A DNA stretch of 64,000 nucleotides from Desulfovibrio sp. (GTDB lineage: Bacteria; Desulfobacterota; Desulfovibrionia; Desulfovibrionales; Desulfovibrionaceae): NCBI GenBank assembly GCA_016208105.1, contig JACQYS010000020.1, positions 1 to 64,000 on the forward strand. The letters are read 5' to 3'. How positions within the stretch are numbered: the first letter of the stretch is position 1; each line of letters begins with the position of its first letter. Shown piece after piece: positions 1 to 64,000 of this stretch. Both the position numbers and the translations under genes were made by a program. The notes under the pieces are model-generated. The model worked only from the letters and a program-made list of their open reading frames with translations, ran no database searches and was not told where the DNA came from.

Positions 1-1
1 G

Positions 2-133
2 CATCTTCAAAAATACCTCGATGAATTCTGCTACCGATTCAACCGCCGTTTCTGGCCTGGGCAGGGCTTCGACCGCCTCTTGAGGGCCTGCTCCAGTGCC
101 ACCCCTGTCACCTATGCGGAGTTAAGGGGATAG
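2..133 (+). pseudogene. C-terminal end of an ISXO2/IS1595-type transposase (cut by window edge)
   Basis: The first 43 codons that are open read as the end of a DDE transposase of the ISXO2-like (IS1595) type: LDEFCYRFNRRFWPGQGFDR is the typical tail of that domain, with L-x-E-F-x-x-R-x-N-R. The stop is at 131-133. Only the tail is in the window, so it cannot be told whether the element is intact upstream. No terminal inverted repeat was recognised in the 120 bases after the stop. It is the only mobile-element trace seen in the window and lies next to an AT-rich, probably acquired methyltransferase gene. Confidence 0.65.
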
Positions 134-252
134 CCACGTATATAAATGTCAATGTAATATATCGAACGTATTAGCTTATTATTTAAGGATACCTGACTTG
201 AAAATAATTATGTTCCTTCCACATACATGTCCCTCATGGTAGAAAGTCAATT

Positions 253-801
253 ATGCGTGCACCCAAGGAGAGCCTATTGGGCGACCACCAGCTTATCCAC
301 TACCGCATCCGGGGCAAGGAACTGCGCTGGCTGAAAACCCTGCACATCTGCTTCGCCTCCATGTGGGGCGGGGCCACCATCTGCATCACGGTCATCCAGT
401 TCATGTTCGAGCCCCAGCTGGCCGCCGAGATGTTCGCCTACCGGACCATCCTCTTACTCGTGGACACCTGGGTCGTGGCCCCGGCCGCGCTGCTGTGCAT
501 GCTCACCGGGTTCTTCTATTCGGCCATGACCAATTTCGGCTTTTTCAAATACTGGTGGATAATCATCAAATGGGTGGTCACCACAGGCTACGTGGTGGTG
601 GGGTTTCTTTGGCTCACGCCGTGGCTTGAGATGATGGTCCGTTTCAGCCGCAACCTGCCGCCCGACGGCATGGTGCCTCCCGGCACAATTTTGCAGTCGG
701 CCATGAACATGACCGTGGCCCTGACCCAGCTGGCGGTGGTGAGCCTCATGATCCTCATCACCATCTTAAAGCCTTGGGGCCACACCAAGTGGCACGTTTA
801 A
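253..801 (+). CDS. Small polytopic inner-membrane protein, DUF2269-like
   Basis: A 182-residue protein with about four membrane helices (roughly residues 28-50, 66-90, 98-122 and 150-172) and a hydrophilic, charged N-terminus. The layout and the end (LKPWGHTKWHV) resemble predicted integral membrane proteins of the DUF2269 type, whose function is not known. No catalytic motif is visible. The ATG has only a weak purine-rich stretch (AGAAAG) upstream. The stop overlaps the stop of the convergent methyltransferase by a few bases. The assignment to a family is tentative, the coding call is firmer. Confidence 0.7.
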   Translation: MRAPKESLLGDHQLIHYRIRGKELRWLKTLHICFASMWGGATICITVIQFMFEPQLAAEMFAYRTILLLVDTWVVAPAALLCMLTGFFYSAMTNFGFFKYWWIIIKWVVTTGYVVVGFLWLTPWLEMMVRFSRNLPPDGMVPPGTILQSAMNMTVALTQLAVVSLMILITILKPWGHTKWHV

Positions 802-1433
802 CTGGAAATTTTCTTCTTACACTTTATAAGCACAAATCTTATCGAGGGTTTATTATCCATATTCTTACTGGGCTCATCAATCTCTGAAAATTCCACCAAG
901 CCATATTTTCCGAATTCCCTGCGTATTGAGTCAGAATCATAAAAAAACACTTTTACACCCTTCATCACCTCGAATCGGTTTTTACTCAACAGCCTGCCCT
1001 TTCCAAACATCGGGGCTTTCTTGGAAACCGTTGTAAAAATCATGTACCCATTTGGTTGCAACTGACTATAGCAATCTTCAATGAACTTCTTTCTCTCACG
1101 ATTATTCAACAGGTGGATGAGTGCGAAGCAGAATATCCCTCCGTATAGTTTGCCGTCGAAAGGCATGGCAGATACTGGACCATAATGTATATCAACATCG
1201 ATCCCGTTTTTCCTCGCTAGATCAATAGCTGTTCTCGAAATCTCAATTCCGGTCACAGAAATTTCATTATCAATAAATACTTTTGCATTTCTTCCGTATC
1301 CGAAACCAGGTATCAATATATCCTTTATTTTCCTTTCAAGAAAAAAATCCTTCGCCAGAATTGCTGAATCGGACGGTTCAAAACCCCACATCGTTTGTTT
1401 CTCTATGAAACTCGATTCCCAGAACTCTGTCAT
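798..1433 (-). CDS. Class I SAM-dependent methyltransferase, AT-rich, probably acquired
   Basis: A 211-residue Rossmann-fold methyltransferase of the thiopurine/tellurite-resistance-like class. Motif I is ILIPGFGYGRN near residue 40, the acidic end of strand 2 is VTGIEIS near 60, and the post-motif region IFCFALIHLLNN lies near 105. The N-terminal FWESSFIEKQTMWGFEPSDSA is typical of small-molecule methyltransferases, but the substrate cannot be read from sequence. The gene is strikingly AT-rich, with many AAA, ATA and TTT codons, while its neighbours are GC-rich, which points to recent transfer. It converges on the membrane-protein gene and is separate from the aminotransferase, which has its own terminator. 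Confidence 0.8.
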   Translation of the reverse strand: MTEFWESSFIEKQTMWGFEPSDSAILAKDFFLERKIKDILIPGFGYGRNAKVFIDNEISVTGIEISRTAIDLARKNGIDVDIHYGPVSAMPFDGKLYGGIFCFALIHLLNNRERKKFIEDCYSQLQPNGYMIFTTVSKKAPMFGKGRLLSKNRFEVMKGVKVFFYDSDSIRREFGKYGLVEFSEIDEPSKNMDNKPSIRFVLIKCKKKISS

Positions 1434-1470
1434 CTCTCTATCCCTTCATTGTTGGCCTTCTTGACTCAAA

Positions 1471-1514
1471 ACAAAAACTGGGATTCCAAAAGTCAAGGCC
1501 TTTTGGAATCCCAG
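1471..1514 (-). terminator. Intrinsic terminator of the aminotransferase gene
   Basis: Perfect 14-base arms at 1478-1491 and 1501-1514 enclose a nine-base loop. On the minus strand the hairpin is followed by a T-rich run (TTTTTGTTTT) down to 1468. It sits about 30 bases after the aminotransferase stop. Confidence 0.85.
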
Positions 1515-1542
1515 GGGAGAGATCGCGTCTCCTGCGTCCCGC

Positions 1543-2730
1543 TTAGACGCCCTTGATGGCCTTTTTGAAGCCCTCGGCAGCGTTTTCGATCACCTTCTTG
1601 TCCACGCAGAAGGTCAGCCGGAAGTATCCGGGCATGCCGAACCCCATGCCGGGCACGGCCAGCACGCGCTCTTCGCAGAGCTTGCCCACGAAGGCCACGT
1701 CGTCTCCACCCGGGGCCTTGGGGAAGAAGTAGAAGGCGCCCTTGGGCATGGCATACTCGTACCCGGCGTCGTCTAGCACCTTGCACATAGCAGCCCGGCG
1801 CTCGGCGTAAATCCCGGCGTCCACCTGGTGCCCCAGGGATTTGAGCAGAAGCGCCTGACCGATGGCCGGGGCGTTCACGTAGCCCAGGATGCGGTTGGCG
1901 AACACGATGCCGCCCATGAGCTCCTGCTTGCCGGGCATGTCCGGGGCCAGGGCCACGTAGCCGATGCGCTCGCCCGCCAGAGACAGGTTCTTGGAAAAAG
2001 AGCTGACCACCACGGTGTACCGGTAAATCTTCGGCAAGGAAGGAACGGATATGCCGTCGTAGGTCAGGAAGCGGTAGGGCTCGTCGGAAAGGAGCAGAAT
2101 GGGCTTGTCGCGCTTGGCGTTCAGTGTTTCGAGCCCTTTGGCCAGCTCCTTCAGGCTCGCTTCCGGATAGATGCAGCCCGTGGGGTTGTTAGGGGAATTG
2201 AGCATGACCACCCGGGTCCTCTCCGTGATCGCCCCCAGCATGGCCGGAACGTCCAAATCGAACGAGGGGAGCTTGGCCGGAACCGTCACCAGCCTGCCGC
2301 CGTGGTTGCCCACGTAGAAGCCGTACTCCACGAAATAGGGCCTTGGGCAGAGCACCTCGTCTCCCGGTTCCAGCACGGCCCGGAAAAAGGCGTTGATGCC
2401 TCCGGCTGCGCCGCAGGTCAAAAGCAGGTCTTGGCTCGAGAAGGGAATTCCCTGCTCGGAGCTCACCTGAACGGCCAGGGCTTCGCGCACGTGGGGGTAC
2501 CCGGCGTTGGGCATGTAGCCGAAGGCGAAAGGTTCGGACGCGCGCGTGGCCAGGTCCGACAGGCATTCGCCCACCACGGGCGGAGGCGGCAGGTCCGGAT
2601 TGCCCAGGCTGAAGTCGTACACTTTGTCGTCCCCGTGGACCTTCTTCATCTCCGCGCCTTGCTCGAAAATGCGCCGTATCCAGGATCCCTTTTTCAGGGC
2701 TTCGGTTATCTCGCCTGACAACAAGCTCAT
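1543..2730 (-). CDS. Pyridoxal-phosphate aminotransferase, class I/II
   Basis: A 395-residue fold-type I aminotransferase, probably acting on aspartate, alanine or aromatic amino acids in the cytoplasm. Visible motifs are the NSPNNPTG loop, SDEPYRFLTYD with the Asp and Tyr that bind PLP, and SSFSKNLSLAGERIGY carrying the Schiff-base lysine. RLTFCVD near the end holds the carboxylate-binding Arg. The start at 2730 is preferred because GGAGA lies five bases before it, while the ATG at 2742 has no ribosome site. It is transcribed alone, divergently from the U32 gene and ended by a strong terminator. The exact amino-acid pair is not determinable. Confidence 0.9.
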   Translation of the reverse strand: MSLLSGEITEALKKGSWIRRIFEQGAEMKKVHGDDKVYDFSLGNPDLPPPPVVGECLSDLATRASEPFAFGYMPNAGYPHVREALAVQVSSEQGIPFSSQDLLLTCGAAGGINAFFRAVLEPGDEVLCPRPYFVEYGFYVGNHGGRLVTVPAKLPSFDLDVPAMLGAITERTRVVMLNSPNNPTGCIYPEASLKELAKGLETLNAKRDKPILLLSDEPYRFLTYDGISVPSLPKIYRYTVVVSSFSKNLSLAGERIGYVALAPDMPGKQELMGGIVFANRILGYVNAPAIGQALLLKSLGHQVDAGIYAERRAAMCKVLDDAGYEYAMPKGAFYFFPKAPGGDDVAFVGKLCEERVLAVPGMGFGMPGYFRLTFCVDKKVIENAAEGFKKAIKGV

Positions 2731-2940
2731 GTTGGTCTCCATTATGCCATTATGATTAATGAGCCACGGTCACTACCCCCACCGGCTCCATTCTTCAAGC
2801 TTGCCAGAAGCCAAAGAAGGGGCTACATCCGCCCGGCCTTCTTTGAAAACCACGCCCTCCGGGCGTTTAATCATGCGTTGCCGGCACCCGTTCATTTTGG
2901 CGGGTCTTCACAAACCCCGTTTTTCCGGTATTGATCACAT
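2731..2940. other. Divergent promoter spacer, nothing further recognised
   Basis: About 210 bases between the aminotransferase and U32 starts. It must hold the promoters of both genes, but no convincing -35/-10 pair, operator or hairpin was found. Confidence 0.4.
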
Positions 2941-4920
2941 ATGAACCACACCCCAGAAATCCTTGCTCCAGCCGGCGACGCCTACTCCTTCCTCGCCGCC
3001 ATTTCCGCCGGAGCCGACGCAGTCTATTGCGGGCTCAAGCATTTTTCCGCCCGCATGCAGGCCGACAACTTTTCCATACAGGAGCTGGCCAGGCTCACCA
3101 CCCTGGCCCACAACAAGGGCCGCAAGGTCTACGTGGCCATGAACACCCTGACCAAGCCCGGTGAGGAAGCCAAGGCGGGACGCCTGGCCGACCGTCTGGC
3201 CAAGGTCGTCAAGCCGGACGCCCTGATCATCCAGGACCTGGGTATGGCCGTGGTGGCCCGCCAGGCCGGGTACACGGGCGAGCTGCATTTCTCCACCCTG
3301 GCCAACGTGTCCTCTCAAACGGCCCTGCCCCTCATGCCGGGGCTTGGCATCTCCCGGGTGGTGCTGCCGCGCGAGCTGAACGTGGACGAGATCCGCCTGA
3401 TGGCCGAGGCCTGCCCTGAAGGCGTGGCCCTGGAGACGTTCGTGCACGGGGCCCTGTGCCACAACGTGTCCGGGCGCTGCTGGTGGTCGAGCTTTTTGGG
3501 AGGAAAAAGCGGACTGCGCGGACGCTGCGTGCAGCCCTGCCGCAGGGTGTTCAGCCGCAAGGGCCAGCCCGGCCGCTACTTCTCCTGCCAGGACCTTTCC
3601 CTGGATGTTCTGGCCAAGGCCCTCTTGACCATGCCCAAGGTGATGGCCTGGAAGATCGAAGGCCGCAAGAAGGGCCCCCACTACGTCTACTACACCACCA
3701 CCGCCTACCGCATCCTGCGCGACTCCCCGGACGATCCCCAGAGCAAGAAGGCGGCCCTCTCCTACATCGAGCAGGCCCTGGGCCGTCCGGCCACCCATTA
3801 CACCTTCCTGCCCCAGAAGCCGCGCAACCCCGTGGACTCCCAGAGCCAGACCGGGTCCGGCCAGCTGATCGGGCGGCTTTCCATGAGCGAGGCCCGCAAG
3901 TACTTCGTGAACCCGCGCCAGCCGATGCTGCCCGGCGATCTGTTGCGCCTGGGCTACGAGGACGAGGCCGGGCACCAGGTAGTGCGCGTCACCCGTTCCA
4001 TTCCCAAGGGCGGCCGATACGACCTGACGCTTCAGGGAAAAGGCAAGGAACGCCCACGGGCGGGCATGAGCGTCTTCCTCATCGACCGCCGCGAGCCGGA
4101 GCTGGTCAAGCGCATCAACGCCCTGGAAGACGAGCTCTTGCGGATTCCCGAGATCGATTCCGTGGAGTCCTCCTTCGAGCCCACCTTCGCCAAGCCGTTC
4201 CGGGCCCCGCGCGGTGTTCGGGCGGAGTCCGTCCACGTGTGGCGCCAACCGCCCAAGGGTCCCGCCAAGGGCGTGGCCGGGGTGTGGGTTTCCGCCACCA
4301 AGACCCAGCATCTGCCCCTGGGCCGGGCCGCTTCCACCTGGTGGTGGCTGCCGCCCGTTATCTGGCCCAACGAGGAAAAGGACTTCCTGGACATCGTTGA
4401 GATCATCCTCAAGCGCGGCGGCAAGCGCTTCGTGCTGAACGCCCCCTGGCAGATCGGCATTCTCGGGCGCAAGCGCCGCGAGATGCTCATGTGGGCCGGG
4501 CCGTTCTGCAACGTGGCCAATCCGCTGGCCCTTGGCAAATTACGGGACATGGGCTTTGACGGAGCCGTGGTGAGCCCGGAGCTTTCCGGGGAAGACATCC
4601 TGCACCTGCCCCGGGTGAGCCCGCTGCCGCTTGGCGTCGTGACCCACGGCCTGTGGCCGCTAGGCATAAGCCGCACCATGACCCCGGACGTGAAGTCCTG
4701 CGAGCCCATCGTGAGCCCCAAGGGCGAGATCTGCTTCGTGACCCGCTACGGGCAGAACCACTGGATGTATCCCAACTGGGAGCTGGATCTCTCCGAGAAG
4801 GAGGAAACCCTGGTCAAGGCCGGGTACCTCCAGATCATCCATATGCGCGAACCCATGCCCAAGACCATTGAGCGCAAGGAGCGCGGCGGCATGTTCAACT
4901 GGGAGATAGGGATTATCTAG
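2941..4920 (+). CDS. Peptidase U32 family protein, RlhA-like length
   Basis: A 659-residue U32 protein. The N-terminus (PEILAPAGDAYSFLAAISAGADAVYCG) is the usual TIM-barrel start, and the family signature ETFVHGALCHNVSGRC is at about residue 165, followed by more cysteines (RGRCVQPCR) that in this family bind a cluster used in RNA hydroxylation. The length matches E. coli RlhA (23S rRNA cytidine 2501 hydroxylation) better than the shorter TrhP tRNA proteins or true collagenase-like members, but orthology is not proven. The C-terminal half has a beta-barrel-like stretch (residues 300-400). It is monocistronic and followed by a hairpin-rich spacer. Confidence 0.85.
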   Translation: MNHTPEILAPAGDAYSFLAAISAGADAVYCGLKHFSARMQADNFSIQELARLTTLAHNKGRKVYVAMNTLTKPGEEAKAGRLADRLAKVVKPDALIIQDLGMAVVARQAGYTGELHFSTLANVSSQTALPLMPGLGISRVVLPRELNVDEIRLMAEACPEGVALETFVHGALCHNVSGRCWWSSFLGGKSGLRGRCVQPCRRVFSRKGQPGRYFSCQDLSLDVLAKALLTMPKVMAWKIEGRKKGPHYVYYTTTAYRILRDSPDDPQSKKAALSYIEQALGRPATHYTFLPQKPRNPVDSQSQTGSGQLIGRLSMSEARKYFVNPRQPMLPGDLLRLGYEDEAGHQVVRVTRSIPKGGRYDLTLQGKGKERPRAGMSVFLIDRREPELVKRINALEDELLRIPEIDSVESSFEPTFAKPFRAPRGVRAESVHVWRQPPKGPAKGVAGVWVSATKTQHLPLGRAASTWWWLPPVIWPNEEKDFLDIVEIILKRGGKRFVLNAPWQIGILGRKRREMLMWAGPFCNVANPLALGKLRDMGFDGAVVSPELSGEDILHLPRVSPLPLGVVTHGLWPLGISRTMTPDVKSCEPIVSPKGEICFVTRYGQNHWMYPNWELDLSEKEETLVKAGYLQIIHMREPMPKTIERKERGGMFNWEIGII

Positions 4921-4938
4921 GAGAAGAGCCTTCGGCGA

Positions 4939-5108
4939 CCAGAGAGAGCGCCGCTCTCTCTGGACTCTCCCGCCAGGGAGACGTTCGTCTCCCTGGACCC
5001 TCATAATAGCAAAGCGTCCCTGACCGGCATGCCGGTCAGGGACGCTTTGCTTATTGCCGGGGTCCGGGGGGAGGCTCTCCCCCCGGCGGGTCCAGGGCGG
5101 AGCCCTGG
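4939..5108. repeat. Array of five consecutive perfect or near-perfect hairpins
   Basis: Five separate inverted repeats fill the convergent spacer: 4939-4963 (12-base arms, one-base centre), 4973-4996 (10-base arms), 5008-5051 (a perfect 44-base palindrome), 5064-5086 (9-base arms) and 5092-5108 (7-base arms). They have different sequences. The central palindrome probably ends transcription from the U32 gene and perhaps from the minus-strand operon, although no long T-run follows it. Confidence 0.85.
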
Positions 5109-5118
5109 GAAACTTCGG

Positions 5119-5496
5119 CTAAACGCGGCCGCCTTCGAAGCGGGCGAGAAACCGCTCCAGATCGTTTGGGTCCCCGTCCTGGTAATCGTCGGGATACAAA
5201 AGCGCGGACATGAAGAAGATGCTCTCCAGGTCGAGAGCCATGTTGGCCCGGCGGGCGAAGTCCTTGAGCCCCTGGCGCAAACGCTCGCTGACAGGATCGT
5301 CGCCTTTGAGATAGGGCTCGGCGTGCTCGGACATTTCGGCCAGAAGCTCGCACTTCTCCATCATCTTGAAGCGGTGGGAGTCCTTGTCGCCCTGGCCGTG
5401 CAAATCCTCCAGGGCCGACTTCTCAAGCTCCCGAATGGATGCGGCCGTTTCCCGAACCATTTCCAGCACCTTCCCGATATCCGACACGCTATCCAT
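5119..5496 (-). CDS. Conserved-looking hypothetical protein, helical, acidic
   Basis: A 125-residue, mostly alpha-helical acidic protein (MDSVSDIGKVLEMVRETAASIRELEKSALEDLHGQ) with no signal peptide or membrane segment and no motif that I recognise. It is the last gene of a minus-strand group after YkgJ-type protein and PBP1A, 44 bases downstream of the PBP1A stop. Codon use is like that of its neighbours, so it is likely real. No function is proposed. Confidence 0.65.
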   Translation of the reverse strand: MDSVSDIGKVLEMVRETAASIRELEKSALEDLHGQGDKDSHRFKMMEKCELLAEMSEHAEPYLKGDDPVSERLRQGLKDFARRANMALDLESIFFMSALLYPDDYQDGDPNDLERFLARFEGGRV

Positions 5497-5540
5497 TCAC
5501 ACTCCGCTTTTTAAGAGAAGCCAGGGCTGCGCACGCCTGA

Positions 5541-7841
5541 CTAATACATCTGTTTGAGCAACTGCTCGCCCGTGGCCAGCGGCGCGTTGGGGTCCGAGAA
5601 GTTGATGTTGCTCTCCCCGCCTATTATGCCGGCAAAGGCGCTCTTGTCCTGGCCTTCCTTGAAGGGCATGGACACCCCGTCCACGCTTGCCCAGACTATG
5701 CCCGGAGGCTGTGGGAAATCCTCGGTGGGGTACAGGGGCTCAACGGCCAGCCGGTACTCGACGAATGCGGGCAGCGCGGTGGTGCCGCCGGCTTCGCCCT
5801 TGCCCATGGACTGCGCCTGGTCGAAGCCGATGTAGACGCCGGTGAGCAAGTATGGGGTGAAGCCCATGAACCATGCATCCTGTTCGTCGTTGGTGGTGCC
5901 GGTCTTGCCCGCGATGGGCTTGCCGATGACCATGGCCCGGCCCGCGGTTCCGGCCCGGACCACTTCCTTGAGCATGGCGTCCATGATGAACGCCGTCTGG
6001 GGCGACATGGCCTCCTTGCGTTCCGGCTCGGAGCGATAAAGCTCCTGGCCGTCCGGCCCTGCCACGGAAAGCACGAAACGGGGCTTCACCTGCATGCCGG
6101 CATTGGCGAACGCGGTGTAGGCCTGGGCTAAGTTGATCAGATGAACGGCTCCCGCCCCCAGGGAGATGGGCAGGTACGGCCCGAGTTCGGATTCGATGCC
6201 CATGGCCTTGGCCCGGGCGATGACCTTCTGGATGCCTATCTGCTGCGCCACCCGGATGGTGACCAGGTTGCGGGACTTGGCCAGGGCGGCGCGCAGAGAC
6301 ATGGGGCCCAGGAAGCCGCCCTCGTAGTTCTCAGGCTTCCATATCTTGTGGGTGTACGGGTCCTCGTAAACGAAGGGGCTGTCCATGACCACGGTGGCCG
6401 GAGTCATGCCTTCGTCCATGGCCGCCGAATAGACAATGGGCTTGAAAGCCGAACCGCACTGGCGCAAGGCCTGGGTGGCCCGGTTGAACTGGCTCTTTTC
6501 GAAGGAGTACCCGCCGACGCAGGCGATCACTTCGCCGGATCTGGGATCCATGGAGACCATGGCCCCCTGCACGTCCGGCTCCTGCTGGAGAACGAGGTCA
6601 TCGCCGAGTCGCGGCGGCTTGGCGGTCTTGCCCTTGGTCTTGGGGTCCTCAGGCGCGAGAGATACGAAGACCACCTCGCCCGCCTTGGGGCCTTTTCCGC
6701 GCGTCCAGCCCAGGTACTTGGGTTCGATGATGCCCGTGTGCTTGCCGTACTTCACAACCAGGCCCTTGGCGGAGGCCTCGGTCACCAGGGCTTTCACCCA
6801 CTGGCCGGACTTGAGCACGTCCGGGTTCACATCCTGGCGCAGAAATTCGTTCCACTTGTCCGGAGGCAGGGTGTCGAGGGTGCCTTTCCAACCGCGGCGC
6901 TTGGAAGAGGCCACCAGGGCGTTCTTCAGGGCCTTTTCCGCAACTTCCTGGTGGAACAGGTCGCAGCCGGTGATCACCTTGAGGCCGCCAGTGTAGACCA
7001 TGTCTTCGCCGAAGTGATCCACCAGCCAGCGGCGGACTTCCTCCAGGTAATACGCCCCGACCCCCCAGGTCTGTTCGTCCATGCTCTTGAACACCAGCTG
7101 TTCCTTGACCGCGCGATCATACTCGTCCTGGGTGATCCAGCCCAGTTCGAGCATACGGCCGAGCACGTACTTCTGGCGGCCCTTAGCTGCCTCGAAATCC
7201 TTGAGCGGGCTGTACCGGCTGGGGGCCTGGGGCAAGCCAGCCAACATGGCGGACTGGGCCAAGGTCAGCTGGCCGACGTGCACCCCGAAGTAGGTCCGGG
7301 CAGCGGCCTCGACCCCGTAGGCGCGAGACCCCAAATATATCTGGTTGAGGTAGATGGTGAGTATTTCATCCTTGGTAAGGTAGCGCTCGAGGCGGTAGGC
7401 CAGGATGGCCTCCTTTATCTTGCGCTTCAGGCTCTTTTCCGGGGTGAGCAGCAGCCGTTTGACGATCTGCTGGGTGATGGTGGAGCCGCCCTGTTTCATT
7501 CCCCCGTGCTGAAGATTCTTCAGGAAGGCCCGGAATATGGCCAGAGGATCAACTCCTTCATGCTGGTAGAAGGAAGAATCCTCGGCAGCCAGAAAGGCCT
7601 TGGGCAAGAAAGCGTGCATTTCGCCAAGATTGGCCAAAAAGCGCTTTTCGGCAAAAAGGTTGCCGAGCACCTTACCGTCACGGGTGTACACGGTAGACAC
7701 CACAGGCGGCTTGTATTCGGTCAAATTCTTAAATCCCGGCAAATCACTGGCCGCCCAGAAATACAGGCCAACCAGCCCGACTCCCGCGCCCACCACACCG
7801 AGAGCGATTAGAATAGCAAATATAAGCAGTAGTTTACGCAT
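5541..7841 (-). CDS. mrcA: Penicillin-binding protein 1A, bifunctional glycosyltransferase/transpeptidase
   Basis: A 766-residue class A PBP that polymerises and cross-links peptidoglycan at the inner membrane. One N-terminal helix (residues 4-29) anchors it. The GT51 domain has AAEDSSFYQHEG with catalytic Glu at about 87, GGSTITQQIVKRLLL and IYLNQIYLG. A middle OB-like insert (about 290-420) is typical of PBP1A. The transpeptidase has SAFK (about 462), SRN (about 522) and KTGT (about 646), all intact. The start overlaps the stop of the upstream YkgJ-type gene by eight bases, so translation is probably coupled. Confidence 0.95.
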   Translation of the reverse strand: MRKLLLIFAILIALGVVGAGVGLVGLYFWAASDLPGFKNLTEYKPPVVSTVYTRDGKVLGNLFAEKRFLANLGEMHAFLPKAFLAAEDSSFYQHEGVDPLAIFRAFLKNLQHGGMKQGGSTITQQIVKRLLLTPEKSLKRKIKEAILAYRLERYLTKDEILTIYLNQIYLGSRAYGVEAAARTYFGVHVGQLTLAQSAMLAGLPQAPSRYSPLKDFEAAKGRQKYVLGRMLELGWITQDEYDRAVKEQLVFKSMDEQTWGVGAYYLEEVRRWLVDHFGEDMVYTGGLKVITGCDLFHQEVAEKALKNALVASSKRRGWKGTLDTLPPDKWNEFLRQDVNPDVLKSGQWVKALVTEASAKGLVVKYGKHTGIIEPKYLGWTRGKGPKAGEVVFVSLAPEDPKTKGKTAKPPRLGDDLVLQQEPDVQGAMVSMDPRSGEVIACVGGYSFEKSQFNRATQALRQCGSAFKPIVYSAAMDEGMTPATVVMDSPFVYEDPYTHKIWKPENYEGGFLGPMSLRAALAKSRNLVTIRVAQQIGIQKVIARAKAMGIESELGPYLPISLGAGAVHLINLAQAYTAFANAGMQVKPRFVLSVAGPDGQELYRSEPERKEAMSPQTAFIMDAMLKEVVRAGTAGRAMVIGKPIAGKTGTTNDEQDAWFMGFTPYLLTGVYIGFDQAQSMGKGEAGGTTALPAFVEYRLAVEPLYPTEDFPQPPGIVWASVDGVSMPFKEGQDKSAFAGIIGGESNINFSDPNAPLATGEQLLKQMY

Positions 7842-8463
7842 CGTTTTTTACTCTCACCCTGGTCTTTCCTGGCTCTTCTCCATCGTCGCCGGGGGCCATT
7901 CCCCAGGCCATGCGCATGCGGCCATGCAACTCCAGGACCAGAGTCCTGCTCATTTCTATGAGGGGGAGTATCCCATGGATCGTGCGGCCCTCGGAACAGG
8001 CCACGCACCCTTTTGCTTCGAAAGCCGTGACGGCCCCTGCCGATACCCAAAACGGGAAGAGACGGCAATAATACGGTCTGGCCTCCCTGGGCAGCACACA
8101 TCCCGAGGAGGTTAGAAACGAACACCGTCCGTCAGGATGCGTGGCCAGGCGGAGATGCTCGCCATGACCCGGGAACAGTGCGGCCAGGTGCTTTCTGTCC
8201 TGGGGAAACAGACGCATCAGGTTGTCCAGAAATCTTTTGGAATTGGGCGCTCCGGTGAGCCCCCCCTTTTTGGGGCCGAATTCGACTATGCGCTGCCGTT
8301 CGATCTCCGAGACGGGGAAACAGAGATCCTCCTGACCGGGGGTAAGGCTGCAGCAGGTCGGGCCCATGGCCGCGCACCGGATGCAGACGAAGGCGTCTTT
8401 TTTTCTGTTCACTGGGTGGCAATCCTCAAGTACTCCGCTGCCATCTATGACCGCAACGGCCAT
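7834..8463 (-). CDS. YkgJ-family cysteine-cluster protein upstream of PBP1A
   Basis: A 209-residue soluble protein with the cysteine pattern of the YkgJ/UPF0153 family, predicted to bind zinc or iron: CIRCAAMGPTCC at about 27-38, then CSFLTSSGCVLPREARPYYCRLFPF at about 115-139, then a CVAC at about 153. The function of the family is unknown; some members are linked to protein N-methylation. The first cluster has C-x2-C-x6-CC spacing. AGGGA seven bases before the ATG supports the start. It overlaps PBP1A by eight bases, so it is in the same transcript. A second YkgJ-type gene sits in the Dlt-like operon at 45112. Confidence 0.85.
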   Translation of the reverse strand: MAVAVIDGSGVLEDCHPVNRKKDAFVCIRCAAMGPTCCSLTPGQEDLCFPVSEIERQRIVEFGPKKGGLTGAPNSKRFLDNLMRLFPQDRKHLAALFPGHGEHLRLATHPDGRCSFLTSSGCVLPREARPYYCRLFPFWVSAGAVTAFEAKGCVACSEGRTIHGILPLIEMSRTLVLELHGRMRMAWGMAPGDDGEEPGKTRVRVKNDA

Positions 8464-8887
8464 CTGGCAATCCCTTTTTGCCGGATGTGCTTGAATGGGC
8501 GGTAATTTTTTTGGCTTTACGGGAGGGATTTCCCGGCATGACAGTCAGAACGAAATCCGTTTATGCCTGATATGGCAGAAGACTGCAAAAGCACTGCAAA
8601 TTCGCCCTGTTTCATATTCATTATAACAGGAAGCAAAGGATGCTTCTCTTCGTCTCAATCTGAATTTTCAAATTTCTCTTTTTCCTACTGTATTTTCCGT
8701 TGACCTCACCAAGAGAGGTGACTATCAGGGCCCCGGCAGTGGTGAGGCTTGTGGCGACGCATCCCGACTGAACCTATTGGTCCTATTCCATCCAGTCTCT
8801 TGCGCCGCCTTGGAGCTGTGCATACGTCTTTACGTAAGCCGGTTCCTTGGTAGCAACCTTTGTATATACCCCATTGAGGTTTTTCCT
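8464..8887. other. Long leader/spacer before the NifU-like gene
   Basis: A 424-base non-coding stretch. Its left part must hold the minus-strand promoter of the ykgJ-PBP1A operon. Its right part holds a promoter at 8700-8728 and a roughly 150-base 5' leader with complementary segments CCTCACC (8704-8710) and GGTGAGG (8740-8746). No known riboswitch was recognised. Confidence 0.45.
8700..8728 (+). promoter_or_regulatory. Sigma-70-like promoter with an inverted repeat in its spacer
   Basis: TTGACC (8700-8705) and TATCAG (8723-8728) are 17 bases apart. The spacer contains TCACC-N7-GGTGA, an inverted repeat that could be an operator. Transcription would begin near 8735, giving a leader of about 150 bases before the NifU-like start. 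Confidence 0.45.
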
Positions 8888-9247
8888 ATGAAGTCCAACA
8901 AGAAGGATAAGTTTGCCGACGTGATTCGTGTAATCGATAATTGTGATGCCGAAGGTGTTCACGGATGCACCACATGCAAGAAGGCGATAACCGTTCAACT
9001 TCGTATTGTCGATGAAGTGGTTGTCGAGGCCGGAGGAAAGGCCGAAGGCTGCTTCTACAGCCGCCAGTGCCTGGCCGCGCTCATCTCCATGGTGCAGGGC
9101 AAGTCCGTGTACGAACTCTATCCCCTGACCAACCAGGAGCTTCGCCCCAATCTGGAAGTCGTGAAGGAAGATTACGACTGCGACGTCTTCACCATCGGCG
9201 CTCTCAAGCTCGCCTTGCGTAATTGGGAAAAGAAAATGGCCGCCTAA
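8888..9247 (+). CDS. NifU/IscU-like small cysteine protein
   Basis: A 119-residue protein resembling the iron-sulfur scaffold domain of NifU/IscU in its middle: AEGCFYSRQCLAALISMVQGKSVYEL matches the helix after the second scaffold cysteine and the KGK-type turn. The cysteine set is not canonical: NCDAEGVHGCTTC near the start, CFYSRQC in the middle and DYDCD near the end. It may bind a metal or cluster but need not be a scaffold. The ATG at 8888 is chosen because the upstream in-frame extension crosses the leader and looks non-coding. A strong terminator follows, so it is a single-gene unit. Confidence 0.65.
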   Translation: MKSNKKDKFADVIRVIDNCDAEGVHGCTTCKKAITVQLRIVDEVVVEAGGKAEGCFYSRQCLAALISMVQGKSVYELYPLTNQELRPNLEVVKEDYDCDVFTIGALKLALRNWEKKMAA

Positions 9248-9267
9248 AGGCGACCAGCTGCCACCCG

Positions 9268-9299
9268 AGCCGCTCCGCGCATGCGGGGCGGCTTTTTTT
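9268..9299 (+). terminator. Intrinsic terminator after the NifU-like gene
   Basis: An 11-base GC-rich stem with a GCAT loop (9268-9293) is followed by seven T residues, 20 bases after the stop codon. Confidence 0.85.
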
Positions 9300-9405
9300 A
9301 TTGGCGGCAACAGGGGCACGCCAATGTGCTTGACCGGGAGGCATCGTGGCTACCTGTCCGAAGCCACGTCCCGCCGAAAGTCTCGATCAAGACGGCATTT
9401 CCGGT

Positions 9406-9879
9406 TCAGGTGGCCAACCGGATATCCCCGATGATGGTCAGCTCAAACCGTGTGAACGTTTTCTTCTCAGAAAAACTTTTTTTGAATCTCAACTCGTGCC
9501 GTGTGGTTTCCGACGACGGCAGATAGACCTTTGCCACCTCCGTATCCCCTTCGAAAAGCACGAGAAAAATCCTGCGGCTGCTCCAGCGGATGATGTCGCT
9601 GGAATCATTCAAGGCCAGCACTCCCGATATTTCGTAGTCTGAACCAGATGCCCTGTGCAGAGTCACTCTGACGGTGAAGAGCCCATCCTGAAGAACATGC
9701 TCTGTGCCGAATACAATAGGAGTACCTGGCGTTGCCGGGTCTTGCGGGGCGGAGAGCCTTCCCTGCACCCCGTAGAGCGCCTCGGACTGCTTGTCCATGG
9801 CGCGGGCCGGCTGGCCCTGCGCCAGGACTGATCCGATGAGCAATGCTCCGCAGAGAAATGTCCGAATCAGCTTCACCAC
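9406..9879 (-). CDS. Exported hypothetical protein, GTG start
   Basis: A 157-residue protein with a signal peptide (VVKLIRTFLCGALLIGSVLAQ, cleavage near ARA-MD) and a beta-rich mature part of about 130 residues ending in FELTIIGDIRLAT. The GTG at 9879 is chosen because GGAGGG lies six bases before it and the signal peptide begins there; the longer open frame upstream reads as junk. No domain was recognised. Probably a periplasmic protein. A 168-base spacer separates it from the winged-helix gene, so co-transcription is uncertain. Confidence 0.65.
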   Translation of the reverse strand: MVKLIRTFLCGALLIGSVLAQGQPARAMDKQSEALYGVQGRLSAPQDPATPGTPIVFGTEHVLQDGLFTVRVTLHRASGSDYEISGVLALNDSSDIIRWSSRRIFLVLFEGDTEVAKVYLPSSETTRHELRFKKSFSEKKTFTRFELTIIGDIRLAT

Positions 9880-10047
9880 CGTATCCCTCCGTCCGCCATG
9901 ACGGCTCAGGGGGTACCCTCCTAGGTCCCAGCCAAAGGCGTTAAGACCTTTTGGCATCTCTACAAAACCTCGCGGGCAGGTTCTTTCAGAATCCCAAAAT
10001 GCGCCGGAATCAGGTTGCAGAGCGAATGATTCATACCCACTACCCAA

Positions 10048-10287
10048 TTACGGGTGACCCGCTGGTGTAGCCGAAAGCTTCTCCTCTCCGGAGGAAGTCA
10101 GTTGCATCCACCCCTGCTCCTCCCTGACCAGCCCGGCTTCCTCGAGCACTCTGGCAACCATGCGTATTCTGTAGAGAGGCAGTCCGGTGGAGAGGGCCGC
10201 GGCTTCTGGTGATCCATGCTCGTGCAATCCCGCAAGCACTTGCCGGCCAATTTCCGTGAGGCTGCCGTCGGGCTTGATGCACGCCAC
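10048..10287 (-). CDS. Small winged-helix-like protein coupled to peroxiredoxin
   Basis: A protein of about 79 residues (92 if an upstream ATG at 10326 is used). Sequence such as LTEIGRQVLAGLHEHGSPEAAALSTGLPLYRIRMVARVLEEAGLV fits a winged-helix DNA-binding fold: helix, turn, recognition helix, then a hairpin (GWMQLTSSGEEKL). The GTG at 10287 lies two bases after the peroxiredoxin stop, and its open frame extends back into that gene, so the two are translated in sequence. It might regulate the peroxiredoxin or neighbouring genes, but it is shorter than full regulators and may be only an accessory domain. Confidence 0.55.
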   Translation of the reverse strand: MACIKPDGSLTEIGRQVLAGLHEHGSPEAAALSTGLPLYRIRMVARVLEEAGLVREEQGWMQLTSSGEEKLSATPAGHP

Positions 10288-10289
10288 GC

Positions 10290-10940
10290 CTACAAGCTCT
10301 TTTTGCAGAAAAACCAGTCCAGGCACTCCACACCTTTCGCCCCAACCCGCTCCTGTGCGGCATCCTGGGTGCGAGGCGGAGGAACGATCACCTTGTCCCC
10401 GGGCCGCCAGTTGGCCGGAGTGGCCACAGCGTGTTCGTCCGTGGTTTTAAGCGCATCCACAAGCCTCACAATCTCGTCCGTGTTCCTGCCCGTGGTCAGG
10501 GGGTAATAGATCACCGCCCGCACCATCTGTTTGGGATCAATGACGAACACGGCACGCGATGCCTCGGTTTTGGATTCGCCAGGCATTATCATCCCGTAGA
10601 GCTCCGCCACCTGGCGGGACAGGTCGGCAATGACCGGAAACTCGATTTTGGCGCCGAACTTCTCTTCGATGCGTCTGACCCAGGCGATATGGGAGAACAC
10701 CGAGTCGATGGACAGCCCTAGCAGTTCGCATCCCTTGGCGCGCAGGTCCTGGTGGATGGACGCGAAAGCCAGAAACTCCGTGGTGCAGACCGGCGTGAAG
10801 TCGGCTGGATGGGAAAAGAAGACGAGCCAGGAGCCCGCGAAGTCCTCCAGGCGAATGATGCCATGAGTGGATTCAGCCTCGAAAGCCGGGGCCTGCTCGC
10901 CGATACGCGGCAAGCGAGGCGGACAATTGCTCTGGTCCAT
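10290..10940 (-). CDS. Peroxiredoxin of the Prx6 (1-Cys/archaeal-type) family
   Basis: A 216-residue AhpC/TSA-fold peroxidase. The peroxidatic cysteine is C52 in FTPVCTTEF. The C-terminal extension ends with CLDWFFCKK, the paired-cysteine motif typical of archaeal-type Prx6 enzymes. It would reduce H2O2 and organic peroxides in the cytoplasm, fitting oxygen defence in an anaerobe. The ATG at 10940 is supported by AAGGAGG five bases before it; the longer open frame starts in the spacer. It lies just downstream of glnD (stop at 11005) and is followed at once by the winged-helix-like gene. Confidence 0.9.
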   Translation of the reverse strand: MDQSNCPPRLPRIGEQAPAFEAESTHGIIRLEDFAGSWLVFFSHPADFTPVCTTEFLAFASIHQDLRAKGCELLGLSIDSVFSHIAWVRRIEEKFGAKIEFPVIADLSRQVAELYGMIMPGESKTEASRAVFVIDPKQMVRAVIYYPLTTGRNTDEIVRLVDALKTTDEHAVATPANWRPGDKVIVPPPRTQDAAQERVGAKGVECLDWFFCKKSL

Positions 10941-11004
10941 GGGATCCTCCTTGACGAATGGAGCTTGCAATGAGCCTACCCCAGGCCAAGGGAGAAAGTC
11001 CACT

Positions 11005-13584
11005 TCAGGCCAGGCTGGCCAGCACGATGCTCGATATCTCCTCGATTCTGGATTGGTCCGTCACCTTGCGCCCCTTTTCGCCGCGAAGGTAGAATACGTC
11101 GAATACTTCCAGCCCGTGCGTGTCGATCTTGGCCATGTGCACGTTCAGAGAGAGCGAATCGAAGGCAACGGCAATGTCATAGAGAAGGCCTAGCCGGTCT
11201 GCGGCCCTCACCTCCACGGTGGTGAAATATTCGGACGAGGAGTTGTCCACCGACACCCTTGGGCGGATCCCCATGTCCGGTGCCTTGATCATAAGCGGCG
11301 AGGCACGCTTTTCCTGAATGCGGTAGTCGAGCGAGAGTTTCCCGGTAAGCGCGTAGCGCACCGCCCGGCGTACCCTGGCCCAGAGCTCTTCGGCAAAGAG
11401 CGTTTCCGGCAGAGGAGCCGTCTGGTAGGTGTGGATCTCCGTGGAATCGCTCCACAGATAGAAGTCGGCCGAGCGGATATTGACTCCATGCAGGGCCAGC
11501 ACTCCGGCCATGGTGGCGAAAAGACCCGGCTGATGCCTGGCCGCCAGGGTTACCCCCCAGCCGTCTCCGGCTTTGTTCGCCTCGGTCTCGATAACGGACA
11601 CACCCCGTCCGGCCTTGCTGGCCGGACGCATGCGGGAATCTTCCTCCAGGGCCGCCTCCAATTGGGAGAGAAGCCCCAGGTCCGTGAGAATGCCCTGCGT
11701 ACCCCGGCTTAACAGATATCTGGGAGGCATGGCGTCCAGGTAAGCTTCCAGGCCCTCGGCCGGGAACATGCCCCTGGCCTTGGACCGGAGCTTGTCTCGC
11801 AGTGCGAGCATGGCGTGGGCGTCCGTGACGTCGAAGAGCCCCCCGCCTTCTAGCACGGACATGATCCGGGCGTGCAGCCCGCCTATGAGGCTCGCCTTCC
11901 AATCGTTCCAGGCGGATGGCCCCGTGGCCACGGAATCGGCCATGGTGAGAAGAAGAAGCATGTCGAGGCGGTCCGCGGTGCCGATCCGCTGGGCGCAGGC
12001 GGCCAGGACGTCGCGGTCGGAAATGTCGCGGCGCATGGCGGTGTCAGCCAGCAACAGATGCCTGAGCACCAAAAAGCCCACGTCCGAGATCGTCTCTTCA
12101 TCGAGCCCCAAGCGCGTCAGGGCTTCGCGAGCCATGTCCGCGCCCTTCTCGGAATGGGCCCCGCCTTGGCCCTTGCCGATATCGTGAAACAGGGCTCCGA
12201 GCAGAAGCCGCTCCGGGTTGGGCAGCCGCGAATATACGGCATGGTAGGGATGATCTGGCTGTGCGGTCTTTCTCAGTTCAAGGATGGTTTCCAGGGTGTG
12301 GCGCCCCACGGGATGGATGTGGAACACGTCATACTGGACCATGTCTTGAACGCGTCCGAATTCCGGAATGATCGCCCCGAGAACCCCGGTTTCGAGCATA
12401 TCCGCCAAGGCGGCCTCTCCGTGAGGTTCCATGAGGGCCTTCAGGAGGAGTTCGAAGGCTCGCGTGCCCCCCTCCGCTGTTCCGGAGAAACTTTTCAGCT
12501 CCTGAATGCCGCCCTCTATGCGCCTGCGCGCAGGAAGCGACAGCGGTTCCCCAAGCCTCAGGGCGTGGCCGAATATGTCCAGAACATCCTCTGGCCCGGA
12601 GCGACCGGATGATGACGCGTCGAAATCCAGCCCCTGGTTGGTAAGCAGTATGGAGCCGCCCAGGGGTTTTCCCGGGGCGGCCTTGCCGGGTGTTTTGGTG
12701 GCAAGCAGCGGCCAGAGGGCGCGGTGCAGGGTTCGTATCTCGGCCATTACCCGGTGGAGTTCAGCCAGAAACACCTCCACGTCCAGAACACCTTCGGAGG
12801 CCTTGAATCCAAGCCTGCCCGCCAGTTCCCTCTGCGAGTCCAGGCTCAGCCGATCTTCCTTGCGGCCGGCCAGCACATGCAGGTGGTTTCGAACCATGAG
12901 CAAGAAGGCGAGGTGCCCTTCCAACACGTCGAGCCATTCGGCGGGCAGGCCCGCTCCATCTCTTTTGGAGAGCCCTTCCAGCCAGCGAACCTGGTGTACG
13001 TCCCGCAGGCCGCCCAGGGCTTCCTTGAGGTTCGGCTCCAGCATGCCCGAGGCGTCGCCGTAGCTGGCGGCGCGCTTGAGGTTGTGCTCCGCGAGCCATT
13101 TTTTGAAGGATTCGGCTCTCCCGGGAAGAAGCTTCCTGTCGCGCTTGTTTACGAATTCGTCGAACACGCTTTTGTCGCCGGCCAGGAAGCGGGCATCCAG
13201 GAGCGAAGCGAAAACCTGCCAGTCCTTCTTGGCCAGATCCAGGCATTCGCCGACCGAGCGCACGCCGTGGCCCAAGTCCGCGCCCAGATCCCACAGGGGG
13301 AAGAAGACGTCCTTGGCCAGCTCTTTGGCCTCTGCCGGAACTGACCCCTTAAACAGGATCAGCGCGTCGATGTCCGACCTGGGGCACAATTCGCTCCTGG
13401 CGTAGCCACCTACCGCCACCAGAGCGAAAGCGGTCTTGCGAGGAGGAATCTCCACAATCCTGGCTTTGAAATACTCGTCGTAGGCTTCTGAATACTTTTG
13501 GCAGAATCCGGGGCCCAGGTCCGTAAGCAGCTCCTTGCGCTGCCTTTCCAGGTGCCTGGTCGCTTTGGAAGGGGACGGCTGCAT
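11005..13584 (-). CDS. glnD: PII uridylyltransferase/uridylyl-removing enzyme
   Basis: An 859-residue GlnD. The nucleotidyltransferase motif GGYARSELCPRSDIDAL is near residue 60, the HD-domain motif LLLGALFHDIGKG near 460, and two ACT domains fill the C-terminus (about 680-760 and 785-859). It uridylylates PII when glutamine is low and removes UMP when glutamine is high. It lies downstream of amtB and glnB. A terminator-like hairpin stands directly before its ATG, so its output is probably attenuated relative to glnB, and no clear ribosome site is visible there. A slightly later start cannot be excluded. Confidence 0.95.
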   Translation of the reverse strand: MQPSPSKATRHLERQRKELLTDLGPGFCQKYSEAYDEYFKARIVEIPPRKTAFALVAVGGYARSELCPRSDIDALILFKGSVPAEAKELAKDVFFPLWDLGADLGHGVRSVGECLDLAKKDWQVFASLLDARFLAGDKSVFDEFVNKRDRKLLPGRAESFKKWLAEHNLKRAASYGDASGMLEPNLKEALGGLRDVHQVRWLEGLSKRDGAGLPAEWLDVLEGHLAFLLMVRNHLHVLAGRKEDRLSLDSQRELAGRLGFKASEGVLDVEVFLAELHRVMAEIRTLHRALWPLLATKTPGKAAPGKPLGGSILLTNQGLDFDASSSGRSGPEDVLDIFGHALRLGEPLSLPARRRIEGGIQELKSFSGTAEGGTRAFELLLKALMEPHGEAALADMLETGVLGAIIPEFGRVQDMVQYDVFHIHPVGRHTLETILELRKTAQPDHPYHAVYSRLPNPERLLLGALFHDIGKGQGGAHSEKGADMAREALTRLGLDEETISDVGFLVLRHLLLADTAMRRDISDRDVLAACAQRIGTADRLDMLLLLTMADSVATGPSAWNDWKASLIGGLHARIMSVLEGGGLFDVTDAHAMLALRDKLRSKARGMFPAEGLEAYLDAMPPRYLLSRGTQGILTDLGLLSQLEAALEEDSRMRPASKAGRGVSVIETEANKAGDGWGVTLAARHQPGLFATMAGVLALHGVNIRSADFYLWSDSTEIHTYQTAPLPETLFAEELWARVRRAVRYALTGKLSLDYRIQEKRASPLMIKAPDMGIRPRVSVDNSSSEYFTTVEVRAADRLGLLYDIAVAFDSLSLNVHMAKIDTHGLEVFDVFYLRGEKGRKVTDQSRIEEISSIVLASLA

Positions 13585-13621
13585 GAAAGAAAAGAGGGGG
13601 CCGCATGGGCGACCCCCTCTT
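13585..13621 (-). terminator. Terminator/attenuator between glnB and glnD
   Basis: Nine-base arms at 13592-13600 and 13613-13621 form a GC-rich hairpin, followed on the minus strand by TTTTCTTTC. The T-run ends directly at the glnD ATG, so read-through is needed for glnD expression unless it has its own promoter. Confidence 0.8.
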
Positions 13622-13629
13622 GGCTACAG

Positions 13630-13968
13630 TTAGATGGCGTCCTTGCCGGTTTCTCCGGTACGGATGCGCACAACCTCTTCCACCGGCGTGATGAATATCT
13701 TGCCGTCGCCCACTTCGCCGGTCCGGGCGGCGTCCTGCACGGCCTTGAGCACCGCCTGCACCAGGCCGGAGTCGATCACCAGCTCGAGCTTGATCTTGGG
13801 CACGAAATCCACCTGATACTCGGCTCCGCGGTAGATTTCCTTATGGCCGCGCTGGCGCCCGAAGCCCTTGACCTCGGAGACGGTCATCCCTTTTACGCCA
13901 GCATCGGTGAGGGCCTTCTTGATGTCTTCCAGCTTGTAGGGCCGGGTGATTATTTCGATCTTACGCAT
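13630..13968 (-). CDS. glnB: Nitrogen regulatory protein PII
   Basis: A 112-residue PII trimer subunit. The T-loop has YRGAEYQVDFVPK, with the uridylylation tyrosine at Y51. The GEVGDGKIFITPVEEVVRIRTGE C-terminus carries the ATP and 2-oxoglutarate site residues. It binds AmtB to control ammonium uptake and is modified by GlnD, whose gene follows. It lies 12 bases after amtB and so is in the same transcript, an arrangement typical of GlnK. The name glnB or glnK is interchangeable here. Confidence 0.95.
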   Translation of the reverse strand: MRKIEIITRPYKLEDIKKALTDAGVKGMTVSEVKGFGRQRGHKEIYRGAEYQVDFVPKIKLELVIDSGLVQAVLKAVQDAARTGEVGDGKIFITPVEEVVRIRTGETGKDAI

Positions 13969-13980
13969 GGGGAACGCTCC

Positions 13981-15198
13981 TTAATTCTGATAGCCGGTTT
14001 CGCCGTGCTGGCTCACGTCCAGGCCCTTGTCCTCGTCTTCCTCGCCCACCCGGACCTTCACGATGGCGTTGACCACCGCCAGAATGACCATGGTGCCCAC
14101 GAAGCAGAACACCCAGGTGGCCACCACGGAGACGAACTGAATCCAAAGCTGCTCAGGGTTGCCGAAGAACAGTCCGTCGTTTCCGGCCTCGTTCACGGCC
14201 TTGGAGGCGAAGAGGCCAGTGGCGAGGGCGCCCCAGGTTCCGCCGAGACCATGCACGCCCACGACATCCAGGGCATCATCATACTTGAACATGTGCTTCA
14301 TGTTAACCCCAAAGTAGCACACCACCCCACCGACCAGGCCGATGACGATGGAAGCCATGGGGGTCACGAAACCCGCGCCCGGGGTGATGGCCACGAGGCC
14401 GGCCACGGCGCCGGATGCCAAACCCAAGGTGGTGGGCTTCCCGCGATGCATCCACTCCGCCAGAATCCAGGAGAGGGATGCGGCTGAAGCGGCCAGGTGC
14501 GTGGTGACGAAGGCCGAGGAAGCCAACCCGCCGGCGGTGAGGGCGGAGCCGGCGTTGAAACCGAACCAGCCGAACCACAGGAGCCCAGCGCCCAGGATGG
14601 TCATGGGAAGATTGTGGGGAATGAAGGGCTCGCGGCCGTAGTTCTTGCGCTTGCCCAGGAAGAGGACAAAGGCCAGGGCCGATGCGCCGGAGCTCATGTG
14701 CACCACAGCGCCGCCAGCGAAGTCCAGAGCACCCATGGACATGAGCCAGCCGCCGCCCCAGACCCAGTGGGCCAGAGGGTTGTAGATGGCGATGGCCCAG
14801 ATGAGGCTGAAGAGGAGAAACGCGCTGAATTTGATGCGCTCGGCAAAGGCTCCGGAGATGAGCGCGGGAGTGATGACCGCGAACATCATCTGGAAGGCCA
14901 TGAAGGCCAGGTGGGGCACGGTGTTGGCGTAGGTTTCATGGGGAGTCTGCCCGACACCGGCGAGGTTGAGAAAATCAAGCCCTCCGACGATGCCGCTGAC
15001 ATCCGACCCGAAGGACATGGAATACCCGATGATGGCCCACTCCACGGAAATGAGCCCGATGAGCACATAGCTGTGCATGAGCGTGCCCAAAACGTTTTTG
15101 GAGCGGACCATGCCGCCGTAGAACAGACCAAGCCCCGGAGTCATCAACAGTACCAGGGCCGCCGAGATAAGAATGAATGCTGTGTCCGCCGCGTTCAT
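13981..15198 (-). CDS. amtB: Ammonium transporter
   Basis: A 405-residue Amt protein with 11 predicted helices, starting outside with MNAADTAFILISAALVLLMTPGLGLFYGGMV. The SAL-type repeats, VVHMSSGASALAF (first twin histidine) and VHGLGGTWGALATG (second) are intact. It conducts ammonium across the inner membrane and is blocked by PII. The ATG at 15198 follows AGGAGGG by seven bases; the upstream in-frame extension is leader. The C-terminal tail GEEDEDKGLDVSQHGE is the PII-contact region. It is the first gene of amtB-glnB-glnD. Confidence 0.96.
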   Translation of the reverse strand: MNAADTAFILISAALVLLMTPGLGLFYGGMVRSKNVLGTLMHSYVLIGLISVEWAIIGYSMSFGSDVSGIVGGLDFLNLAGVGQTPHETYANTVPHLAFMAFQMMFAVITPALISGAFAERIKFSAFLLFSLIWAIAIYNPLAHWVWGGGWLMSMGALDFAGGAVVHMSSGASALAFVLFLGKRKNYGREPFIPHNLPMTILGAGLLWFGWFGFNAGSALTAGGLASSAFVTTHLAASAASLSWILAEWMHRGKPTTLGLASGAVAGLVAITPGAGFVTPMASIVIGLVGGVVCYFGVNMKHMFKYDDALDVVGVHGLGGTWGALATGLFASKAVNEAGNDGLFFGNPEQLWIQFVSVVATWVFCFVGTMVILAVVNAIVKVRVGEEDEDKGLDVSQHGETGYQN

Positions 15199-15625
15199 TT
15201 GAAAAACCCTCCTGTTTTCGATGGTGGCCCGCCAGCAGGTCTTTCCTGCCGGCGGCCTCGTGCCTGCCATCTTTGCCCCGGGTGTCTCCTGCCTGACCCG
15301 CCGGTTTGGCTGCACGGGTTAACAGATAGCTACGTTTTTACACTTTTGCAAGTTTTTTCTGTTTTCAGACAAAATGTAAAAACATGTTCAAAAATGTCGC
15401 ACGCTCACCAATTTTTAAAAAATACAATTATTTCTGACAAATGAATTGGCCATCAACATGCGCCAACATCTGACATTTTTTTACAACTTTTGCAAAAAAT
15501 ATCATTTTGGCTAGAAGTCGTCATACAACGAGAAAAACGACCTCATATTCGTCCGCGCCCTTGCCATACTCGTTTGTTTGGTGGAAATAATGGGTGGAAT
15601 ACTCTATTAACGGACTGGAACACAT
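15199..15625. promoter_or_regulatory. Divergent control region between amtB and the receiver/kinase gene
   Basis: A 427-base AT-rich spacer in an otherwise GC-rich segment. Two copies of a motif close to TTTTTACA(A)CTTTTGCAA lie at 15335-15351 and 15478-15495, about 144 bases apart, in the same orientation. An extra TTTTTACAT on the minus strand lies at 15374-15382. These are candidate binding sites for a regulator of nitrogen uptake. No sigma-54 promoter with good -24/-12 elements was found. Confidence 0.45.
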
Positions 15626-17092
15626 ATGCTCGATCCAACTCCGCCAGCCCGGTCGATCCTCACCATAGACGACGACTACTCCGTCAGGGCTACCATTGCG
15701 GCCTGGATCGAAGACTCCGGGTATACGGCCTTCCAGGCGTCGAGCGGGCTGGAAGGGATTGAGCAGCTCACGATGCACCGGCCGGACCTGATCCTCTTGG
15801 ACCTTCGCATGCCGGTGATGGACGGGCTTGCTTTTCTTGAAGAGATGAAGGCGCTGGGAAACGATACGCCGGTGATCATCGTCTCCGGCAGGGCCGATCT
15901 TCAGGACGCTATCCGCGCGTTTCGGCTTGGGGCCTGGGACTACATCACCAAGCCCATCGAAAGCTTCGACCTGCTGGACCATGCGGTCACGGCCACACTG
16001 GAACGCAGGGAGCTCGCCCGGCAGGTGCGGATAGCGGAAGCCAGGTACACCAACCTGGTCCAGAACATCCCGTTGGTGATATTTAGCCTGGACGCCAGTC
16101 TTGAGCTGCAGTTCGTCAACCGCGCCTGCCAGAACCTGCTCGGATTCACGCAGGAAGAGGCTTTGGCCGAGCCTAGCTGGCTCTTGGAGCGGGTGCACCT
16201 CGACGACCGCGAACGCGTCCGTCTGGCCTTCATGCAGAACCTGGCCGACAAGGACAGCGCGTTCTCCAAAACCTGCCGGCTGATCCACAAGACCGGAAGA
16301 ACCGTTCACGGCATCATCAAATCCATCCCGCAGACCACCTGCCCCAGCGGCGCCGCCCTCTCCGGGGTCGAGGGAGTCATACTCGACATCACTGACAGGC
16401 TGATGCTGGAGAAATTCCTGGTGCAAAAGGAAAAGGTGAAGACCCTGGGTGCGATTTCAGCGGAAGTGGCCCACGAAATCCGCAACCCGCTGGTGGCCAT
16501 CGGCGGGTTCGCCAGGAGCCTTCTCAAAAAGGAACCCGGCCAACCGGAAGCCGAGATCATCTTCGGAGAGGCTCAGAGGCTGGAGAAAATCCTCGACCGC
16601 ATACGTGATTATCTGAGCCCCGTACGCATGCACAGGGCTTCGATCCAGCTCACCACAGTGGTTCGCGACTGCCTGGAGCTTCTCGCTCCGGAAATTGAGG
16701 CGAACAACGTCTTGCTAGAACTGGATATGGAACTTCCGAACTCCCAGGTGGAGGAAGATCCGGACCTTCTCACCCAGATCGTCATCAACCTCATACGGGC
16801 CACCTTGGCGTCGCTGCCTCCCAAGGGCACCATGTGGATCCGGATGTTCTCCAGCGAGCGTTTTCTTCATATAGAGGTAGGCGGGGCTCAGGTGAAACCC
16901 GTGGAGGATGTGGAAAAGGTCTTCCTGCCTTTCGACGAAGGCGGGGAATCAATCGGCCTGCCTTTCTGCTACAGGCTGCTGCGCACCATGGGGGGCTCGC
17001 TGGTCTTTGACCAAAAGGACGGAAAAGGGATTTTCACCATGTCCGTCCTGCATGCCGACCAGGCTTTCTCGCGGAACAATCCAGAAGACTAG
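15626..17092 (+). CDS. Receiver-PAS-histidine kinase hybrid with degenerate ATP-binding domain
   Basis: A 488-residue cytoplasmic signalling protein. It has an intact receiver (residues 1-125: DDD pocket, phospho-acceptor in LILLDLRMP, K in ITKP), a PAS domain (about 145-265), and a phospho-acceptor H-box (AEVAHEIRNPLVAIGGF). The ATP-binding domain is eroded: the N-box reads NLIRATLASLP without the usual second Asn, and the G1 DxGxG is replaced by VGGAQV. A G2-like GLPFCYRLL remains. It may be an accessory phosphotransfer protein rather than a kinase. It diverges from amtB, so a role in nitrogen control is inferred. No output domain is present. Confidence 0.85.
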   Translation: MLDPTPPARSILTIDDDYSVRATIAAWIEDSGYTAFQASSGLEGIEQLTMHRPDLILLDLRMPVMDGLAFLEEMKALGNDTPVIIVSGRADLQDAIRAFRLGAWDYITKPIESFDLLDHAVTATLERRELARQVRIAEARYTNLVQNIPLVIFSLDASLELQFVNRACQNLLGFTQEEALAEPSWLLERVHLDDRERVRLAFMQNLADKDSAFSKTCRLIHKTGRTVHGIIKSIPQTTCPSGAALSGVEGVILDITDRLMLEKFLVQKEKVKTLGAISAEVAHEIRNPLVAIGGFARSLLKKEPGQPEAEIIFGEAQRLEKILDRIRDYLSPVRMHRASIQLTTVVRDCLELLAPEIEANNVLLELDMELPNSQVEEDPDLLTQIVINLIRATLASLPPKGTMWIRMFSSERFLHIEVGGAQVKPVEDVEKVFLPFDEGGESIGLPFCYRLLRTMGGSLVFDQKDGKGIFTMSVLHADQAFSRNNPED

Positions 17093-17221
17093 TTGACGAT
17101 TCGGTAAATTTTTACCGGTTTGCGGTTTTAGTAATTTTACTATCCCTCAATTTATTAGCCCTCAATCCTCCACCTCCCCTCAGCAGATATCGCTCATACT
17201 GCCTTGCAAGCGAGAGAGTAC

Positions 17222-17245
17222 ACAGGGCGGGAATGATGCCGCCCT
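17222..17245 (-). terminator. GC-rich hairpin after the TPR gene
   Basis: Eight-base perfect arms (CAGGGCGG and CCGCCCTG) with an eight-base loop lie about 30 bases past the TPR stop. No T-run follows, so it may be a stabilising hairpin more than an intrinsic terminator. Confidence 0.35.
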
Positions 17246-17273
17246 GCATGCTCCTGCACAGTCCTTTTTGGAA

Positions 17274-17681
17274 TCATGCGCTGGACGCCTGGCTCAGATT
17301 GTTCTCTATCCGCTTGAAAAGGGAATTGTCCCTCCCGAGTTTGTTCTCCACAAGAACCAAGGCCTGGCCGAATTCGCTGGCCGCCTCGCTCGGCCTGGCC
17401 GCGAGCAGATGCACCAGGCCAAGGTTGTTGCGCAGCTTCGCTTCGTACATGGACACGCCAGCTTTTCGCGCAAGCAAAATCCCTTGGGCAAGAAGCCTAC
17501 CCGCTTCTTCCAGGTCGCCTGTCTGGCATGCGGCCATTCCTTCGCGGTTGAGGTTCGTCAAAGCCTTGGCCCGGCACCCGCCACCGCAGGTCGCCTTCTG
17601 GGCCTCAGCCATGGGCTTCAAAAGAGTCGCGAACATGTCCCTCGGACGGCACTTTGATCCTATGGTCGATTTCGTGGTCAT
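17274..17681 (-). CDS. Small tetratricopeptide-repeat protein under a Fur box
   Basis: A 135-residue helical protein with two or three TPR-type repeats (about residues 40-125; for instance NREGMAACQTGDLEEAGRLL and NNLGLVHLLAARPSEAASEF). The N-terminal part has a short C-GGG-C motif (TCGGGC) that could bind metal. The ATG at 17681 follows GGGAGGAG closely and is preferred to the upstream ATG. TPR proteins bind partners, and none can be named. A perfect Fur-type operator lies 73 bases upstream, so iron-dependent expression is likely. Confidence 0.7.
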   Translation of the reverse strand: MTTKSTIGSKCRPRDMFATLLKPMAEAQKATCGGGCRAKALTNLNREGMAACQTGDLEEAGRLLAQGILLARKAGVSMYEAKLRNNLGLVHLLAARPSEAASEFGQALVLVENKLGRDNSLFKRIENNLSQASSA

Positions 17682-17753
17682 AACTCCTCCCTGCACCCTT
17701 TGGAGGGGACAATTATTCCCCCGTACCCGAGTGCTTCGTTGGATGAGCTATAG

Positions 17754-17768
17754 TGATAATGATTATCA
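17754..17768. promoter_or_regulatory. Perfect 7-1-7 Fur box
   Basis: TGATAAT-G-ATTATCA is an exact inverted repeat matching the core of the Fur consensus. It lies between divergent genes, 73 bases from the TPR start and 49 bases from the FkbM methyltransferase start, so either or both could be repressed by iron-loaded Fur. Confidence 0.75.
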
Positions 17769-17816
17769 AAGTCAAATTATGTTTTCCAAATCTTCTCGCC
17801 ATGGTAGCATGAAGGC

Positions 17817-18479
17817 ATGAGCCACCACCTCCCTACCATTCACTCAAAGATAGACCCGTATGTCCGGTTGGCAAGCCTTCTGGGCCCTGACGTCGCCGTG
17901 ATTGTCGACGGAGGGGCCAACAAGGGCAGAACCACGGCAAGATTCCTGGACTTGTTTCCAAAGGCGTCCGTCTTTGCCTTCGAACCCATCCCCCGTTTGG
18001 CTCGCAAACTGGTCAAGAGGTTCGCAGGGGAAAGCCGCGTAGAGGTCCGCGCCCTCGCCCTGGGCTCGCAGGCCGCAGCCCTGACCCTGAACATTCTCGA
18101 GAGCGCGACCTGTTCGTCGCTGCTTGAACCAAGCGGAATACGAAGCAAACATCCGGACAAACCCATGGAGGTAGCCCAGACTGTTTGCGTGGAGGTGGTC
18201 CGCCTGGACGACCAGCTCGCGTCCCCACCGGACATCATAAAACTCGATCTTCAGGGGTTCGAACTGGAAGCCCTCAAAGGGGCTCAGGCATTGCTTGCCG
18301 GAGTTCGGGCGGTCCTGTGCGAGGTGTCCTTTTCAGACCTCTACGTGGGGCAGCCCCTGGAAAATGAAGTGACTCAGTGGATGCTGGAGAGTGGGTTCAC
18401 CATCGACGGCCTCTATAATCCCTGGTTCGACACATCCGGCGCCATACTCTCAGCTGACGCCCTCTTTGTGCATGTTTGA
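17817..18479 (+). CDS. FkbM-family SAM methyltransferase
   Basis: A 220-residue FkbM-type methyltransferase. Motif I is VIVDGGANKGRTTARFLDLFP (near 30), the acidic residue after strand 2 is FAFEPIP, and the family motif DIIKLDLQGFELEALKGA lies near 140 followed by VLCEVSF. FkbM enzymes O-methylate sugars or small molecules. Nearby glycan genes on the other strand make a sugar target plausible but unproven. It starts 49 bases after the Fur box and faces the glycan operon end-to-end, with a terminator between. Confidence 0.85.
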   Translation: MSHHLPTIHSKIDPYVRLASLLGPDVAVIVDGGANKGRTTARFLDLFPKASVFAFEPIPRLARKLVKRFAGESRVEVRALALGSQAAALTLNILESATCSSLLEPSGIRSKHPDKPMEVAQTVCVEVVRLDDQLASPPDIIKLDLQGFELEALKGAQALLAGVRAVLCEVSFSDLYVGQPLENEVTQWMLESGFTIDGLYNPWFDTSGAILSADALFVHV

Positions 18480-18488
18480 CCTGGCATC

Positions 18489-18520
18489 AAGAAAAAAAGG
18501 GGATCGCGAATGATCCCCTT
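18489..18520 (-). terminator. Terminator of the glycan operon
   Basis: AAGGGGATC and GATCCCCTT (18498-18506 and 18512-18520) form a hairpin. On the minus strand it is followed by a run of T residues (complement of the A-run at 18490-18498). It is symmetric enough to help stop the convergent FkbM transcript. Confidence 0.75.
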
Positions 18521-18547
18521 GTGAGCCAGCGTGGCTTGAAAAACGGG

Positions 18548-19339
18548 CTAGCCGATCAGATGGCCGAAATGCGCGAATTCCACCTGGGGCTGCGCCCCCA
18601 GCTCCTTAATCAGCACGCTTAAGAAATCGAGAGAGGCCTGGTTCATCCTCTGGTGGTGAAGCATTATCCCGCACTGACCGCTGGCAAGGCCAGCGCGCAG
18701 TTCCTCAAGCATTGCTTCGAGCGACGCGACCGGATCGGTTTCTTTCCTGGTGTGAATGTCCATACGGATGGGGAAATCCGGGAGGCCGGCAGGAGTCTCC
18801 GGCCCGGCTCCCACGGTTCGGGAAACACCTTTGAACCCGATACCGGGCATGGCGGCCAGTGACTCCCCGTCGCACCGGTTCCAAGGAGGAACAAACACCG
18901 GAGTGAAATCCTTCTGAAGGATGTCACGCAGGCGGCCAAACCCCTTGGCCAGATCCTGGCGCTTTTCCCGTGCCGGCCGGGCCTGGCCGAATTCGCGTTT
19001 TTTTGCGCCAGGAGCCTCGAAATTCATGTGCCTCCACCCGTGCTGGCACCAGCAGAAAAGCTCATTGCCGGCTGCCACCTTTCGCAGGGCCACCCACCGG
19101 CTCGTGGTAAGCCATGCCGGAACCACGGCCATGCCCAGCGGGGCCTGTCCGTTCTTGAACGCTTCAGCCATGGCGCTAAAGGAGTTGCCAGGCACGCCCA
19201 CGTCGTCGGCCCTGAAAAAAACCGTCGTCTTGCCCGCAGGGGCATCATCCAATCCCTTCCCGATGGTTTCGGCCAGCCGGGATCGATAGTTTGCGGGAAG
19301 ATTCAACCAGAGTGGCGACACATTATTGGAAACAATCAT
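18548..19339 (-). CDS. Polysaccharide-deacetylase-like protein
   Basis: A 263-residue NodB-type (CE4-like) protein without a signal peptide. Metal and catalytic regions are visible: FFRADDVGVPG near 42 (RADD in place of the usual FDDG), CQHGWRHMNF near 98 (the H-x3-H pair) and FVPPWNRCDGESL near 150. Such proteins are found with glycosyltransferases in exopolysaccharide loci. It is the last gene of the operon, ten bases after the glycosyltransferase. A cytoplasmic location is unusual for an exopolysaccharide deacetylase, so the substrate could be a precursor. Confidence 0.8.
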   Translation of the reverse strand: MIVSNNVSPLWLNLPANYRSRLAETIGKGLDDAPAGKTTVFFRADDVGVPGNSFSAMAEAFKNGQAPLGMAVVPAWLTTSRWVALRKVAAGNELFCWCQHGWRHMNFEAPGAKKREFGQARPAREKRQDLAKGFGRLRDILQKDFTPVFVPPWNRCDGESLAAMPGIGFKGVSRTVGAGPETPAGLPDFPIRMDIHTRKETDPVASLEAMLEELRAGLASGQCGIMLHHQRMNQASLDFLSVLIKELGAQPQVEFAHFGHLIG

Positions 19340-19349
19340 GAGTACTCTT

Positions 19350-20519
19350 CTATAAGTTAACTGTCCGCCATTTCCGCGAGACGATGAGACTCGCGGACTC
19401 GGCCGCTCCGTCGAGCCGGAACCCGCCCTCCAAGGGCCGGGGGCCGCTTCGAAGTTGGGTGATTACCAGGGTTGCCAGCCTGCCCGGGTCTAGGTCGGAA
19501 GCTTCAAGGATACCGAGAGCGCCCAGGTTTGAAAGCCTCTCGGCTCGCGTGCGCTGTTCCCTGTTCTGGGCGAAAGGCCAAACCAGGGCGGGCACGTTGG
19601 AAGCCAGGACGTTCATTGTGGTGTTGTATCCGGCCAAAGACAATGAAACATCCGCTGCAGCCAATACATCCAGAAAATTGCCGGAAAACCGCGACACGGA
19701 AACAAACTCATGCGCGGAGGAAAGGGCCACTAATCGTTGATAGGCCTTTTCGTCAAGAAAAGGTCCTGTGAAGATTTGAAGACGAGTCCGGAATTGGGCT
19801 TCGAGCAAGGGGTAGGCCTCCACGGCCGAAAACAGCAGTTCCGATCCGACCTTGCCGCCACCTGCGCTGGCAACGACAAGCTTTTCATTGGGCGCAAGGC
19901 CCATTTGGCCCCGCATCCGTTCACGCGCACCGGCTGACGGTCTCTCGGTTACGAACCCTGTGTAGAACACGGGCACAATAACCTCGGACATGCGTGGGAA
20001 CGATTCCTCCAAGGGAAAAAGCTGCGGATCGGAATGAATGAGCAACCCGTCGAACAGCGTGTTCAGCTTTCCGATGACCCTGGTCTGGTACTTTTCAGGG
20101 TCCTTCTTCTCCACCAGGATATCGCGCAGGCTGCACAAAACAGCCGGGCCTCCGAAATCCCCGCGCCGGATGGCCTCCAGAACAGGCAAAAGTTCGAATT
20201 CGAAGGACCTGCGCCCGAACGGATACAGCTCCACCACAAAAACGTCTGGTCGCTCCCGCTCGAGTATGGAGAAAAGCCTCGCCGTGCGTTTCGATTTCAC
20301 TGACTCCAGATCGGTGTCGGAGAGGATTTCCTGAAACTCCTCGTCCATGGACAATACAGGAAGGCGTTCATGGACCACATGGGGGGGGAGATCTCCCGGA
20401 ACATCCGGGCCGCCGGTGACGAAAACCGTCCTGTGCGGGGCCAGGGACCGCACAATGGCCAGGCTGCGCATGAAATGGCCGAGACCCAGAACATGCTGGC
20501 AATAAAAGGCGATGGTCAT
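19350..20519 (-). CDS. Glycosyltransferase, GT28/MurG-like fold
   Basis: A 389-residue GT-B enzyme. The N-terminus MTIAFYCQHVLGLGHFMRSLAIVRSL has the G-x-G-H motif of MurG-like transferases, and the acceptor/donor cleft region AGYNTTMNVLASNVPALVWPF is near residue 300. It is a distant paralogue of the first gene of the operon (23438-24634), which has the matching GLGHIRRTMAIA and GGYNTTCEILS. The ATG at 20519 overlaps the TGA of the phosphatase gene (ATGA), so translation is coupled. Donor and acceptor are unknown. Confidence 0.82.
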   Translation of the reverse strand: MTIAFYCQHVLGLGHFMRSLAIVRSLAPHRTVFVTGGPDVPGDLPPHVVHERLPVLSMDEEFQEILSDTDLESVKSKRTARLFSILERERPDVFVVELYPFGRRSFEFELLPVLEAIRRGDFGGPAVLCSLRDILVEKKDPEKYQTRVIGKLNTLFDGLLIHSDPQLFPLEESFPRMSEVIVPVFYTGFVTERPSAGARERMRGQMGLAPNEKLVVASAGGGKVGSELLFSAVEAYPLLEAQFRTRLQIFTGPFLDEKAYQRLVALSSAHEFVSVSRFSGNFLDVLAAADVSLSLAGYNTTMNVLASNVPALVWPFAQNREQRTRAERLSNLGALGILEASDLDPGRLATLVITQLRSGPRPLEGGFRLDGAAESASLIVSRKWRTVNL

Positions 20520-21106
20520 AGCGAGAGGTTCCAATCCTCGATGCGAAGACAGCCGCCGTGGGCCCGCAGGACGTGCAGGGACCTTGGGGCTATGATCTTG
20601 GGTTCGCTTGGCAGATAATCACGCCCCTTGAGAGCATACAGAACGGCCCGAATGACCCCTTCGTGGGTCACTGCCAGGATGGATTGCCCCGCGTGGCGCT
20701 GTGCTAGCTCCAGAAGGCACTTCCAGGCTCTTAGGAGCACTGTTTGCCTGTCTTCCCCTCCAGGCGGGGTAAAGGCCCAGCCAAGGGCTTCTTGGCGCGA
20801 AAGCTCCCCGGACGCCCTGAGTTCGGATATTATCCCTCCCGTCCACTCTCCGAAGGCCTGCTCCTCGAGGCCGGGCTTGGGCACGGGGGCAAGCCCCAAT
20901 CCGGCCCCAACAAGCTCGGCTGTTCGCATGGCACGCCCCAGAGGGCTCGCATACAGGGCGGAGAAATCGTACCCGCCAAGAGTTTTTGACCACCCCCGGA
21001 CCGCCTCTTCCCCGCCTGGTGTGAGCGGCGAGTCGCTCTGACCCTGGATGCGGCCCGCGACGTTCCACTGCGTCTCGCCGTGACGGATGATCGCCAGTCT
21101 GGTCAC
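20516..21106 (-). CDS. Histidine phosphatase family protein
   Basis: A 196-residue branch-1 histidine phosphatase. The phospho-histidine motif LAIIRHGETQWN opens the protein, and the second catalytic His is in VTHEGVIRAVLYAL near 145. E in EQAFGEWTGG fits the acid residue. In a glycan operon it may remove phosphate from a sugar phosphate or lipid-linked intermediate, and it also resembles CobC-type alpha-ribazole phosphatases. Placement between glycosyltransferases supports the first. It shares ATGA overlaps with genes on both sides. Confidence 0.85.
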   Translation of the reverse strand: MTRLAIIRHGETQWNVAGRIQGQSDSPLTPGGEEAVRGWSKTLGGYDFSALYASPLGRAMRTAELVGAGLGLAPVPKPGLEEQAFGEWTGGIISELRASGELSRQEALGWAFTPPGGEDRQTVLLRAWKCLLELAQRHAGQSILAVTHEGVIRAVLYALKGRDYLPSEPKIIAPRSLHVLRAHGGCLRIEDWNLSL

Positions 21107-22200
21107 GCATGCCCCCTTGCAAGTTCGAGGAGACGCTCCTCCACCACTGAAAAATTGGCCGCAGCGTCATGGCACTCCCTGACGTACTTGGCCGCGGCCT
21201 CCGCCATGGTCCGGCGCATGTCAGGGGAATCCAGGAGCGTGGACACAGCGTGCAGGAAAGCGTCGTCGTCGAACGGCGGGGTCAGCAGTGCGGTTTCTCC
21301 GGGCCTGGTCACCTCTGGTATGCCGCCGTTGTCAAAGGCCACCACGGGCACTCCAGAGGCCTGGGCTTCCAGGTACACCATGCCCAGGCTTTCGCGTATA
21401 CCCGGGAAGACGAACAGATCCGCACCGGAATACACCTCATAGAGCTTTTGCCTGGGAATCTGGCCCAAAAACACCGTCCGGCCCGGGAGGTGAACGCCGG
21501 CAAGTGCCTCAAGCTCACGGCGGGTCTCGCCGTCACCGGCCAGAACGAGCAGGAAGTCCCTGTCGAGACGCCCAAGGCTGGTGATGAGATAGCGTAGTCC
21601 CTGCGATTTCACGTCATTGCGAAACATGGCCACGCTCAAGATGACCGGACGCTCGCCCGCCCCCCAGCTTACCCTCAGTTTCTCTCCAGCTTCCGGGTCG
21701 CGCGTGAACGCGCCCGGGTCGATTCCGGGGGCCACGTAGCACAGGCGCTTTTCCGGAAGCAGACGGCGAAGGTTCTCCATGTCCAGGCGGCGGTTGGAGA
21801 ACACCACATCCGCAGCCAGAAGACTCAGCCGATTGAGTTCGAAGCCCAGCCTGGTGGAAAAGCTCTTGCGGCGCTTGGTGGAGTAGATTCCCTGGAAAAT
21901 GGCATAGGGCACGCCCATACGTTTGGACGCCCACGGCCCGATCACGTCGGGAGATTTATAATAGGCGTGATGGGTGAGCCACACGTCCGCCCGGATCTGG
22001 CCTGCCTTCACGGCTTCCATCGCCGCGGAGAGCCACAGCCACGGTTTGGAAGTCAGGTTCCTCGCGCGAAACCCGCTGGCCACCTCCACGTTGTGGCCTC
22101 TGGCCGTGAGAAAGCGGGTAAGCCCCAAGGCGGTGGTCAGGTCACCCGAGGGGCGCGGATGGTCCAGGGGCTTGAACGGGGCGTAGAAGGCAAGCTTCAT
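21103..22200 (-). CDS. Glycosyltransferase family 4
   Basis: A 365-residue GT-B transferase of the GT4 family. The N-terminal PSGDLTTALGLTRFLTARGHNVEV is the acceptor-side start. The donor site has FVFPGIRESLGMVYLEAQASGVPVVAF (E-x7-E motif), followed by GGIPEVTRPGETALL. It uses a nucleotide sugar to extend a glycan at the cytoplasmic face of the membrane. It starts within the stop of the next upstream gene (ATGA at 22197-22200) and itself overlaps the phosphatase gene by four bases. Confidence 0.88.
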   Translation of the reverse strand: MKLAFYAPFKPLDHPRPSGDLTTALGLTRFLTARGHNVEVASGFRARNLTSKPWLWLSAAMEAVKAGQIRADVWLTHHAYYKSPDVIGPWASKRMGVPYAIFQGIYSTKRRKSFSTRLGFELNRLSLLAADVVFSNRRLDMENLRRLLPEKRLCYVAPGIDPGAFTRDPEAGEKLRVSWGAGERPVILSVAMFRNDVKSQGLRYLITSLGRLDRDFLLVLAGDGETRRELEALAGVHLPGRTVFLGQIPRQKLYEVYSGADLFVFPGIRESLGMVYLEAQASGVPVVAFDNGGIPEVTRPGETALLTPPFDDDAFLHAVSTLLDSPDMRRTMAEAAAKYVRECHDAAANFSVVEERLLELARGHA

Positions 22201-23441
22201 GACATGTGGGCGCGGAAGATTGCGGCCAGCTCCCCCACGAGCCTGCGGTTATCGAAGTGATCAAGCACCCGCTGCCTGGCCTGGGGTATCACCCGGGCGC
22301 GCAGTTCGGGGTCCGCGAGAAGCCGCTTAGCAGACCGGGCCAACGCATGATGATCGCCCGGTTGGGAAAGCAGGCCGTGCTCCCCGCTTTCGATCAATTC
22401 CGGAATGGCCGAGACGGCCGTGGCCGCCACCGGGACGCCCATGGCCATGGCCTCCACGAGCACGTTGGGGATGCCGTCCCGGTCCCCGTTGGGGCTCACT
22501 TCGCAGCCGAGCAGAAAGAGATCGGCACGCTGTAAATGTGCCACCACCACGTCGTGGGGCTTGGTGCCAAGCCACTCGATGCGATCCGCGATGCCCAGTT
22601 CCCGGGCCAGGCGCTTCAGATTGTCCTTCTCCTCGCCCGAACCGATGAGCACATGTCTGAAGGGTATCCCCTGCTCGGCAAGTCCGGCCAGGGCGCGCAA
22701 GACCGTGGGCAACCCCTTTTTCGCGGTGAGCCTGGCCACGGTGAGTATCTCGTACGGGGGCGAAGCATCCATACGCACGGGTCCCGGGGAAAACAGCGCC
22801 AGGTCTATGCCGTGGTAGACACGATGGATGGAGGTGCCGTTGGGGTTTAGTTTGTCCAGGTATTCCTTGTTGTAGCCGGTGCACGTGGCCACGAAGCGGG
22901 CGTTGGCGATCTTTCCGGAAAGCCTCGCCGGGTCCTGGGTGTAGATATCCTTGGCGTGGGCCGTGAAACTGTAGGGCAGGCCGGTGAGGATGCTCAAGAA
23001 GACCGCAACGGACGTGGGCGAATGGGCGAAATGGGCGTGCAGGTGCGTGATGCCGGACCCCGGAAGAACCTTGGCGGCCAGATACCCGGCCTGAAGCAGA
23101 TGCTTGGCCGTGGCCGCCTTTCGCGTAACCGCCAACCGCCTGAGCATCTCGGCCAGCCCCTTCAGGTAGCGTCCGGGTGAGCGCACCAGGCAGGCCAGAT
23201 TGGCGGCCGTTAATTTCAACACGTGCCCGGTGATGGTCTCGGGGATGTAGTCCACCCTGGCCCGGATGCGCTTCACGGACTCGTGGGTGAAGTCTTCCCT
23301 GGGGTGGCGCATGGACAGGATGCGGATACGCACTCCCTCATCTTCGAGAAGGGCGATCTCGTTGGAAATAAACGTCTCGGAAATGCGCGGATAGCCTTTG
23401 AGGATCATCCCGAGAACCGGCTCCGCCATGGGACCGGTCAT
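22197..23441 (-). CDS. Glycosyltransferase family 4 (long N-terminal form)
   Basis: A 414-residue GT4 enzyme. MTGPMAEPVLGMILKGYPRISETFISNEI is the usual start of colanic-acid WcaL/AmsK-type transferases, HLHAHFAHSPTSVAVFL is the acceptor-side motif, and GCEVSPNGDRDGIPNVLVEAMAMGVPVAAT is the donor-binding E-x7-E region. A much longer open frame exists upstream, but the start at 23441 is chosen because it makes an ATGA overlap with the preceding gene and the extension overlaps that gene out of frame. Confidence 0.88.
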   Translation of the reverse strand: MTGPMAEPVLGMILKGYPRISETFISNEIALLEDEGVRIRILSMRHPREDFTHESVKRIRARVDYIPETITGHVLKLTAANLACLVRSPGRYLKGLAEMLRRLAVTRKAATAKHLLQAGYLAAKVLPGSGITHLHAHFAHSPTSVAVFLSILTGLPYSFTAHAKDIYTQDPARLSGKIANARFVATCTGYNKEYLDKLNPNGTSIHRVYHGIDLALFSPGPVRMDASPPYEILTVARLTAKKGLPTVLRALAGLAEQGIPFRHVLIGSGEEKDNLKRLARELGIADRIEWLGTKPHDVVVAHLQRADLFLLGCEVSPNGDRDGIPNVLVEAMAMGVPVAATAVSAIPELIESGEHGLLSQPGDHHALARSAKRLLADPELRARVIPQARQRVLDHFDNRRLVGELAAIFRAHMS

Positions 23442-24634
23442 GGATGAAGCCCCCTGAACTCCGCCAGGCGCGACGAGATCACCTCCAGCCCGGTGAACTT
23501 GAAATCCGCTATGCCGTGGCAACAGACTTTTGGATTGGCGATCAGTCCGGTCACCTTTTCGGCCAGGCTCTCCGGGGAGAGCTCCGACCAGGGCAGGTAT
23601 TCGATGAGGCCGTGGCCTTTGAAAACCTCCGCCCTGATGCGCTGCTCCAGCCTGGGCTCCTCCCTGGGAACAACCAGGGAGGGTTTTCCCAGGGAGAGTA
23701 TTTCGCAGGTGGTGTTGTAACCTCCCATGGAGACCACCACGTCTGCCAGCCCCATCAGGGCCTCCATGCGGCGGTGGAAATGGTGGAACCTGGCCCGAAC
23801 TTTGAGAGCCCTGCGGTGCACTTCCTCGCGCATGGGCTTGGGCATGAATGGCCCGGAGACCAGAATGGAGCGGAAGGGAGGGCACTCCATGTTCTCGAGC
23901 ATGGTGAGATAGGAGTCCATGAGCGGGTACCCGTCCCCTCCGCCACCGGTGGTTACAAGCACTAGGCGTTCCTTGTGGGTAAGGCGCTCCTCCTCCAGCA
24001 TTTCCGCCATCTTGCCCCGTCTCGGCAATGTCCGGGGGATGTAGCCGGTGAAGACCATCTTCTCGCTCACCCGCTTCGGGATATCGTACTCGGCTATGGA
24101 GTCGTAGTACTCGCGGTTTCCGTAGACCCATATTTCCGAATAGTACTGGTCCAGTACGTCGTAGATTCCCTTTTCCCGCCATTCCTTGCGCGTGGACTCC
24201 GCGTCGTCCATGATGTCTCTAAGGCCCAGGATGGTGCGGCAGTGTGGCAGGCGCCGCTTGATCCATTTAAGCGTGGGCAGAACCTCCCGCTTGAGCCCCA
24301 GCGGAGCCTTGTCCACAATGAACAGATGCGGTTGAAAGGCCTTGGCCGTGGCCACGATGATGTTGCGGCGGATGTTCAAGGCGTGGCGGGCGCTTAACCG
24401 AATGGAAAGGGGCAGGTATTCCTCATTGGTTTTTTTGATCATGCCCGGTATGCGAACAAAATCAACACCATCGGGAAAATCGAACCGGCCGACCAGGGGC
24501 GAGCCGGTGAGAATGAGCACGTTCATTCCACGACCGCGCAAATGCTTGGCGATGGCCATTGTCCGGCGGATATGGCCCAACCCGTAGGTATCGTGGGAGT
24601 ACATCAGGATGTTGTAGGTGGATGCCGTGACCAT
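23438..24634 (-). CDS. Glycosyltransferase, GT28/MurG-like, first gene of the glycan operon
   Basis: A GT-B protein of about 398 residues (410 from an upstream TTG at 24670). Motifs are YSHDTYGLGHIRRTMAIAKHL at the start, TTGGGGDGYPLMDSYL near 230 and VVSMGGYNTTCEILSLGKPSLVVPR near 300. It resembles undecaprenyl-linked or spore-coat-type MurG relatives. It heads the minus-strand operon 24634 to 18548. Neither start candidate has a clear ribosome site. The HDOD gene is divergent, 118 bases away. Confidence 0.8.
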   Translation of the reverse strand: MVTASTYNILMYSHDTYGLGHIRRTMAIAKHLRGRGMNVLILTGSPLVGRFDFPDGVDFVRIPGMIKKTNEEYLPLSIRLSARHALNIRRNIIVATAKAFQPHLFIVDKAPLGLKREVLPTLKWIKRRLPHCRTILGLRDIMDDAESTRKEWREKGIYDVLDQYYSEIWVYGNREYYDSIAEYDIPKRVSEKMVFTGYIPRTLPRRGKMAEMLEEERLTHKERLVLVTTGGGGDGYPLMDSYLTMLENMECPPFRSILVSGPFMPKPMREEVHRRALKVRARFHHFHRRMEALMGLADVVVSMGGYNTTCEILSLGKPSLVVPREEPRLEQRIRAEVFKGHGLIEYLPWSELSPESLAEKVTGLIANPKVCCHGIADFKFTGLEVISSRLAEFRGLHP

Positions 24635-24752
24635 GGCGCGGGGAATAACCCCAATCGTTTTCGACTGCAAATGCCACGACGCTTGCCAGAGGGACTCAGA
24701 CGTTGTTAAGCTCTTTCACCTCTTTCTTATTGATATTTTCCTGCGGAGGCTT

Positions 24753-26006
24753 ATGGGCACGGTCTACATTGAGGATTTGATTCCTGGCATGGTGCTCTCG
24801 AGCGATGTGCGCAGCCGCCAGGGCAGACTCCTCTTCTCCATGGGGCTCACCCTTGATGAACTCTCCATCCAGACCCTCAAGTTCTGGGGGGTGACCGAGA
24901 CACTGATAGACGGGGTGGACCAGGAGACTCTCGACCGCGAACGCGTCCACGCCCTGGACCCTGGCCTGGCAAAAGCGGCCTGGGAGGAAACCAATCGCCG
25001 CTTGAGCCTCTCCGACCAGAACCACCCGGCAGTGAAGGAACTCAAAAGAATTACCTTCATAAACCTCGTGCAGGCCGGCACGATTACCCCCAATTCCCGC
25101 TCGGCTACAGTAAGCTCCACTCCGGAACCCAGGAAACGGCCCGACCTCACCCGGCTGGCCAACGGCTCGGTCAAACTGGCGTCCTTGCCGAACATCGTGA
25201 TCCAGGCTTTGGACGCCCTTAAAAATCCCAACGTCTCCTATGCCTACGTGGCCGAGATAATAAGCAAGGATACGGCTTTATCCGCAAAGCTCCTCAAGCT
25301 TGTGAACTCCGCGCTTTACGGCTTCCCCGAACCCATTGAGACCATCGGCAGGGCGGTCACCATCGTCGGGGCCAACCGGCTCACCAGCCTGGCCCTCGGG
25401 GTCTCCTTGATCAGTATTTTCGGATCCATCCCCAGGGAAGTATTGGATATGCACTCGTTCTGGGAACACAGTCTGGCCTGCGGGGTTTTGGCCCGGCTTT
25501 TGGCGGTGAACGCGGGCCATCCCAACGAGGAAAGGTGCTTCGTGGCCGGTCTGCTGCACGACATCGGCAGGCTGGTGATGCTCAAGGATCATCCTGGGCA
25601 CGTGGCCCAGACCATCGCCATGGCCAAAGCTGAAGGGCGGCCGCTGTACGAAGTGGAAAGGGACATGTGGTCCTTTGACCATGCCATGCTCGGCGGCAGG
25701 CTTCTGGCCAGCTGGAAATTCCCCACATCTTTGGAAAGGGCCGTGGGCGAACACCACCAGCCCGGAGTGCGCGGCATCCACCAGGATGCCGCCTTGATCC
25801 ACCTTGCCGACATCCTGGCCTTGTCCATCGGACTTGGCCAAAGCGGTTCCCCGCTGGCCCCCCCACTCCAGCCGGCGGTTTGGGACCACCTCAATATTCC
25901 CAAAAGCGCCCTTGGTGCCGCAGCGGCACAGGCGCAACGGCAACTCGACGACATAGGGCAGATACTTCTGTCAGGAAACGATGCCGAAAACATCAAGGCA
26001 GTCTAA
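24753..26006 (+). CDS. HDOD-domain signalling protein
   Basis: A 417-residue protein. The N-terminal 110 residues (DLIPGMVLSSDVRSRQGRLLFSMG) resemble the DUF3391-like cap of HD-GYP proteins. The HDOD domain runs from LASLPNIVIQALDAL (near 150) to the C-terminus, with HSLACGVLARLLA and FVAGLLHDIGRLVML, where HD is kept. HDOD proteins are regulatory and seldom hydrolytic. GCGGAGG before the ATG sets the start. The stop overlaps the next gene by 26 bases, so this is a two-gene c-di-GMP-type unit. Confidence 0.88.
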   Translation: MGTVYIEDLIPGMVLSSDVRSRQGRLLFSMGLTLDELSIQTLKFWGVTETLIDGVDQETLDRERVHALDPGLAKAAWEETNRRLSLSDQNHPAVKELKRITFINLVQAGTITPNSRSATVSSTPEPRKRPDLTRLANGSVKLASLPNIVIQALDALKNPNVSYAYVAEIISKDTALSAKLLKLVNSALYGFPEPIETIGRAVTIVGANRLTSLALGVSLISIFGSIPREVLDMHSFWEHSLACGVLARLLAVNAGHPNEERCFVAGLLHDIGRLVMLKDHPGHVAQTIAMAKAEGRPLYEVERDMWSFDHAMLGGRLLASWKFPTSLERAVGEHHQPGVRGIHQDAALIHLADILALSIGLGQSGSPLAPPLQPAVWDHLNIPKSALGAAAAQAQRQLDDIGQILLSGNDAENIKAV

Positions 26007-27963
26007 GGCATCCCCCATCAAGGAGCGCCTGGCCTTCCTCGAAGAGGCCTACCGCCATACCCTGGATTCTCTGGAAATGGCCGCCACCCTCGGCATTCCC
26101 GAGGGGGTGAAGCCGCTCGCCACCGTCACGCAGGTCCTGTCAGAAACCACCCACAGGCTGAAAAAACTCCTGAAGTTCAGAGCCCTGGCCTTCTTTTTGT
26201 TGCGGGAACCCAGTGGAGATCTCTACCTGGCTCGCTGTCACCCCCCGGCCAAAACGGCCCTCATGGAAGAACAGATGCGCCTGCTGGTGGAAAGCGGTTC
26301 GGCAGCGTGGGCCCTGCAGAGAAAGCGGGCCGTGTTTACTACTCCTTCGGGCATGAAGGGACAGCTCCTGCTTCACTCCCTGACCACCGCTTCGCGCATC
26401 CGGGGCGTCTTTCTCGGTTGGACAGACCAAAACATCAGGACCATCACCGACAGTTCGCTCACTTTGCTCACCATCGTGCTCAGAGGCTCTGCGTCGCTGC
26501 TGGAAGGTCTTGAACTCTACGGGTTGCTGCGCCAGACAAACTCCGAACTCAAGGCCAAGGTGCGGGATCTGGAAAAATCGCAGCGAACCCTCACCAATGA
26601 AATAGGCCGCCGCAGAAAAGTTGAAGAAGAGCTCAAGCACCAGGCCCTGCACGACCCGCTCACCGGGCTCCCCAACCGGACCCTCATGCTCGACCGCATC
26701 CAGCAGGCCATCCACCGGTCCCGCAGACGCAGTGATATCTGCTACGCCGTGGCCTTCATGGATCTTGATAAATTCAAGCAGGTCAACGACACCTTGGGAC
26801 ACGACACAGGAGACAAGCTCCTCACCCGCGTCGGGAAGCGGATTCTTGAATCTGTCAGGCAGATGGACACCGTGGCCCGCTTCGGCGGCGACGAATTCGT
26901 GATTTTCTTGGAAGAGCTTTCTGGACCCGCCGAAGCTGTCCGCGTGATGAAGCGGGTGCGCCAAACCCTGGCCAAACCCTTCGATATTGACGGCCATTCT
27001 GTGACTGTGACCGGAAGCTTCGGCTTGGTGTTCGGTCCGGTGCGATTGATCAGTCCGGACAACCTCGTCAAGATGGCCAACACGGCCATGCACACGGCCA
27101 AGGAGGCCGGACGAAACCAAATAAAGGTTTTCAACGCCAAGATGAGCGGGCGGGCAAGAAAGCAAGCCACTTTGCGCACCGGCCTGCGCCGCGCCGTGGA
27201 GAACGGCGGCACAGGTGTCCTCTTTTTACCCACCTTCTCGTTTATGGATTCGCGCTTGAGCGGCTTTGAGGCCGTGCCAACCTGGCGTTCGAAACAATGG
27301 GGCCAGCTTAGGGGCGACGAACTTCTGGAGCTTGCGGACAAAGAAGGCGTGGCCTGGCCCCTGTGGATAGTCACCCTGGAAATGGCCTTGGAAAGCTTGC
27401 GCTCCTGGAGAAAGGAAACGTCCGCTTTCAAGAAGCTCTCTGTTTCCATGAAGCTCAGATTCTCCAGACTTCTGCCTGCGGATATAGCGCAGTCCGTATT
27501 GAACCTGCTGGAGCGGACCAGGGTCATGGGCGGGGTACTGCGCCTGGAAATTCCCGAGGACACGCTGATCGCTGGCGGAGAAGCTCTCGCTTCCCAGCTG
27601 TCCAAACTCAAGGCCAGGGGTGTGCACCTCTCCATCGGAAACTTCGGGGAGCGATTCTTCACAATCCAAGGCGGTACTACCTCGCTCTTCGAGAGCGTAA
27701 CCATTGACCCTTCCAAACTCACGCACCAGCCGCCCCAGAAGTCCAAGGAACTTCTCAACTCCCTGATGTCCATAGCCAAAACTCTCGACCTGTCGGTGGT
27801 CGCCGAGGGAGTGGACAACGAGGAGACCGCCGGCATTCTGGCCAGCCTGGAGTGCCTTGGCATCCAGGGGAGCAGCATCTCTCAGCCCCTGACAGCCGAG
27901 CAGACCCTGACTTTCATCAAATGCTTCGGTACTCGCGAGAACGCAGTTCGCAACACAAAATAG
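25981..27963 (+). CDS. GAF-like/GGDEF diguanylate cyclase with a degenerate EAL domain
   Basis: A 660-residue cytoplasmic protein. An N-terminal GAF-like region (about 30-175) and coiled coil (180-220) lead to a GGDEF domain with intact RFGGDEF near 300 and an RxxD inhibition site five residues before it (RQMD-TVARF), so diguanylate cyclase activity is likely. The following EAL-like domain (about 410-650) has lost most catalytic residues: EAV in place of EAL, VSMKL for VNLS and SIGNFGERF for the DDFGTGY loop. Only VVAEGVD is recognisable. It probably binds rather than cleaves c-di-GMP. Confidence 0.88.
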   Translation: MPKTSRQSKASPIKERLAFLEEAYRHTLDSLEMAATLGIPEGVKPLATVTQVLSETTHRLKKLLKFRALAFFLLREPSGDLYLARCHPPAKTALMEEQMRLLVESGSAAWALQRKRAVFTTPSGMKGQLLLHSLTTASRIRGVFLGWTDQNIRTITDSSLTLLTIVLRGSASLLEGLELYGLLRQTNSELKAKVRDLEKSQRTLTNEIGRRRKVEEELKHQALHDPLTGLPNRTLMLDRIQQAIHRSRRRSDICYAVAFMDLDKFKQVNDTLGHDTGDKLLTRVGKRILESVRQMDTVARFGGDEFVIFLEELSGPAEAVRVMKRVRQTLAKPFDIDGHSVTVTGSFGLVFGPVRLISPDNLVKMANTAMHTAKEAGRNQIKVFNAKMSGRARKQATLRTGLRRAVENGGTGVLFLPTFSFMDSRLSGFEAVPTWRSKQWGQLRGDELLELADKEGVAWPLWIVTLEMALESLRSWRKETSAFKKLSVSMKLRFSRLLPADIAQSVLNLLERTRVMGGVLRLEIPEDTLIAGGEALASQLSKLKARGVHLSIGNFGERFFTIQGGTTSLFESVTIDPSKLTHQPPQKSKELLNSLMSIAKTLDLSVVAEGVDNEETAGILASLECLGIQGSSISQPLTAEQTLTFIKCFGTRENAVRNTK

Positions 27964-28275
27964 CGTTTGCCCCAGCGGCGCGGCAAGCCATGTCACGCCA
28001 ACGCCTGACTCTCCCAAGACACCAACTCTATGCGGCAAAGGCCAAGCCGCCCTTCACCTGGACAACTACGGGCAGCATTGAGGCGCACATAAAGAGCGCG
28101 TGCGGCCGAGTGGGGATTGCGCTAATCCGTGCCCTTCATAGCGCACCATCAAGCAGGGATATACGGCTGCGTCGATCCCGGCACTTTTGAAAGGGCAATC
28201 CTCAAGACAAACTTTCTTTGGTTATGGAATGCCTGGGAATGAACTGCGAAGGAAGGCGCGGTGGCCCAGGGGAAA
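27964..28275. other. Convergent spacer, nothing recognised
   Basis: 312 bases between the GGDEF gene and the sigma-54 activator. No gene, terminator with a T-run, or repeat was found. A short open frame crossing from the previous gene reads like non-coding sequence. Confidence 0.4.
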
Positions 28276-29775
28276 CTACTCGATGACCATGCCCAGTTGG
28301 CGATACTCGTTTAACTTGTTGCGCAGGGTGCGCACCGAGATGCCCAGGAGCTGGGCGGCCTGGGTGCGGTTGCCCGAGGTCTGCCCCAGGCTTCTTAAAA
28401 TCATCTCCCGTTCCAGAACATCCAGCGGCACAACGCCCTGGGGCATCTGCGCCAGGCCGCTGGCCTGCTCCTGCACGGCCTCATCGGCGATCGAGGACAC
28501 CAGTTCCATGGACACCGGCGGTTCCTCGATCAAGGGGAACTCTTCGCCTTCCAGCAGGAAATGGACCTTTTCAATGGGACCGTTCCCGGCCAGGAGCACG
28601 GCGCGCTCCATCAGGTTCTGCAACTCACGGACATTTCCAGGCCATTCGTAGGACAAAAGCCAGTCCCGGGCTTCCACCGAAAACGCCAGGTTCCCCAACC
28701 CGTAGGCCTTGCGGAATTTATCCACAAAAAAGGACGCCAGAAAAAGGACGTCTTGTCCGCGTTCTCTCAGGGCCGGCAGCTTGAGCGGGATCACATTCAG
28801 GCGGTAGTAGAGGTCCTGGCGGAACTTGCCCTCCTCCACATACTGCTCCAGCCTGCGGTTGGTGGTGGCCAGGACGCGCACGTCGACCTTCACGGTTTCC
28901 ATGCCGCCCACGCGGTCGAATTCCCCCTCCTGAAGCACACGCAAAAGCTTGGCCTGCAGGCCCAGATCCATCTCTGAAATTTCGTCAAGCAAAATAGTGC
29001 CGCCGGATGCCAGCTCGAACTTGCCGAGCTTGCGGGCGATGGCGCCGGTAAATGCCCCCCTTTCGTGGCCGAAGAGCTCGCTTTCCAACAGATGTTCCGG
29101 CAGTGCCGCGCAGTTGAGCGCCACGAAGGGCTTTGCCGCCCTGTCGGAATGGGCGTGCAGGAACCTAGCGAACATTTCCTTGCCCGAGCCTGATTCGCCG
29201 GAGATGAGCACCGTGGCCTTGGATTTGGCCACCTGTTTGGCCAGGGCCAGCACGCGCATAATTGCCGGATGCGCGCCTATTATGGCGAAACGCTCTCCTG
29301 AAATGCCTGGGGAAGATGCTGCCCTTTGAGGTGCCTGGACAGGCTGGGGGGGGATGGCCGTTTTTTGCGTGGGGCTGACTTGTTCGGCGGCGTGTTCCTC
29401 ACTCTCCGCATCATCGCCTTCGTCTTCAGGGAGTACGGCCTCCACTTTTTCCCAGGCCAGGGGTTCCAGCCAGTAGTCCCTGGCGCCCTGTTCCAGAAAG
29501 GCCTGGGCCTCCTGGGGCGAGCCCCGGTCCGTGAAGACTATCACCGGAGGAAAGTCGTCCGATTCTCGCGCTGCGGCCAGCAAAGCGCTCGCATGATATG
29601 CCCCGCCTATCTTGGCCTGGGTGAAGACCACGGACGGCCTGGTCTTCTTTAAAAAGGCTAGAGCGCCGGACAGGCTGTCCGCTATGCCCGCTTCCACCCC
29701 GGCTTCCTTGAACTTCGAGAACAGGGCGGTGATGGTGTGGGCGTGGGCCACGAAGAGGATCGACTTTTGCGGCAT
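28276..29775 (-). CDS. FlbD/FlrC-like sigma-54 activator with a pseudo-receiver
   Basis: A 499-residue enhancer-binding protein. The AAA+ domain has GESGSGKE (about 195), GAFTGA for sigma-54 contact (about 242) and the sensor and arginine-finger region near [15 protein letters not shown]. The Fis-type HTH at the end ([25 protein letters not shown]) is typical of FlbD. The N-terminal receiver lacks key residues: FVAHAH where the acidic pair should be and FTQAKIGG where the phospho-Asp should be. It therefore probably works without phosphorylation. FlbD proteins control flagellar genes; no flagellar gene is in the window, so the target is uncertain. Confidence 0.88.
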
Positions 29776-29897
29776 GAAAGCCTCTTATCCGCAAGTCAAA
29801 AGCATTTCAACGGTTAGAGGAATCTTTCGCATGTTTTTTGGGCAGTTAGCATTTGGCATTTTTTCGAAGTCCAATCCTTCCGGGACTTAGCCAAAAA

Positions 29898-29927
29898 TTG
29901 ACAATTTTCGAAAACTTGTCATCTTAT
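29898..29927 (+). promoter_or_regulatory. Promoter with an overlapping palindromic operator
   Basis: TTGACA (29898-29903) and TCTTAT (29922-29927) are 18 bases apart. The same bases carry a 23-base imperfect palindrome (29899-29921): TGACAA and TTGTCA arms around a central TTCGAA. Such an arrangement suggests repression of the repeat-protein gene 20 bases downstream. Confidence 0.5.
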
Positions 29928-29946
29928 TCCCACAGAGAGGAATACC

Positions 29947-30891
29947 GTGAACACCATACAGACAAAATACGGCCCCATCGGCCCCGTGGATTTCGTGGAG
30001 ACCGGTCCGTCAGGCTTTGCCACATCCTGTACCCCTTCAGGAGCAGTCAGGGTCACAACACCGCTCGGCACCTTTACGGCTCAGCACACCACCGACGACA
30101 TGCGCCGGCCCAAGGTTGAACCAATCGAGTTTCATCCCAACGGAACGCTCAAGTCCATCGCATTGGAGGAGCGGACTGAAGTATCCACCCCCGCAGGGCG
30201 GATCGGCGCTGAGCTCCTCACGTTCTATCCCTGCGGCAGCCTGCGGCGGGTGTTCCCCTTAAACGGCAAGCTATCTGGATACTGGAGCGAAAAGGAGGAA
30301 GCCGCCCTGGCCGCCCCGCTTACCATCTCCACCCCGGCCGGAGCCGTGACCGCACGGATCGTGAACGTGCAGTTCTACCCCTCGGGGTCACTTCGCAGCA
30401 TCACCCTCTGGCCCGGCGACACCGTGGAAATCGACACACCGATTGGCCGCCAGACCGCCCGCATAGGCCTGGCTTTTCACAAAAACGGTGCGTTGCGTTC
30501 CTTCGAGCCCGGCAAGATGATCCAGGTCCCGACTCCTCTGGGAGATATGGAGGCATTCGACCCGGACGCGCTTGGCATCCACGGGGACCTGGGTTCGCTT
30601 GCCTTCCACCAGGACGGCTCCGTGACAGGCATCGCCACGCCTCTCAACACGGTGGAAATCTCCTCTCCGGACGGCAGGACGCTCCTGTTCTCCCCCGGCA
30701 AAGTACCCAGCCTGTGCGATGAGAACATGATGGACACCAAGGCCTTGCGGATTTCATTTCATCCGGGCAGAATCGCTTTCGGCCAGGATTCCCCGGAAAC
30801 CTTTCCCCTGGCCGGGCACCAGTTCAAGATCGGCAGGCTCCTTCAGGGTTGCCTCGGGCCCATCAGTTACGACTGCGGCGCCCATTGTTAG
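29947..30891 (+). CDS. Beta-repeat protein of unknown function, MORN/YwqK-like motif
   Basis: A 314-residue protein, GTG start with AGAGAGG eight bases before. It consists of about five degenerate repeats of roughly 45-50 residues, each with a [V/I]xTPxG-x-TA strand and a YPxGSLRS-type turn (PIEFHPNGTLKS, LLTFYPCGSLRR, NVQFYPSGSLRS, GLAFHKNGALRS, SLAFHQDGSVTG). The F-x-x-N/S-G-x-L pattern recalls MORN and YwqK-type repeats. No signal peptide. Function unknown. The next gene encodes the nucleoside phosphorylase PpnP, 43 bases on. Confidence 0.75.
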   Translation: MNTIQTKYGPIGPVDFVETGPSGFATSCTPSGAVRVTTPLGTFTAQHTTDDMRRPKVEPIEFHPNGTLKSIALEERTEVSTPAGRIGAELLTFYPCGSLRRVFPLNGKLSGYWSEKEEAALAAPLTISTPAGAVTARIVNVQFYPSGSLRSITLWPGDTVEIDTPIGRQTARIGLAFHKNGALRSFEPGKMIQVPTPLGDMEAFDPDALGIHGDLGSLAFHQDGSVTGIATPLNTVEISSPDGRTLLFSPGKVPSLCDENMMDTKALRISFHPGRIAFGQDSPETFPLAGHQFKIGRLLQGCLGPISYDCGAHC

Positions 30892-30934
30892 ACTTCGTTT
30901 CCACAGACCGTACACATCAAGGAAGGTCTTGCCC

Positions 30935-31258
30935 ATGAGTTCTCCCGAGTCATTCGAAAAAGTCACGGTAAAAGCCCTGGCCAACGTCTTCTTCCAGGGC
31001 AAGGTGGTCAGCCATTCCTTCCTGGACGAGTCCGGGAAGCGCCGCTCCCTTGGCGTGTGCCAACCCGGAACATACACCTTCACCACGGGTGACCCGGAGA
31101 TCATGGAAATCACGGCAGGAAGAGTGAGAGCCAAAGTGGATGGCGAGGACGAGTGGGGAGTTTACGGTCCCGGCCAGTCCTTCCACATACCGGCCAACAC
31201 CTCCTTTGAGATGGCGGTGGAAGACGGCCTGGCGCAGTACATCTGCACCTTCGGCTGA
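30935..31258 (+). CDS. ppnP: Pyrimidine/purine nucleoside phosphorylase
   Basis: A 107-residue cupin, DUF1255/PpnP family. Motifs are ANVFFQGKVVSHSFL at the start, LGVCQPGTYTFTTGDPEIMEITAG and GQSFHIPANTSFEM. E. coli PpnP (94 residues) cleaves several nucleosides with phosphate. The ATG at 30935 is preferred to a TTG six bases before. It probably shares the transcript of the upstream repeat-protein gene. Confidence 0.92.
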   Translation: MSSPESFEKVTVKALANVFFQGKVVSHSFLDESGKRRSLGVCQPGTYTFTTGDPEIMEITAGRVRAKVDGEDEWGVYGPGQSFHIPANTSFEMAVEDGLAQYICTFG

Positions 31259-31348
31259 TCCTGGAGGGAAGGTCGCTGGGGAGATCTTCCCAGACTGACT
31301 ACGGTTGCGGCCTTTTTGGGATGAGCACAAGACCGTCGTACTGACACC

Positions 31349-32287
31349 ATGGCCACCCCCAGCACTTTGTCTCAGGCAAGGGCTGCCCGCATCGCAGCGG
31401 TTACGGCGGTCCTCGCCTGGGCCCTGCTCTCCTCCGCGCAGGCTCCGGCCTGCACCCTTTGGTCCGCCTCGGGCGACTCGGCCGGCGGCGGCACCATCCT
31501 CGCCAAGAACCGTGATTTCAGCCCGGACTCTCAAGGGCGCCTCGTCCTGGTCCGTCCAGAACAAGGATTTGCTTATCTGGGATTTTACGCCTTGGTGAAG
31601 GAGCGGGAACGGCTGGTGGCAGGCGTGAACGAGACGGGTCTGGCCATGGTGGGGGCAACGGCCGGCAGCCTGCCCCGCGCGGAACGGGACGTCCCCTCCC
31701 GGGTGAAGTCGCTCATGGCCAAGATTCTGGCCAACTCAAAAGACGTGGACGAAGCCTTGGCCCATATGGACTGGTTCGCTGGGCACGCGCCGGTGATGTA
31801 CATGCTCTCAGACGCTGCCAAAACAGCCTGGGTGGAAGTCGGGGCGGGCGGCAAGGTGGCCTGGCGCGAGACGGCCCAGGGGACGCTGGCGCACACTAAT
31901 CATTACATATCCCCGGAACTTGGCCCCATGAACATGAAAGTCGGCCCCAGCAGCCAGGCACGTTTGGAGCGCATCCAGGAGCTCCTTGCCGGGCAAAAGA
32001 AATTCACCATCGAGGATTTCGAAAAGTTCGGCAACGACAGGTCGGATGGCCCGGACAACTCCATTTTCCGCACCGGCTCCACGCCCAAGTCCTCCAGGAC
32101 CATGGCCAGGTTCCTGGTGCGCACAAGGTCCGGGCAACCCACCCAAACGTGGGTGAGCGACTATGACGATCCGGACAAGCCCTGGAGTTTTCGCCGCGAT
32201 CTGGACCGGGAATTCTGGGAACAGATTCCCAGGGGGTCCATGAAAACGCTCGCCCCTACTCCCCCTGCAGATTCCGCCAAGCCTTGA
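31349..32287 (+). CDS. Exported Ntn-hydrolase, choloylglycine/acyltransferase (C45-like) family
   Basis: A 312-residue protein with a signal peptide (residues 1-34, ending AQAPA) directly followed by the candidate N-terminal nucleophile, Cys35 (CTLWSASG). GTILAKNRDFSPD with the R-D-F of the linear-amide hydrolases follows, then NETGLAMVG and TNHY with Asn/Arg sites later. It would hydrolyse an amide in the periplasm after signal cleavage exposes Cys. The substrate is not known. Its end overlaps the convergent DUF1786 gene by 32 bases. Confidence 0.8.
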   Translation: MATPSTLSQARAARIAAVTAVLAWALLSSAQAPACTLWSASGDSAGGGTILAKNRDFSPDSQGRLVLVRPEQGFAYLGFYALVKERERLVAGVNETGLAMVGATAGSLPRAERDVPSRVKSLMAKILANSKDVDEALAHMDWFAGHAPVMYMLSDAAKTAWVEVGAGGKVAWRETAQGTLAHTNHYISPELGPMNMKVGPSSQARLERIQELLAGQKKFTIEDFEKFGNDRSDGPDNSIFRTGSTPKSSRTMARFLVRTRSGQPTQTWVSDYDDPDKPWSFRRDLDREFWEQIPRGSMKTLAPTPPADSAKP

Positions 32288-33281
32288 GGAGCCCGAAGCA
32301 CCCGGTGAGCATCATGTCTCCTCCCGGGGCCGGATGCTCGGCCTCCAACCCAGCCAATTCCCCCCGCCTGGGCCCGATAACGAAAACATCCTCGAATGCG
32401 CACGGACGCTCCATTACCGTGCAGCCGTGTCCCCCGGACGCGAAGACCTCTTCGTTGACAAGTTCCCCCTTCCTGAAGCGCTCAAGATGCCGGACCAGCT
32501 CATCCGGGGAAAGCAGCCCGGTGTGGTGCTCGTACACCCCGGCCAGGCGGCCCTGAAAGACCAGAAGCCCCAAAACATGGCTGTTGCCCATGTTGACGAT
32601 GAGCGCCCCCCGCTTGCTGACCCTGACCTCGATGCCGGGATCGAAGAGCACGCCAAGAGCCGCTGCCGGACCAGTGTCCATCACCGGCCCACCGCCGGTT
32701 GAACGCTGCAGGGCGGCCAGACGGGTGAGTTCAACAGGCGGCAACTGGTAGAGCAGGTCTTCAAGGCGTCCCGACGTCCCGGCCAGGAACCGCTCCCACA
32801 GCCCGAAACGGCCCACCCGGCTGGACGCGCCTGGGTGGTGCCCATGATCCTGGGCACAGGCCAGAACCACATCCGGCGGTTCAAGGCCAACCTGGGCCAG
32901 CAGGCCGTGCCAGAATCCCGGATCGTAATCGGCAAGATGCACCGGGACATGCGCCTTGGGACAGGAATCGGACAGAACGATGCCGTGCCGGGCCAGTGAC
33001 GGCGGGTCGTCGGACAAGGCCAGGGCCGCTTCGGGATGCGCGGCCACGGCCAGGCCCCCGCCCAAATGCTTGCGAACCGCGCCGAAAAAGCCGCCCCCCA
33101 TATTACAGCCGCAAAGATATATTGGGCTTCCCTGAACCGTGAGACGCCTGATGCGCTCGGCCACAAGCTTGGCCGGAGAGGGCAGAACGAACTTGGGACA
33201 GTTCTCCAGGTTTTTTGCGTCGGTCCAGTACAGGGCATCCTGGGTGCCGCTGCCAATATCCAGACACAGAACTGACTGCAT
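32256..33281 (-). CDS. DUF1786 family protein, ASKHA-like fold
   Basis: A 341-residue protein. MQSVLCLDIGSGTQDALYW is a phosphate-1-type motif of ASKHA ATPases, and ALIVNMGNSHVLGLLVF resembles a second phosphate-binding loop. It is similar to the DUF1786 proteins annotated near pyruvate formate-lyase activators in anaerobes; the activity is unknown. The ATG at 33281 shares its A with the TGA of the upstream gene (TGATG). No glycyl-radical gene is nearby, so that link is not supported here. Confidence 0.78.
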   Translation of the reverse strand: MQSVLCLDIGSGTQDALYWTDAKNLENCPKFVLPSPAKLVAERIRRLTVQGSPIYLCGCNMGGGFFGAVRKHLGGGLAVAAHPEAALALSDDPPSLARHGIVLSDSCPKAHVPVHLADYDPGFWHGLLAQVGLEPPDVVLACAQDHGHHPGASSRVGRFGLWERFLAGTSGRLEDLLYQLPPVELTRLAALQRSTGGGPVMDTGPAAALGVLFDPGIEVRVSKRGALIVNMGNSHVLGLLVFQGRLAGVYEHHTGLLSPDELVRHLERFRKGELVNEEVFASGGHGCTVMERPCAFEDVFVIGPRRGELAGLEAEHPAPGGDMMLTGCFGLLKAWRNLQGE

Positions 33282-33850
33282 CAACGTCCTTTGGCCACGC
33301 CGCCCTTCAAGCTTACCCCGGGTTCCACATCGCGCATAACGCGGCGAACCAGGATAAACTCGGGGTCAGGCACCCGGGCGATCAGCTTGTTCGAACCATC
33401 GCGCACTTCCACCGCACTGGAAATCGGACGGAAGGACTTGGAATCACCCGAGAGCCCGAATTCCGCCGCATAAAAAATCATGGCCGCCCCGGACCCCACG
33501 CCGAGTTCCGCGGCTTCAGCGGAAAGCTTCAGGGGGACGCTCACAAGCACTGTTCTGGAAGGCGGCTGCCCCTTGCCTATCCATTTGGGCTGGCCTTTGA
33601 ACCAGCGGTACCTGGAGAAGGCCTGGCCCAGCGTGAGCTGGCTGTCCACCTTGGGGAAGGTGCCGTTCACTATGGCGTACACCACAGGATCATCGGCGGC
33701 GGACAGGCTGGAGGCGGCACCGGCCAGGGGTGCCGAGCCTTCGGAACCGGGCCTGTCGTTTTTAACAAGCGCGGCCCCGCCCACCAGCACAGTGACCAGC
33801 GCCACCACCGTCCAGAACACCGCGTCGCGAAGAACAAGCTTCAGTACCAT
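33281..33850 (-). CDS. Membrane-anchored hypothetical protein
   Basis: A 189-residue protein with one N-terminal helix (about residues 8-30) and a beta-rich periplasmic part. Repeated hydrophobic strands (RTVLVSVPLKL, AAMIFYAAEFGLSG, FILVRRVM) suggest a small sandwich. No family recognised. It starts three bases after the stop of the upstream exported protein and overlaps the DUF1786 gene, so the three form a tight operon. Confidence 0.65.
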   Translation of the reverse strand: MVLKLVLRDAVFWTVVALVTVLVGGAALVKNDRPGSEGSAPLAGAASSLSAADDPVVYAIVNGTFPKVDSQLTLGQAFSRYRWFKGQPKWIGKGQPPSRTVLVSVPLKLSAEAAELGVGSGAAMIFYAAEFGLSGDSKSFRPISSAVEVRDGSNKLIARVPDPEFILVRRVMRDVEPGVSLKGGVAKGR

Positions 33851-33853
33851 AGT

Positions 33854-34348
33854 TTACTCCACCGGACACGGCAGATTTTTGAATACATAGCTGACCTCAC
33901 CCACGCGCCTGGAGGCGTCGTAGTACAAGAGGATGTCCACTTGAGACCCCGTATAGGACGTCATACCGCCCGAGGCGGAGGCCGCCTTCCCATGGCGCTT
34001 TGCTATCTCGGCGGAGAGCTTGTCGAAACTCTCGCGGCCATCCACTTCCATGTCCACCGTGAAGAGCCGCTTGTACATGAAAAGATAGCTCAGGGACTTG
34101 AGAGCCACCCCATGAAGATGCAGGTCGTCCCCGGAGCGTACGCACCTGAGCCCTTCCTCGGAATCAAGCTGGCAGGAGAAGGACTTGTCCGGCTCGTACT
34201 CCTTGGCAAAGGGGATACCCATGAAATCTCGCGGCTCGTCCCGCATGGCGGCTTCCGAGACCGGACACAGGAAAAGCACCAGAGCGAGAAACGCGAACAT
34301 CATATTCACCCGGGGCTGTTTCAAGCTTAGAGACAGAGTACTCAACAT
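33854..34348 (-). CDS. Exported hypothetical protein
   Basis: A 164-residue protein with a signal peptide (MLSTLSLSLKQPRVNMMFAFLALVLFLCPVSEA) and two cysteines early in the mature part (SCQLDSEEGLRCV) that could form a disulfide. ATG at 34348 is set by AAGGAGAG two bases before it. It heads the operon with the membrane-anchored protein and DUF1786 gene. Function unknown. Confidence 0.7.
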   Translation of the reverse strand: MLSTLSLSLKQPRVNMMFAFLALVLFLCPVSEAAMRDEPRDFMGIPFAKEYEPDKSFSCQLDSEEGLRCVRSGDDLHLHGVALKSLSYLFMYKRLFTVDMEVDGRESFDKLSAEIAKRHGKAASASGGMTSYTGSQVDILLYYDASRRVGEVSYVFKNLPCPVE

Positions 34349-34462
34349 CACTCTCCTTTTTAAGACACCGTCGCCCGTTTCAACGATTCCAGGCATCCCC
34401 CATTCGTTGCCGCACCCGCCGTGCCGTCTCCGGATAGCGCACATTTCCCGGAAAGGGGAGTC

Positions 34463-36697
34463 CTAGGCCGCATGCCCCGCACTCGCCCCGGACGCTGTCC
34501 GGGGGGCCCTGGCAACAAGGGGGAGGCTTACTATGAAGCGTGTTCCCTGACCAGGCTCTGACGCCACCTCGATGGTTCCCCCGTGCATGGTGGTGATGAT
34601 GTAATACGACACTGACAGGCCAAGCCCGGTTCCTTGTCCCACTTCCTTGGTGGTGAAGAACGGTTCAAAAATATGATCAAGGACCTCTTGGGCTATCCCC
34701 GGTCCGTTATCGCTTATCTCGATTTTGGCCTCATCTTCCGTCTGCCAGGTGCGGATCGTTATTTCAGGAGCTTCCTGCCCGTCGGCGTCCGCCATGGCCT
34801 GAGCCGCGTTCTTGAAGAGATTGAGAAACACCTGCTCGATCTGGTTACGGTTGACAGGGACCTCTTCCATGCCAGGGGCGCAGTCCCGGCGGACCCGGAT
34901 TTTTTTGAAATCGATCTTTTTTATCAGGTCATAGTCGTTGGCGGCCAGATCCAGGGCTCGCTCGACAAGGTCTTCAACCTTGACCGGAATGTAGCCGGAA
35001 TGAGAGCGACGTGAGAATCCCAACATGTTTGAGACTATTTTTCCAGCCCGTGACCCCAGCTCCCGGATGGACTCGACCTTCTCGAATACCCCCCGCTTCT
35101 CCAGATACCGTTTGAGCGAGGCCAAATCTATCCCGGCTTCGCGCGCCGCCTCCTGGTTGGCCGGCAAGTCCGTGGAAAGCCGCCGGGCCAGGTTCTGGGC
35201 CGACATGATTATGCCCCCGAGCGGATTGTTGATCTCATGGGCCATTCCAGCCGCCAGCCCGCCCACGGTCATCATCTTCTCAGAGTGGACCATCACCTCT
35301 TCCATCCGGATGCGGTCGGTGATGTCATCCAGGCGAAGCACCACGCCGGCGTTCTCTTCCACTGAAACAGGGTAGACGAGCACATCGATGATGCGCCGGC
35401 CCTGCCCGAAATCCATGGTCACCTTCTCCCATTTCACCGCAATTCCAGCCCTGGAGGCTTGCTCCAAGGCCGGCTGGACAACGGCCAGCTGTTTAACCGC
35501 TTCCTGCGGGGTTCTCCCTCTGGCCATAGAGGCAGCAACACCGGTAAGTTTTTCCGCCTCATGATTCCATAGTTCTATGCGCAAGGCGCTGTCGGTGGAG
35601 GCCAAAAACGACGGCATAGCATCCATGATGGAAGAAATCCTGCGGCGGCTCTCCTTCAAGGCGTGCTCCCTGGCCTTCAAGTCGCCGACCATTATCCTGA
35701 AGCTCTCGGCCAGGGGTTCGAATTCCTGGACGCCGGGAGCGATGTCCACTGAGAAATCCCCTTTGGCCACAGCTCGAGCCTGGGACGAGAACGTCGCGAT
35801 GGGACGCAGAAGCTGCGCCTGGAAAGCGTACATGATGAGCACGCTTAAGAGCCCAACCACAATCACCCCGACCAGTGTGTAGCTATAGAGGCTTCTCACT
35901 GACATATAGGCGTGGGAGTTCGGTTCGTAAACGACCACCTGCCAGCCTGATTTGCCAACCGGGGATACACTGGCGATTCCGCTCTCGCCGTTGTAAACGT
36001 CAGGAATAGTTCCTTCAAAACCCTCCTTTCCCCTGCGAACGCTCTCGAGGTTCGACAGGTTTTCCCGCTGCAGGGCTACTTGGGGCATGCAATGCCCTAG
36101 CACCACCCCCTTATCGTCCACCACGGCAGTGAACCCGCCGTGCGTGTGCGGCAGCACCATGGCCAGTTCCGACAATTCGCCGACCCTGAGTTGTATGACC
36201 GCCACACCCCCGGGGACGCGGGCGGAGATGGTGGCCGAAGCCGCAGAGCTCTGGGACGCGATAACGGATTCGGAATAGACCGCTCCTTGAGCCCCGAGAG
36301 CCTTTACAAAAAACGGCTGCGACGAGTAATCCATGCCAAGCAGGTCGGGGTTGGGTGGTGCCACCGCCTGTACGATGCCCTTGTTGTCCAGCATCAAAAA
36401 CAACTCCCGCTCTCCAGTGAAACGCTGGACGTCCGAAACCGCTTTCTGAAGTTCCTTCCCAGACACTCCACCCTCAAGTTGCTTGGACAGGGCGCGCAAG
36501 GCGTACTCTCGATGAGAAAGAACGATGGCAACCTCGCCCGCGAGAGCATGCGCCAGTTCCTGGTTTCTCCTGGCCACATCCTCCCGAATGCGCTCGGCTA
36601 TGCGCCCGAACACAGCGAATTCCAACCCCACTCCGAGGCAGGCCAGCATGGCCAGCCCCGCTATCAGCCTGAACCGGAGACTTGAACTGGAGGGCAT
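34463..36697 (-). CDS. Transmembrane sensor histidine kinase (dCache-HAMP-PAS-HisKA-HATPase)
   Basis: A 744-residue membrane kinase. Two helices (about 9-30 and 275-300) enclose a periplasmic Cache-like domain. A HAMP (300-350), a PAS (355-470), the H-box GMAHEINNPLGGIIMSA (His near 487) and a full ATPase domain follow: N-box LNLFKNAAQAM, G1 SDNGPGI, F-box FEPFFTTKEVGQGTGLGLS. A long inserted helix separates H-box and N-box. It lies six bases after the binding-protein gene, so the pair is co-expressed and likely works together in sensing. No response regulator lies beside it. Confidence 0.92.
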   Translation of the reverse strand: MPSSSSLRFRLIAGLAMLACLGVGLEFAVFGRIAERIREDVARRNQELAHALAGEVAIVLSHREYALRALSKQLEGGVSGKELQKAVSDVQRFTGERELFLMLDNKGIVQAVAPPNPDLLGMDYSSQPFFVKALGAQGAVYSESVIASQSSAASATISARVPGGVAVIQLRVGELSELAMVLPHTHGGFTAVVDDKGVVLGHCMPQVALQRENLSNLESVRRGKEGFEGTIPDVYNGESGIASVSPVGKSGWQVVVYEPNSHAYMSVRSLYSYTLVGVIVVGLLSVLIMYAFQAQLLRPIATFSSQARAVAKGDFSVDIAPGVQEFEPLAESFRIMVGDLKAREHALKESRRRISSIMDAMPSFLASTDSALRIELWNHEAEKLTGVAASMARGRTPQEAVKQLAVVQPALEQASRAGIAVKWEKVTMDFGQGRRIIDVLVYPVSVEENAGVVLRLDDITDRIRMEEVMVHSEKMMTVGGLAAGMAHEINNPLGGIIMSAQNLARRLSTDLPANQEAAREAGIDLASLKRYLEKRGVFEKVESIRELGSRAGKIVSNMLGFSRRSHSGYIPVKVEDLVERALDLAANDYDLIKKIDFKKIRVRRDCAPGMEEVPVNRNQIEQVFLNLFKNAAQAMADADGQEAPEITIRTWQTEDEAKIEISDNGPGIAQEVLDHIFEPFFTTKEVGQGTGLGLSVSYYIITTMHGGTIEVASEPGQGTRFIVSLPLVARAPRTASGASAGHAA

Positions 36698-36703
36698 GTC
36701 ACC

Positions 36704-37861
36704 TTAGTCCTTCACGGCCAGCCTGCCGTTAGCCACGGTCAGAAGAAAAAGCGGACGTTTGGCGTCCCCAAACTCATCCAAAAAGAATTCCGCTTGAAGC
36801 CCCTGGTGCGGGTTATTCTCCAAAATGGCGTTTTTTAACTGTCCGCCTCTGGCATTGGGCTCACGCTTCAGCGCTCTTGCTAAAACCATGACCGCTTCAT
36901 AATTGAACATGCTGGATGATTCAGGAGCCCTGCCGAACCGGGCGGAAAAGGCATCGCTGAATTCCTGATAAGCAGGGGATCGGCTGCCGGGATCAAATGA
37001 TTCTATGGAGACGACTCCTTCTACGGCCTTGCCCCCGCTGCGCACGAGTTCCACTGACATCCCCCACGTGGAGGAAAACAAGGGAACGGCCTGATTGTTT
37101 AGCCGCAGGCGCTGACACATGACCGCCGTGTCCAGCGGGCTTGAAACCAACACAATTCCATCCGGGTTTGAGGCGAGAGCTTCCTTGGCCAAATCCATAA
37201 AGGACGGCGCCTGCCTGGCATCATATTCAATAATGCTGAAATTCGTCCCGCCCGCGTTCAAAAAACCCTTTTTTGTATTCCGAACGGCCGAGGCCGTGTA
37301 GGCCTCGTTCGTCGTATCAACCAAGGCCGCCAGCGATTTCAATTTGAGCGGGCCGGCGCAATAGCTACCCAGCTCAACGGAACAGTCAGCGGTCGTGGGC
37401 GCCATGCGGATAAAAAGATCGTCCTTGCCGGAAAACTCGTCGGACGAAGCCGTAGGACTCACCAGCAGCATGTCCAATTCCCGGGATGCGGCGATCATGG
37501 GCCTGGCCATGGTACTGGCGAAGGGGCCTATGACCGCGCAGGCATTCTGTTCCGCAAGCTGCCTCACCGATTGGCGAGCCATCTCGGCATCAAACCCGTC
37601 ATCAAGAATTAACAATCTAACAGGCCTTCCGGACACCCCGCCGCGTGCGTTGAGGTGTTCGACAGCCAGCACAGCACCATCCCGTCCGGCAACAGCCAGG
37701 GCTGAATACTTTCCGGACAGGCTTGAAACGTAGCCGAGAAAGAGAGGCTTTGGTTGGGCGGGCGAGCCGAAGGTCAAGAAGAGTGTAGCAGCCAGCACCG
37801 CCAGCGCCGAGCCAATCCAAATGAACCGTTCCATGCTCCCGCTTAAGGATTGTCCGGCCAC
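36704..37861 (-). CDS. LivK-like periplasmic binding protein paired with a kinase
   Basis: A 385-residue type-1 periplasmic binding protein (Leu/Ile/Val-binding or receptor-ligand type). An N-terminal hydrophobic segment (about 11-31) may be a signal or anchor. LFLGYVSSLSGKYSALAVAGRDGAVLAVEHLNARGG is the family start. A GTG at 37861 follows GGAG and is kept as the start; an ATG at 37834 is possible. No permease or ATPase gene accompanies it. It precedes the sensor kinase, so it probably binds a ligand for that kinase, not for transport. Confidence 0.85.
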   Translation of the reverse strand: MAGQSLSGSMERFIWIGSALAVLAATLFLTFGSPAQPKPLFLGYVSSLSGKYSALAVAGRDGAVLAVEHLNARGGVSGRPVRLLILDDGFDAEMARQSVRQLAEQNACAVIGPFASTMARPMIAASRELDMLLVSPTASSDEFSGKDDLFIRMAPTTADCSVELGSYCAGPLKLKSLAALVDTTNEAYTASAVRNTKKGFLNAGGTNFSIIEYDARQAPSFMDLAKEALASNPDGIVLVSSPLDTAVMCQRLRLNNQAVPLFSSTWGMSVELVRSGGKAVEGVVSIESFDPGSRSPAYQEFSDAFSARFGRAPESSSMFNYEAVMVLARALKREPNARGGQLKNAILENNPHQGLQAEFFLDEFGDAKRPLFLLTVANGRLAVKD

Positions 37862-38168
37862 GGCTCTCCGGAATCAATCCAATGTAAACCGCATTCTCGG
37901 TAAGGGGTCGTGCTCAAACGGCAAAGGACCACAGCCAAAGGCCCGCCTGCCCAAGTCACAAAACCGATGCCGCCCGGATTCTGCCACATGGGCCAAGGCC
38001 GGTAAGGCCGCCACATTCCCGGCGGATTTAAGGTTACTTTTATCCGCTACTTTGGGTGCATACGGATTGGGCTGACAGCTGTCAAACTGTCACGGCGTTG
38101 GCACCAGACGAGTTTGGTCATTGCCTGCCCGCTGGAGGGGGGGTGGTATCAGGCTTTAGGATTCTGGC
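37862..38168. other. Spacer with a TGACAG/CTGTCA operator-like palindrome
   Basis: 307 bases before the binding-protein/kinase operon. A perfect 12-base palindrome (TGACAGCTGTCA, 38073-38084) is followed after one A by another half-site (ACTGTCA, to 38092). It could be a regulator site. No gene was found. Confidence 0.45.
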
Positions 38169-38321
38169 TCAGCCGAGCCAGGTGAGGGAATAGAGTCTGG
38201 CGTATACCAGGGAAACTAACCTTGCATTGGCCTTACCGAATCCGCAATTTCTCAGCCGGCAGTAAATGTGCGCCGGATTGAGCCTGTGTTGTAAATAATT
38301 GCGCAGCACTTTCCTTATCAT
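38169..38321 (-). CDS. 50-residue basic small protein, probably conserved
   Basis: A basic protein of 50 residues: an LNPAHIYCRLRNCGFG core, then KANARLVSLVYARLY. The start follows GGGAGG by six bases. The pattern NP-x-H-x-Y-C-R-L-R resembles small proteins that I recall from desulfovibrios, but I cannot check this. Two cysteines flank the RLRN. A hairpin (38164-38181) overlaps the stop codon. Function unknown; it is too basic and short for a membrane protein. Confidence 0.55.
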   Translation of the reverse strand: MIRKVLRNYLQHRLNPAHIYCRLRNCGFGKANARLVSLVYARLYSLTWLG

Positions 38322-38449
38322 GGCTGCCTCCCGCCGGTGGAACCGGGCTTCACAGAAACATGCATTACGCATGCCGGATTTTCAGGGGATGAATTGCCTG
38401 AAGTCCTGCACTACTTATCGGTCGTGCCCCCGAGAGGGTTTAGGCCAAA

Positions 38450-38472
38450 ATGAAGGGGGCCTTGCGGCCCCC
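38450..38472 (-). terminator. Terminator after the Ala/Lys/Pro-rich exported protein
   Basis: GGGGGCC and GGCCCCC arms (38455-38461, 38466-38472) with a four-base loop; on the minus strand a T-rich tract (TTCATTTT) follows. Confidence 0.65.
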
Positions 38473-38497
38473 GGTACATTTTTCCCTGCAGCGAGCC

Positions 38498-38890
38498 CTA
38501 GTTGACCTTCACCTGGCTTTCCGGCGTTTTTGAAGTCGACACCGGTTTGGCTTCAGTCGGCTTTTTGGCTTCAGCCGCGATACCATTTTTCACGTCCTTC
38601 CCGGCCGCCTTGGACTCCGTCACTGGTTTGGTCTCCATGGGTGCGGCCTTCCCGCCCCCGGCAGGCACTTCCTTGGTGGCCTTGTGGTCCTTGGCAGGTG
38701 TCTTGACCGTTTCTGTTGTTGCGGGAGGCGTTACAGTCTTGACGGCCTCCGGCTTCTTCACTTCAGTGGCGACAGCGGCCTTCGCCGGCTCCTTTGCGGA
38801 AGAGTCCACAGCGGCTTTATCCAAGGCAAAAGCCAAAGGTGCTGTCAACACAAGAGCGCCAATAACACTTGTAGCAATGATGCGTTTCAT
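38498..38890 (-). CDS. Exported low-complexity Lys/Ala/Thr/Pro-rich protein
   Basis: A 130-residue protein with a signal peptide (MKRIIATSVIGALVLTAPLAFA) followed by a disordered region rich in Lys, Ala, Glu, Thr and Pro, with loosely repeated segments such as VKTVTPPATTETVKTP and AEAKKPTEAKPVSTSK. There is no cysteine for lipidation. It would be a flexible periplasmic or surface protein. GGAGAT lies before the ATG. Function unknown. It is transcribed alone and ends at a hairpin. Confidence 0.7.
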   Translation of the reverse strand: MKRIIATSVIGALVLTAPLAFALDKAAVDSSAKEPAKAAVATEVKKPEAVKTVTPPATTETVKTPAKDHKATKEVPAGGGKAAPMETKPVTESKAAGKDVKNGIAAEAKKPTEAKPVSTSKTPESQVKVN

Positions 38891-39308
38891 TACATCTATC
38901 TCCACTTTCTTGTTGTTATTGCGAGCAACGGCACCTACAACAGGCGCCATTCACGCACGACTTCTTCAAAGCATCAACCGTGCCAAACCACATGTTGGCA
39001 TTAGGAGCCGCTCGCAAGACACTCTCTGCGCAATACAACAACAAAAGTACGTTTTTTTCTCTTTCGACGTGCAGTTGATTACACTTTTTTCACTTCCCCC
39101 CTCGTCTGGGGCAGGGTGCGCCCCGGAAGCACAAGCAACAAACGGACACTGATCCAAGCGATTTGTGGTTCAGCCCGAACCCAAACCTGGCCCGCCTGTC
39201 ATCAAGGCCCTACCGGCCGCATTCACCCACAATCCGACCACGGTTCAGCCCTCCGTGGCTGGCTCGGAATTGACGAACACGGCGCTCGGCAAATACTATC
39301 TTGGTTCC
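38891..39308. other. Divergent spacer before eboD with a possible promoter
   Basis: 418 bases. TTGACG (39270-39275) and TACTAT (39294-39299) with an 18-base spacer would start transcription a few bases before the eboD ATG, which would make that mRNA almost leaderless. An in-frame extension of eboD back to 39165 reads as low-complexity and is not favoured. Confidence 0.35.
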
Positions 39309-40448
39309 ATGACAAAAATCATCCGACAGAGCATAGCGGTCTCGTATGACTTCCCGGTGATCTTTACCCGTAACGCCTTCGATCCCGGAAATCCCGTCCT
39401 CGCGGACATCCTGGCCCAAGCCGGGCCAGACCGGCACCGGCTGGCCGCCGTTGTGGACAACGGCGTGGCCCGGGCTTTTCCCGGGATGGAGCAGAAAATC
39501 GCCCTCTATTTCCAAAACAGGCCCGTGGGCCTCCTAGCCACGCCGGTTCTTACTGTTCCGGGAGGCGAAGGCGCCAAGGCGGATATGAGCGTTTACCAGG
39601 CGGTGCTCAACCTCATCTTCAACGCCAAGTTGTGCCGGCAATCCTTCCTGCTGGTGGTGGGGGGTGGCGCGGTGCTGGATTCGGCGGGTTTCGCGGCAGC
39701 CACGGCCCACAGGGGGGTGCGCCTGATACGAATGCCCTCCACAGCGCTTGGGCAAAACGATGCGGGGGTGGGGGTGAAAAACGCGGTCAACCTTTTCGGC
39801 CGCAAGAACTTCCTGGGGTCGTTTGCACCTCCATACGCGGTGGTGAACGATCATTCCCTGCTTGAAGGGTTGCCGCTGCGAGAACGCCGGGCAGGCTTGG
39901 CCGAGGCGGTCAAGATCTCGCTCATCAAGGACAAGGCTTTCTTTGAGAGACTCTGCCGCGACCAGGACAAGCTGATGGAGCTGGAATCCTCAGCATTCGA
40001 CTATTCCATTGAGCGTTGCGCCGAACTCCATCTGGAGCACATTGCCACCGGCGGGGACCCGTTCGAGTTCGGCTCTTCCAGGCCCTTGGACTTCGGGCAC
40101 TGGGCCGCGCACGCTCTGGAGGAAACCACCGGGGGCGAACTGGGGCACGGCGAGGCCGTGGCCATCGGAGTGGCGCTGGACAGCGTGTACTCCAACCTCA
40201 CCGGGCTTTTGCCGAAGCCGGACCTGGAGCGAATTCTGGCGCTCCTTCCTGGTCTGGGGTTCACCCTCTGGCACCCGGCTCTGGAGTCCCTGGACCTTGA
40301 AGCAGCCATGGAAGCCTTCCGGGAACACCTTGGCGGACGGCTTTTCCTAAGCCTCATCACCGGGCTCGGCTCAAGCGTGGAAGTAAACGAGGTGGATTTT
40401 AGGCTCATGGGCCTGGCCGTTGCCAGCCTCAAGGAGCGCTTCTCGTGA
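39309..40448 (+). CDS. eboD: EboD-like sugar-phosphate cyclase (3-dehydroquinate synthase fold)
   Basis: About 379 residues of the dehydroquinate-synthase fold. SYDFPVIFTRNAFDPGNPVLAD opens like EboD; VVGGGAVLDSAGFAAATAHRG holds the NAD loop; MPSTALGQNDAGVGVKNAVNLFGRKNFLGSFAPP is the cyclase motif. Zn ligands are in GLAEAVKISLIKD, DFGHWAAHALEE and GHGEAVAIG. EboD belongs to the ebo cluster, which takes part in transport or making of secreted natural products in several bacteria. Here only eboD and eboE are present. The upstream start is uncertain. It overlaps eboE by four bases (GTGA). Confidence 0.8.
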   Translation: MTKIIRQSIAVSYDFPVIFTRNAFDPGNPVLADILAQAGPDRHRLAAVVDNGVARAFPGMEQKIALYFQNRPVGLLATPVLTVPGGEGAKADMSVYQAVLNLIFNAKLCRQSFLLVVGGGAVLDSAGFAAATAHRGVRLIRMPSTALGQNDAGVGVKNAVNLFGRKNFLGSFAPPYAVVNDHSLLEGLPLRERRAGLAEAVKISLIKDKAFFERLCRDQDKLMELESSAFDYSIERCAELHLEHIATGGDPFEFGSSRPLDFGHWAAHALEETTGGELGHGEAVAIGVALDSVYSNLTGLLPKPDLERILALLPGLGFTLWHPALESLDLEAAMEAFREHLGGRLFLSLITGLGSSVEVNEVDFRLMGLAVASLKERFS

Positions 40449-41593
40449 ACGACAAGCGGCGCCTCCCCGTCACCTATTGCACCAACATCCACCCTGGCGA
40501 ATCCTGGGCGGCCACGCTCTTAAGCCTTGAAACGCACACTGTGGCCGTGAAAGACGCTGTCTGCCCGGCCAGCCCGTTCCCCGTGGGGCTTCGCGTGTCC
40601 GGACAGGCCAGCCGGGAGATCGACCACCGGGAAGCCGGACGGTTCAAGGAATGGCTCGACAGCAACGGCCTTTTCGTCGTCACGATGAACGGATTCCCCT
40701 ACGGAACGTTCCACGACAGTCCGGTCAAGGCCCAGGTATACCAACCGGACTGGCGCTCCCCGGTCAGGCTCGAATACACTCTGCGACTGGCCGAACTTCT
40801 GTCCCGATGGCTGCCTGAAGGAATGGATGGATCCATATCCACGGTTCCAGTGGGGTTTAAGGCCGACTTCGATCCCTCCCAGACAGAACTGGCCCGGCAA
40901 AACCTTATCCGAGCCTTGCAGGGTCTCGACGCTTTGGCGCAGCGCACGGGCAAACGCATCCGGCTCTCGCTCGAACCCGAGCCCGGCTGCTTGCTGGAAA
41001 CCACCCCCGAATTGGTGGTTTTTTTCGCCAACCTGAAAGTTTCAGACACACTCCGTGAACACCTGGCCGTCTGCTACGACTGCTGCCACCAGGCCCTACA
41101 GTTCGAAGATCCGGGCCAGTCGCTCAGGCTCTTGGAGGACAATTCGATTTGCATCGGCCACGTCCAGGTATCCTCGGCCCTGCACCTGCCCTGCCCCGAC
41201 CTTTCCCGCCTGTCCCGCTTCGACGAGCCGGTGTACCTGCACCAGTGTGTTGCCAGGCATGGAAACGGCAGCCTTGAACGCTTTGACGATCTGGGGCTGG
41301 CCCTGGGCGCAACCGGTGGCGCACACAAGGATACCCCGGGCGCTTGCGCGGAAGACACCGAGTGCTGGAGGGTGCATTTCCATCTGCCGGTCTTTCTGCC
41401 CGAACTTCCGGAATGCCTGACCACTCAGGAGTTTCTGAAACAATTCCTTCCGATGCTGCCAGCCGATGTTCCATTGGAGGTGGAGACCTACACCTTCGCC
41501 GTCCTCCCCAGAGAGCTTCAAACCGCAACAGTGGTGGAATCGATCGTCAGAGAAATCGAATGGGTGGATTCTTGCCGCCGCGGTTTGGTGTAA
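40445..41593 (+). CDS. eboE: EboE-like metabolite-traffic protein (TIM barrel)
   Basis: A 382-residue protein of the xylose-isomerase-like TIM-barrel fold. Features are RLPVTYCTNIHPGESW (the usual EboE start), NGFPYGTFH, LSLEPEPGCLLE and CYDCCHQALQFEDP (metal site candidates E/H/D) and HFHLPVF near 320. It starts with GTG inside the eboD stop. EboE is found in ebo clusters with EboABCDF; the other members are not in this window. It runs convergently into the Dlt-like operon with a terminator between the two. Confidence 0.8.
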   Translation: MNDKRRLPVTYCTNIHPGESWAATLLSLETHTVAVKDAVCPASPFPVGLRVSGQASREIDHREAGRFKEWLDSNGLFVVTMNGFPYGTFHDSPVKAQVYQPDWRSPVRLEYTLRLAELLSRWLPEGMDGSISTVPVGFKADFDPSQTELARQNLIRALQGLDALAQRTGKRIRLSLEPEPGCLLETTPELVVFFANLKVSDTLREHLAVCYDCCHQALQFEDPGQSLRLLEDNSICIGHVQVSSALHLPCPDLSRLSRFDEPVYLHQCVARHGNGSLERFDDLGLALGATGGAHKDTPGACAEDTECWRVHFHLPVFLPELPECLTTQEFLKQFLPMLPADVPLEVETYTFAVLPRELQTATVVESIVREIEWVDSCRRGLV

Positions 41594-41635
41594 GAAGAGA
41601 CCGAACGCAGCTTCGCCCTCCTGGTTTGACAAAAG

Positions 41636-41662
41636 AAAAACCCCGCCAAAAAGCGCGGGGTA
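41636..41662 (-). terminator. Terminator of the Dlt-like operon
   Basis: CCCCGC and GCGGGG arms around a CAAAAAGC loop (41641-41660), with TTTTTCTTTT on the minus strand just after. It is 28 bases past the adenylating-enzyme stop and also separates it from eboE. Confidence 0.8.
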
Positions 41663-41689
41663 AACACATCAACAGAACTTTCCAGCCTG

Positions 41690-43303
41690 TCAGCTTCCCC
41701 CAAGGCGTTCCCTTACAGCCTCGCTCACGGCTTTGCGATCCACTTTGCCGTTGGCATTGCGAGGTAACTCCTTAAAGAACAGCACACGGCCTGGGAGCAT
41801 GTACGAGGGCAGAAGTTTGGACACCTCCTCCAGAAGCGCTTCCTCGGCGTGTTCTCCGTCGCGGGCTGGGCCGGAAATGGCGATGGCCAGTTCCGGTTCG
41901 GCCGCCCCCGGCACGAGCAGGGCCGCTGTTTCCAATACCCCGGGCAGGCTTCCGAAAGCAGCCTCCACATCCTCCAGTTCCACACGCTGGCCGCGAATTT
42001 TCACCTGGTTGTCCGCCCTGCCCATGTAAAAGATCACGCCTGATTCGTCGGCCAGGGCCAGATCGCCAGTGTCGTAGACCATGTCCCCCAACTCCGGGTT
42101 GATGGGATTGACAATAAAGGCCTTGGCGGTTTTGTAGGGGTCCCGCCAGTATCCGGCGGTAACCTGCGCTCCGCGTATCATGAGCCGCCCGGCGGTTCCG
42201 GGAGGAACGGGCCGGTTGTCCTTGTCCAGGATCAGGCATTCGGCCTGGGCCGTGGGCAACCCGATGGGGATGGACTTGCCCGGAAGGACCGTGTCGATGG
42301 CATGGTGCGCCACCACGATGGTTGACTCTGTCGGGCCGTAGAAGTTGTACATGGCGCAATTTGGAAGGGCCTCGCGCCAAGCTTGGGCCATGCCGGGCAG
42401 CAGAGGTTCGCCGGCAAAGATGGCGGCCCGGAGTTCCGGGAATGCCCCAGGCGTGAGCTGCCGGGTCTTCACCATCATGGATATCACAGAGGGCACGCTG
42501 TTCCAGCAGGTGATGCCCCGCTTGCGGATGAACGGGCCGGGGAAGGCCTTTTCCCCAGCCGTCTCCAGCGGATGGACGCTGGCTCCCGCGAAGAACGCCC
42601 CGAAGATGTCCTGGACGGAAATATCGAAGGTGGGACTGGCGTGGTTGGAAAGACGGTCACCTGGGTTCACGGCCAGTCGCTTGACGAACCAATCCAGATA
42701 CGCCCTGGCATTGGCGTGGCGCACCATGACGCCTTTTGGGCGGCCGGTGGAGCCGGAAGTATAGAGCAGGTAGGCCAGATCGTGGCTGATGTTCCGCTGT
42801 GGCTTCGGGGCGGCGGCGTTTGCCGCGTCGTCCATGCAAGCCAGTTCTCCCGCAGCGGAGAGGCCTACGGGCAGGTCTTCAGGGAGCGCTCCGTCCATGA
42901 CCACCACGATCTTGGGCCTCAGCCCGCATTCCGAAATGGCGGCGGCCAGAAAAGGCAGCATCGCGTTTGAAGTCAACAGCGCTTCAGGCGCGGCGTCCTC
43001 CAGGACGCGGGCAATTCGCGAAGGCGGATTGTTCACTCCGAGCGGCAGATAGCAGCCGTCCGCCCTGAGCACGCCGAGCATGGCCGTCACGCACTCCACC
43101 GAACTTTCGAGCAGGATGCCCCCGCGCGCTCCCCGTGAAAAACCCGCCTCCTGCAGCAGCCTGGCCAACTTCCATGCCCGGCCGTGCAAGGCGGAATAGC
43201 TCACTGTCTCCTGGGAACCCACCACGGCCGGAGCGTCCGGGGTGCGCCCCGCCCAACCCTCCACGGCCATATGGATGAGATGTGGAGAGAGGGCTCCGCT
43301 CAT
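41690..43303 (-). CDS. DltA-like amino-acid adenylating enzyme
   Basis: A 537-residue ANL-type adenylation enzyme. Core motifs are intact: YLLYTSGSTGRPKGVMV (A3), NFYGPTESTIVVAHH (A5), YDTGDLALADESG (A7), GRADNQVKIRGQRVELEDVE (A8) and ANGKVDRKAV (A10 lysine). The FDISVQDIF segment holds the Asp that grips an amino group, so the substrate is an amino acid. It would load the carrier encoded just upstream. It is longer than typical DltA (about 500). The ATG at 43303 overlaps the carrier stop (ATGA). The exact amino acid is not readable; D-alanine by analogy. Confidence 0.88.
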   Translation of the reverse strand: MSGALSPHLIHMAVEGWAGRTPDAPAVVGSQETVSYSALHGRAWKLARLLQEAGFSRGARGGILLESSVECVTAMLGVLRADGCYLPLGVNNPPSRIARVLEDAAPEALLTSNAMLPFLAAAISECGLRPKIVVVMDGALPEDLPVGLSAAGELACMDDAANAAAPKPQRNISHDLAYLLYTSGSTGRPKGVMVRHANARAYLDWFVKRLAVNPGDRLSNHASPTFDISVQDIFGAFFAGASVHPLETAGEKAFPGPFIRKRGITCWNSVPSVISMMVKTRQLTPGAFPELRAAIFAGEPLLPGMAQAWREALPNCAMYNFYGPTESTIVVAHHAIDTVLPGKSIPIGLPTAQAECLILDKDNRPVPPGTAGRLMIRGAQVTAGYWRDPYKTAKAFIVNPINPELGDMVYDTGDLALADESGVIFYMGRADNQVKIRGQRVELEDVEAAFGSLPGVLETAALLVPGAAEPELAIAISGPARDGEHAEEALLEEVSKLLPSYMLPGRVLFFKELPRNANGKVDRKAVSEAVRERLGGS

Positions 43304-43542
43304 GATTCCAGCACCTCCTGTTCCCGCAAGAACACCTGAATGCTTTGCACGGAAGTCAACTCGCCAATCAAATCGGGGGAGATAGGCACGCCGGCCCAAT
43401 CCTCCAGGGCGAGAATAAGGTCCACGTGCGCAAGCGAGCTCCAGCCCCTGGTCTTACCCATGGCCCCGTCGGGGCCGATGTCTTCAACCGCCAGGGTTTT
43501 GCTGAAGAAACTGCTGAACTCCTGGATCGAACGTTTGGTCAT
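43300..43542 (-). CDS. DltC-like acyl/peptidyl carrier protein
   Basis: An 80-residue carrier protein, close to DltC in length. Helix 2 has GWSSLAHVDLILALEDWAG, where S36 (followed by Leu) is the phosphopantetheine site; the usual Asp before it is Ser. It is acidic and helical. It would carry the activated amino acid from the adenylating enzyme to the MBOAT protein. It overlaps the adenylating gene by four bases and follows the extracytoplasmic protein gene after an 88-base gap. Confidence 0.85.
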   Translation of the reverse strand: MTKRSIQEFSSFFSKTLAVEDIGPDGAMGKTRGWSSLAHVDLILALEDWAGVPISPDLIGELTSVQSIQVFLREQEVLES

Positions 43543-43630
43543 GGCAACTTCACTCTCTGGATGCTCCGTGCTTCAACGGAGACGGCGGCAAAACCGTCGT
43601 GCGTTTTACTCCGAAGGTCATTGTGACGCG

Positions 43631-44968
43631 TCAATTATAAACGACTCCAAGATTACGCATGAAAGGCCAATACGATGTAACCGTGGTGTACCATGTGACA
43701 GGAGTGGCCACGAACGGAAAGAATCCGAAGGCGATAGGCTGTGGAGCCATATTGGGAGGAACGCCGCACGTTGCCTGCGGGAAGGGGATTCCGAAAAAGT
43801 TACGGAGATCGCCCTGCATCTGCTGGCCGGGGAAGAGCTTCTCCTGGATGAACGCTCGTGCGAAAAGCCGGGCATGGATGAGCTTGCCCGTGATGTAGTA
43901 CATGATGCCGCGCCTGGCATCGGGTGCTTCGGCCACGTCGTTCAGGCAAAAAGCCTGCCTGGCCTCCCCGAGATCCACGATCCGCACGTTGTCGAACCCT
44001 GAGAGGGCGCGCCCGATTTCGCTGGTGAAGAAGGGGCGGTAAGACGTGTCCGCGTCCTTTTCCGTGAGGTTGTAAAGGGGCATGAGGTGCAGAACGAACA
44101 TGTTGCCCCGTTCCTTGGCCATAGCCGCGAATACCGTCAGGAACTGGAGATAGATGTCGCGGGCGAGCTTTGAGCGGAAGAGTTCGTCAGGCTTGAGAAA
44201 CGGCGTGACCGGCGATGTGGTCAAGACGGGAGCGCCATAATTATTGGAATGACTCCGCAGCATTCCGACCAGCTCGCGGTGGTCGATCTTGTCGAACTGA
44301 TTGAGCACGGCGTGCTCGAACCCGAAAAATGAGTCCAGGGCCTGCGCCACTTTGCCGCGCGCGGAGCGAAACGCCTTGAAGGCTTCGGCCATGAGATCTT
44401 TTGCGGGTGTGGCAGGGGGATGGACAGCTTTTTGCGAGTCCTCGTATTCGTCCAGCAGGGCGCGAAGTTTGGCGGTGTGGGGCGGCAGGGATGCGAAGCC
44501 GGCGTCGATCTCATCCAGCATGAGCCTGGCGTGGTATATTTCGAAGTCGAAAATGCCCAGAACCAACGCCCCCGGAACCGTGGTGTAGACCAATGTCTTG
44601 CCGCTGTTGGCCGTCAGCACGTCGTGCAGTACCTGGATATCGGCGTGGAGGCCGAAGTTCAGATCCGGGTTTCCCACGAATGTGAACCCGCCGGGCGCGC
44701 CGTGTTCCTCTTCGAGAACATAGTTGATCAGGCGCGGAGTGAAAGCCTTCTTCAGGTTCACCCCTGCTAGCCTTTGGGAGTAGTAGGCGTCGTGGCTCAT
44801 GACAATGCACCCCGAGAGATACATGAGATGCTCTCCCTGGATGGCACGCGGCCCGGTTACGTGCACGAACAGCGGTTCCTGGCTGAAAATGCGGACAGCG
44901 AAAATCAGGAAGAATCCGGCCGCGAAGGCACACACCGCCCAAAAACACGCCTTTCTAGAACTTGCCAT
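43631..44968 (-). CDS. Membrane-anchored extracytoplasmic protein in the DltD position
   Basis: A 445-residue protein with one N-terminal anchor helix (about 8-25) and a large extracytoplasmic part. The second half (FVLHLMPLYNLTEKDADTSY, then IVDLGEARQAFCLND and MYYITGKLIHARLFARAFI) fits the end of SGNH/DltD-type folds, where a final Asp/His block lies, but no clear GDS-type serine motif was found, so DltD-like is by position. It would transfer the aminoacyl group to a glycan. Its ATG lies 14 bases inside the stop region of the microprotein gene, so translation is coupled. Confidence 0.7.
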   Translation of the reverse strand: MASSRKACFWAVCAFAAGFFLIFAVRIFSQEPLFVHVTGPRAIQGEHLMYLSGCIVMSHDAYYSQRLAGVNLKKAFTPRLINYVLEEEHGAPGGFTFVGNPDLNFGLHADIQVLHDVLTANSGKTLVYTTVPGALVLGIFDFEIYHARLMLDEIDAGFASLPPHTAKLRALLDEYEDSQKAVHPPATPAKDLMAEAFKAFRSARGKVAQALDSFFGFEHAVLNQFDKIDHRELVGMLRSHSNNYGAPVLTTSPVTPFLKPDELFRSKLARDIYLQFLTVFAAMAKERGNMFVLHLMPLYNLTEKDADTSYRPFFTSEIGRALSGFDNVRIVDLGEARQAFCLNDVAEAPDARRGIMYYITGKLIHARLFARAFIQEKLFPGQQMQGDLRNFFGIPFPQATCGVPPNMAPQPIAFGFFPFVATPVTWYTTVTSYWPFMRNLGVVYN

Positions 44969-45110
44969 AGAAGACCTCGGGCGTGATGGAGAGCTCTGTT
45001 CCTCCGTTCGACGCCCAAAGCAGACCCAGCGCGATATGGCAAGCCAGACCGGTCAAAAACCAGTACATGATGTTCCCAGCGGTTGATTCAATGAACTTTT
45101 CAAATAGCAT
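44955..45110 (-). CDS. DltX-like single-helix microprotein (51 aa)
   Basis: A 51-residue protein below usual gene-calling limits. It has a charged start (MLFEKFIESTAGN), one membrane helix (about residues 14-34: IMYWFLTGLACHIALGLLW), and a short outer tail ending SITPEVFYGKF. The last residues give Y48-x-x-F51 at the very C-terminus. In DltX of Gram-positive bacteria a C-terminal FxYxxF motif has a tyrosine that takes the D-alanyl group from DltB. Here V46 replaces the first Phe. It starts one base after the YkgJ-type stop and overlaps the next gene by 14 bases. Confidence 0.78.
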   Translation of the reverse strand: MLFEKFIESTAGNIMYWFLTGLACHIALGLLWASNGGTELSITPEVFYGKF

Positions 45111-45111
45111 G

Positions 45112-45879
45112 TCAGGATCCTTGCGCTAAAAAATCGCCATGGACTCTTGAAAAGTCGTGATAGACGCCGAGCGCCATCTCCCTGATTGCCGGCGCGTCGA
45201 AGAGCCGTTTCCCGAGATACAGAAGCTCCCAGCGCTGCCAGAACGCCGCGCCGTCCAAAGACGCGAGCATGGCGTTTTTTTTCAGGTTTTCCAGGTAATT
45301 ATCAGCGGCACACTTGTATACTGCGAAATAAAACATCAGGAGAGGATGGTGCAGCGGTTTCAGGATGTCGCCGCTCTTCCAGGCCTCCATGTAGATGTCG
45401 CGGCGCTCGTTCCAGAGAGTGCACGCGGCCTTGCCTTCGCGAGCCAGGCAGGTGAGGTCGAAGATCGAGGCCGGATAGATATCGATCAATTCCGATTGGG
45501 CGTTGAATATGGGGAGGAAGGGATAGATACGGCAATGCAAGGGGCGCATCCGTTCGCCTCCGCAAACGCCTTTGAGTTTGCAATCCACGGCAACGAGGCG
45601 GATGGGGCCGGGACCGCCGAAATCGAAGACGATCTCGCGCGGGGAGGCGTCCGGCGGGATATGGCCGTTGGCCAGCATCCAGTCGTATTCGTCGCCGATA
45701 TGCAGGATGGACGTGCCTTCGGACGGCAGGAGGTTGAAGGTAAAGTCGCCATGGCGGATATCGCAGCAGTACCCCCCGCACGTTTCCCAGCAATTCTCCT
45801 CGAACACGAAGGAAGCCCTGGATATCTCCTCCCACGGGGGAGAAGCCGGCAAGGTCGCCATGGCATCCTGTCGCGTCAT
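45112..45879 (-). CDS. YkgJ-family cysteine-cluster protein in the Dlt-like operon
   Basis: A 255-residue soluble protein. Cysteine clusters match the YkgJ/UPF0153 family: CWETCGGYCCD near 30 and CKLKGVCGGERMRPLHCRIYPF near 100, plus a third cysteine near 144. It should bind zinc or iron; its reaction is unknown. It lies between the MBOAT gene (ATGA overlap at 45876-45879) and the microprotein (one-base gap), a tight arrangement that argues for a role in the same pathway. It differs in length from the other YkgJ gene at 7834. Confidence 0.8.
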   Translation of the reverse strand: MTRQDAMATLPASPPWEEISRASFVFEENCWETCGGYCCDIRHGDFTFNLLPSEGTSILHIGDEYDWMLANGHIPPDASPREIVFDFGGPGPIRLVAVDCKLKGVCGGERMRPLHCRIYPFLPIFNAQSELIDIYPASIFDLTCLAREGKAACTLWNERRDIYMEAWKSGDILKPLHHPLLMFYFAVYKCAADNYLENLKKNAMLASLDGAAFWQRWELLYLGKRLFDAPAIREMALGVYHDFSRVHGDFLAQGS

Positions 45880-47105
45880 GGCCAAGCTCTGCTCATTTCC
45901 AGCAGGTCATTGAAGTCCAGGGTCAGGGACAGACAGACGCAGACATAGCCTATTGTGAACACGGAGCAGAAAGTCCGGTAGATGAAGTTATCGCGTATGC
46001 CGCTCATATTGGGGATGAATTTGTCTGTCAGGCGCCCATATGCAATGGTTACCACCAAGCCAAAAGACAGGGCAAGGCCGTAGCTGATCCAGCCGATGGA
46101 GTCGCCATGCCATGCCCCCATCAAAAAGAACGTGAACACTATGGACACGCACGTGGCCATGAACGTGTCGACAATGATCTTCTTCTTCTTCAGTTTGTAC
46201 ATCATGTTGAAGAAGAGATAATCGCGAAACCATTGCGACAGGGAAATGTGCCATCTCTCCCAGAAGTTCTGTATGTTTCGAGAAAAGAGAGGATAGTTGA
46301 AATTTTCCGGAAGCGCGTAGCCCATGGCCCTGGCGCAGGCGATGGCACAGTCTGTATATCCGGAGAAGTTGAAATAGATATAGAAGAAGTAGCAGACGAG
46401 ACTTATCGCGAACTCGCCGGGAGAGTGGTTCGGCAGCGAAACAGCGGGATTTATCGCCGCGTATTTAAAGAACAGATTGGCTATGAAGAGTACCTTGATG
46501 ACGCCAACCGAACACCGGAAAATGATGTCGCGCAGGTCGGCCAATGCGAGAGGGGCCGGGTCGGCCGCGGCGTCCGCCTGGAACTGCCGGAATCTGTTGA
46601 TGGGCCCCGAAACAAAGGCAGGAAAAAAAAGCAGATAGTTGGCTGCGGCCAGCAGGGAGATTCTCTGGGTGGATTTGGCGCTGAACGCGAGAAGGTCCAC
46701 GCTCCTGAAAAACATGTACGACATGCCAATCCAGGCCAGGAAGCCGAGCTGCGGCTGATACGCACCGAATGTCAGGACATGACAGTAGTACGGGTATTTG
46801 AGGATGAGCATTGCCGCGAGAAACAACGAGGTGAGCACCGGATAGACGTATCCGGCTTGCTTGTTCCGCGCTAAAAGGGACGCCCCCCCCACGGCAAGCG
46901 TGCAATAGATTGCGACACCAAGGAAAAAGATCCCTTGCGATTTCCAGGAAAGCCCAGCAAGTGCTGCCAGCATGGCCACGTTGTATATGAGAAGCAGAAG
47001 TTGTCTGGATTTTGGAGAGGCGAAGCGCGTATTAATGACGCGGAATGCAATGACGCTTATTAGAAAAACAATGAAGAAAAAGAAGCTGGTGAAGTAGTTC
47101 GACAT
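45876..47105 (-). CDS. MBOAT-family acyltransferase, DltB/PatA-like
   Basis: A 409-residue inner-membrane protein with about ten helices. The MBOAT motif NFWERWHISLSQWFRDYLFF (His near 280) and the later catalytic His in MGAWHGDSIGW are intact. It is the operon head and would pass the aminoacyl group from carrier to the outer side of the membrane. The ATG at 47105 is set by homology of the helix start (MSNYFTSFFFFIVFL); it has no good ribosome site. A short open frame from 47155 (31 codons, AGAGGGG before it) overlaps this start in another frame and may couple translation. Confidence 0.88.
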   Translation of the reverse strand: MSNYFTSFFFFIVFLISVIAFRVINTRFASPKSRQLLLLIYNVAMLAALAGLSWKSQGIFFLGVAIYCTLAVGGASLLARNKQAGYVYPVLTSLFLAAMLILKYPYYCHVLTFGAYQPQLGFLAWIGMSYMFFRSVDLLAFSAKSTQRISLLAAANYLLFFPAFVSGPINRFRQFQADAAADPAPLALADLRDIIFRCSVGVIKVLFIANLFFKYAAINPAVSLPNHSPGEFAISLVCYFFYIYFNFSGYTDCAIACARAMGYALPENFNYPLFSRNIQNFWERWHISLSQWFRDYLFFNMMYKLKKKKIIVDTFMATCVSIVFTFFLMGAWHGDSIGWISYGLALSFGLVVTIAYGRLTDKFIPNMSGIRDNFIYRTFCSVFTIGYVCVCLSLTLDFNDLLEMSRAWP

Positions 47106-47650
47106 AGATACGTGTCTGACGGCCCCTGATGCCAAAGGTATAGTGAATTTTTCATAGCCTGTTTCCCCTCTCGTTTCAACCCGGAGTTTCCCTCGGGCGG
47201 TTGTGCGTACGCAGTATCGCTTGAGGAGAAAGATTCTCACACAAATGGAAAAGCAAACGCGGCCGGCATGGCGATGGGCCGGCATGGTGGTTTGTCCGGC
47301 TCACAAGTCGGTGGGCGGCAAGTCGCGATCCGCTCTGCTTGGGAGTGGCCGCGCAAGTGTGATTTCATTGCAGATTTCAAGAAGGAATAAGGAAAAAGGA
47401 GGATCGTCAAACTGACTATTCGTTAAAAAAACCGAAGATTCGCTGGCGCTTGAGCCTGATTGTCAGGCAGCCTCCCCTTCCTTCAGGTGTGGCTCTTACG
47501 GTGCGCTTGTGCGAATCCTCTTATTATGCGCCTCAGTGCGCTCGGTATGGTCGTTACGATTTATTTCGCTCACCCCTCCGTTGGAGGTTGATAACCATTG
47601 CCCTTACTTTCACAAATAGTCACCGTTCGCGGTATGTCCAGTCCCTGGGA
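47106..47650. other. Leader/promoter region of the Dlt-like operon
   Basis: About 545 bases on the minus strand before the MBOAT gene, with a 31-codon open frame (47155-47060, minus). No clear promoter was picked. The rest holds no recognisable gene; an open frame from 47285 in the MBOAT frame is likely leader. Confidence 0.4.
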
Positions 47651-47686
47651 GCCAAAAAAAAGGCCGCTCCCACCAGGGAACGGCCT
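47651..47686 (-). terminator. Terminator of the deacetylase/CgeB-like gene pair
   Basis: A strong hairpin (arms 47660-47671 and 47676-47687, near-perfect) is followed on the minus strand by eight T residues. Confidence 0.85.
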
Positions 47687-47703
47687 TTTCTGAAAGAGAC
47701 CGC

Positions 47704-48864
47704 TTAAAACCCGCAGGTTTTGAGAATATCTCCCAGCACCTTGTCCGAATCAAAGAACTCCTCGGCAATTCGCCTGGCGGCCTTGCGGTGTGTGGGATAG
47801 TTCGAAACCACATTTTCGATGGCGGCTTTGGCGTTGTCCACTCCGTCGAAGGTCACGAGCCCCTCGCCAACGGGAAGGAACGTGCCGAATCCGGTGTCCT
47901 CCACGATGACAGGACGCCCTGAGGCCAGATAGCTGGCGGACCGGTCGGAAAACCACCCGGATTTGAGCTGGATGTTCTGCTCTTTGGCCACGGTGAACTC
48001 GGCCGTGGAGTTCAAGATATAGTCGTGGTAGGCCCATATGTCCTTGGAAAGGTCCAGGGCGTTTTTCACATGCCAGCCGTGCCCGGCGAAACGCTGGGCG
48101 TCCTCCTTCATGCCGCTCATGGTGAGGTCCAGCGTGACTCCAGGGAGCTTGCCGGGAAGATCGATGATCTGCTCGTACTTCTCGCTCTTGCGCCAGGAAA
48201 GCTTCTTGCCTTCATGCACGATGTCGCGCCCCTGGGCGTCCCAGTTGCCTATGGTGGTGAAGCCTGACCCTGGGCTGTCCACATTGGGCCACATGTCCAA
48301 CACGATGGGCACCCGGGTGGGAGTGTAGTCGATGCCGGAGAGGGCCACGCCGGTGGAGCCGGTGGGTATGTTGTGTCCCCAGGTGAAAAACACGTCGTGC
48401 TGCTTGAAATAGTCCCGGGTCCATTCGTCGTTTGCGATCTTGGACTGGGTGAAGATGGGGTCGGTGTCGATTATGGCCCGCACCTTGGCCTTCATGTAGT
48501 TTTCACGCAGGGGAATGACGCCGGACACGTTCAGGAAGAGATCCGCATCCAGGCAAAAACGGTCCAGGTCTTCGCGCTGCATCCCGTAGAGTTTGTTCTC
48601 GAAGATCGTGTTGTAAGCCCAGCTGTTGGGAAGCCCGATGCGTTCGAAGGCCTCGCCAACCACCTTGCGCCCGTGGCTGGAGTCAGCGGAGGCAAACCCC
48701 TTGTTGGGGTCAAAAGGCAGGGCCCATTCAGCGGTATCCTCCACGAAAACAACTTCATGCCCGAGGCGGGTAAGGCCTTCCATATAGTGCATGATCATCC
48801 ACACCTGGCCTCCCAGAGGGAAGCTCACCGCGTACCCGCCGACAACGATCTTCAACTTGCGCAT
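47704..48864 (-). CDS. CgeB-like glycosyltransferase
   Basis: A 386-residue GT-B-like protein. MRKLKIVVGGYAVSFPLGGQVWMIMHYMEGLTRLGHEV is a Rossmann start with the family G-G-Q motif, and SASYLASGRPVIVEDTGFGTFLPVGEGLVTF near 310 is the donor-side motif seen in CgeB/spore-maturation-type transferases. The donor is unknown. It starts three bases after the deacetylase stop, so the two are co-transcribed and probably act on the same glycan. Confidence 0.8.
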   Translation of the reverse strand: MRKLKIVVGGYAVSFPLGGQVWMIMHYMEGLTRLGHEVVFVEDTAEWALPFDPNKGFASADSSHGRKVVGEAFERIGLPNSWAYNTIFENKLYGMQREDLDRFCLDADLFLNVSGVIPLRENYMKAKVRAIIDTDPIFTQSKIANDEWTRDYFKQHDVFFTWGHNIPTGSTGVALSGIDYTPTRVPIVLDMWPNVDSPGSGFTTIGNWDAQGRDIVHEGKKLSWRKSEKYEQIIDLPGKLPGVTLDLTMSGMKEDAQRFAGHGWHVKNALDLSKDIWAYHDYILNSTAEFTVAKEQNIQLKSGWFSDRSASYLASGRPVIVEDTGFGTFLPVGEGLVTFDGVDNAKAAIENVVSNYPTHRKAARRIAEEFFDSDKVLGDILKTCGF

Positions 48865-48866
48865 AA

Positions 48867-49910
48867 TCAGGAACCTTTCTTAACGATGGACTTAAGTTGC
48901 GAGGCGGGCAGCGTCTTTTTCAAGTCGGCCATGCGGGTAGCCCCGTCACGAACAGTAACCAAGGGAATATTCTGCTGCTCCACCCAGGCGGAAACAGCGT
49001 CCATACTCTCGGCGGGATATGGTTCCCAGCCTATCTTGTCGCCCACGCCGTGGAAGCAGAAGACCACCCATCCGCCGTGCTCGAGGCAATGATCCTTCAT
49101 GATGCGGATAAGCTGCTGTGGCGAGTCGTGCTCGTGGACCATAAAACGCTTGATTGCATACGGGTCGAAGGAGCCGGGCCTGTTGTCTGAATCCCGCCCT
49201 GTGCAGGCGCGGGAATAGTACCGTTTGCTGACAACCTCGACATCGTCGGTCCAGTAGTTGTGCGGGGCAATGTAGGTATCAACGTTGAAACCATATTCTG
49301 TCAGGATTCGCTTGGAATCCTCCATCTCCCGCTGGTAGCAGCCCGCCCGGATGCCAAGTGCGGACGGATCGCCGCACCGAAATGGATGGACATGCAGTTC
49401 AGCAATGGCCTGGTCCAGCCAGTACGAGCCCTTGGTGGCGTCGACCTGCTCCAGATTCTCAACGGACTTGAGCGGTTTTCCATCTTGAAAGAGGGCGGCA
49501 ATCCGTTCGTAATCGTACATGGCCTGGTAGTGTTCAGGGTGTTTCTCGTCCACGCGCCAGCCCGTGATGATTTCCTGCTCGTAGGTTTTTGGTATCTGGA
49601 TCGGACGGCTGTGGGTCATGCTGTGGGAGGCTATTTCCCAGCCGCTTCGCTCGAGCTCGCGTACCTGCTCGAGGTTCATGTAGTCGTTGTTGCCAGACAG
49701 CATCCTGGTGACCACTATGCCAGCCGTGGCAACCTGTCCACGCCGTTTCAGGATGGGGAGTGAATACGTGTAGTTGGTCACTATGCCGTCGTCGAAAACG
49801 AACGTGACCATGCCCTTGGGGAGGCGGGACTCCGCGGCCAGCACGGGTGAAGGCAAAGCGCAGGCCACTCCCAATGCGGAGAGTACCCCAAGAAAACGGC
49901 GTCTGTTCAT
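48867..49910 (-). CDS. Tat-exported polysaccharide deacetylase
   Basis: A 347-residue CE4 protein. MNRRRFLGVLSALGVACALPSPVLAA is a Tat-like signal with twin Arg and R-F-L-G. The NodB domain has VTFVFDDGIVTNYTYS and ASHSMTHSRP (metal His pair), later FCFHGVGD. It would deacetylate or hydrolyse an exported glycan in the periplasm. The ATG at 49910 follows AGGAG by nine bases; a TTG six bases before is less likely. It is first of a pair with the CgeB-like gene. Confidence 0.85.
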   Translation of the reverse strand: MNRRRFLGVLSALGVACALPSPVLAAESRLPKGMVTFVFDDGIVTNYTYSLPILKRRGQVATAGIVVTRMLSGNNDYMNLEQVRELERSGWEIASHSMTHSRPIQIPKTYEQEIITGWRVDEKHPEHYQAMYDYERIAALFQDGKPLKSVENLEQVDATKGSYWLDQAIAELHVHPFRCGDPSALGIRAGCYQREMEDSKRILTEYGFNVDTYIAPHNYWTDDVEVVSKRYYSRACTGRDSDNRPGSFDPYAIKRFMVHEHDSPQQLIRIMKDHCLEHGGWVVFCFHGVGDKIGWEPYPAESMDAVSAWVEQQNIPLVTVRDGATRMADLKKTLPASQLKSIVKKGS

Positions 49911-50191
49911 GCGCAAGGACTCCTCGACTCCACGACTATCCCCAGCCCGTATACTCCTGAGGGCTGCATGCCGCAGGCATCTAGCAAGGACTGAGCCATT
50001 TAAGGCTTGGGGAGGAACATTCCCGACAGGCTGGCGCTGCGGGAAGGGTTCCAGTATAGGAAATCACATCCAAAATCAAACCGCCCCACTCCCGGATGAC
50101 GTTTTTTGCCCTCGCCGGGAAAAAATCGTAACCGGACACACCGCTTGACCCCGTCGTGCAACCTGCTAGGAGCCCTTTCTCGGAGGAACGT

Positions 50192-50656
50192 ATGCACAGT
50201 CCAAGAATTACCGCACTCCTCACCGGCTGTCTGCTCCTGACGGGCATGCTCCACCAGGCCTGGGCAGAATCGAAGTATTTCCAGGCATCGCAAAGGCATT
50301 TCGAAGCTCTGGCGGCCAAGGCCGCCACCCTGGCTACGGACCTGGACGCACCCGGCGAGAAAAACGCGTGCAACTATTTTACCGCCACAGCCATGATCTA
50401 CGCCATCCGGGCCCATGCCCTGGCGCAACTTTCCGACGTGGCCTCCCAGCTCAAGCTCCCCGAGGAGAAAGCCCTGTTGCGCCAGAAGCTGGTCGAAACC
50501 CAGGCCTACGCCAGCAGGTATATCCAGGGGGACCTCAAGGTGCTGGAGGGCTTGGCATCTTCCTCCAAAAACTCACGCATCCGGGATATCGGAATGAAAC
50601 TTATTAACGAGCTGCGCGTCTTCGATAACAACGCCTCTTCGGCAGTCAAGGGATAG
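50192..50656 (+). CDS. Exported helical hypothetical protein
   Basis: A 154-residue protein. Signal peptide MHSPRITALLTGCLLLTGMLHQAWA, then an all-helical mature part (SKYFQASQRHFEALAAKAATLATDLDAPG) with a single cysteine. GGAGG lies before the ATG. No family recognised. It converges on the O-antigen ligase-like gene with a short hairpin spacer (50681-50700). Confidence 0.65.
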   Translation: MHSPRITALLTGCLLLTGMLHQAWAESKYFQASQRHFEALAAKAATLATDLDAPGEKNACNYFTATAMIYAIRAHALAQLSDVASQLKLPEEKALLRQKLVETQAYASRYIQGDLKVLEGLASSSKNSRIRDIGMKLINELRVFDNNASSAVKG

Positions 50657-50747
50657 CGGGAATTCGTGCAGATATTTTCGCGTGACTAGCCCTGGTCACG
50701 GGGGATTCTCCCAAAAGGCACATGAATACTTGATCTCAAGTGGATCT

Positions 50748-52727
50748 CTACTGCGTGAGGCCGGGCCCGGCTATCCATGCTCCCAGAGAGCGGTGATCCT
50801 TCATCCCTGAAACCAACGGGTAGTAAAGCCTGGAAACGCTCAGGTAGACCCGCTCTCCGGCCCGGGCCGAACCCAGGGGAACCGTCAAGGTTGCGACGCG
50901 TCCGGTGGAACCGTCCAGCACGGCCTGCGAAAGCACCTTGCCAGGAGCCAAAAGTCGTACCCGAACAGCCAAGGCGGCCAGATCGGGATGGGTCAGCCCG
51001 ATGTCGAAGCTCCACGGCCCATCGCCTTGGAGAGTGAAGGACGAGGCCCCGGAACTCCACAGAACCATCCTTCCCTCGACCTTTTCAGGCCCCGCGAGCC
51101 CCTGCAGGTCTTGCGATCCGGACGGGGGGTAGCTCGCAAGCCCCAAACGGGCGGATGTGGCCGCGAACCCGGCGTTGTGCACATTCAGAAGCAGCGCTGC
51201 CGCGACGCACAAAGACACGGCCCAGCCGGCCCTACGTCCGGCGACAGCGGTTGACCAGCCCCCGTCCGAATCCTCCAGGCGCAGGCACCAGGCCAGCACC
51301 GCGAAGAACAACAGCCACACAGCCGGTATGTAGATCATCTCCTGGAACAAGCCGAAACCGTGAAACACCGCCAGCGAGAACAGCACGGCCAGACTCATGG
51401 CGTCTGCCCGCAAGCGATGCCTTCGAAACACAAGCTGGGCAGCCCGTCCGGCCAGGAGCATCCAGGCGGCAAGACCCAGCAAGCCCCCCCCGGCGAAAAT
51501 CTGGATGAAGAGGTTGTGGGTGGCCTCGAACACTTCTGCGTCCCGGGGGATTGCGCCGGACAGTTTGCTTTTGGAGGCGTCCATGAGGTGCGGATAGTGC
51601 CAGGCGTATGTCTCGTAACCCATCCCGGCAACTGGAGATTCCATGCCCACGAGAATTCCGCTTGCGAACACGGTGGGTCTGGGAGTCTCGGAAAACCGTT
51701 CCAGGCGCTGGCTGATCATGGTGGCGAGGGGAAAGTTGAGCAGCGAGATTCGAGTGACTGACAGCGCTCCGTATACCCCAAGCGCCACCACGGCCACCGC
51801 CGCGCCGCCAAGAGCCGCCCCTTTGGCCATGCGGCGATAGTTGAGGGCGAAAAGGTCGAAGCCACTCACTGCGGCCACCACGCAGGCCACCGCGAGAATT
51901 CCGGACACCAGCCAGGCGGCCCGGGCCATGGTCAGCACCATTGCGGCCAGGCACGCGGCCAAAATGGCGTAAAGAAGCCAGGCGCCCCGCTTTCTCCCCA
52001 GGAGAAAAAGCAGGGGAAAACCGACGCAGACATACTCCGCGAACCAGCCGGGGTTTAAAAAAAGCGACGTGAGACGGTCGCTCATGGCAAAGGCCTTGCC
52101 CCTGGCCAGAAAATATTCCGCCAGGCCAAAACCCAGGGCCGCAGGGAGGGACGCGGCCACGCCCCTGGCGAAATGCACCGGGGCCTCCCCTGCCTGAAAC
52201 CGGGACATCTCCCAGGCGAAAAGCGCATACAGGGCCAACCGGTCCATGGCGGCCAGGGAGTAGAAGGAGCTCTTGGCCACGGAATAGGCCGCCATGCGGG
52301 CAAATCCGAGAGGACCAAGCTCAAGGCAGGCCTGCAGGAACTCCCGGATCGGCAGGAGTGGCAGTCCGGCCAGCATGATCCCCACAAAGCCCAAAAGCCA
52401 CATGCGCAGCGGGCCGTAGGCTTGCGGAGCATGGTCTATGCGGTTGCCAAACAGCATGAGCAGGACCGCCATGCTCACAAGATAATGGAGCACCTGGGCG
52501 TGGGCCGAGTAGGACTGGAAGCCGAAGAAGACCAGCACGGCCCCAAAGGCGGCCAGCATGTGGGGAATGAACTGCCTGCGCCACAGGCAGAAAACGCACG
52601 CAACCGGAAGAGCCAAAACGAACAGCTTGCCCCGCCCGCTCATCTCCCAGCACAGCATGCCGGACAACAAGGCGTTGCAGGCAAGAAAGGCGGCCTTCAA
52701 GGCGAACACGGCGCGGGAAGGAGTCAT
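50748..52727 (-). CDS. O-antigen ligase/Wzy-type membrane protein
   Basis: A 659-residue protein with about twelve helices and a C-terminal soluble domain of about 150 residues. A large central loop (RLERFSETPRPTVFASGILVGMESPVAGMGYETYAWHY, then ATHNLFIQIFAGGGLLG) matches the Wzy_C/O-antigen ligase core motif with conserved His and Arg. The extra C-terminal beta domain is unusual and may bind glycan. It starts 11 bases after the upstream glycosyltransferase, so the two work on the same polymer. The open frame extends upstream but overlaps that gene. Confidence 0.8.
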   Translation of the reverse strand: MTPSRAVFALKAAFLACNALLSGMLCWEMSGRGKLFVLALPVACVFCLWRRQFIPHMLAAFGAVLVFFGFQSYSAHAQVLHYLVSMAVLLMLFGNRIDHAPQAYGPLRMWLLGFVGIMLAGLPLLPIREFLQACLELGPLGFARMAAYSVAKSSFYSLAAMDRLALYALFAWEMSRFQAGEAPVHFARGVAASLPAALGFGLAEYFLARGKAFAMSDRLTSLFLNPGWFAEYVCVGFPLLFLLGRKRGAWLLYAILAACLAAMVLTMARAAWLVSGILAVACVVAAVSGFDLFALNYRRMAKGAALGGAAVAVVALGVYGALSVTRISLLNFPLATMISQRLERFSETPRPTVFASGILVGMESPVAGMGYETYAWHYPHLMDASKSKLSGAIPRDAEVFEATHNLFIQIFAGGGLLGLAAWMLLAGRAAQLVFRRHRLRADAMSLAVLFSLAVFHGFGLFQEMIYIPAVWLLFFAVLAWCLRLEDSDGGWSTAVAGRRAGWAVSLCVAAALLLNVHNAGFAATSARLGLASYPPSGSQDLQGLAGPEKVEGRMVLWSSGASSFTLQGDGPWSFDIGLTHPDLAALAVRVRLLAPGKVLSQAVLDGSTGRVATLTVPLGSARAGERVYLSVSRLYYPLVSGMKDHRSLGAWIAGPGLTQ

Positions 52728-52738
52728 GCGAGGGCTCT

Positions 52739-53728
52739 CTAGCCCAACCGCTCCCAGAAATCGAGCGTGGCCTTTCGCTGCGGGCCAAGCCCGTATGCCT
52801 GAGCCGTGCGGGCGCAGCCGTCCAGGACCTGAAGGAGAGGGTCGCCCCCCGCGGACCACAATCCCAAGGCGTTTTCCAGGGCCAGCGACGCCCCGAGCAC
52901 ATCGTTATCCGGGCTGAAGAAGCCGTTTCCTCCCCACCCGACGGAATCCATGGGGCACTCAGGCACATACCTGCCAGGCGCGGCCTGACGCATGTAGTCC
53001 CACCCGCCGAACCCGGCGAACCCAACGGGTATGGCCCCGCTGGCCATTGCCTCCAAGGGCGGCAGCGGGCAGCCCTCGGGAAAACCCGTGGCCAAAAAGA
53101 CATGGCTTTGACCCAAGGCTCTGGCCACGCCGGCCTGATCCATTCCCTGGATTTCCAGCCATGCGGGCGAAAAGCGCCCCCTGGCCTGGATGACGGCCTT
53201 TATCTGGTCGGCCAGGGCCTTATTCTTGCGGGGCATGTAGGCCACAGTAAGCGTTTCCGGTTTGTCCGCCGGAGCCTGAAAGAGTTCCAGGTCGATGCCT
53301 GGGCGCAGGATGGGAGCCTTCACACCCAAGCTCTCTTCAATAAACCAGGAAACCGGCCGGGACACGGCCATGAACGAGACACCCAGACTGCGCCAGTCCA
53401 CCCCTTCGGGCAGGCCCGTAAACAGGTAGGCCCAGTTCTGGACGTACACCAGGCAGCGCGACCCGGCCCGAAGCCCAGGAGCCAGCGCGTTCACCCAGCC
53501 CTCCGGCACCACCCAGACGTCGTCCGACTGTAGGTTCGCGTCCGCGAAATCCACCTCGGGCAGCCCTTGGGAATCCGGCCGCCAGCCGGCCCGCTCCCGC
53601 AACACCAGCGAGACGTCGTGCCCGGCATCGCGCAGAAAACCGGCCATGCGGCACAGAACCGCAACCCCTCCTGCCGCCTTGCGCACCGGAGGAATAAAAA
53701 AGAGAGTCCTGGACTGTTTGGTTTGCAT
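52739..53728 (-). CDS. Glycosyltransferase family 4 (short form)
   Basis: A 329-residue GT-B protein. The start FFIPPVRKAAGGVAVLCRMAGFLRDAGHDVSLV and the donor motif LATGFPEGCPLPPLEAMASGAIPVGFAGFGG (E-x7-E with P-P-L-E-A-M-A-S-G) place it in GT4-like transferases. It is first in an operon with the ligase-like gene and lies divergent from the phosphofructokinase gene. Confidence 0.82.
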   Translation of the reverse strand: MQTKQSRTLFFIPPVRKAAGGVAVLCRMAGFLRDAGHDVSLVLRERAGWRPDSQGLPEVDFADANLQSDDVWVVPEGWVNALAPGLRAGSRCLVYVQNWAYLFTGLPEGVDWRSLGVSFMAVSRPVSWFIEESLGVKAPILRPGIDLELFQAPADKPETLTVAYMPRKNKALADQIKAVIQARGRFSPAWLEIQGMDQAGVARALGQSHVFLATGFPEGCPLPPLEAMASGAIPVGFAGFGGWDYMRQAAPGRYVPECPMDSVGWGGNGFFSPDNDVLGASLALENALGLWSAGGDPLLQVLDGCARTAQAYGLGPQRKATLDFWERLG

Positions 53729-53797
53729 CGTGTCACACCGTTTTGCTAAGAGCTAGGAAGCAGTCCATCAACAAACCTCCGCACGAGAGGCTTCATC

Positions 53798-55126
53798 ATG
53801 CACGAAAGCGAACTGCCAGGCCAGCCCTGGCCCGACCTGAACACCGACCAGACCCGCATCCCGACGCTTGGGCCGGCCAAGATTCCCAACCCGCGCAAGA
53901 ATTCACTGTTCGTGGACGATGAGCAAGGGGTTTTGGTGAACATCCTGCACGAACCGTCCGGAAAACGCCCCCGCCAGGTGGCCATGGAGCAGGCCGGTCC
54001 CCGCAGCCTCATCTATTTCGACCCGCCCAAGACCAAGTGCGCCATCGTGACCTGCGGCGGTCTCTGCCCGGGCATCAATGACGTGATCCGGTCCATCGTC
54101 ATGGAGGCCCACCACGGATACAAGGTCTCCTCCATTCTCGGGGTGCGCTACGGTCTGGCCGGTTTCCTCCCCAAGAACAATCCCGACGTGACGGACCTCT
54201 CCCCGGCAACGGTGGCCGACATCCACGAATTCGGAGGGTCCGTGCTGGGCACCTCCCGGGGGCCTCAGGACCCTGAAGCCGTGGTGGACTCCCTGGAGCG
54301 CTTGAACGTCGGCGTCCTCTTCATGCTGGGCGGGGTCGGCACCATGCGCGCGGCCAGCGCTATCCGGGAAGTGACGGCCAAACGCAACCTGCGCATCGCC
54401 ATCGTGTGCGTGCCCAAAACCATCGACAACGACATCCATTTCGTTTCGCGCACCTTCGGCTTCGACACAGCGGTGGAGAAAGCCATCGAAGCCATCCGCT
54501 GCGCCCACGTTGAGGCCACCGGCGCTCCTTACGGAATAGGAATGGTGAAGCTCATGGGCCGCGAATCCGGTTTCATCGCGGCAGCGGCCGCCCTGTCCAT
54601 CAAGGAAGTGAACTTCGTTCTTGTTCCCGAACAGCCCTTCGAACTGGAAGGTCCGGGCGGATTCCTGACGGAACTGGAGGCCAGGCTCAAGAGGCGGGGC
54701 CACGCCGTGGTGGTGGTGGCCGAGGGGGCCGGCCAGCACCTGCTGCCGGAATCCGGCCTCAAGGACGCGTCCGGCAACAAGGTGCTGGGCGACATCTGCG
54801 GCCTGTTGCTTACCAAGATAAAGGCCTACTTCAAGGAAAGCCTACCCATAACCGTAAAGCACATAGACCCCAGCTACATCATCCGCTCGGTACCGGCCGG
54901 AGCCGCGGACAGGGCGCACTGCAACATGCTCGGCGCCATGGCCGTGCACGCCGGCATGGCCGGCAAGACCGGGCTCATGGTCAGCCAGATGCACGAGATT
55001 CCTGTGCACATCCCGCTTCCCCTGGTGACCATAGGGCGCAAGCGTGTGGATTTGAACACCAGCTACTGGCAGCAGGTGATGGATTCCACCGGGCAGAGCC
55101 AATCCAAGACCGGCTCTGGCGGCTAG
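53798..55126 (+). CDS. Phosphofructokinase of the long TP0108-type group, with a GGVGT site
   Basis: A 442-residue phosphofructokinase, longer than E. coli PfkA (320) and similar in length to spirochaete/plant-type enzymes. CGGLCPGINDVIRS and VPKTIDNDI are intact, the latter with the catalytic Asp pair. The loop usually reading GGDGT or GGDDS, where the Asp binds Mg-phosphate, here reads GGVGT (V180). That may change metal or phosphate-donor use, or lower activity. Other parts (VEATGAPYGIGMVKLMGRESGF, fructose-6-phosphate site) look complete. It is monocistronic and followed by the cobalamin riboswitch. Confidence 0.88.
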   Translation: MHESELPGQPWPDLNTDQTRIPTLGPAKIPNPRKNSLFVDDEQGVLVNILHEPSGKRPRQVAMEQAGPRSLIYFDPPKTKCAIVTCGGLCPGINDVIRSIVMEAHHGYKVSSILGVRYGLAGFLPKNNPDVTDLSPATVADIHEFGGSVLGTSRGPQDPEAVVDSLERLNVGVLFMLGGVGTMRAASAIREVTAKRNLRIAIVCVPKTIDNDIHFVSRTFGFDTAVEKAIEAIRCAHVEATGAPYGIGMVKLMGRESGFIAAAAALSIKEVNFVLVPEQPFELEGPGGFLTELEARLKRRGHAVVVVAEGAGQHLLPESGLKDASGNKVLGDICGLLLTKIKAYFKESLPITVKHIDPSYIIRSVPAGAADRAHCNMLGAMAVHAGMAGKTGLMVSQMHEIPVHIPLPLVTIGRKRVDLNTSYWQQVMDSTGQSQSKTGSGG

Positions 55127-55169
55127 GCTTCGCCGGCCCCGCCGGTCTTGACACCCCTGCCCTGCCGGG

Positions 55170-55330
55170 GTAGCCGGGCGGTGCCATTTCCGGCCGTTAC
55201 GGAACAACGGTGAGAATCCGTGGCGGACCCGCCGCAGTAAGCGGAGACGATGCCCGCAAAGCCACTGTCCCTCTGGGATGGGAAGGGCGGGCAGAGGACG
55301 ACCCGCGAGCCTGAAGACGAACGGCCGGAC
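55170..55330 (+). ncRNA. Cobalamin riboswitch upstream of cobT
   Basis: The spacer has the conserved order of a B12 aptamer: GGTGCCATTTCC, GGTGAGAATCCGTGGCGG, CCGCCGCAGT, GCCACTG (55261-55267), GGGAAGG, and the B12-box-like GAGCCTGAAGACGA (55307-55320). A TTGACA -35-like hexamer stands at 55148. It should turn off cobT when cobalamin is plentiful. Confidence 0.9.
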
Positions 55331-55361
55331 TCGTTTCGCGGATTGAACCCATGGTAACGGC

Positions 55362-55399
55362 AATCCCTTGTCCCATTTGCTGGGCCGAGGGATTTTTTC
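55362..55399 (+). terminator. Riboswitch expression platform: intrinsic terminator
   Basis: AATCCCT (55362-55368) and AGGGATT (55388-55394) pair around an inner CCCA/TGGG stem, followed by a T-run. It lies between the aptamer and the cobT ribosome site, as expected for transcriptional control. Confidence 0.75.
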
Positions 55400-55445
55400 T
55401 TTGCACTCTCCAAGGCCACCGCCTTGCAAGACAAAAGGACACTCC

Positions 55446-56516
55446 ATGCGCCAGCAGCTCGACTCTCTTCTTTCAGGCATCACCCCGGTGGACGAATCTC
55501 TTCGACCCAAAGGCCAGGCACACTTAGACGACCTCACCAAGCCCCAGGGGAGCCTGGGACGCCTGGAAGAGCTAGCCCTGCGCCTTTATCTCATTCAGGG
55601 CGGGGCGGCCCCTTCGGTTGATCCGACTGTGATCTTCACCTGCGCCGGGGACCATGGCGTGGCCGCCGAGGGCGTGAGCCTCTTTCCGCAGGAAGTCACC
55701 CGCCAGATGGTGCAGAATCTCGTCAATGGCGGGGCGGGCATCAACGTGCTGGCCAAACAGGCCGGGGCGGAACTCGTGGTGGTGGACGCGGGGAGCGCGG
55801 GAGGAACCTATCCGGATCATCCCAGGCTGGTGCAGGCCAAGGTGGCGCCGGGCACGGCCAACATGGCCAAAGGCCCGGCCATGACCATGGAGCAGTGTAT
55901 CCAGGCCCTTACCCTGGGCGCCAATCTGGCCGCTGACGCGGCCGGCCGGGGCTGCCGCGCCCTGGGCACCGGCGACATGGGCATAGCCAACACCACGCCT
56001 TCCACAGCCATGTACTGCGCCTACCTGGGCCTTTCCCCTGGCGACATCACCGGCCCCGGCACCGGCCTTGATCCGAAGGGCGTGTCCCGCAAGGCGGCCG
56101 TTATCGCCAAGATTCTCGAGGTCAACAAAGATGCCGTCGATTCCGGAGATCCCCTTACGGTGCTGGCCGCCCTGGGCGGATTCGAGATCGCCTGCATCAC
56201 CGGTCTCATTCTGGGGGGAGCGGCCAACAAGATGGCCGTGCTGGTGGACGGGTTCATCTCCACCGCCGCCTGCGTGGCGGCCATGAAGCTCGCCCCGGCA
56301 GCGGCCGACTACTGTTTCTTCAGCCACTCGTCCGCTGAGCCGGGGCATCAGGCAGTCATGAAGGCCCTGGGTTCAAAGCCCGTGCTGGACCTGGACCTGC
56401 GCCTGGGCGAAGGCACCGGCGCGGCCATGGCTCTCATGATCCTGCGTTGCGCCGCGGCCATATTCAACGAGATGGCCACGTTCTCCCAGGCGGGCGTCAG
56501 CCAATCCAACGAGTAA
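55446..56516 (+). CDS. cobT: Nicotinate-nucleotide--dimethylbenzimidazole phosphoribosyltransferase
   Basis: A 356-residue CobT that makes alpha-ribazole phosphate for the lower ligand of cobalamin. Visible are KPQGSLGRLEELAL, CAGDHGVAAEGVSLFP, the GTGDMGIANTTPSTAM substrate loop and the catalytic Glu in RLGEGTGAA (about residue 322). The ATG at 55446 follows AAAGGA. Length matches the E. coli enzyme (359). It is controlled by the cobalamin riboswitch. Other cob genes are not in the window. Confidence 0.95.
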   Translation: MRQQLDSLLSGITPVDESLRPKGQAHLDDLTKPQGSLGRLEELALRLYLIQGGAAPSVDPTVIFTCAGDHGVAAEGVSLFPQEVTRQMVQNLVNGGAGINVLAKQAGAELVVVDAGSAGGTYPDHPRLVQAKVAPGTANMAKGPAMTMEQCIQALTLGANLAADAAGRGCRALGTGDMGIANTTPSTAMYCAYLGLSPGDITGPGTGLDPKGVSRKAAVIAKILEVNKDAVDSGDPLTVLAALGGFEIACITGLILGGAANKMAVLVDGFISTAACVAAMKLAPAAADYCFFSHSSAEPGHQAVMKALGSKPVLDLDLRLGEGTGAAMALMILRCAAAIFNEMATFSQAGVSQSNE

Positions 56517-56558
56517 GGGAGTCGACAAATTCCAAAGGCGGGCATATAGTATGTAGAA

Positions 56559-56580
56559 GGACGGTCCCTAGGGACCGTCC
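56559..56580. repeat. Perfect 22-base palindrome after cobT
   Basis: GGACGGTCCC-TA-GGGACCGTCC, 43 bases past the cobT stop, with no T-run. It may be a terminator-like hairpin or an operator for the small gene that follows. Confidence 0.6.
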
Positions 56581-56602
56581 CGAACAGCCCCCGGAGCCCG
56601 TC

Positions 56603-56797
56603 ATGAACGACGCCCTGGTCCATATTGCCACGTATGACGGTCTGGTGCACTCACCAGACGCCATCGTCGCGCACCCGGCAGGGGACCCCACAGCCCATCC
56701 GCCGGGCCACGTCATCATACCCACTCCGCCCGCCGACCAAGTGTTCCATGTGATCCAGGAAGGAGTCACCGGACACATCATCAACGAATTGGTCTGA
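56603..56797 (+). CDS. Possible 64-residue small protein
   Basis: MNDALVHIATYDGLVHSPDA and so on: a 64-residue open frame with GGAG six bases before the ATG, a regular alternation of His, Pro and hydrophobics, and no similarity that I recognise. It fills the spacer between cobT and the convergent GT-C gene. It could be chance; codon use (GCC, GTC, ATC) is like real genes. Confidence 0.4.
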   Translation: MNDALVHIATYDGLVHSPDAIVAHPAGDPTAHPPGHVIIPTPPADQVFHVIQEGVTGHIINELV

Positions 56798-56856
56798 TAC
56801 TTCCGCAGGTTCGGGGGAGTTCCCGTTTTGCGCCGCTGTTTGAGCGGCCTGACGAG

Positions 56857-58296
56857 CTATTTTGGAATACGGGCCAGGCCCACGGTCACGAAAGACCAGG
56901 CCGACATCCCCCACATGCAAAGCCCCACCACCCAAAGGGCCGAACCCAGGCGGCCAAGAAAGCTGGCGAAGCGGACCAGCACGCAGGCCGCCATGCCTAG
57001 AATCGGGAACAGGTAGCGCCCCTGGGCCTGGAAATCGGACGTCCAGGAATGCCACAGGGATTGAAAGACCGTAAGACACGTGAACACAAGGAGCAGGCAG
57101 GCCATCACCCGCGCCTGCGGCCCGGCCCTCAGAAGGGCTGCGAACAGCACCACAGCGAAAGCGTCCAGGGCCCAGCCGATATAGCGGTAGAAGATGAGCG
57201 GGGCTTCGATGTCCATGGTCCCGTACTTCCCGAACGCGCTACGGAAGGTGAAGATATGCCACTTCCACTCCCCGGTGAACATCTCCACCAGGGTCACCCC
57301 CTTGCTGCGCATGCGCGAGCCCCAGAACCCCTCTCCCTTCTCCAGGGCGGAGGGTTTGAACTCGGCTGGAGCGATCTGCTCCGCCACCTTGGCTGCCGCG
57401 TCCACAGGCTGGTGCCGCACGATCCAGACATGCGCCCCGTAACGCGCGCAGAAGATAACCGCTGCCAGCCCCAGAACCAGCCCGGCCTGTTTCAGGCCAA
57501 GCAGGCATTTCTCGCGGTCGAACCAGGCCACCACCACCCAGGAACACACCAGAAAAGCCAGGAACACATAGTAGTTCTGCTTGGAGATGGCCAGAATGCC
57601 CAGGGTAGCGCCCAACAAGAGAAGTCGCCGGTGTTTTGTACCAGATTGTCTGGCCTGGCTGGGATCGACATCCTCAGCGTTTCGCACCAGCAAAAAGGCC
57701 GATATGAAGGTGAGAGCCAGAGGCAGGGCGTCCCCGTTGAAGTAACTGAAAACATACCACGCCTGGGGTGAAATATAGAGTGGCAGGAATCCGATGCGGT
57801 ATCTGCCCGGCAGCTTCCAGGCCAGCACGGTGACAAGCACCAGGAGGCCGACGTTGAAGAGGCGCAGGGCAAGATAATCTTTTCCCACAAACGGCTTCAC
57901 CAGGCAGGCGAACTTGCCGGCCACGAAATACACGGCGTCCAGCTGGTTCAGATAGGAAACACCGTAGTTGCTGTAGGCGCCCAAGGCCCTTTCATCGCCG
58001 ATTTTCGGGGGGTCCCAGTATTCCATGTAATACTGGCCGGCGCCCACGTGGTCCTTTTCGTCCGGATGGGCGTTGAAAGCGCTTGAAAAGGCCATGGCAA
58101 CCACCAGGGCCAGTGTCGCCGAGGTCAGCAGGAACCAGAGAACGGTCCAGACGTGCGTTGAGGCCAGCCGTGCCTGTGATCCGGAGGGAGGTAACACCTG
58201 ACCTCCCGGAAGAGACTCGCTCCGGGCAGCGGTGCTCCCCGTGCCCGGCCCGGGATGGCCGGAATCGGTCTGCAGGCCGCCAGGGGCGTTGGCCAC
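56857..58296 (-). CDS. GT-C-type membrane protein, DUF2142-like
   Basis: A 479-residue protein with about ten helices. The first outer loop has FNAHPDEKDHVGAGQYYMEY, matching the DE-containing start of DUF2142/GT-C glycosyltransferases that use lipid-linked sugars. A soluble loop (about 300-350) is on the outer side. GTG start sharing one base with the hemC stop (TAGTG). It is the last gene of gmhA-fmdB-hemC-GT-C. Function in surface glycosylation is inferred. Confidence 0.75.
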   Translation of the reverse strand: MANAPGGLQTDSGHPGPGTGSTAARSESLPGGQVLPPSGSQARLASTHVWTVLWFLLTSATLALVVAMAFSSAFNAHPDEKDHVGAGQYYMEYWDPPKIGDERALGAYSNYGVSYLNQLDAVYFVAGKFACLVKPFVGKDYLALRLFNVGLLVLVTVLAWKLPGRYRIGFLPLYISPQAWYVFSYFNGDALPLALTFISAFLLVRNAEDVDPSQARQSGTKHRRLLLLGATLGILAISKQNYYVFLAFLVCSWVVVAWFDREKCLLGLKQAGLVLGLAAVIFCARYGAHVWIVRHQPVDAAAKVAEQIAPAEFKPSALEKGEGFWGSRMRSKGVTLVEMFTGEWKWHIFTFRSAFGKYGTMDIEAPLIFYRYIGWALDAFAVVLFAALLRAGPQARVMACLLLVFTCLTVFQSLWHSWTSDFQAQGRYLFPILGMAACVLVRFASFLGRLGSALWVVGLCMWGMSAWSFVTVGLARIPK

Positions 58297-59231
58297 TACG
58301 CGGCTCCCGCTCCGTAGACGGCTGACAGAATCTCCGCCCCGCCCTGAGCCAGAACGTCCTCGGCAACAAGCTGGCCGAGCGTCCCGGCTTCGATGCGCGG
58401 GCCGGACCGTTCGGACCGGATGATCTTCTTGCCGTCGGGATCGGCCACCAGGCCGGTCAGCGTCACCACATGGCCATCCACGCGCCCGAACGCGGCGATG
58501 GGCACCTGGCAGCCGCCCTCAAGCCGGGCCAGAAAGGCCCGCTCGGCTGTGACCGCGTCGCGGGTCTCCATGTGGTCCAGAAAAGCGACCAGGTCGCGCA
58601 CGCGCTTGTCTTCGGCGCGCTGTTCCAGGCACAAGGCGCCCTGGGCCACTGCCGGGATGAACCGGGGAGGACCCAGCCGGACCATGCACGGGGCGGTGAT
58701 GTTCAGCCGGTTCAATCCGGCAGCGGCCACAACGATGGCGTCGTACTGGCCTTCCAGAAGCTTGTTCACCCGGGTGTCCAGGTTGCCGCGCAGCATGCGG
58801 ATATCAAGATCTGGACGCAAGGCCAGCAGCTGGGCCTGGCGGCGCAGGCTCGAAGTGCCGATGGTCGCTCCATGGGGCAGCGCGTCCAGGCTTGCGTGCG
58901 AGGAGCTCAAGAGCATGTCCGCAAAGTCCTCGCGCTCAGGGATCGGCCCAAGAGCCAGGCCCTCGCGGCGCTCCACGGGCACGTCCTTCATGGAATGCAC
59001 GGCCAGGTCGGCCCTGCCGTCGGCCAGCGCCTCCTCGATCTCCTTCACGAACAGGCCCTTCCCTCCGACCTTGGCCAGCGGGACGTCTAAAATCTTGTCC
59101 CCCTGGGTTTTCAGTATGAGCAGCTCGACCGAAAGTCCGGGATGACGCTCCTCGAGCAGAGATTTGATGTGGTTGGCCTGCCACAATGCCAGCTTGCTGC
59201 CCCGGGTGGCGATGGTGATTTTTACTTGCAC
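58296..59231 (-). CDS. hemC: Hydroxymethylbilane synthase (porphobilinogen deaminase)
   Basis: A 311-residue enzyme, same length as E. coli HemC (313), making the tetrapyrrole precursor. ATRGSKLALWQANHIK, KGLFVKEIEEALADGRADLAVHSMKDVP with the catalytic Asp, GTSSLRRQAQLL and the cofactor cysteine in EGGCQVPIAAFG are all seen. The start is a GTG at 59231 inside the fmdB end (ten-base overlap), with GGGAG nine bases before it. A longer open frame upstream overlaps fmdB and is not used. Confidence 0.95.
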   Translation of the reverse strand: MQVKITIATRGSKLALWQANHIKSLLEERHPGLSVELLILKTQGDKILDVPLAKVGGKGLFVKEIEEALADGRADLAVHSMKDVPVERREGLALGPIPEREDFADMLLSSSHASLDALPHGATIGTSSLRRQAQLLALRPDLDIRMLRGNLDTRVNKLLEGQYDAIVVAAAGLNRLNITAPCMVRLGPPRFIPAVAQGALCLEQRAEDKRVRDLVAFLDHMETRDAVTAERAFLARLEGGCQVPIAAFGRVDGHVVTLTGLVADPDGKKIIRSERSGPRIEAGTLGQLVAEDVLAQGGAEILSAVYGAGAA

Positions 59232-59461
59232 GTGGCGCAGCTCCCGCCCGAACATCCGGCACATCCGCCACCGCCGGAAGATGCCGGAACCGTGCTCCCC
59301 TGGTAGCCGCCCGGGTTGTGGCCCGCACTGTGACGGCAGGCGCTCATGAGCTTCTTGGTATTTTCCGAGGAGCACTTGGGGCACGGCGGGGTGGCATCGC
59401 CGAAAACAAGCTCCTCGAAGTCGCAGCCGCATTTTTCGCAGCGGTATTCATAGATAGGCAT
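59222..59461 (-). CDS. FmdB-family zinc-ribbon protein
   Basis: A 79-residue protein. MPIYEYRCEKCGCDFEELV and PPCPKCSS form the two CxxC knuckles of the FmdB-type zinc ribbon. The tail is unusually Gly/Cys-rich (GGGGCAGCSGGSCATCK) and may bind another metal. FmdB proteins are regulatory or accessory, without a firm function. It starts 22 bases after gmhA and overlaps hemC by ten. Confidence 0.88.
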   Translation of the reverse strand: MPIYEYRCEKCGCDFEELVFGDATPPCPKCSSENTKKLMSACRHSAGHNPGGYQGSTVPASSGGGGCAGCSGGSCATCK

Positions 59462-59483
59462 TTCAACACTCCTTAGAAGTCAA

Positions 59484-60101
59484 CTACGCCATCGCTTCGA
59501 GATACGGCTTCAGCTCCACGACGGCCTCGAAGAGATAATGGTCCGCCAGCTTGCACATCAGGTGTCCGCAGGCGATGTGGATCTCCTGGATATACGCCGT
59601 GACCGAATGCGGCACCAGAATGGCCAGATCGCTGAACTGGACGATCTCGCCGTTTTTACCGGTCATGCCCACAGTGGTCATTCCCTTTTGCCTGGCCTGG
59701 CGCATGGCGGCGATCACGTTGGGGCTGTTGCCCGACGTGGAAATACCCACCAGCACGTCTCCCGGGCTGCCCAGGGCCTGCACCTGCTTGGCAAAAACCT
59801 GATCGAACCCGTAGTCGTTGCCGATAGCGGTCAGTATGGACGAATCGGTGGTCAAGGCTATGGCCGGAAGGGGAGGACGCTCCAGCTGGAACCGGTTCAC
59901 GAACTCCGCGGCCAGATGCTGGGCGTCGGCCGCCGAGCCTCCGTTGCCGCAGAACAGAATCTTGCCGCCCTTGGCCAGGCATATTGCCATGGTACGTCCC
60001 GCGGCCACAACGGTCTGGCTGTTTTCCCGAAAGAAACGCTCTCGCAGCTGTGTCCCTTCATTGGCGTACTCGGTCACCAATTCCATTGCGTCTTGGGTCA
60101 T
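59484..60101 (-). CDS. gmhA: Phosphoheptose isomerase
   Basis: A 205-residue SIS-domain enzyme that converts sedoheptulose-7-phosphate to D-glycero-manno-heptose-7-phosphate for lipopolysaccharide. FCGNGGSAADAQHLAAEFVNRF and GISTSGNSPNVIAAM are diagnostic; TTDSSILTAIGNDYGF and QEIHIACGHLMCKL hold zinc and substrate residues. ATG at 60101 with CAGGAGA before it. The open frame continues upstream through the spacer but is not coding there. It shows that this cell makes heptose-containing LPS. Confidence 0.92.
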   Translation of the reverse strand: MTQDAMELVTEYANEGTQLRERFFRENSQTVVAAGRTMAICLAKGGKILFCGNGGSAADAQHLAAEFVNRFQLERPPLPAIALTTDSSILTAIGNDYGFDQVFAKQVQALGSPGDVLVGISTSGNSPNVIAAMRQARQKGMTTVGMTGKNGEIVQFSDLAILVPHSVTAYIQEIHIACGHLMCKLADHYLFEAVVELKPYLEAMA

Positions 60102-60491
60102 AATGGAATCTCCTGGATTTATCGGCCGGGGGCGGAAAATAGCGGAAACCCCCGAAGATGACAACGCTGGACGCTCGTTGCCGACACCTGTTGCCAGGAT
60201 TTCTGTTCCAGGGTATTTAGCTGAACCTTTTTCCCGAGGTTCGAGTCTGTATTTTGCGCGGACGAGAAAGCGGTTCGCTGAGCGGAACGACGCACCTTTT
60301 CCGTTTCGCTGAGAGGAACGATCTTTCTTTTTGTCTCGCCAAGGGAAACAATGTAGTTTTTTTGCATTTTTGTACTTTTTTTTCACTGGCGGTTGCGGTA
60401 TCTGAAGCGTGCCGCGCAATGCGTGGCTTGTGTTTTGGGGAGAGTCCTTGCTTTTGAGGAATTACGCCAACCCTAACCACAGGAGCGGTCA
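60102..60491. promoter_or_regulatory. Control region before the liv operon with three spaced repeats
   Basis: Three copies of a 16-base motif close to TTTCGCTGAGAGGAAC lie at 60273-60288, 60304-60319 and 60334-60349, 31 and 30 bases apart (about three helix turns). Each resembles an imperfect inverted repeat. They precede T-rich tracts and the livK gene and are a likely operator array or part of a structured leader. Confidence 0.5.
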
Positions 60492-61655
60492 ATGAAAAAA
60501 CTCTTCGTTGCCTTGCTTATTGCGGCCTTCGCCTTCCCGGCGGCCGCCTTCGGTGCCGATACCATTAAAATCGGCTTCAACATCCCGCTTACCGGCGACA
60601 TCCCCAAGGTCGGCGAAATGAGCAAGAACGCCGCCGAAATGCTCAAGGAAAAAGTCAACGGCGCCGGGGGACTGGACGTTGGCGGCAAGAAATACAAGCT
60701 CGAATTCGTTTACGTGGACAACGAGGCCAAGCCCGAATCCGCAGTGAACGCCGCATTGAAGCTCATCGAGGGCGAGAAGGTGCTGGCCATGGTCGGCCCG
60801 CAGGGTTCGGCCCGCGCCATCCCGGCCGCTGAAATCGCCAACAACAACAAGACCGTGATGGTCTCCGGCTGGTCCACCAACCCCAAGACCACCCAGGGCC
60901 GTCCCTTCGTTTTCCGCGCCTGCTTCCTGGATGATTTCCAGGGCCCCGTGGCCGCCAAGTTCGCCTCCGGGGAACTGAAGGCCAAGACCGCCGGCGTGCT
61001 CTACGACGTGGCCTCCGACTACCCCAAGGGCCTGGCCGAAGAGTTCAAGAAGGCCTTCGAGGGCATTAACGGCCCCGGCTCCGTGAAGGCTTTCGAAACC
61101 TTCACCACCAAGGACGTGGACTTCAAGGCCCAGCTGACCAAGATCATCAAGGCCAAGCCCGACGTCCTCTTTACCCCCCAGTACTACAACGAGGTTCCGC
61201 TGATCGTGAAGCAGGCCCGCGACCTGGGCTACAAGGGCCCCATCCTGGGTTCCGACTCCTGGGGTTCTGCCGAGCTCATGACCCTGTGCGGCGACGACTG
61301 CAAGGGCCAGTACTTCGTGACCCACTACGCCGCCGCCGGCGCCAAGGGTGCCACCAAGGAGTTCATCGACGCCTTCAATGCCAAGTTCAAGCAGGTTCCC
61401 GACGACGTGGGCGCCCTGACCTGGGACGCCACCGGCATGGTGCTGGCCGCCATCCAGAAGATGGGCGCCGTTTCCGGCGATCTGGCCAAGGACCGCGTGG
61501 CCCTGCGTGAAGCCATGTCCACCATGCGCGGCTTCGACGGCATCACCGGCAAAATGAGCTACGACGGCAAGACCGGCGACCCGGTCAAGTGCGCCGTGAT
61601 CGTCAAGATCAACGAGAAGGGCGAATTCGCCTTCCACGAATCCGTCTGCCCGTAA
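60492..61655 (+). CDS. livK: Branched-chain amino-acid ABC transporter, substrate-binding protein
   Basis: A 387-residue periplasmic protein. The signal peptide MKKLFVALLIAAFAFPAAAFGA is cut before DTIKIGFNIPLTGDIPKVGEMSKN. Motifs such as MVGPQGSARAIPAAEIANNNKTVMVSG and KDVDFKAQLTKI mark the LivK/ Leu-Ile-Val binding family. It feeds the LivHM permease; LivG follows. A terminator after the gene would lower expression of downstream genes relative to this one, as is usual for binding proteins. Confidence 0.93.
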   Translation: MKKLFVALLIAAFAFPAAAFGADTIKIGFNIPLTGDIPKVGEMSKNAAEMLKEKVNGAGGLDVGGKKYKLEFVYVDNEAKPESAVNAALKLIEGEKVLAMVGPQGSARAIPAAEIANNNKTVMVSGWSTNPKTTQGRPFVFRACFLDDFQGPVAAKFASGELKAKTAGVLYDVASDYPKGLAEEFKKAFEGINGPGSVKAFETFTTKDVDFKAQLTKIIKAKPDVLFTPQYYNEVPLIVKQARDLGYKGPILGSDSWGSAELMTLCGDDCKGQYFVTHYAAAGAKGATKEFIDAFNAKFKQVPDDVGALTWDATGMVLAAIQKMGAVSGDLAKDRVALREAMSTMRGFDGITGKMSYDGKTGDPVKCAVIVKINEKGEFAFHESVCP

Positions 61656-61667
61656 GCGAGTGACCCT

Positions 61668-61702
61668 GGGCGCGGGGGAAGAGTTCCTCCGCGCCCGTTT
61701 TT
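61668..61702 (+). terminator. Terminator/attenuator between livK and livH
   Basis: GGGCGCGG (61668-61675) and CCGCGCCC (61689-61696) form a hairpin followed by GTTTTT. It sits 12 bases after the livK stop, so livHMG get only read-through transcript. Confidence 0.85.
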
Positions 61703-61750
61703 CAGTTCTGGACCCAAAGGGTCCTCAATCCGTAAGCTTCGGGACAGGTC

Positions 61751-62695
61751 ATGTTCGACACCCTCATCCAACAGGCGTTCAATGCGCTGCAGCAGGGAAG
61801 CATCTACGCCCTCATCGCCCTGGGCTACTGCCTGGTCTACGGCGTGCTGCTTCTGATCAACTTCGCCCACGGCGACATTTTCATGGTCGGAGCCTATATA
61901 GCCTTTTTCGTGGCCTCCACGGCCCTGGGCAAATACGGGCTTCTTCCTCCGGGCATGCCCAAGTGGGTTATCCTGGCAGCTACCGTGCCTCTCACAATGC
62001 TTCTCACCTCCGGGGTGGGTGTGTTCATAGAGAGGGTGGCCTACCGGCCACTCAGGCTCAAAGGCGCCAACAGGCTCTACGTGGTCATCACCGCGCTCAT
62101 GATGGGCATCATCCTGGAATACGGGAACCTTTCCATCCTTGGGGCCAACAGGCTCTCGTTCCCCACGCTCACCCCCCGCATGATCTTCGAGCCTTTCGGC
62201 GCCAGGATAACCATCACCGAACTTTCGACCATCATCACCAGCTTCGCGGTCTTCGCGCTCCTGCAGTGGATCGTCACCAAGACCAAGCTGGGCATGGCCA
62301 TGCGCGCGGTGTCCTACGACAAGTTCGCGGTCCCGCTCATGGGCATCCCCCTGGACGCGGTCATCGTGTTCACGTTCTTTCTGGGTTCGTCCATGGCCGG
62401 TCTGGCTGGCCTTCTCTACGCCATGAACTTCCCGGTGCTCGACCCCTTCATGGGAGCCATGGTGGGCTGGAAGGCCTTCGTGGCCGCGGTTGTGGGCGGC
62501 ATCGGCGACATCCGGGGCGCATTCGTGGGCGGCTTCCTCATGGCCTTTCTTGAAGTGGCAGTGGTGGCCGCCAGCGACTACATCCCCTTCATCAAGCCTG
62601 AAATGCGCGACCTCGTCTCCTTCTCGGTGCTCCTTGTCATCCTGACGTTCAAGCCGACCGGCATTTTCGGCAAACCCAAAACCACCAAGATTTAG
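61751..62695 (+). CDS. livH: Branched-chain amino-acid ABC transporter permease
   Basis: A 314-residue permease with eight helices. The start QQAFNALQQGSIYALIALGYCLVYGVLLLINFAHGDIFMVGAY is typical of LivH. AVVGGIGDIRGAFVGGFLMAFLEV is the coupling-helix region facing the ATPase. It forms the channel with LivM. Confidence 0.94.
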   Translation: MFDTLIQQAFNALQQGSIYALIALGYCLVYGVLLLINFAHGDIFMVGAYIAFFVASTALGKYGLLPPGMPKWVILAATVPLTMLLTSGVGVFIERVAYRPLRLKGANRLYVVITALMMGIILEYGNLSILGANRLSFPTLTPRMIFEPFGARITITELSTIITSFAVFALLQWIVTKTKLGMAMRAVSYDKFAVPLMGIPLDAVIVFTFFLGSSMAGLAGLLYAMNFPVLDPFMGAMVGWKAFVAAVVGGIGDIRGAFVGGFLMAFLEVAVVAASDYIPFIKPEMRDLVSFSVLLVILTFKPTGIFGKPKTTKI

Positions 62696-62697
62696 CC

Positions 62698-63714
62698 ATG
62701 GGCAACCGCATAACCGTACCCACGGCGCTCGGCGCCCTGCTTATTCTCATGATGGCCATGGCCCAGGTGGGGGCGCTCTCCCAGTACATGCTCACCTTCT
62801 TGTGCAGCATGGGCATCTACATCATCTTGTCCGCCAGCCTGAACCTGGTGAACGGCTACATGGGAGAATTCTCCTGCGGCCACGCCGGATTCATGGCCGT
62901 GGGAGCCTACGCCTCCTCCATTGTCGGGGTGTTCCTCTTCGTGCCGGACCCGGTGTTCGGCCAGCCCTGGCTGCCCATGTCGCTTACGCCCTTCGCCTTC
63001 CCGCTCATCCTGGCCGTGGGCTTCGTCACCGCCGCCCTGGCCGGGCTCGTGGTGGCCATCCCCTCGTTCAAGACCCGGGGCGACTATCTGGCTGTCATCA
63101 CCCTGGCCGCCGGCTACATCGTGAAAAGCGCCATCGAGAACATCGAGGCCGTTGGCGGCCCCAGGGGATTCATGGGCATGGGCAAGATCGTCCAGGGCAT
63201 GGAGAGTCTGGCCGGAATTCCCTGGATGCTCGTCTGGATCTTCCTTGGGGTGACCTTCACCATCTGGATACTGCGCCGCTTCGTGTACTCCACCTACGGC
63301 AAGGGCGTCATGGCCATCCACCAGGACGAGGTGGCCGCCGAGATCATGAGTGTTGACACCAACAAGATGAAGCTCATCGCCTTCATGCTCTCCTCTGGCC
63401 TGGCCGGTCTGGCCGGAGGGCTCTACGCCTACCTGATCAGCTTCGTGAACCCGGCCTCCTTCACCATCCTGCGCTCCACCGAGTGTCTGGTCATGGTGTA
63501 TCTGGGAGGCATGGGCTCGCTCACCGGCTCGGTGCTCGCGGCCATCGTGTTCGCCATCATGCTGGAGTTCTTGAAACCACTTGAGCAGCTCAAGTGGGTG
63601 GCCATCCCGCTGCTCCTTATTCTTCTTATGCAGTTCAGGCCCGAGGGAATCATGGGCAACCGCGAGCTTTCGGACATTTTCCCCAAACTCAAGCGCTTCT
63701 ACAGGTTCAAATAG
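62698..63714 (+). CDS. livM: Branched-chain amino-acid ABC transporter permease
   Basis: A 338-residue permease with about nine helices. [26 protein letters not shown] and [25 protein letters not shown] mark LivM. Gap to livH is two bases, to livG two. The C-terminus [17 protein letters not shown] is the family end. Confidence 0.94.
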
Positions 63715-63716
63715 CC

Positions 63717-64000
63717 ATGGCCCTGCTCGAAATAAAAGATCTCACCCAGCGCTTCGGCGGGCTCATCGCGGTCAACGACTTCGAGGTCGCCCTGGAAGGC
63801 CGGGAGCTGAATGCCCTCATCGGCCCCAACGGCGCGGGCAAGACCACCGTGTTCAACCTGGTGAGCGGCTTCTACCAGCCCACTTCCGGGTCCATCACCA
63901 TAAACGGGGTGAACACCAAGGGCATGAAGCCCCACCAGGTGACGGCATTGGGCGTGGCCCGGACCTTCCAGAACATCCGCCTCTGGAACGACATGACCGT
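63717..64000 (+). CDS. livG: Branched-chain amino-acid ABC transporter ATP-binding protein (start only)
   Basis: The first 94 codons of Liv[16 protein letters not shown], then Walker [10 protein letters not shown] near residue 37, and [16 protein letters not shown] near the edge, where the Q-loop Gln is seen. The rest lies beyond the window. It starts two bases after livM. Confidence 0.94.

Follow-up and report, generated by a model that had tools for sequence, protein, structure and literature searches.

A rare Dlt variant in a sulfate-reducer relative seems to have an extra, probably metal-binding protein in its amino-acid-loading half

Organisation of the locus

We have studied a unit of six genes in a stretch of 64,000 nt from a Desulfovibrio sp. 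contig, which we will call the window. As the preliminary description had proposed, a check of the open reading frames and coordinates of the window places all six on the minus strand, from 47105 to 41690 (Table 1). The MBOAT gene starts with the ATG at 47105, and its stop overlaps the start of the cysteine-cluster gene by 4 nt. This gene is separated by 1 nt from the microprotein gene, whose end shares 14 nt with the start of the DltD-like gene. A gap of 88 nt, the only real one in the unit, precedes the carrier gene, and the stop of the carrier overlaps the start of the adenylating enzyme by 4 nt: four of the five junctions are overlapping or 1 nt apart. The hairpin that follows gives weak support for the end of the unit, because such patterns are common in the window (11 terminator-like hairpins, not clearly above the 7.7 +/- 2.9 of shuffled sequences). 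Genes of glycosyltransferase, deacetylase and Wzy type adjoin the unit, in positions 47704–53728.

Table 1. Features of the six-gene unit, in window positions
Feature	Position	Strand	Basis
MBOAT, DltB-type acyltransferase, 409 aa, short form	45876..47105	-	TIGR04091, profile against solved structures
Cysteine-cluster protein, 255 aa, remote YkgJ/PF03692 relative	45112..45879	-	invariant Cys, hhalign
DltX-like microprotein, 51 aa	44955..45110	-	hydrophobic stretch, C-terminal Y-x-x-F
DltD-like membrane-anchored protein of probable SGNH type, 445 aa	43631..44968	-	low-confidence model, alignments
DltC-like carrier protein, 80 aa	43300..43542	-	conserved Ser36
DltA-like amino-acid adenylating enzyme, 537 aa	41690..43303	-	TIGR01733, TIGR01734, pocket code
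Terminator-like hairpin and T run, possible unit end	41640..41661	-	just beyond the last stop

Distribution of the gene set

Leaving the cysteine gene aside, the other five genes are found together in six of the 348 class genomes that were searched, so that a chance row of genes is rejected. The set contains the cysteine gene in the window genome (G000), G002 and G490; it lacks it in G003, G005 and G006. G003 and G006 are near-copies (92.7% in the DltD-like protein), and G006 is 66% complete. The three profile searches of the class held 4, 3 and 6 class genes as rows of the profile, which match by construction; they scored at most 7, 5 and 5 candidates per genome, respectively. The new finds were G490, G506, G667 and G701 with the four-gene profile, and G003, G005 and G006 with the DltD-like profile of three genes; marginal DltD-like matches are present in G014 and G613 (E ~8e-4). 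In a draw of 395 genomes of the phylum, which may omit other genomes with the gene, a single-sequence query found the DltD-like protein only in G000.

The acyltransferase and its microprotein

TIGR04091 (DltB) matches the MBOAT with E 1e-59, below the curated cut-off, when the longer ORF is scanned. A profile of the six set MBOATs has DltB as its only match among solved structures (E 7e-52, at E<=0.001), and WHGD, including its histidine, is invariant in all six. The match to DltB only, together with the recurrence of five genes in six genomes, argues that the unit is a Dlt-like pathway and not a stray NRPS. The cell also has a gmhA-like gene; a Dlt-like pathway in such a cell had been anticipated in the preliminary description and is borne out. 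The six set MBOATs score E <= 8.7e-177 with the MBOAT profile, of which they are rows and which they match by construction; the next best score is 3.7e-55. A seventh was not found with this profile in the 348 class genomes, with at most five candidates scored in each.

None of the six set MBOATs has the C-terminal FxYxxF shuttle motif. Among the 24 other MBOAT loci of the class profile search, 21 have the motif fused at the C-terminus, two are of the short DltB type that the classical operon has, and one has no complete ORF. In all six sets the MBOAT is accompanied by a separate microprotein with one hydrophobic stretch, probably a single helix, and a C-terminal [FY]YxxF, so that the DltX-like microprotein first noticed in the window has stood up. 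The window protein has one hydrophobic stretch and the C-terminus VFYGKF; it is the only one of 425 ORFs of 35–100 aa in the window with a Y-x-x-F end. In the set microproteins the aromatic residue is at -1, not at -2 as in FxYxxF. The DltX model PF12459 does not match them, and it also misses the candidate of a classical operon. An acyl-Tyr shuttle through FxYxxF is reported for DltX and PatA in the accessible part of PMC12148441, and Tyr48 of the microprotein is a candidate for this role. The split and fused forms of the shuttle coexist in each of the genomes G000 and G002.

Adenylating enzyme and carrier

The longer ORF of the adenylating enzyme is matched by TIGR01733 (1.7e-106) and by TIGR01734 (1.3e-77, under its cut-off). 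Pocket positions were extracted by alignment and numbered, as we assume, after GrsA; the code is DIQNIAFIVK in the window and DLFVLCTVAK in the classical enzyme of locus L110. The three sets that contain the cysteine gene do not agree in their codes and therefore need not share an amino acid. It had been asked at the outset whether relatives of this enzyme lie in unrelated NRPS clusters. The closest ones found (57–59% identity) sit in the MBOAT operons of G005, G006 and G003, and an NRPS fragment is thus rejected. Enzyme and carrier are stand-alone genes together with the MBOAT in the six sets, not parts of multidomain NRPS genes. Ser36 of the carrier, a candidate phosphopantetheine site, is invariant in the six sets, within GWSSL in the window and GWDS in the other five. 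PF00550 matches the relative L018; the window carrier itself has no Pfam match.

The DltD-like protein

A membrane-anchored extracytoplasmic protein had been recognised in the window. It can now be called DltD-like, but the curated model of the DltD family fails to recognise it: PF04914 finds nothing in any of the six sets, whereas it matches the classical DltD of L110 (4e-61). The structural model is of low confidence (pLDDT 55.6); VIA-align gives it a Z of 10.4 against E. faecium DltD, the highest-ranking rows (Z 9–10.4) being DltD, esterases and PatB. Foldseek alone has no match < 0.001 with this model, the family profile reaches no more than E 0.44 against classical DltD, and the sequence search of solved structures with the family profile has no useful match. 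Pfam and NCBIfam scans identify neither this protein nor the microprotein.

DxxH is absent from all six DltD-like proteins. G[SA]S is absent in the window, G002 and G490, and present in the other three sets. At the serine position of classical DltD, which we take to be the nucleophile's place within GSS, Gly or Ala is found in the window, G002 and G490. Since all six lack DxxH and three also lack GSS, these proteins may not be catalytic in the manner of DltD. In the three that lack GSS, all from sets which include the cysteine gene, Cys54 is invariant, one residue after the serine position. In four MAFFT modes it aligns with Glu, Tyr or a gap, in a gap-rich region where a shift of one residue is possible; as MAFFT puts it one column past the serine, its reading as a nucleophile becomes weaker.

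Cys54 without GSS is found with the cysteine gene in 3/3 sets, and G[SA]S without this gene in 3/3. The three G[SA]S sets form one group in the trees of both the adenylating enzyme and the MBOAT, and a single event can account for the presence of the cysteine gene in some sets and its absence from others, so that no statistical weight can be given to the association. The position of the window differs between the two trees: that of the adenylating enzyme places it with the sets lacking the cysteine gene (100/99), that of the MBOAT with G002 (91/98, not starred), and long branches are flagged.

The cysteine-cluster protein

This protein has the motif CWx2Cx3CC followed by C100, C106, C116 and C153. 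Nine relatives, two of them 98% alike, share 16 invariant columns, of which eight are Cys; Trp, Glu and Pro positions are also invariant. The name YkgJ, given to it at first, stands as a remote relation of profiles but has no support from Pfam or NCBIfam (FliB model NF038110 included), which show no match at E<=10 in five members. When its profile is compared by hhalign with PF03692 proteins (12 out of the 26 that 31 loci yielded), E is 2.4e-4 with probability 43.7. No column shuffle out of 100 reached this score, and unrelated profiles gave 0.17 and 0.083. By its sequence we place it as a remote YkgJ/PF03692 relative which fails the curated model.

The structural model (pLDDT 82.8) has 48 weak Foldseek matches and no solved fold alike; the sequence search of solved structures with its profile has no useful match. 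A FliB family search in 21 relatives gave one weak match, in G039, which overlaps a PF03692 match, and no match at 0.001 in G000 or G002. FliB is described in the accessible text of PMC8598068 as a [4Fe-4S] N-methyltransferase with CX4CX3CC and eight conserved Cys; similar motifs of PF03692 proteins are there attributed to zinc or iron chelation. The protein shares the N-terminal cluster with both families and the number of eight Cys with FliB, but its pattern is CX3CX3-4CC, it matches neither HMM and only PF03692 shows a remote profile similarity. Since there is no FliB match and no similar solved fold, it is solely the cysteine pattern that suggests a methylation.

From its place in the unit the protein had been considered a partner of the acyltransferase. 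Gene order alone misled in this case, because the gene is absent from three of the six MBOAT sets and is found elsewhere with adenylation and carrier genes. In all eight class genomes which have it, near-copies L009 and L020 (98%) included, adenylation and carrier genes are present in the cluster; five of these genomes do not have this MBOAT set. This is the informative count: its position beside adenylation genes outside the sets is by construction, because it was the cysteine gene that led to these loci. L019 has two genes separating the adenylation gene from the cysteine gene, with the carrier at a distance of a few genes. Locus L006 has the cysteine gene with no carrier ORF in 16.7 kb and no adenylation gene in its ORF list; no further relative is found in the class of its genome (194 genomes). 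On these counts the cysteine-cluster protein goes with aminoacyl-carrier formation, not with the acyltransferase, and the idea of an MBOAT partner is rejected. A literature search, which had most subscription papers outside its reach, gave no link in print between YkgJ and acyl carrier proteins.

Proposed pathway and alternatives

The unit seems to be a rare Dlt variant in which the extra protein, probably metal-binding, belongs to the amino-acid-loading half. We propose, as slightly more probable than not, a Dlt-like aminoacyl-ester pathway at the inner membrane. The adenylating enzyme, to judge from its family, would activate an alpha-amino acid and load it on the carrier. The cysteine-cluster protein would probably be an iron-sulfur enzyme that modifies the aminoacyl-carrier ahead of the transfer step; the gene neighbourhood points to this substrate, and N-methylation of the amino group is a first guess by analogy with FliB, which acts on protein lysine instead. 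The MBOAT would then take the acyl group through the membrane and onto Tyr48 of the microprotein, as the motif, the split architecture and the precedents of DltB/DltX and PatA suggest. Finally the DltD-like protein, whose altered active site may involve Cys54, would hand it on to a hydroxyl group of some polymer outside the cytoplasm; the weak fold model and the residues are consistent with this step.

Gram-positive Dlt systems (DltA, DltB, DltC, DltD, DltX) share the adenylating enzyme, the carrier, the DltB-type MBOAT, a separate microprotein with C-terminal YxxF and an anchored protein of probable SGNH type. The unit departs from them in the extra cysteine protein, in the [FY]YxxF end of a microprotein that PF12459 does not match, in a pocket code other than that of L110, and in a DltD-like protein with Cys54 but no GSS, DxxH or PF04914 match. 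Gram-negative dlt operons with DltX are already known in Dickeya and Pectobacterium, according to the part of PMC5541007 available to us. A classical operon with a DltX-like gene is also found in another genus of the same family (L110/L111), and no cysteine gene is seen in the stretch read. With the same gene types and a MBOAT profile that meets only DltB among solved structures, the unit might be an ordinary D-alanylation operon in a Gram-negative cell, and the cysteine protein an unrelated passenger. This is unlikely in our opinion: the DltD-like protein has neither GSS, DxxH nor a PF04914 match, while the classical DltD has all three (GSSE and DEIH, with PF04914 in L110), the pocket code is unlike that of L110, and the cysteine gene accompanies adenylation and carrier genes in every class genome which has it. 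PatA/PatB and AlgI-type pathways also combine a MBOAT, an acyl-Tyr shuttle motif and an SGNH partner, but there the motif is fused to the MBOAT and PatA uses acetyl-CoA as donor, instead of a separate microprotein, carrier and adenylating enzyme.

The role of the cysteine protein admits two other readings. It could bind zinc or iron and, with no catalysis of its own, assist the carrier or the adenylating enzyme as a chaperone or a structural partner; the chelation ascribed to PF03692 motifs in the accessible text of PMC8598068, the absence of a known fold and the three sets without the gene favour it. Eight invariant Cys with Trp, Glu and Pro exceed the needs of one structural zinc site, however, and FliB with its similar pattern is an enzyme by the same source, so that we give this reading a rather low probability. 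It would be still less probable that the protein serves the DltD-like protein, for example by maintaining the Cys54 thiol. Their coincidence in the sets agrees with such a role, but a single event explains it, with the G[SA]S sets as one group in both trees, and the cysteine gene occurs in five genomes that have no such DltD-like protein or MBOAT set.

For the pathway that we prefer, a surface polysaccharide is a more probable acceptor than teichoic acid, and the neighbouring glycosyltransferase, deacetylase and Wzy-type genes are only candidates for a link with it. A bolder version, which we judge quite improbable as a whole, is a Dlt-type export line where a FliB-like iron-sulfur enzyme alters the carrier-bound amino acid (by N-methylation, for example, giving a fixed positive charge) and a DltD relative with a rebuilt active site, whose nucleophile is perhaps a cysteine, then esterifies a surface polysaccharide of the Gram-negative cell. 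In this version the adenylation, carrier and cysteine-protein trio would form a transferable module supplying various acceptor enzymes.

The unit offers a test case for amino-acid tailoring on a carrier ahead of MBOAT export, and may provide a first function for a cysteine-cluster family which none of the curated models used names. The DltD-like proteins are natural active-site variants, which provide material to probe the reported Ser-based transfer step.

Organization of the operon

The operon consists of six genes on the minus strand (see table). Four of its five junctions overlap or leave a gap of 1 nt, the remaining one has 88 nt. A terminator-like hairpin is found 3' of the unit, a pattern which shuffled sequence has about as often. 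The MBOAT matches the DltB model TIGR04091 (1e-59, below the curated cut-off). The adenylating enzyme matches the amino-acid adenylation model TIGR01733 (1.7e-106) and the DltA model TIGR01734 (1.3e-77, the latter below cut-off). Domain searches gave no match above cut-off for the remaining four proteins; in three of the six cases the ORF used for the scan was longer than the gene, slightly or clearly.

Location of the features discussed
Feature	Position	Strand	Details
MBOAT	within 47105-41690	minus	409 aa
Cysteine-rich protein	within 47105-41690	minus	255 aa
Microprotein	within 47105-41690	minus	51 aa
Anchored DltD-like protein	within 47105-41690	minus	445 aa
Carrier	within 47105-41690	minus	80 aa
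Adenylating enzyme	within 47105-41690	minus	537 aa
Upstream genes	47704-53728	minus	four genes
gmhA-like gene	59484		SIS domain, upstream
Downstream genes	39165-41593	plus	two genes, convergent
Second cysteine-cluster protein	7834-8463	minus	CIRC...TCC
Classical dlt operon	L110 2723-7242; L111 about 400-4810		DltD with GSSE and DEIH; PF04914 in L110
Repeat protein	L006 1592-2266	minus	mostly tandem GEHMQ

Upstream, likewise on the minus strand, there are two glycosyltransferase-like genes (one below cut-off, the other also a weak match), a polysaccharide deacetylase and a Wzy_C O-antigen ligase/polymerase, followed at a distance by the gmhA-like gene. The group directly upstream is a candidate source of the acceptor polymer. 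The two downstream genes overlap and are dehydroquinate-synthase-like and EboE (NF035939, 1.8e-126). We have not assigned either group to the pathway, since neither was noticed when the other sets were read.

Recurrence of the set and its microprotein

A profile of three DltD-like proteins, compared with 348 genomes of the class, gave weaker relatives in G003, G005 and G006, which turned out to sit in the same kind of set. With the genome of the window (G000), G002 and G490 there are six sets: in all of them the adenylating enzyme, carrier, microprotein, DltD-like protein and MBOAT are grouped, in variable order. A six-row MBOAT profile, whose own rows score E <= 8.7e-177, found no seventh member in the 348 genomes, with up to five candidates scored in each; the next match has 3.7e-55. 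The cysteine gene, matched in 8 of the 348 genomes, is part of the set in G000, G002 and G490; the same search did not find it in G003, G005 and G006.

In the Dlt pathway, as described in PMC12148441, DltB transfers D-Ala from DltC to the tyrosine of a C-terminal FxYxxF in the microprotein DltX; in other MBOAT pathways this motif is fused onto the MBOAT itself (PMC12148441). None of the six set MBOATs has the shuttle motif. Each of their microproteins has one hydrophobic stretch, and they end in VFYGKF, VYYAQF, GYYSQF and, in three sets, TFYGAF: they match DltX in Y-x-x-F, but not in the full FxYxxF. The MBOAT profile search listed 40 matches in the 348 genomes, with loci for 30 of them, and the 24 beyond the six sets were inspected. 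The fused motif ends 21 of these; two (L092, L107) are of the short DltB type, as in the classical operon, and L088 has no complete ORF by the criteria used. Six further MBOAT genes of G000 and G002 placed in the tree all end in FIYxxF.

A variant DltD-like protein

According to PMC5541007, dlt operons are already known in Gram-negatives. A classical one is found in genus g42 (L110 and L111) of the same family as the window host, with a PF04914 DltD (4e-61, in L110) and a candidate DltX, an ORF of 50–62 aa ending in FVYNAF. The silence of the PF12459 model on the window microprotein says little, because it also misses this candidate. What is new here is the variant DltD-like protein, plus a cysteine protein inside the unit.

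The window DltD-like protein has no PF04914 match. Its AlphaFold2 model is poor (pLDDT 55.6), and Foldseek alone found nothing below 0.001. In a second look with VIA-align, E. faecium DltD ranked first against this low-confidence model (Z 10.4 over 234 aligned, rmsd 4.4). Three further DltD, a number of esterases and PatB, the SGNH partner in the PatA/PatB pathway, were tied with it within about 1.

The classical DltD of both g42 loci have GSSE and DEIH. D-x-x-H is absent anywhere in all six DltD-like proteins; G[SA]S is found in those of G003, G005 and G006, whose sets lack the cysteine gene, and is missing in those of the window, G002 and G490. Four MAFFT modes align the window LMYLSGC to the classical MFFGSSE, so that the second Ser of GSS faces Gly (Ala in G002), with an invariant Cys one residue on (Cys54 in the window). 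The active site is therefore altered. A shift of one residue would set Cys54 onto the Ser, and Cys54 may be a candidate nucleophile. GKL and Asp332 are also invariant across the six proteins.

Substrate and history of the adenylating enzyme

All 13 adenylating enzymes compared have Asp opposite Asp235 in GrsA numbering, as would be expected of enzymes for alpha-amino acids. The pocket code of the window enzyme is DIQNIAFIVK. Its counterparts in the sets that lack the cysteine gene, 57–59% identical to it, have DIHN[TV]ANIVK. The other codes are DTLLVYMVLK in G002, DVFCLITIFK in G490 and DLFVLCTVAK in the classical operon; among five enzymes outside MBOAT sets, four have DLHFLCLIAK (two from near-copy loci) and the fifth DLFFLCLVYK. 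The trees conflict: the window enzyme groups with the sets lacking the cysteine gene (100/99), the window MBOAT with G002 (91/98). This would indicate either a mosaic operon or a long-branch error.

The cysteine protein and its neighbourhoods

Across nine relatives of the cysteine protein, which include a pair 98% alike, 16 columns are invariant, and eight of these are Cys. The protein was called YkgJ in the preliminary description, and a profile comparison with PF03692 proteins gives E 2.4e-4 and a score of 34.7; 100 column shuffles have a mean of 13.1 and a maximum of 22.3, and two unrelated profiles gave 0.17 and 0.083. The flagellin lysine methyltransferase FliB, as described in PMC8598068, has CX4CX3CC, eight conserved Cys and one [4Fe-4S] cluster, and carries out SAM-dependent lysine methylation. 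In the window protein the motif reads CX3CX3CC, and the invariant Cys also number eight. This is a likeness of pattern only: the FliB model does not match the protein. No paper linking YkgJ with an acyl carrier protein was found in the literature searched. The window has a second cysteine-cluster protein, likewise with no Pfam match.

An adenylation gene and a carrier ORF are found near the cysteine gene in all eight class genomes whose neighbourhoods were read. The MBOAT set accompanies it in three; the other five have different acyl-transfer genes close by. In L008 this gene is ketoacyl-synthase-III-like and in L017, judged by eye, PglD-like; AAC(3)-family genes are found in L019, L031 (the L020 locus) and, by eye, L009, a near-copy of the L020 locus. 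From this we read the adenylation and carrier genes, together with the cysteine protein, as a putative cassette feeding several acceptors. Outside the class, L006 has the cysteine gene, but no carrier ORF in 16.7 kb and no adenylation gene spotted near it; this locus also codes for the repeat protein of the table. In L031 (S. magneticus pDMC1) and L009 (a S. carbinolicus plasmid) the three genes of the putative cassette and the AAC(3)-family gene are plasmid-borne, and in L031 a CDP-glycerol glycerophosphotransferase-family gene lies near them.
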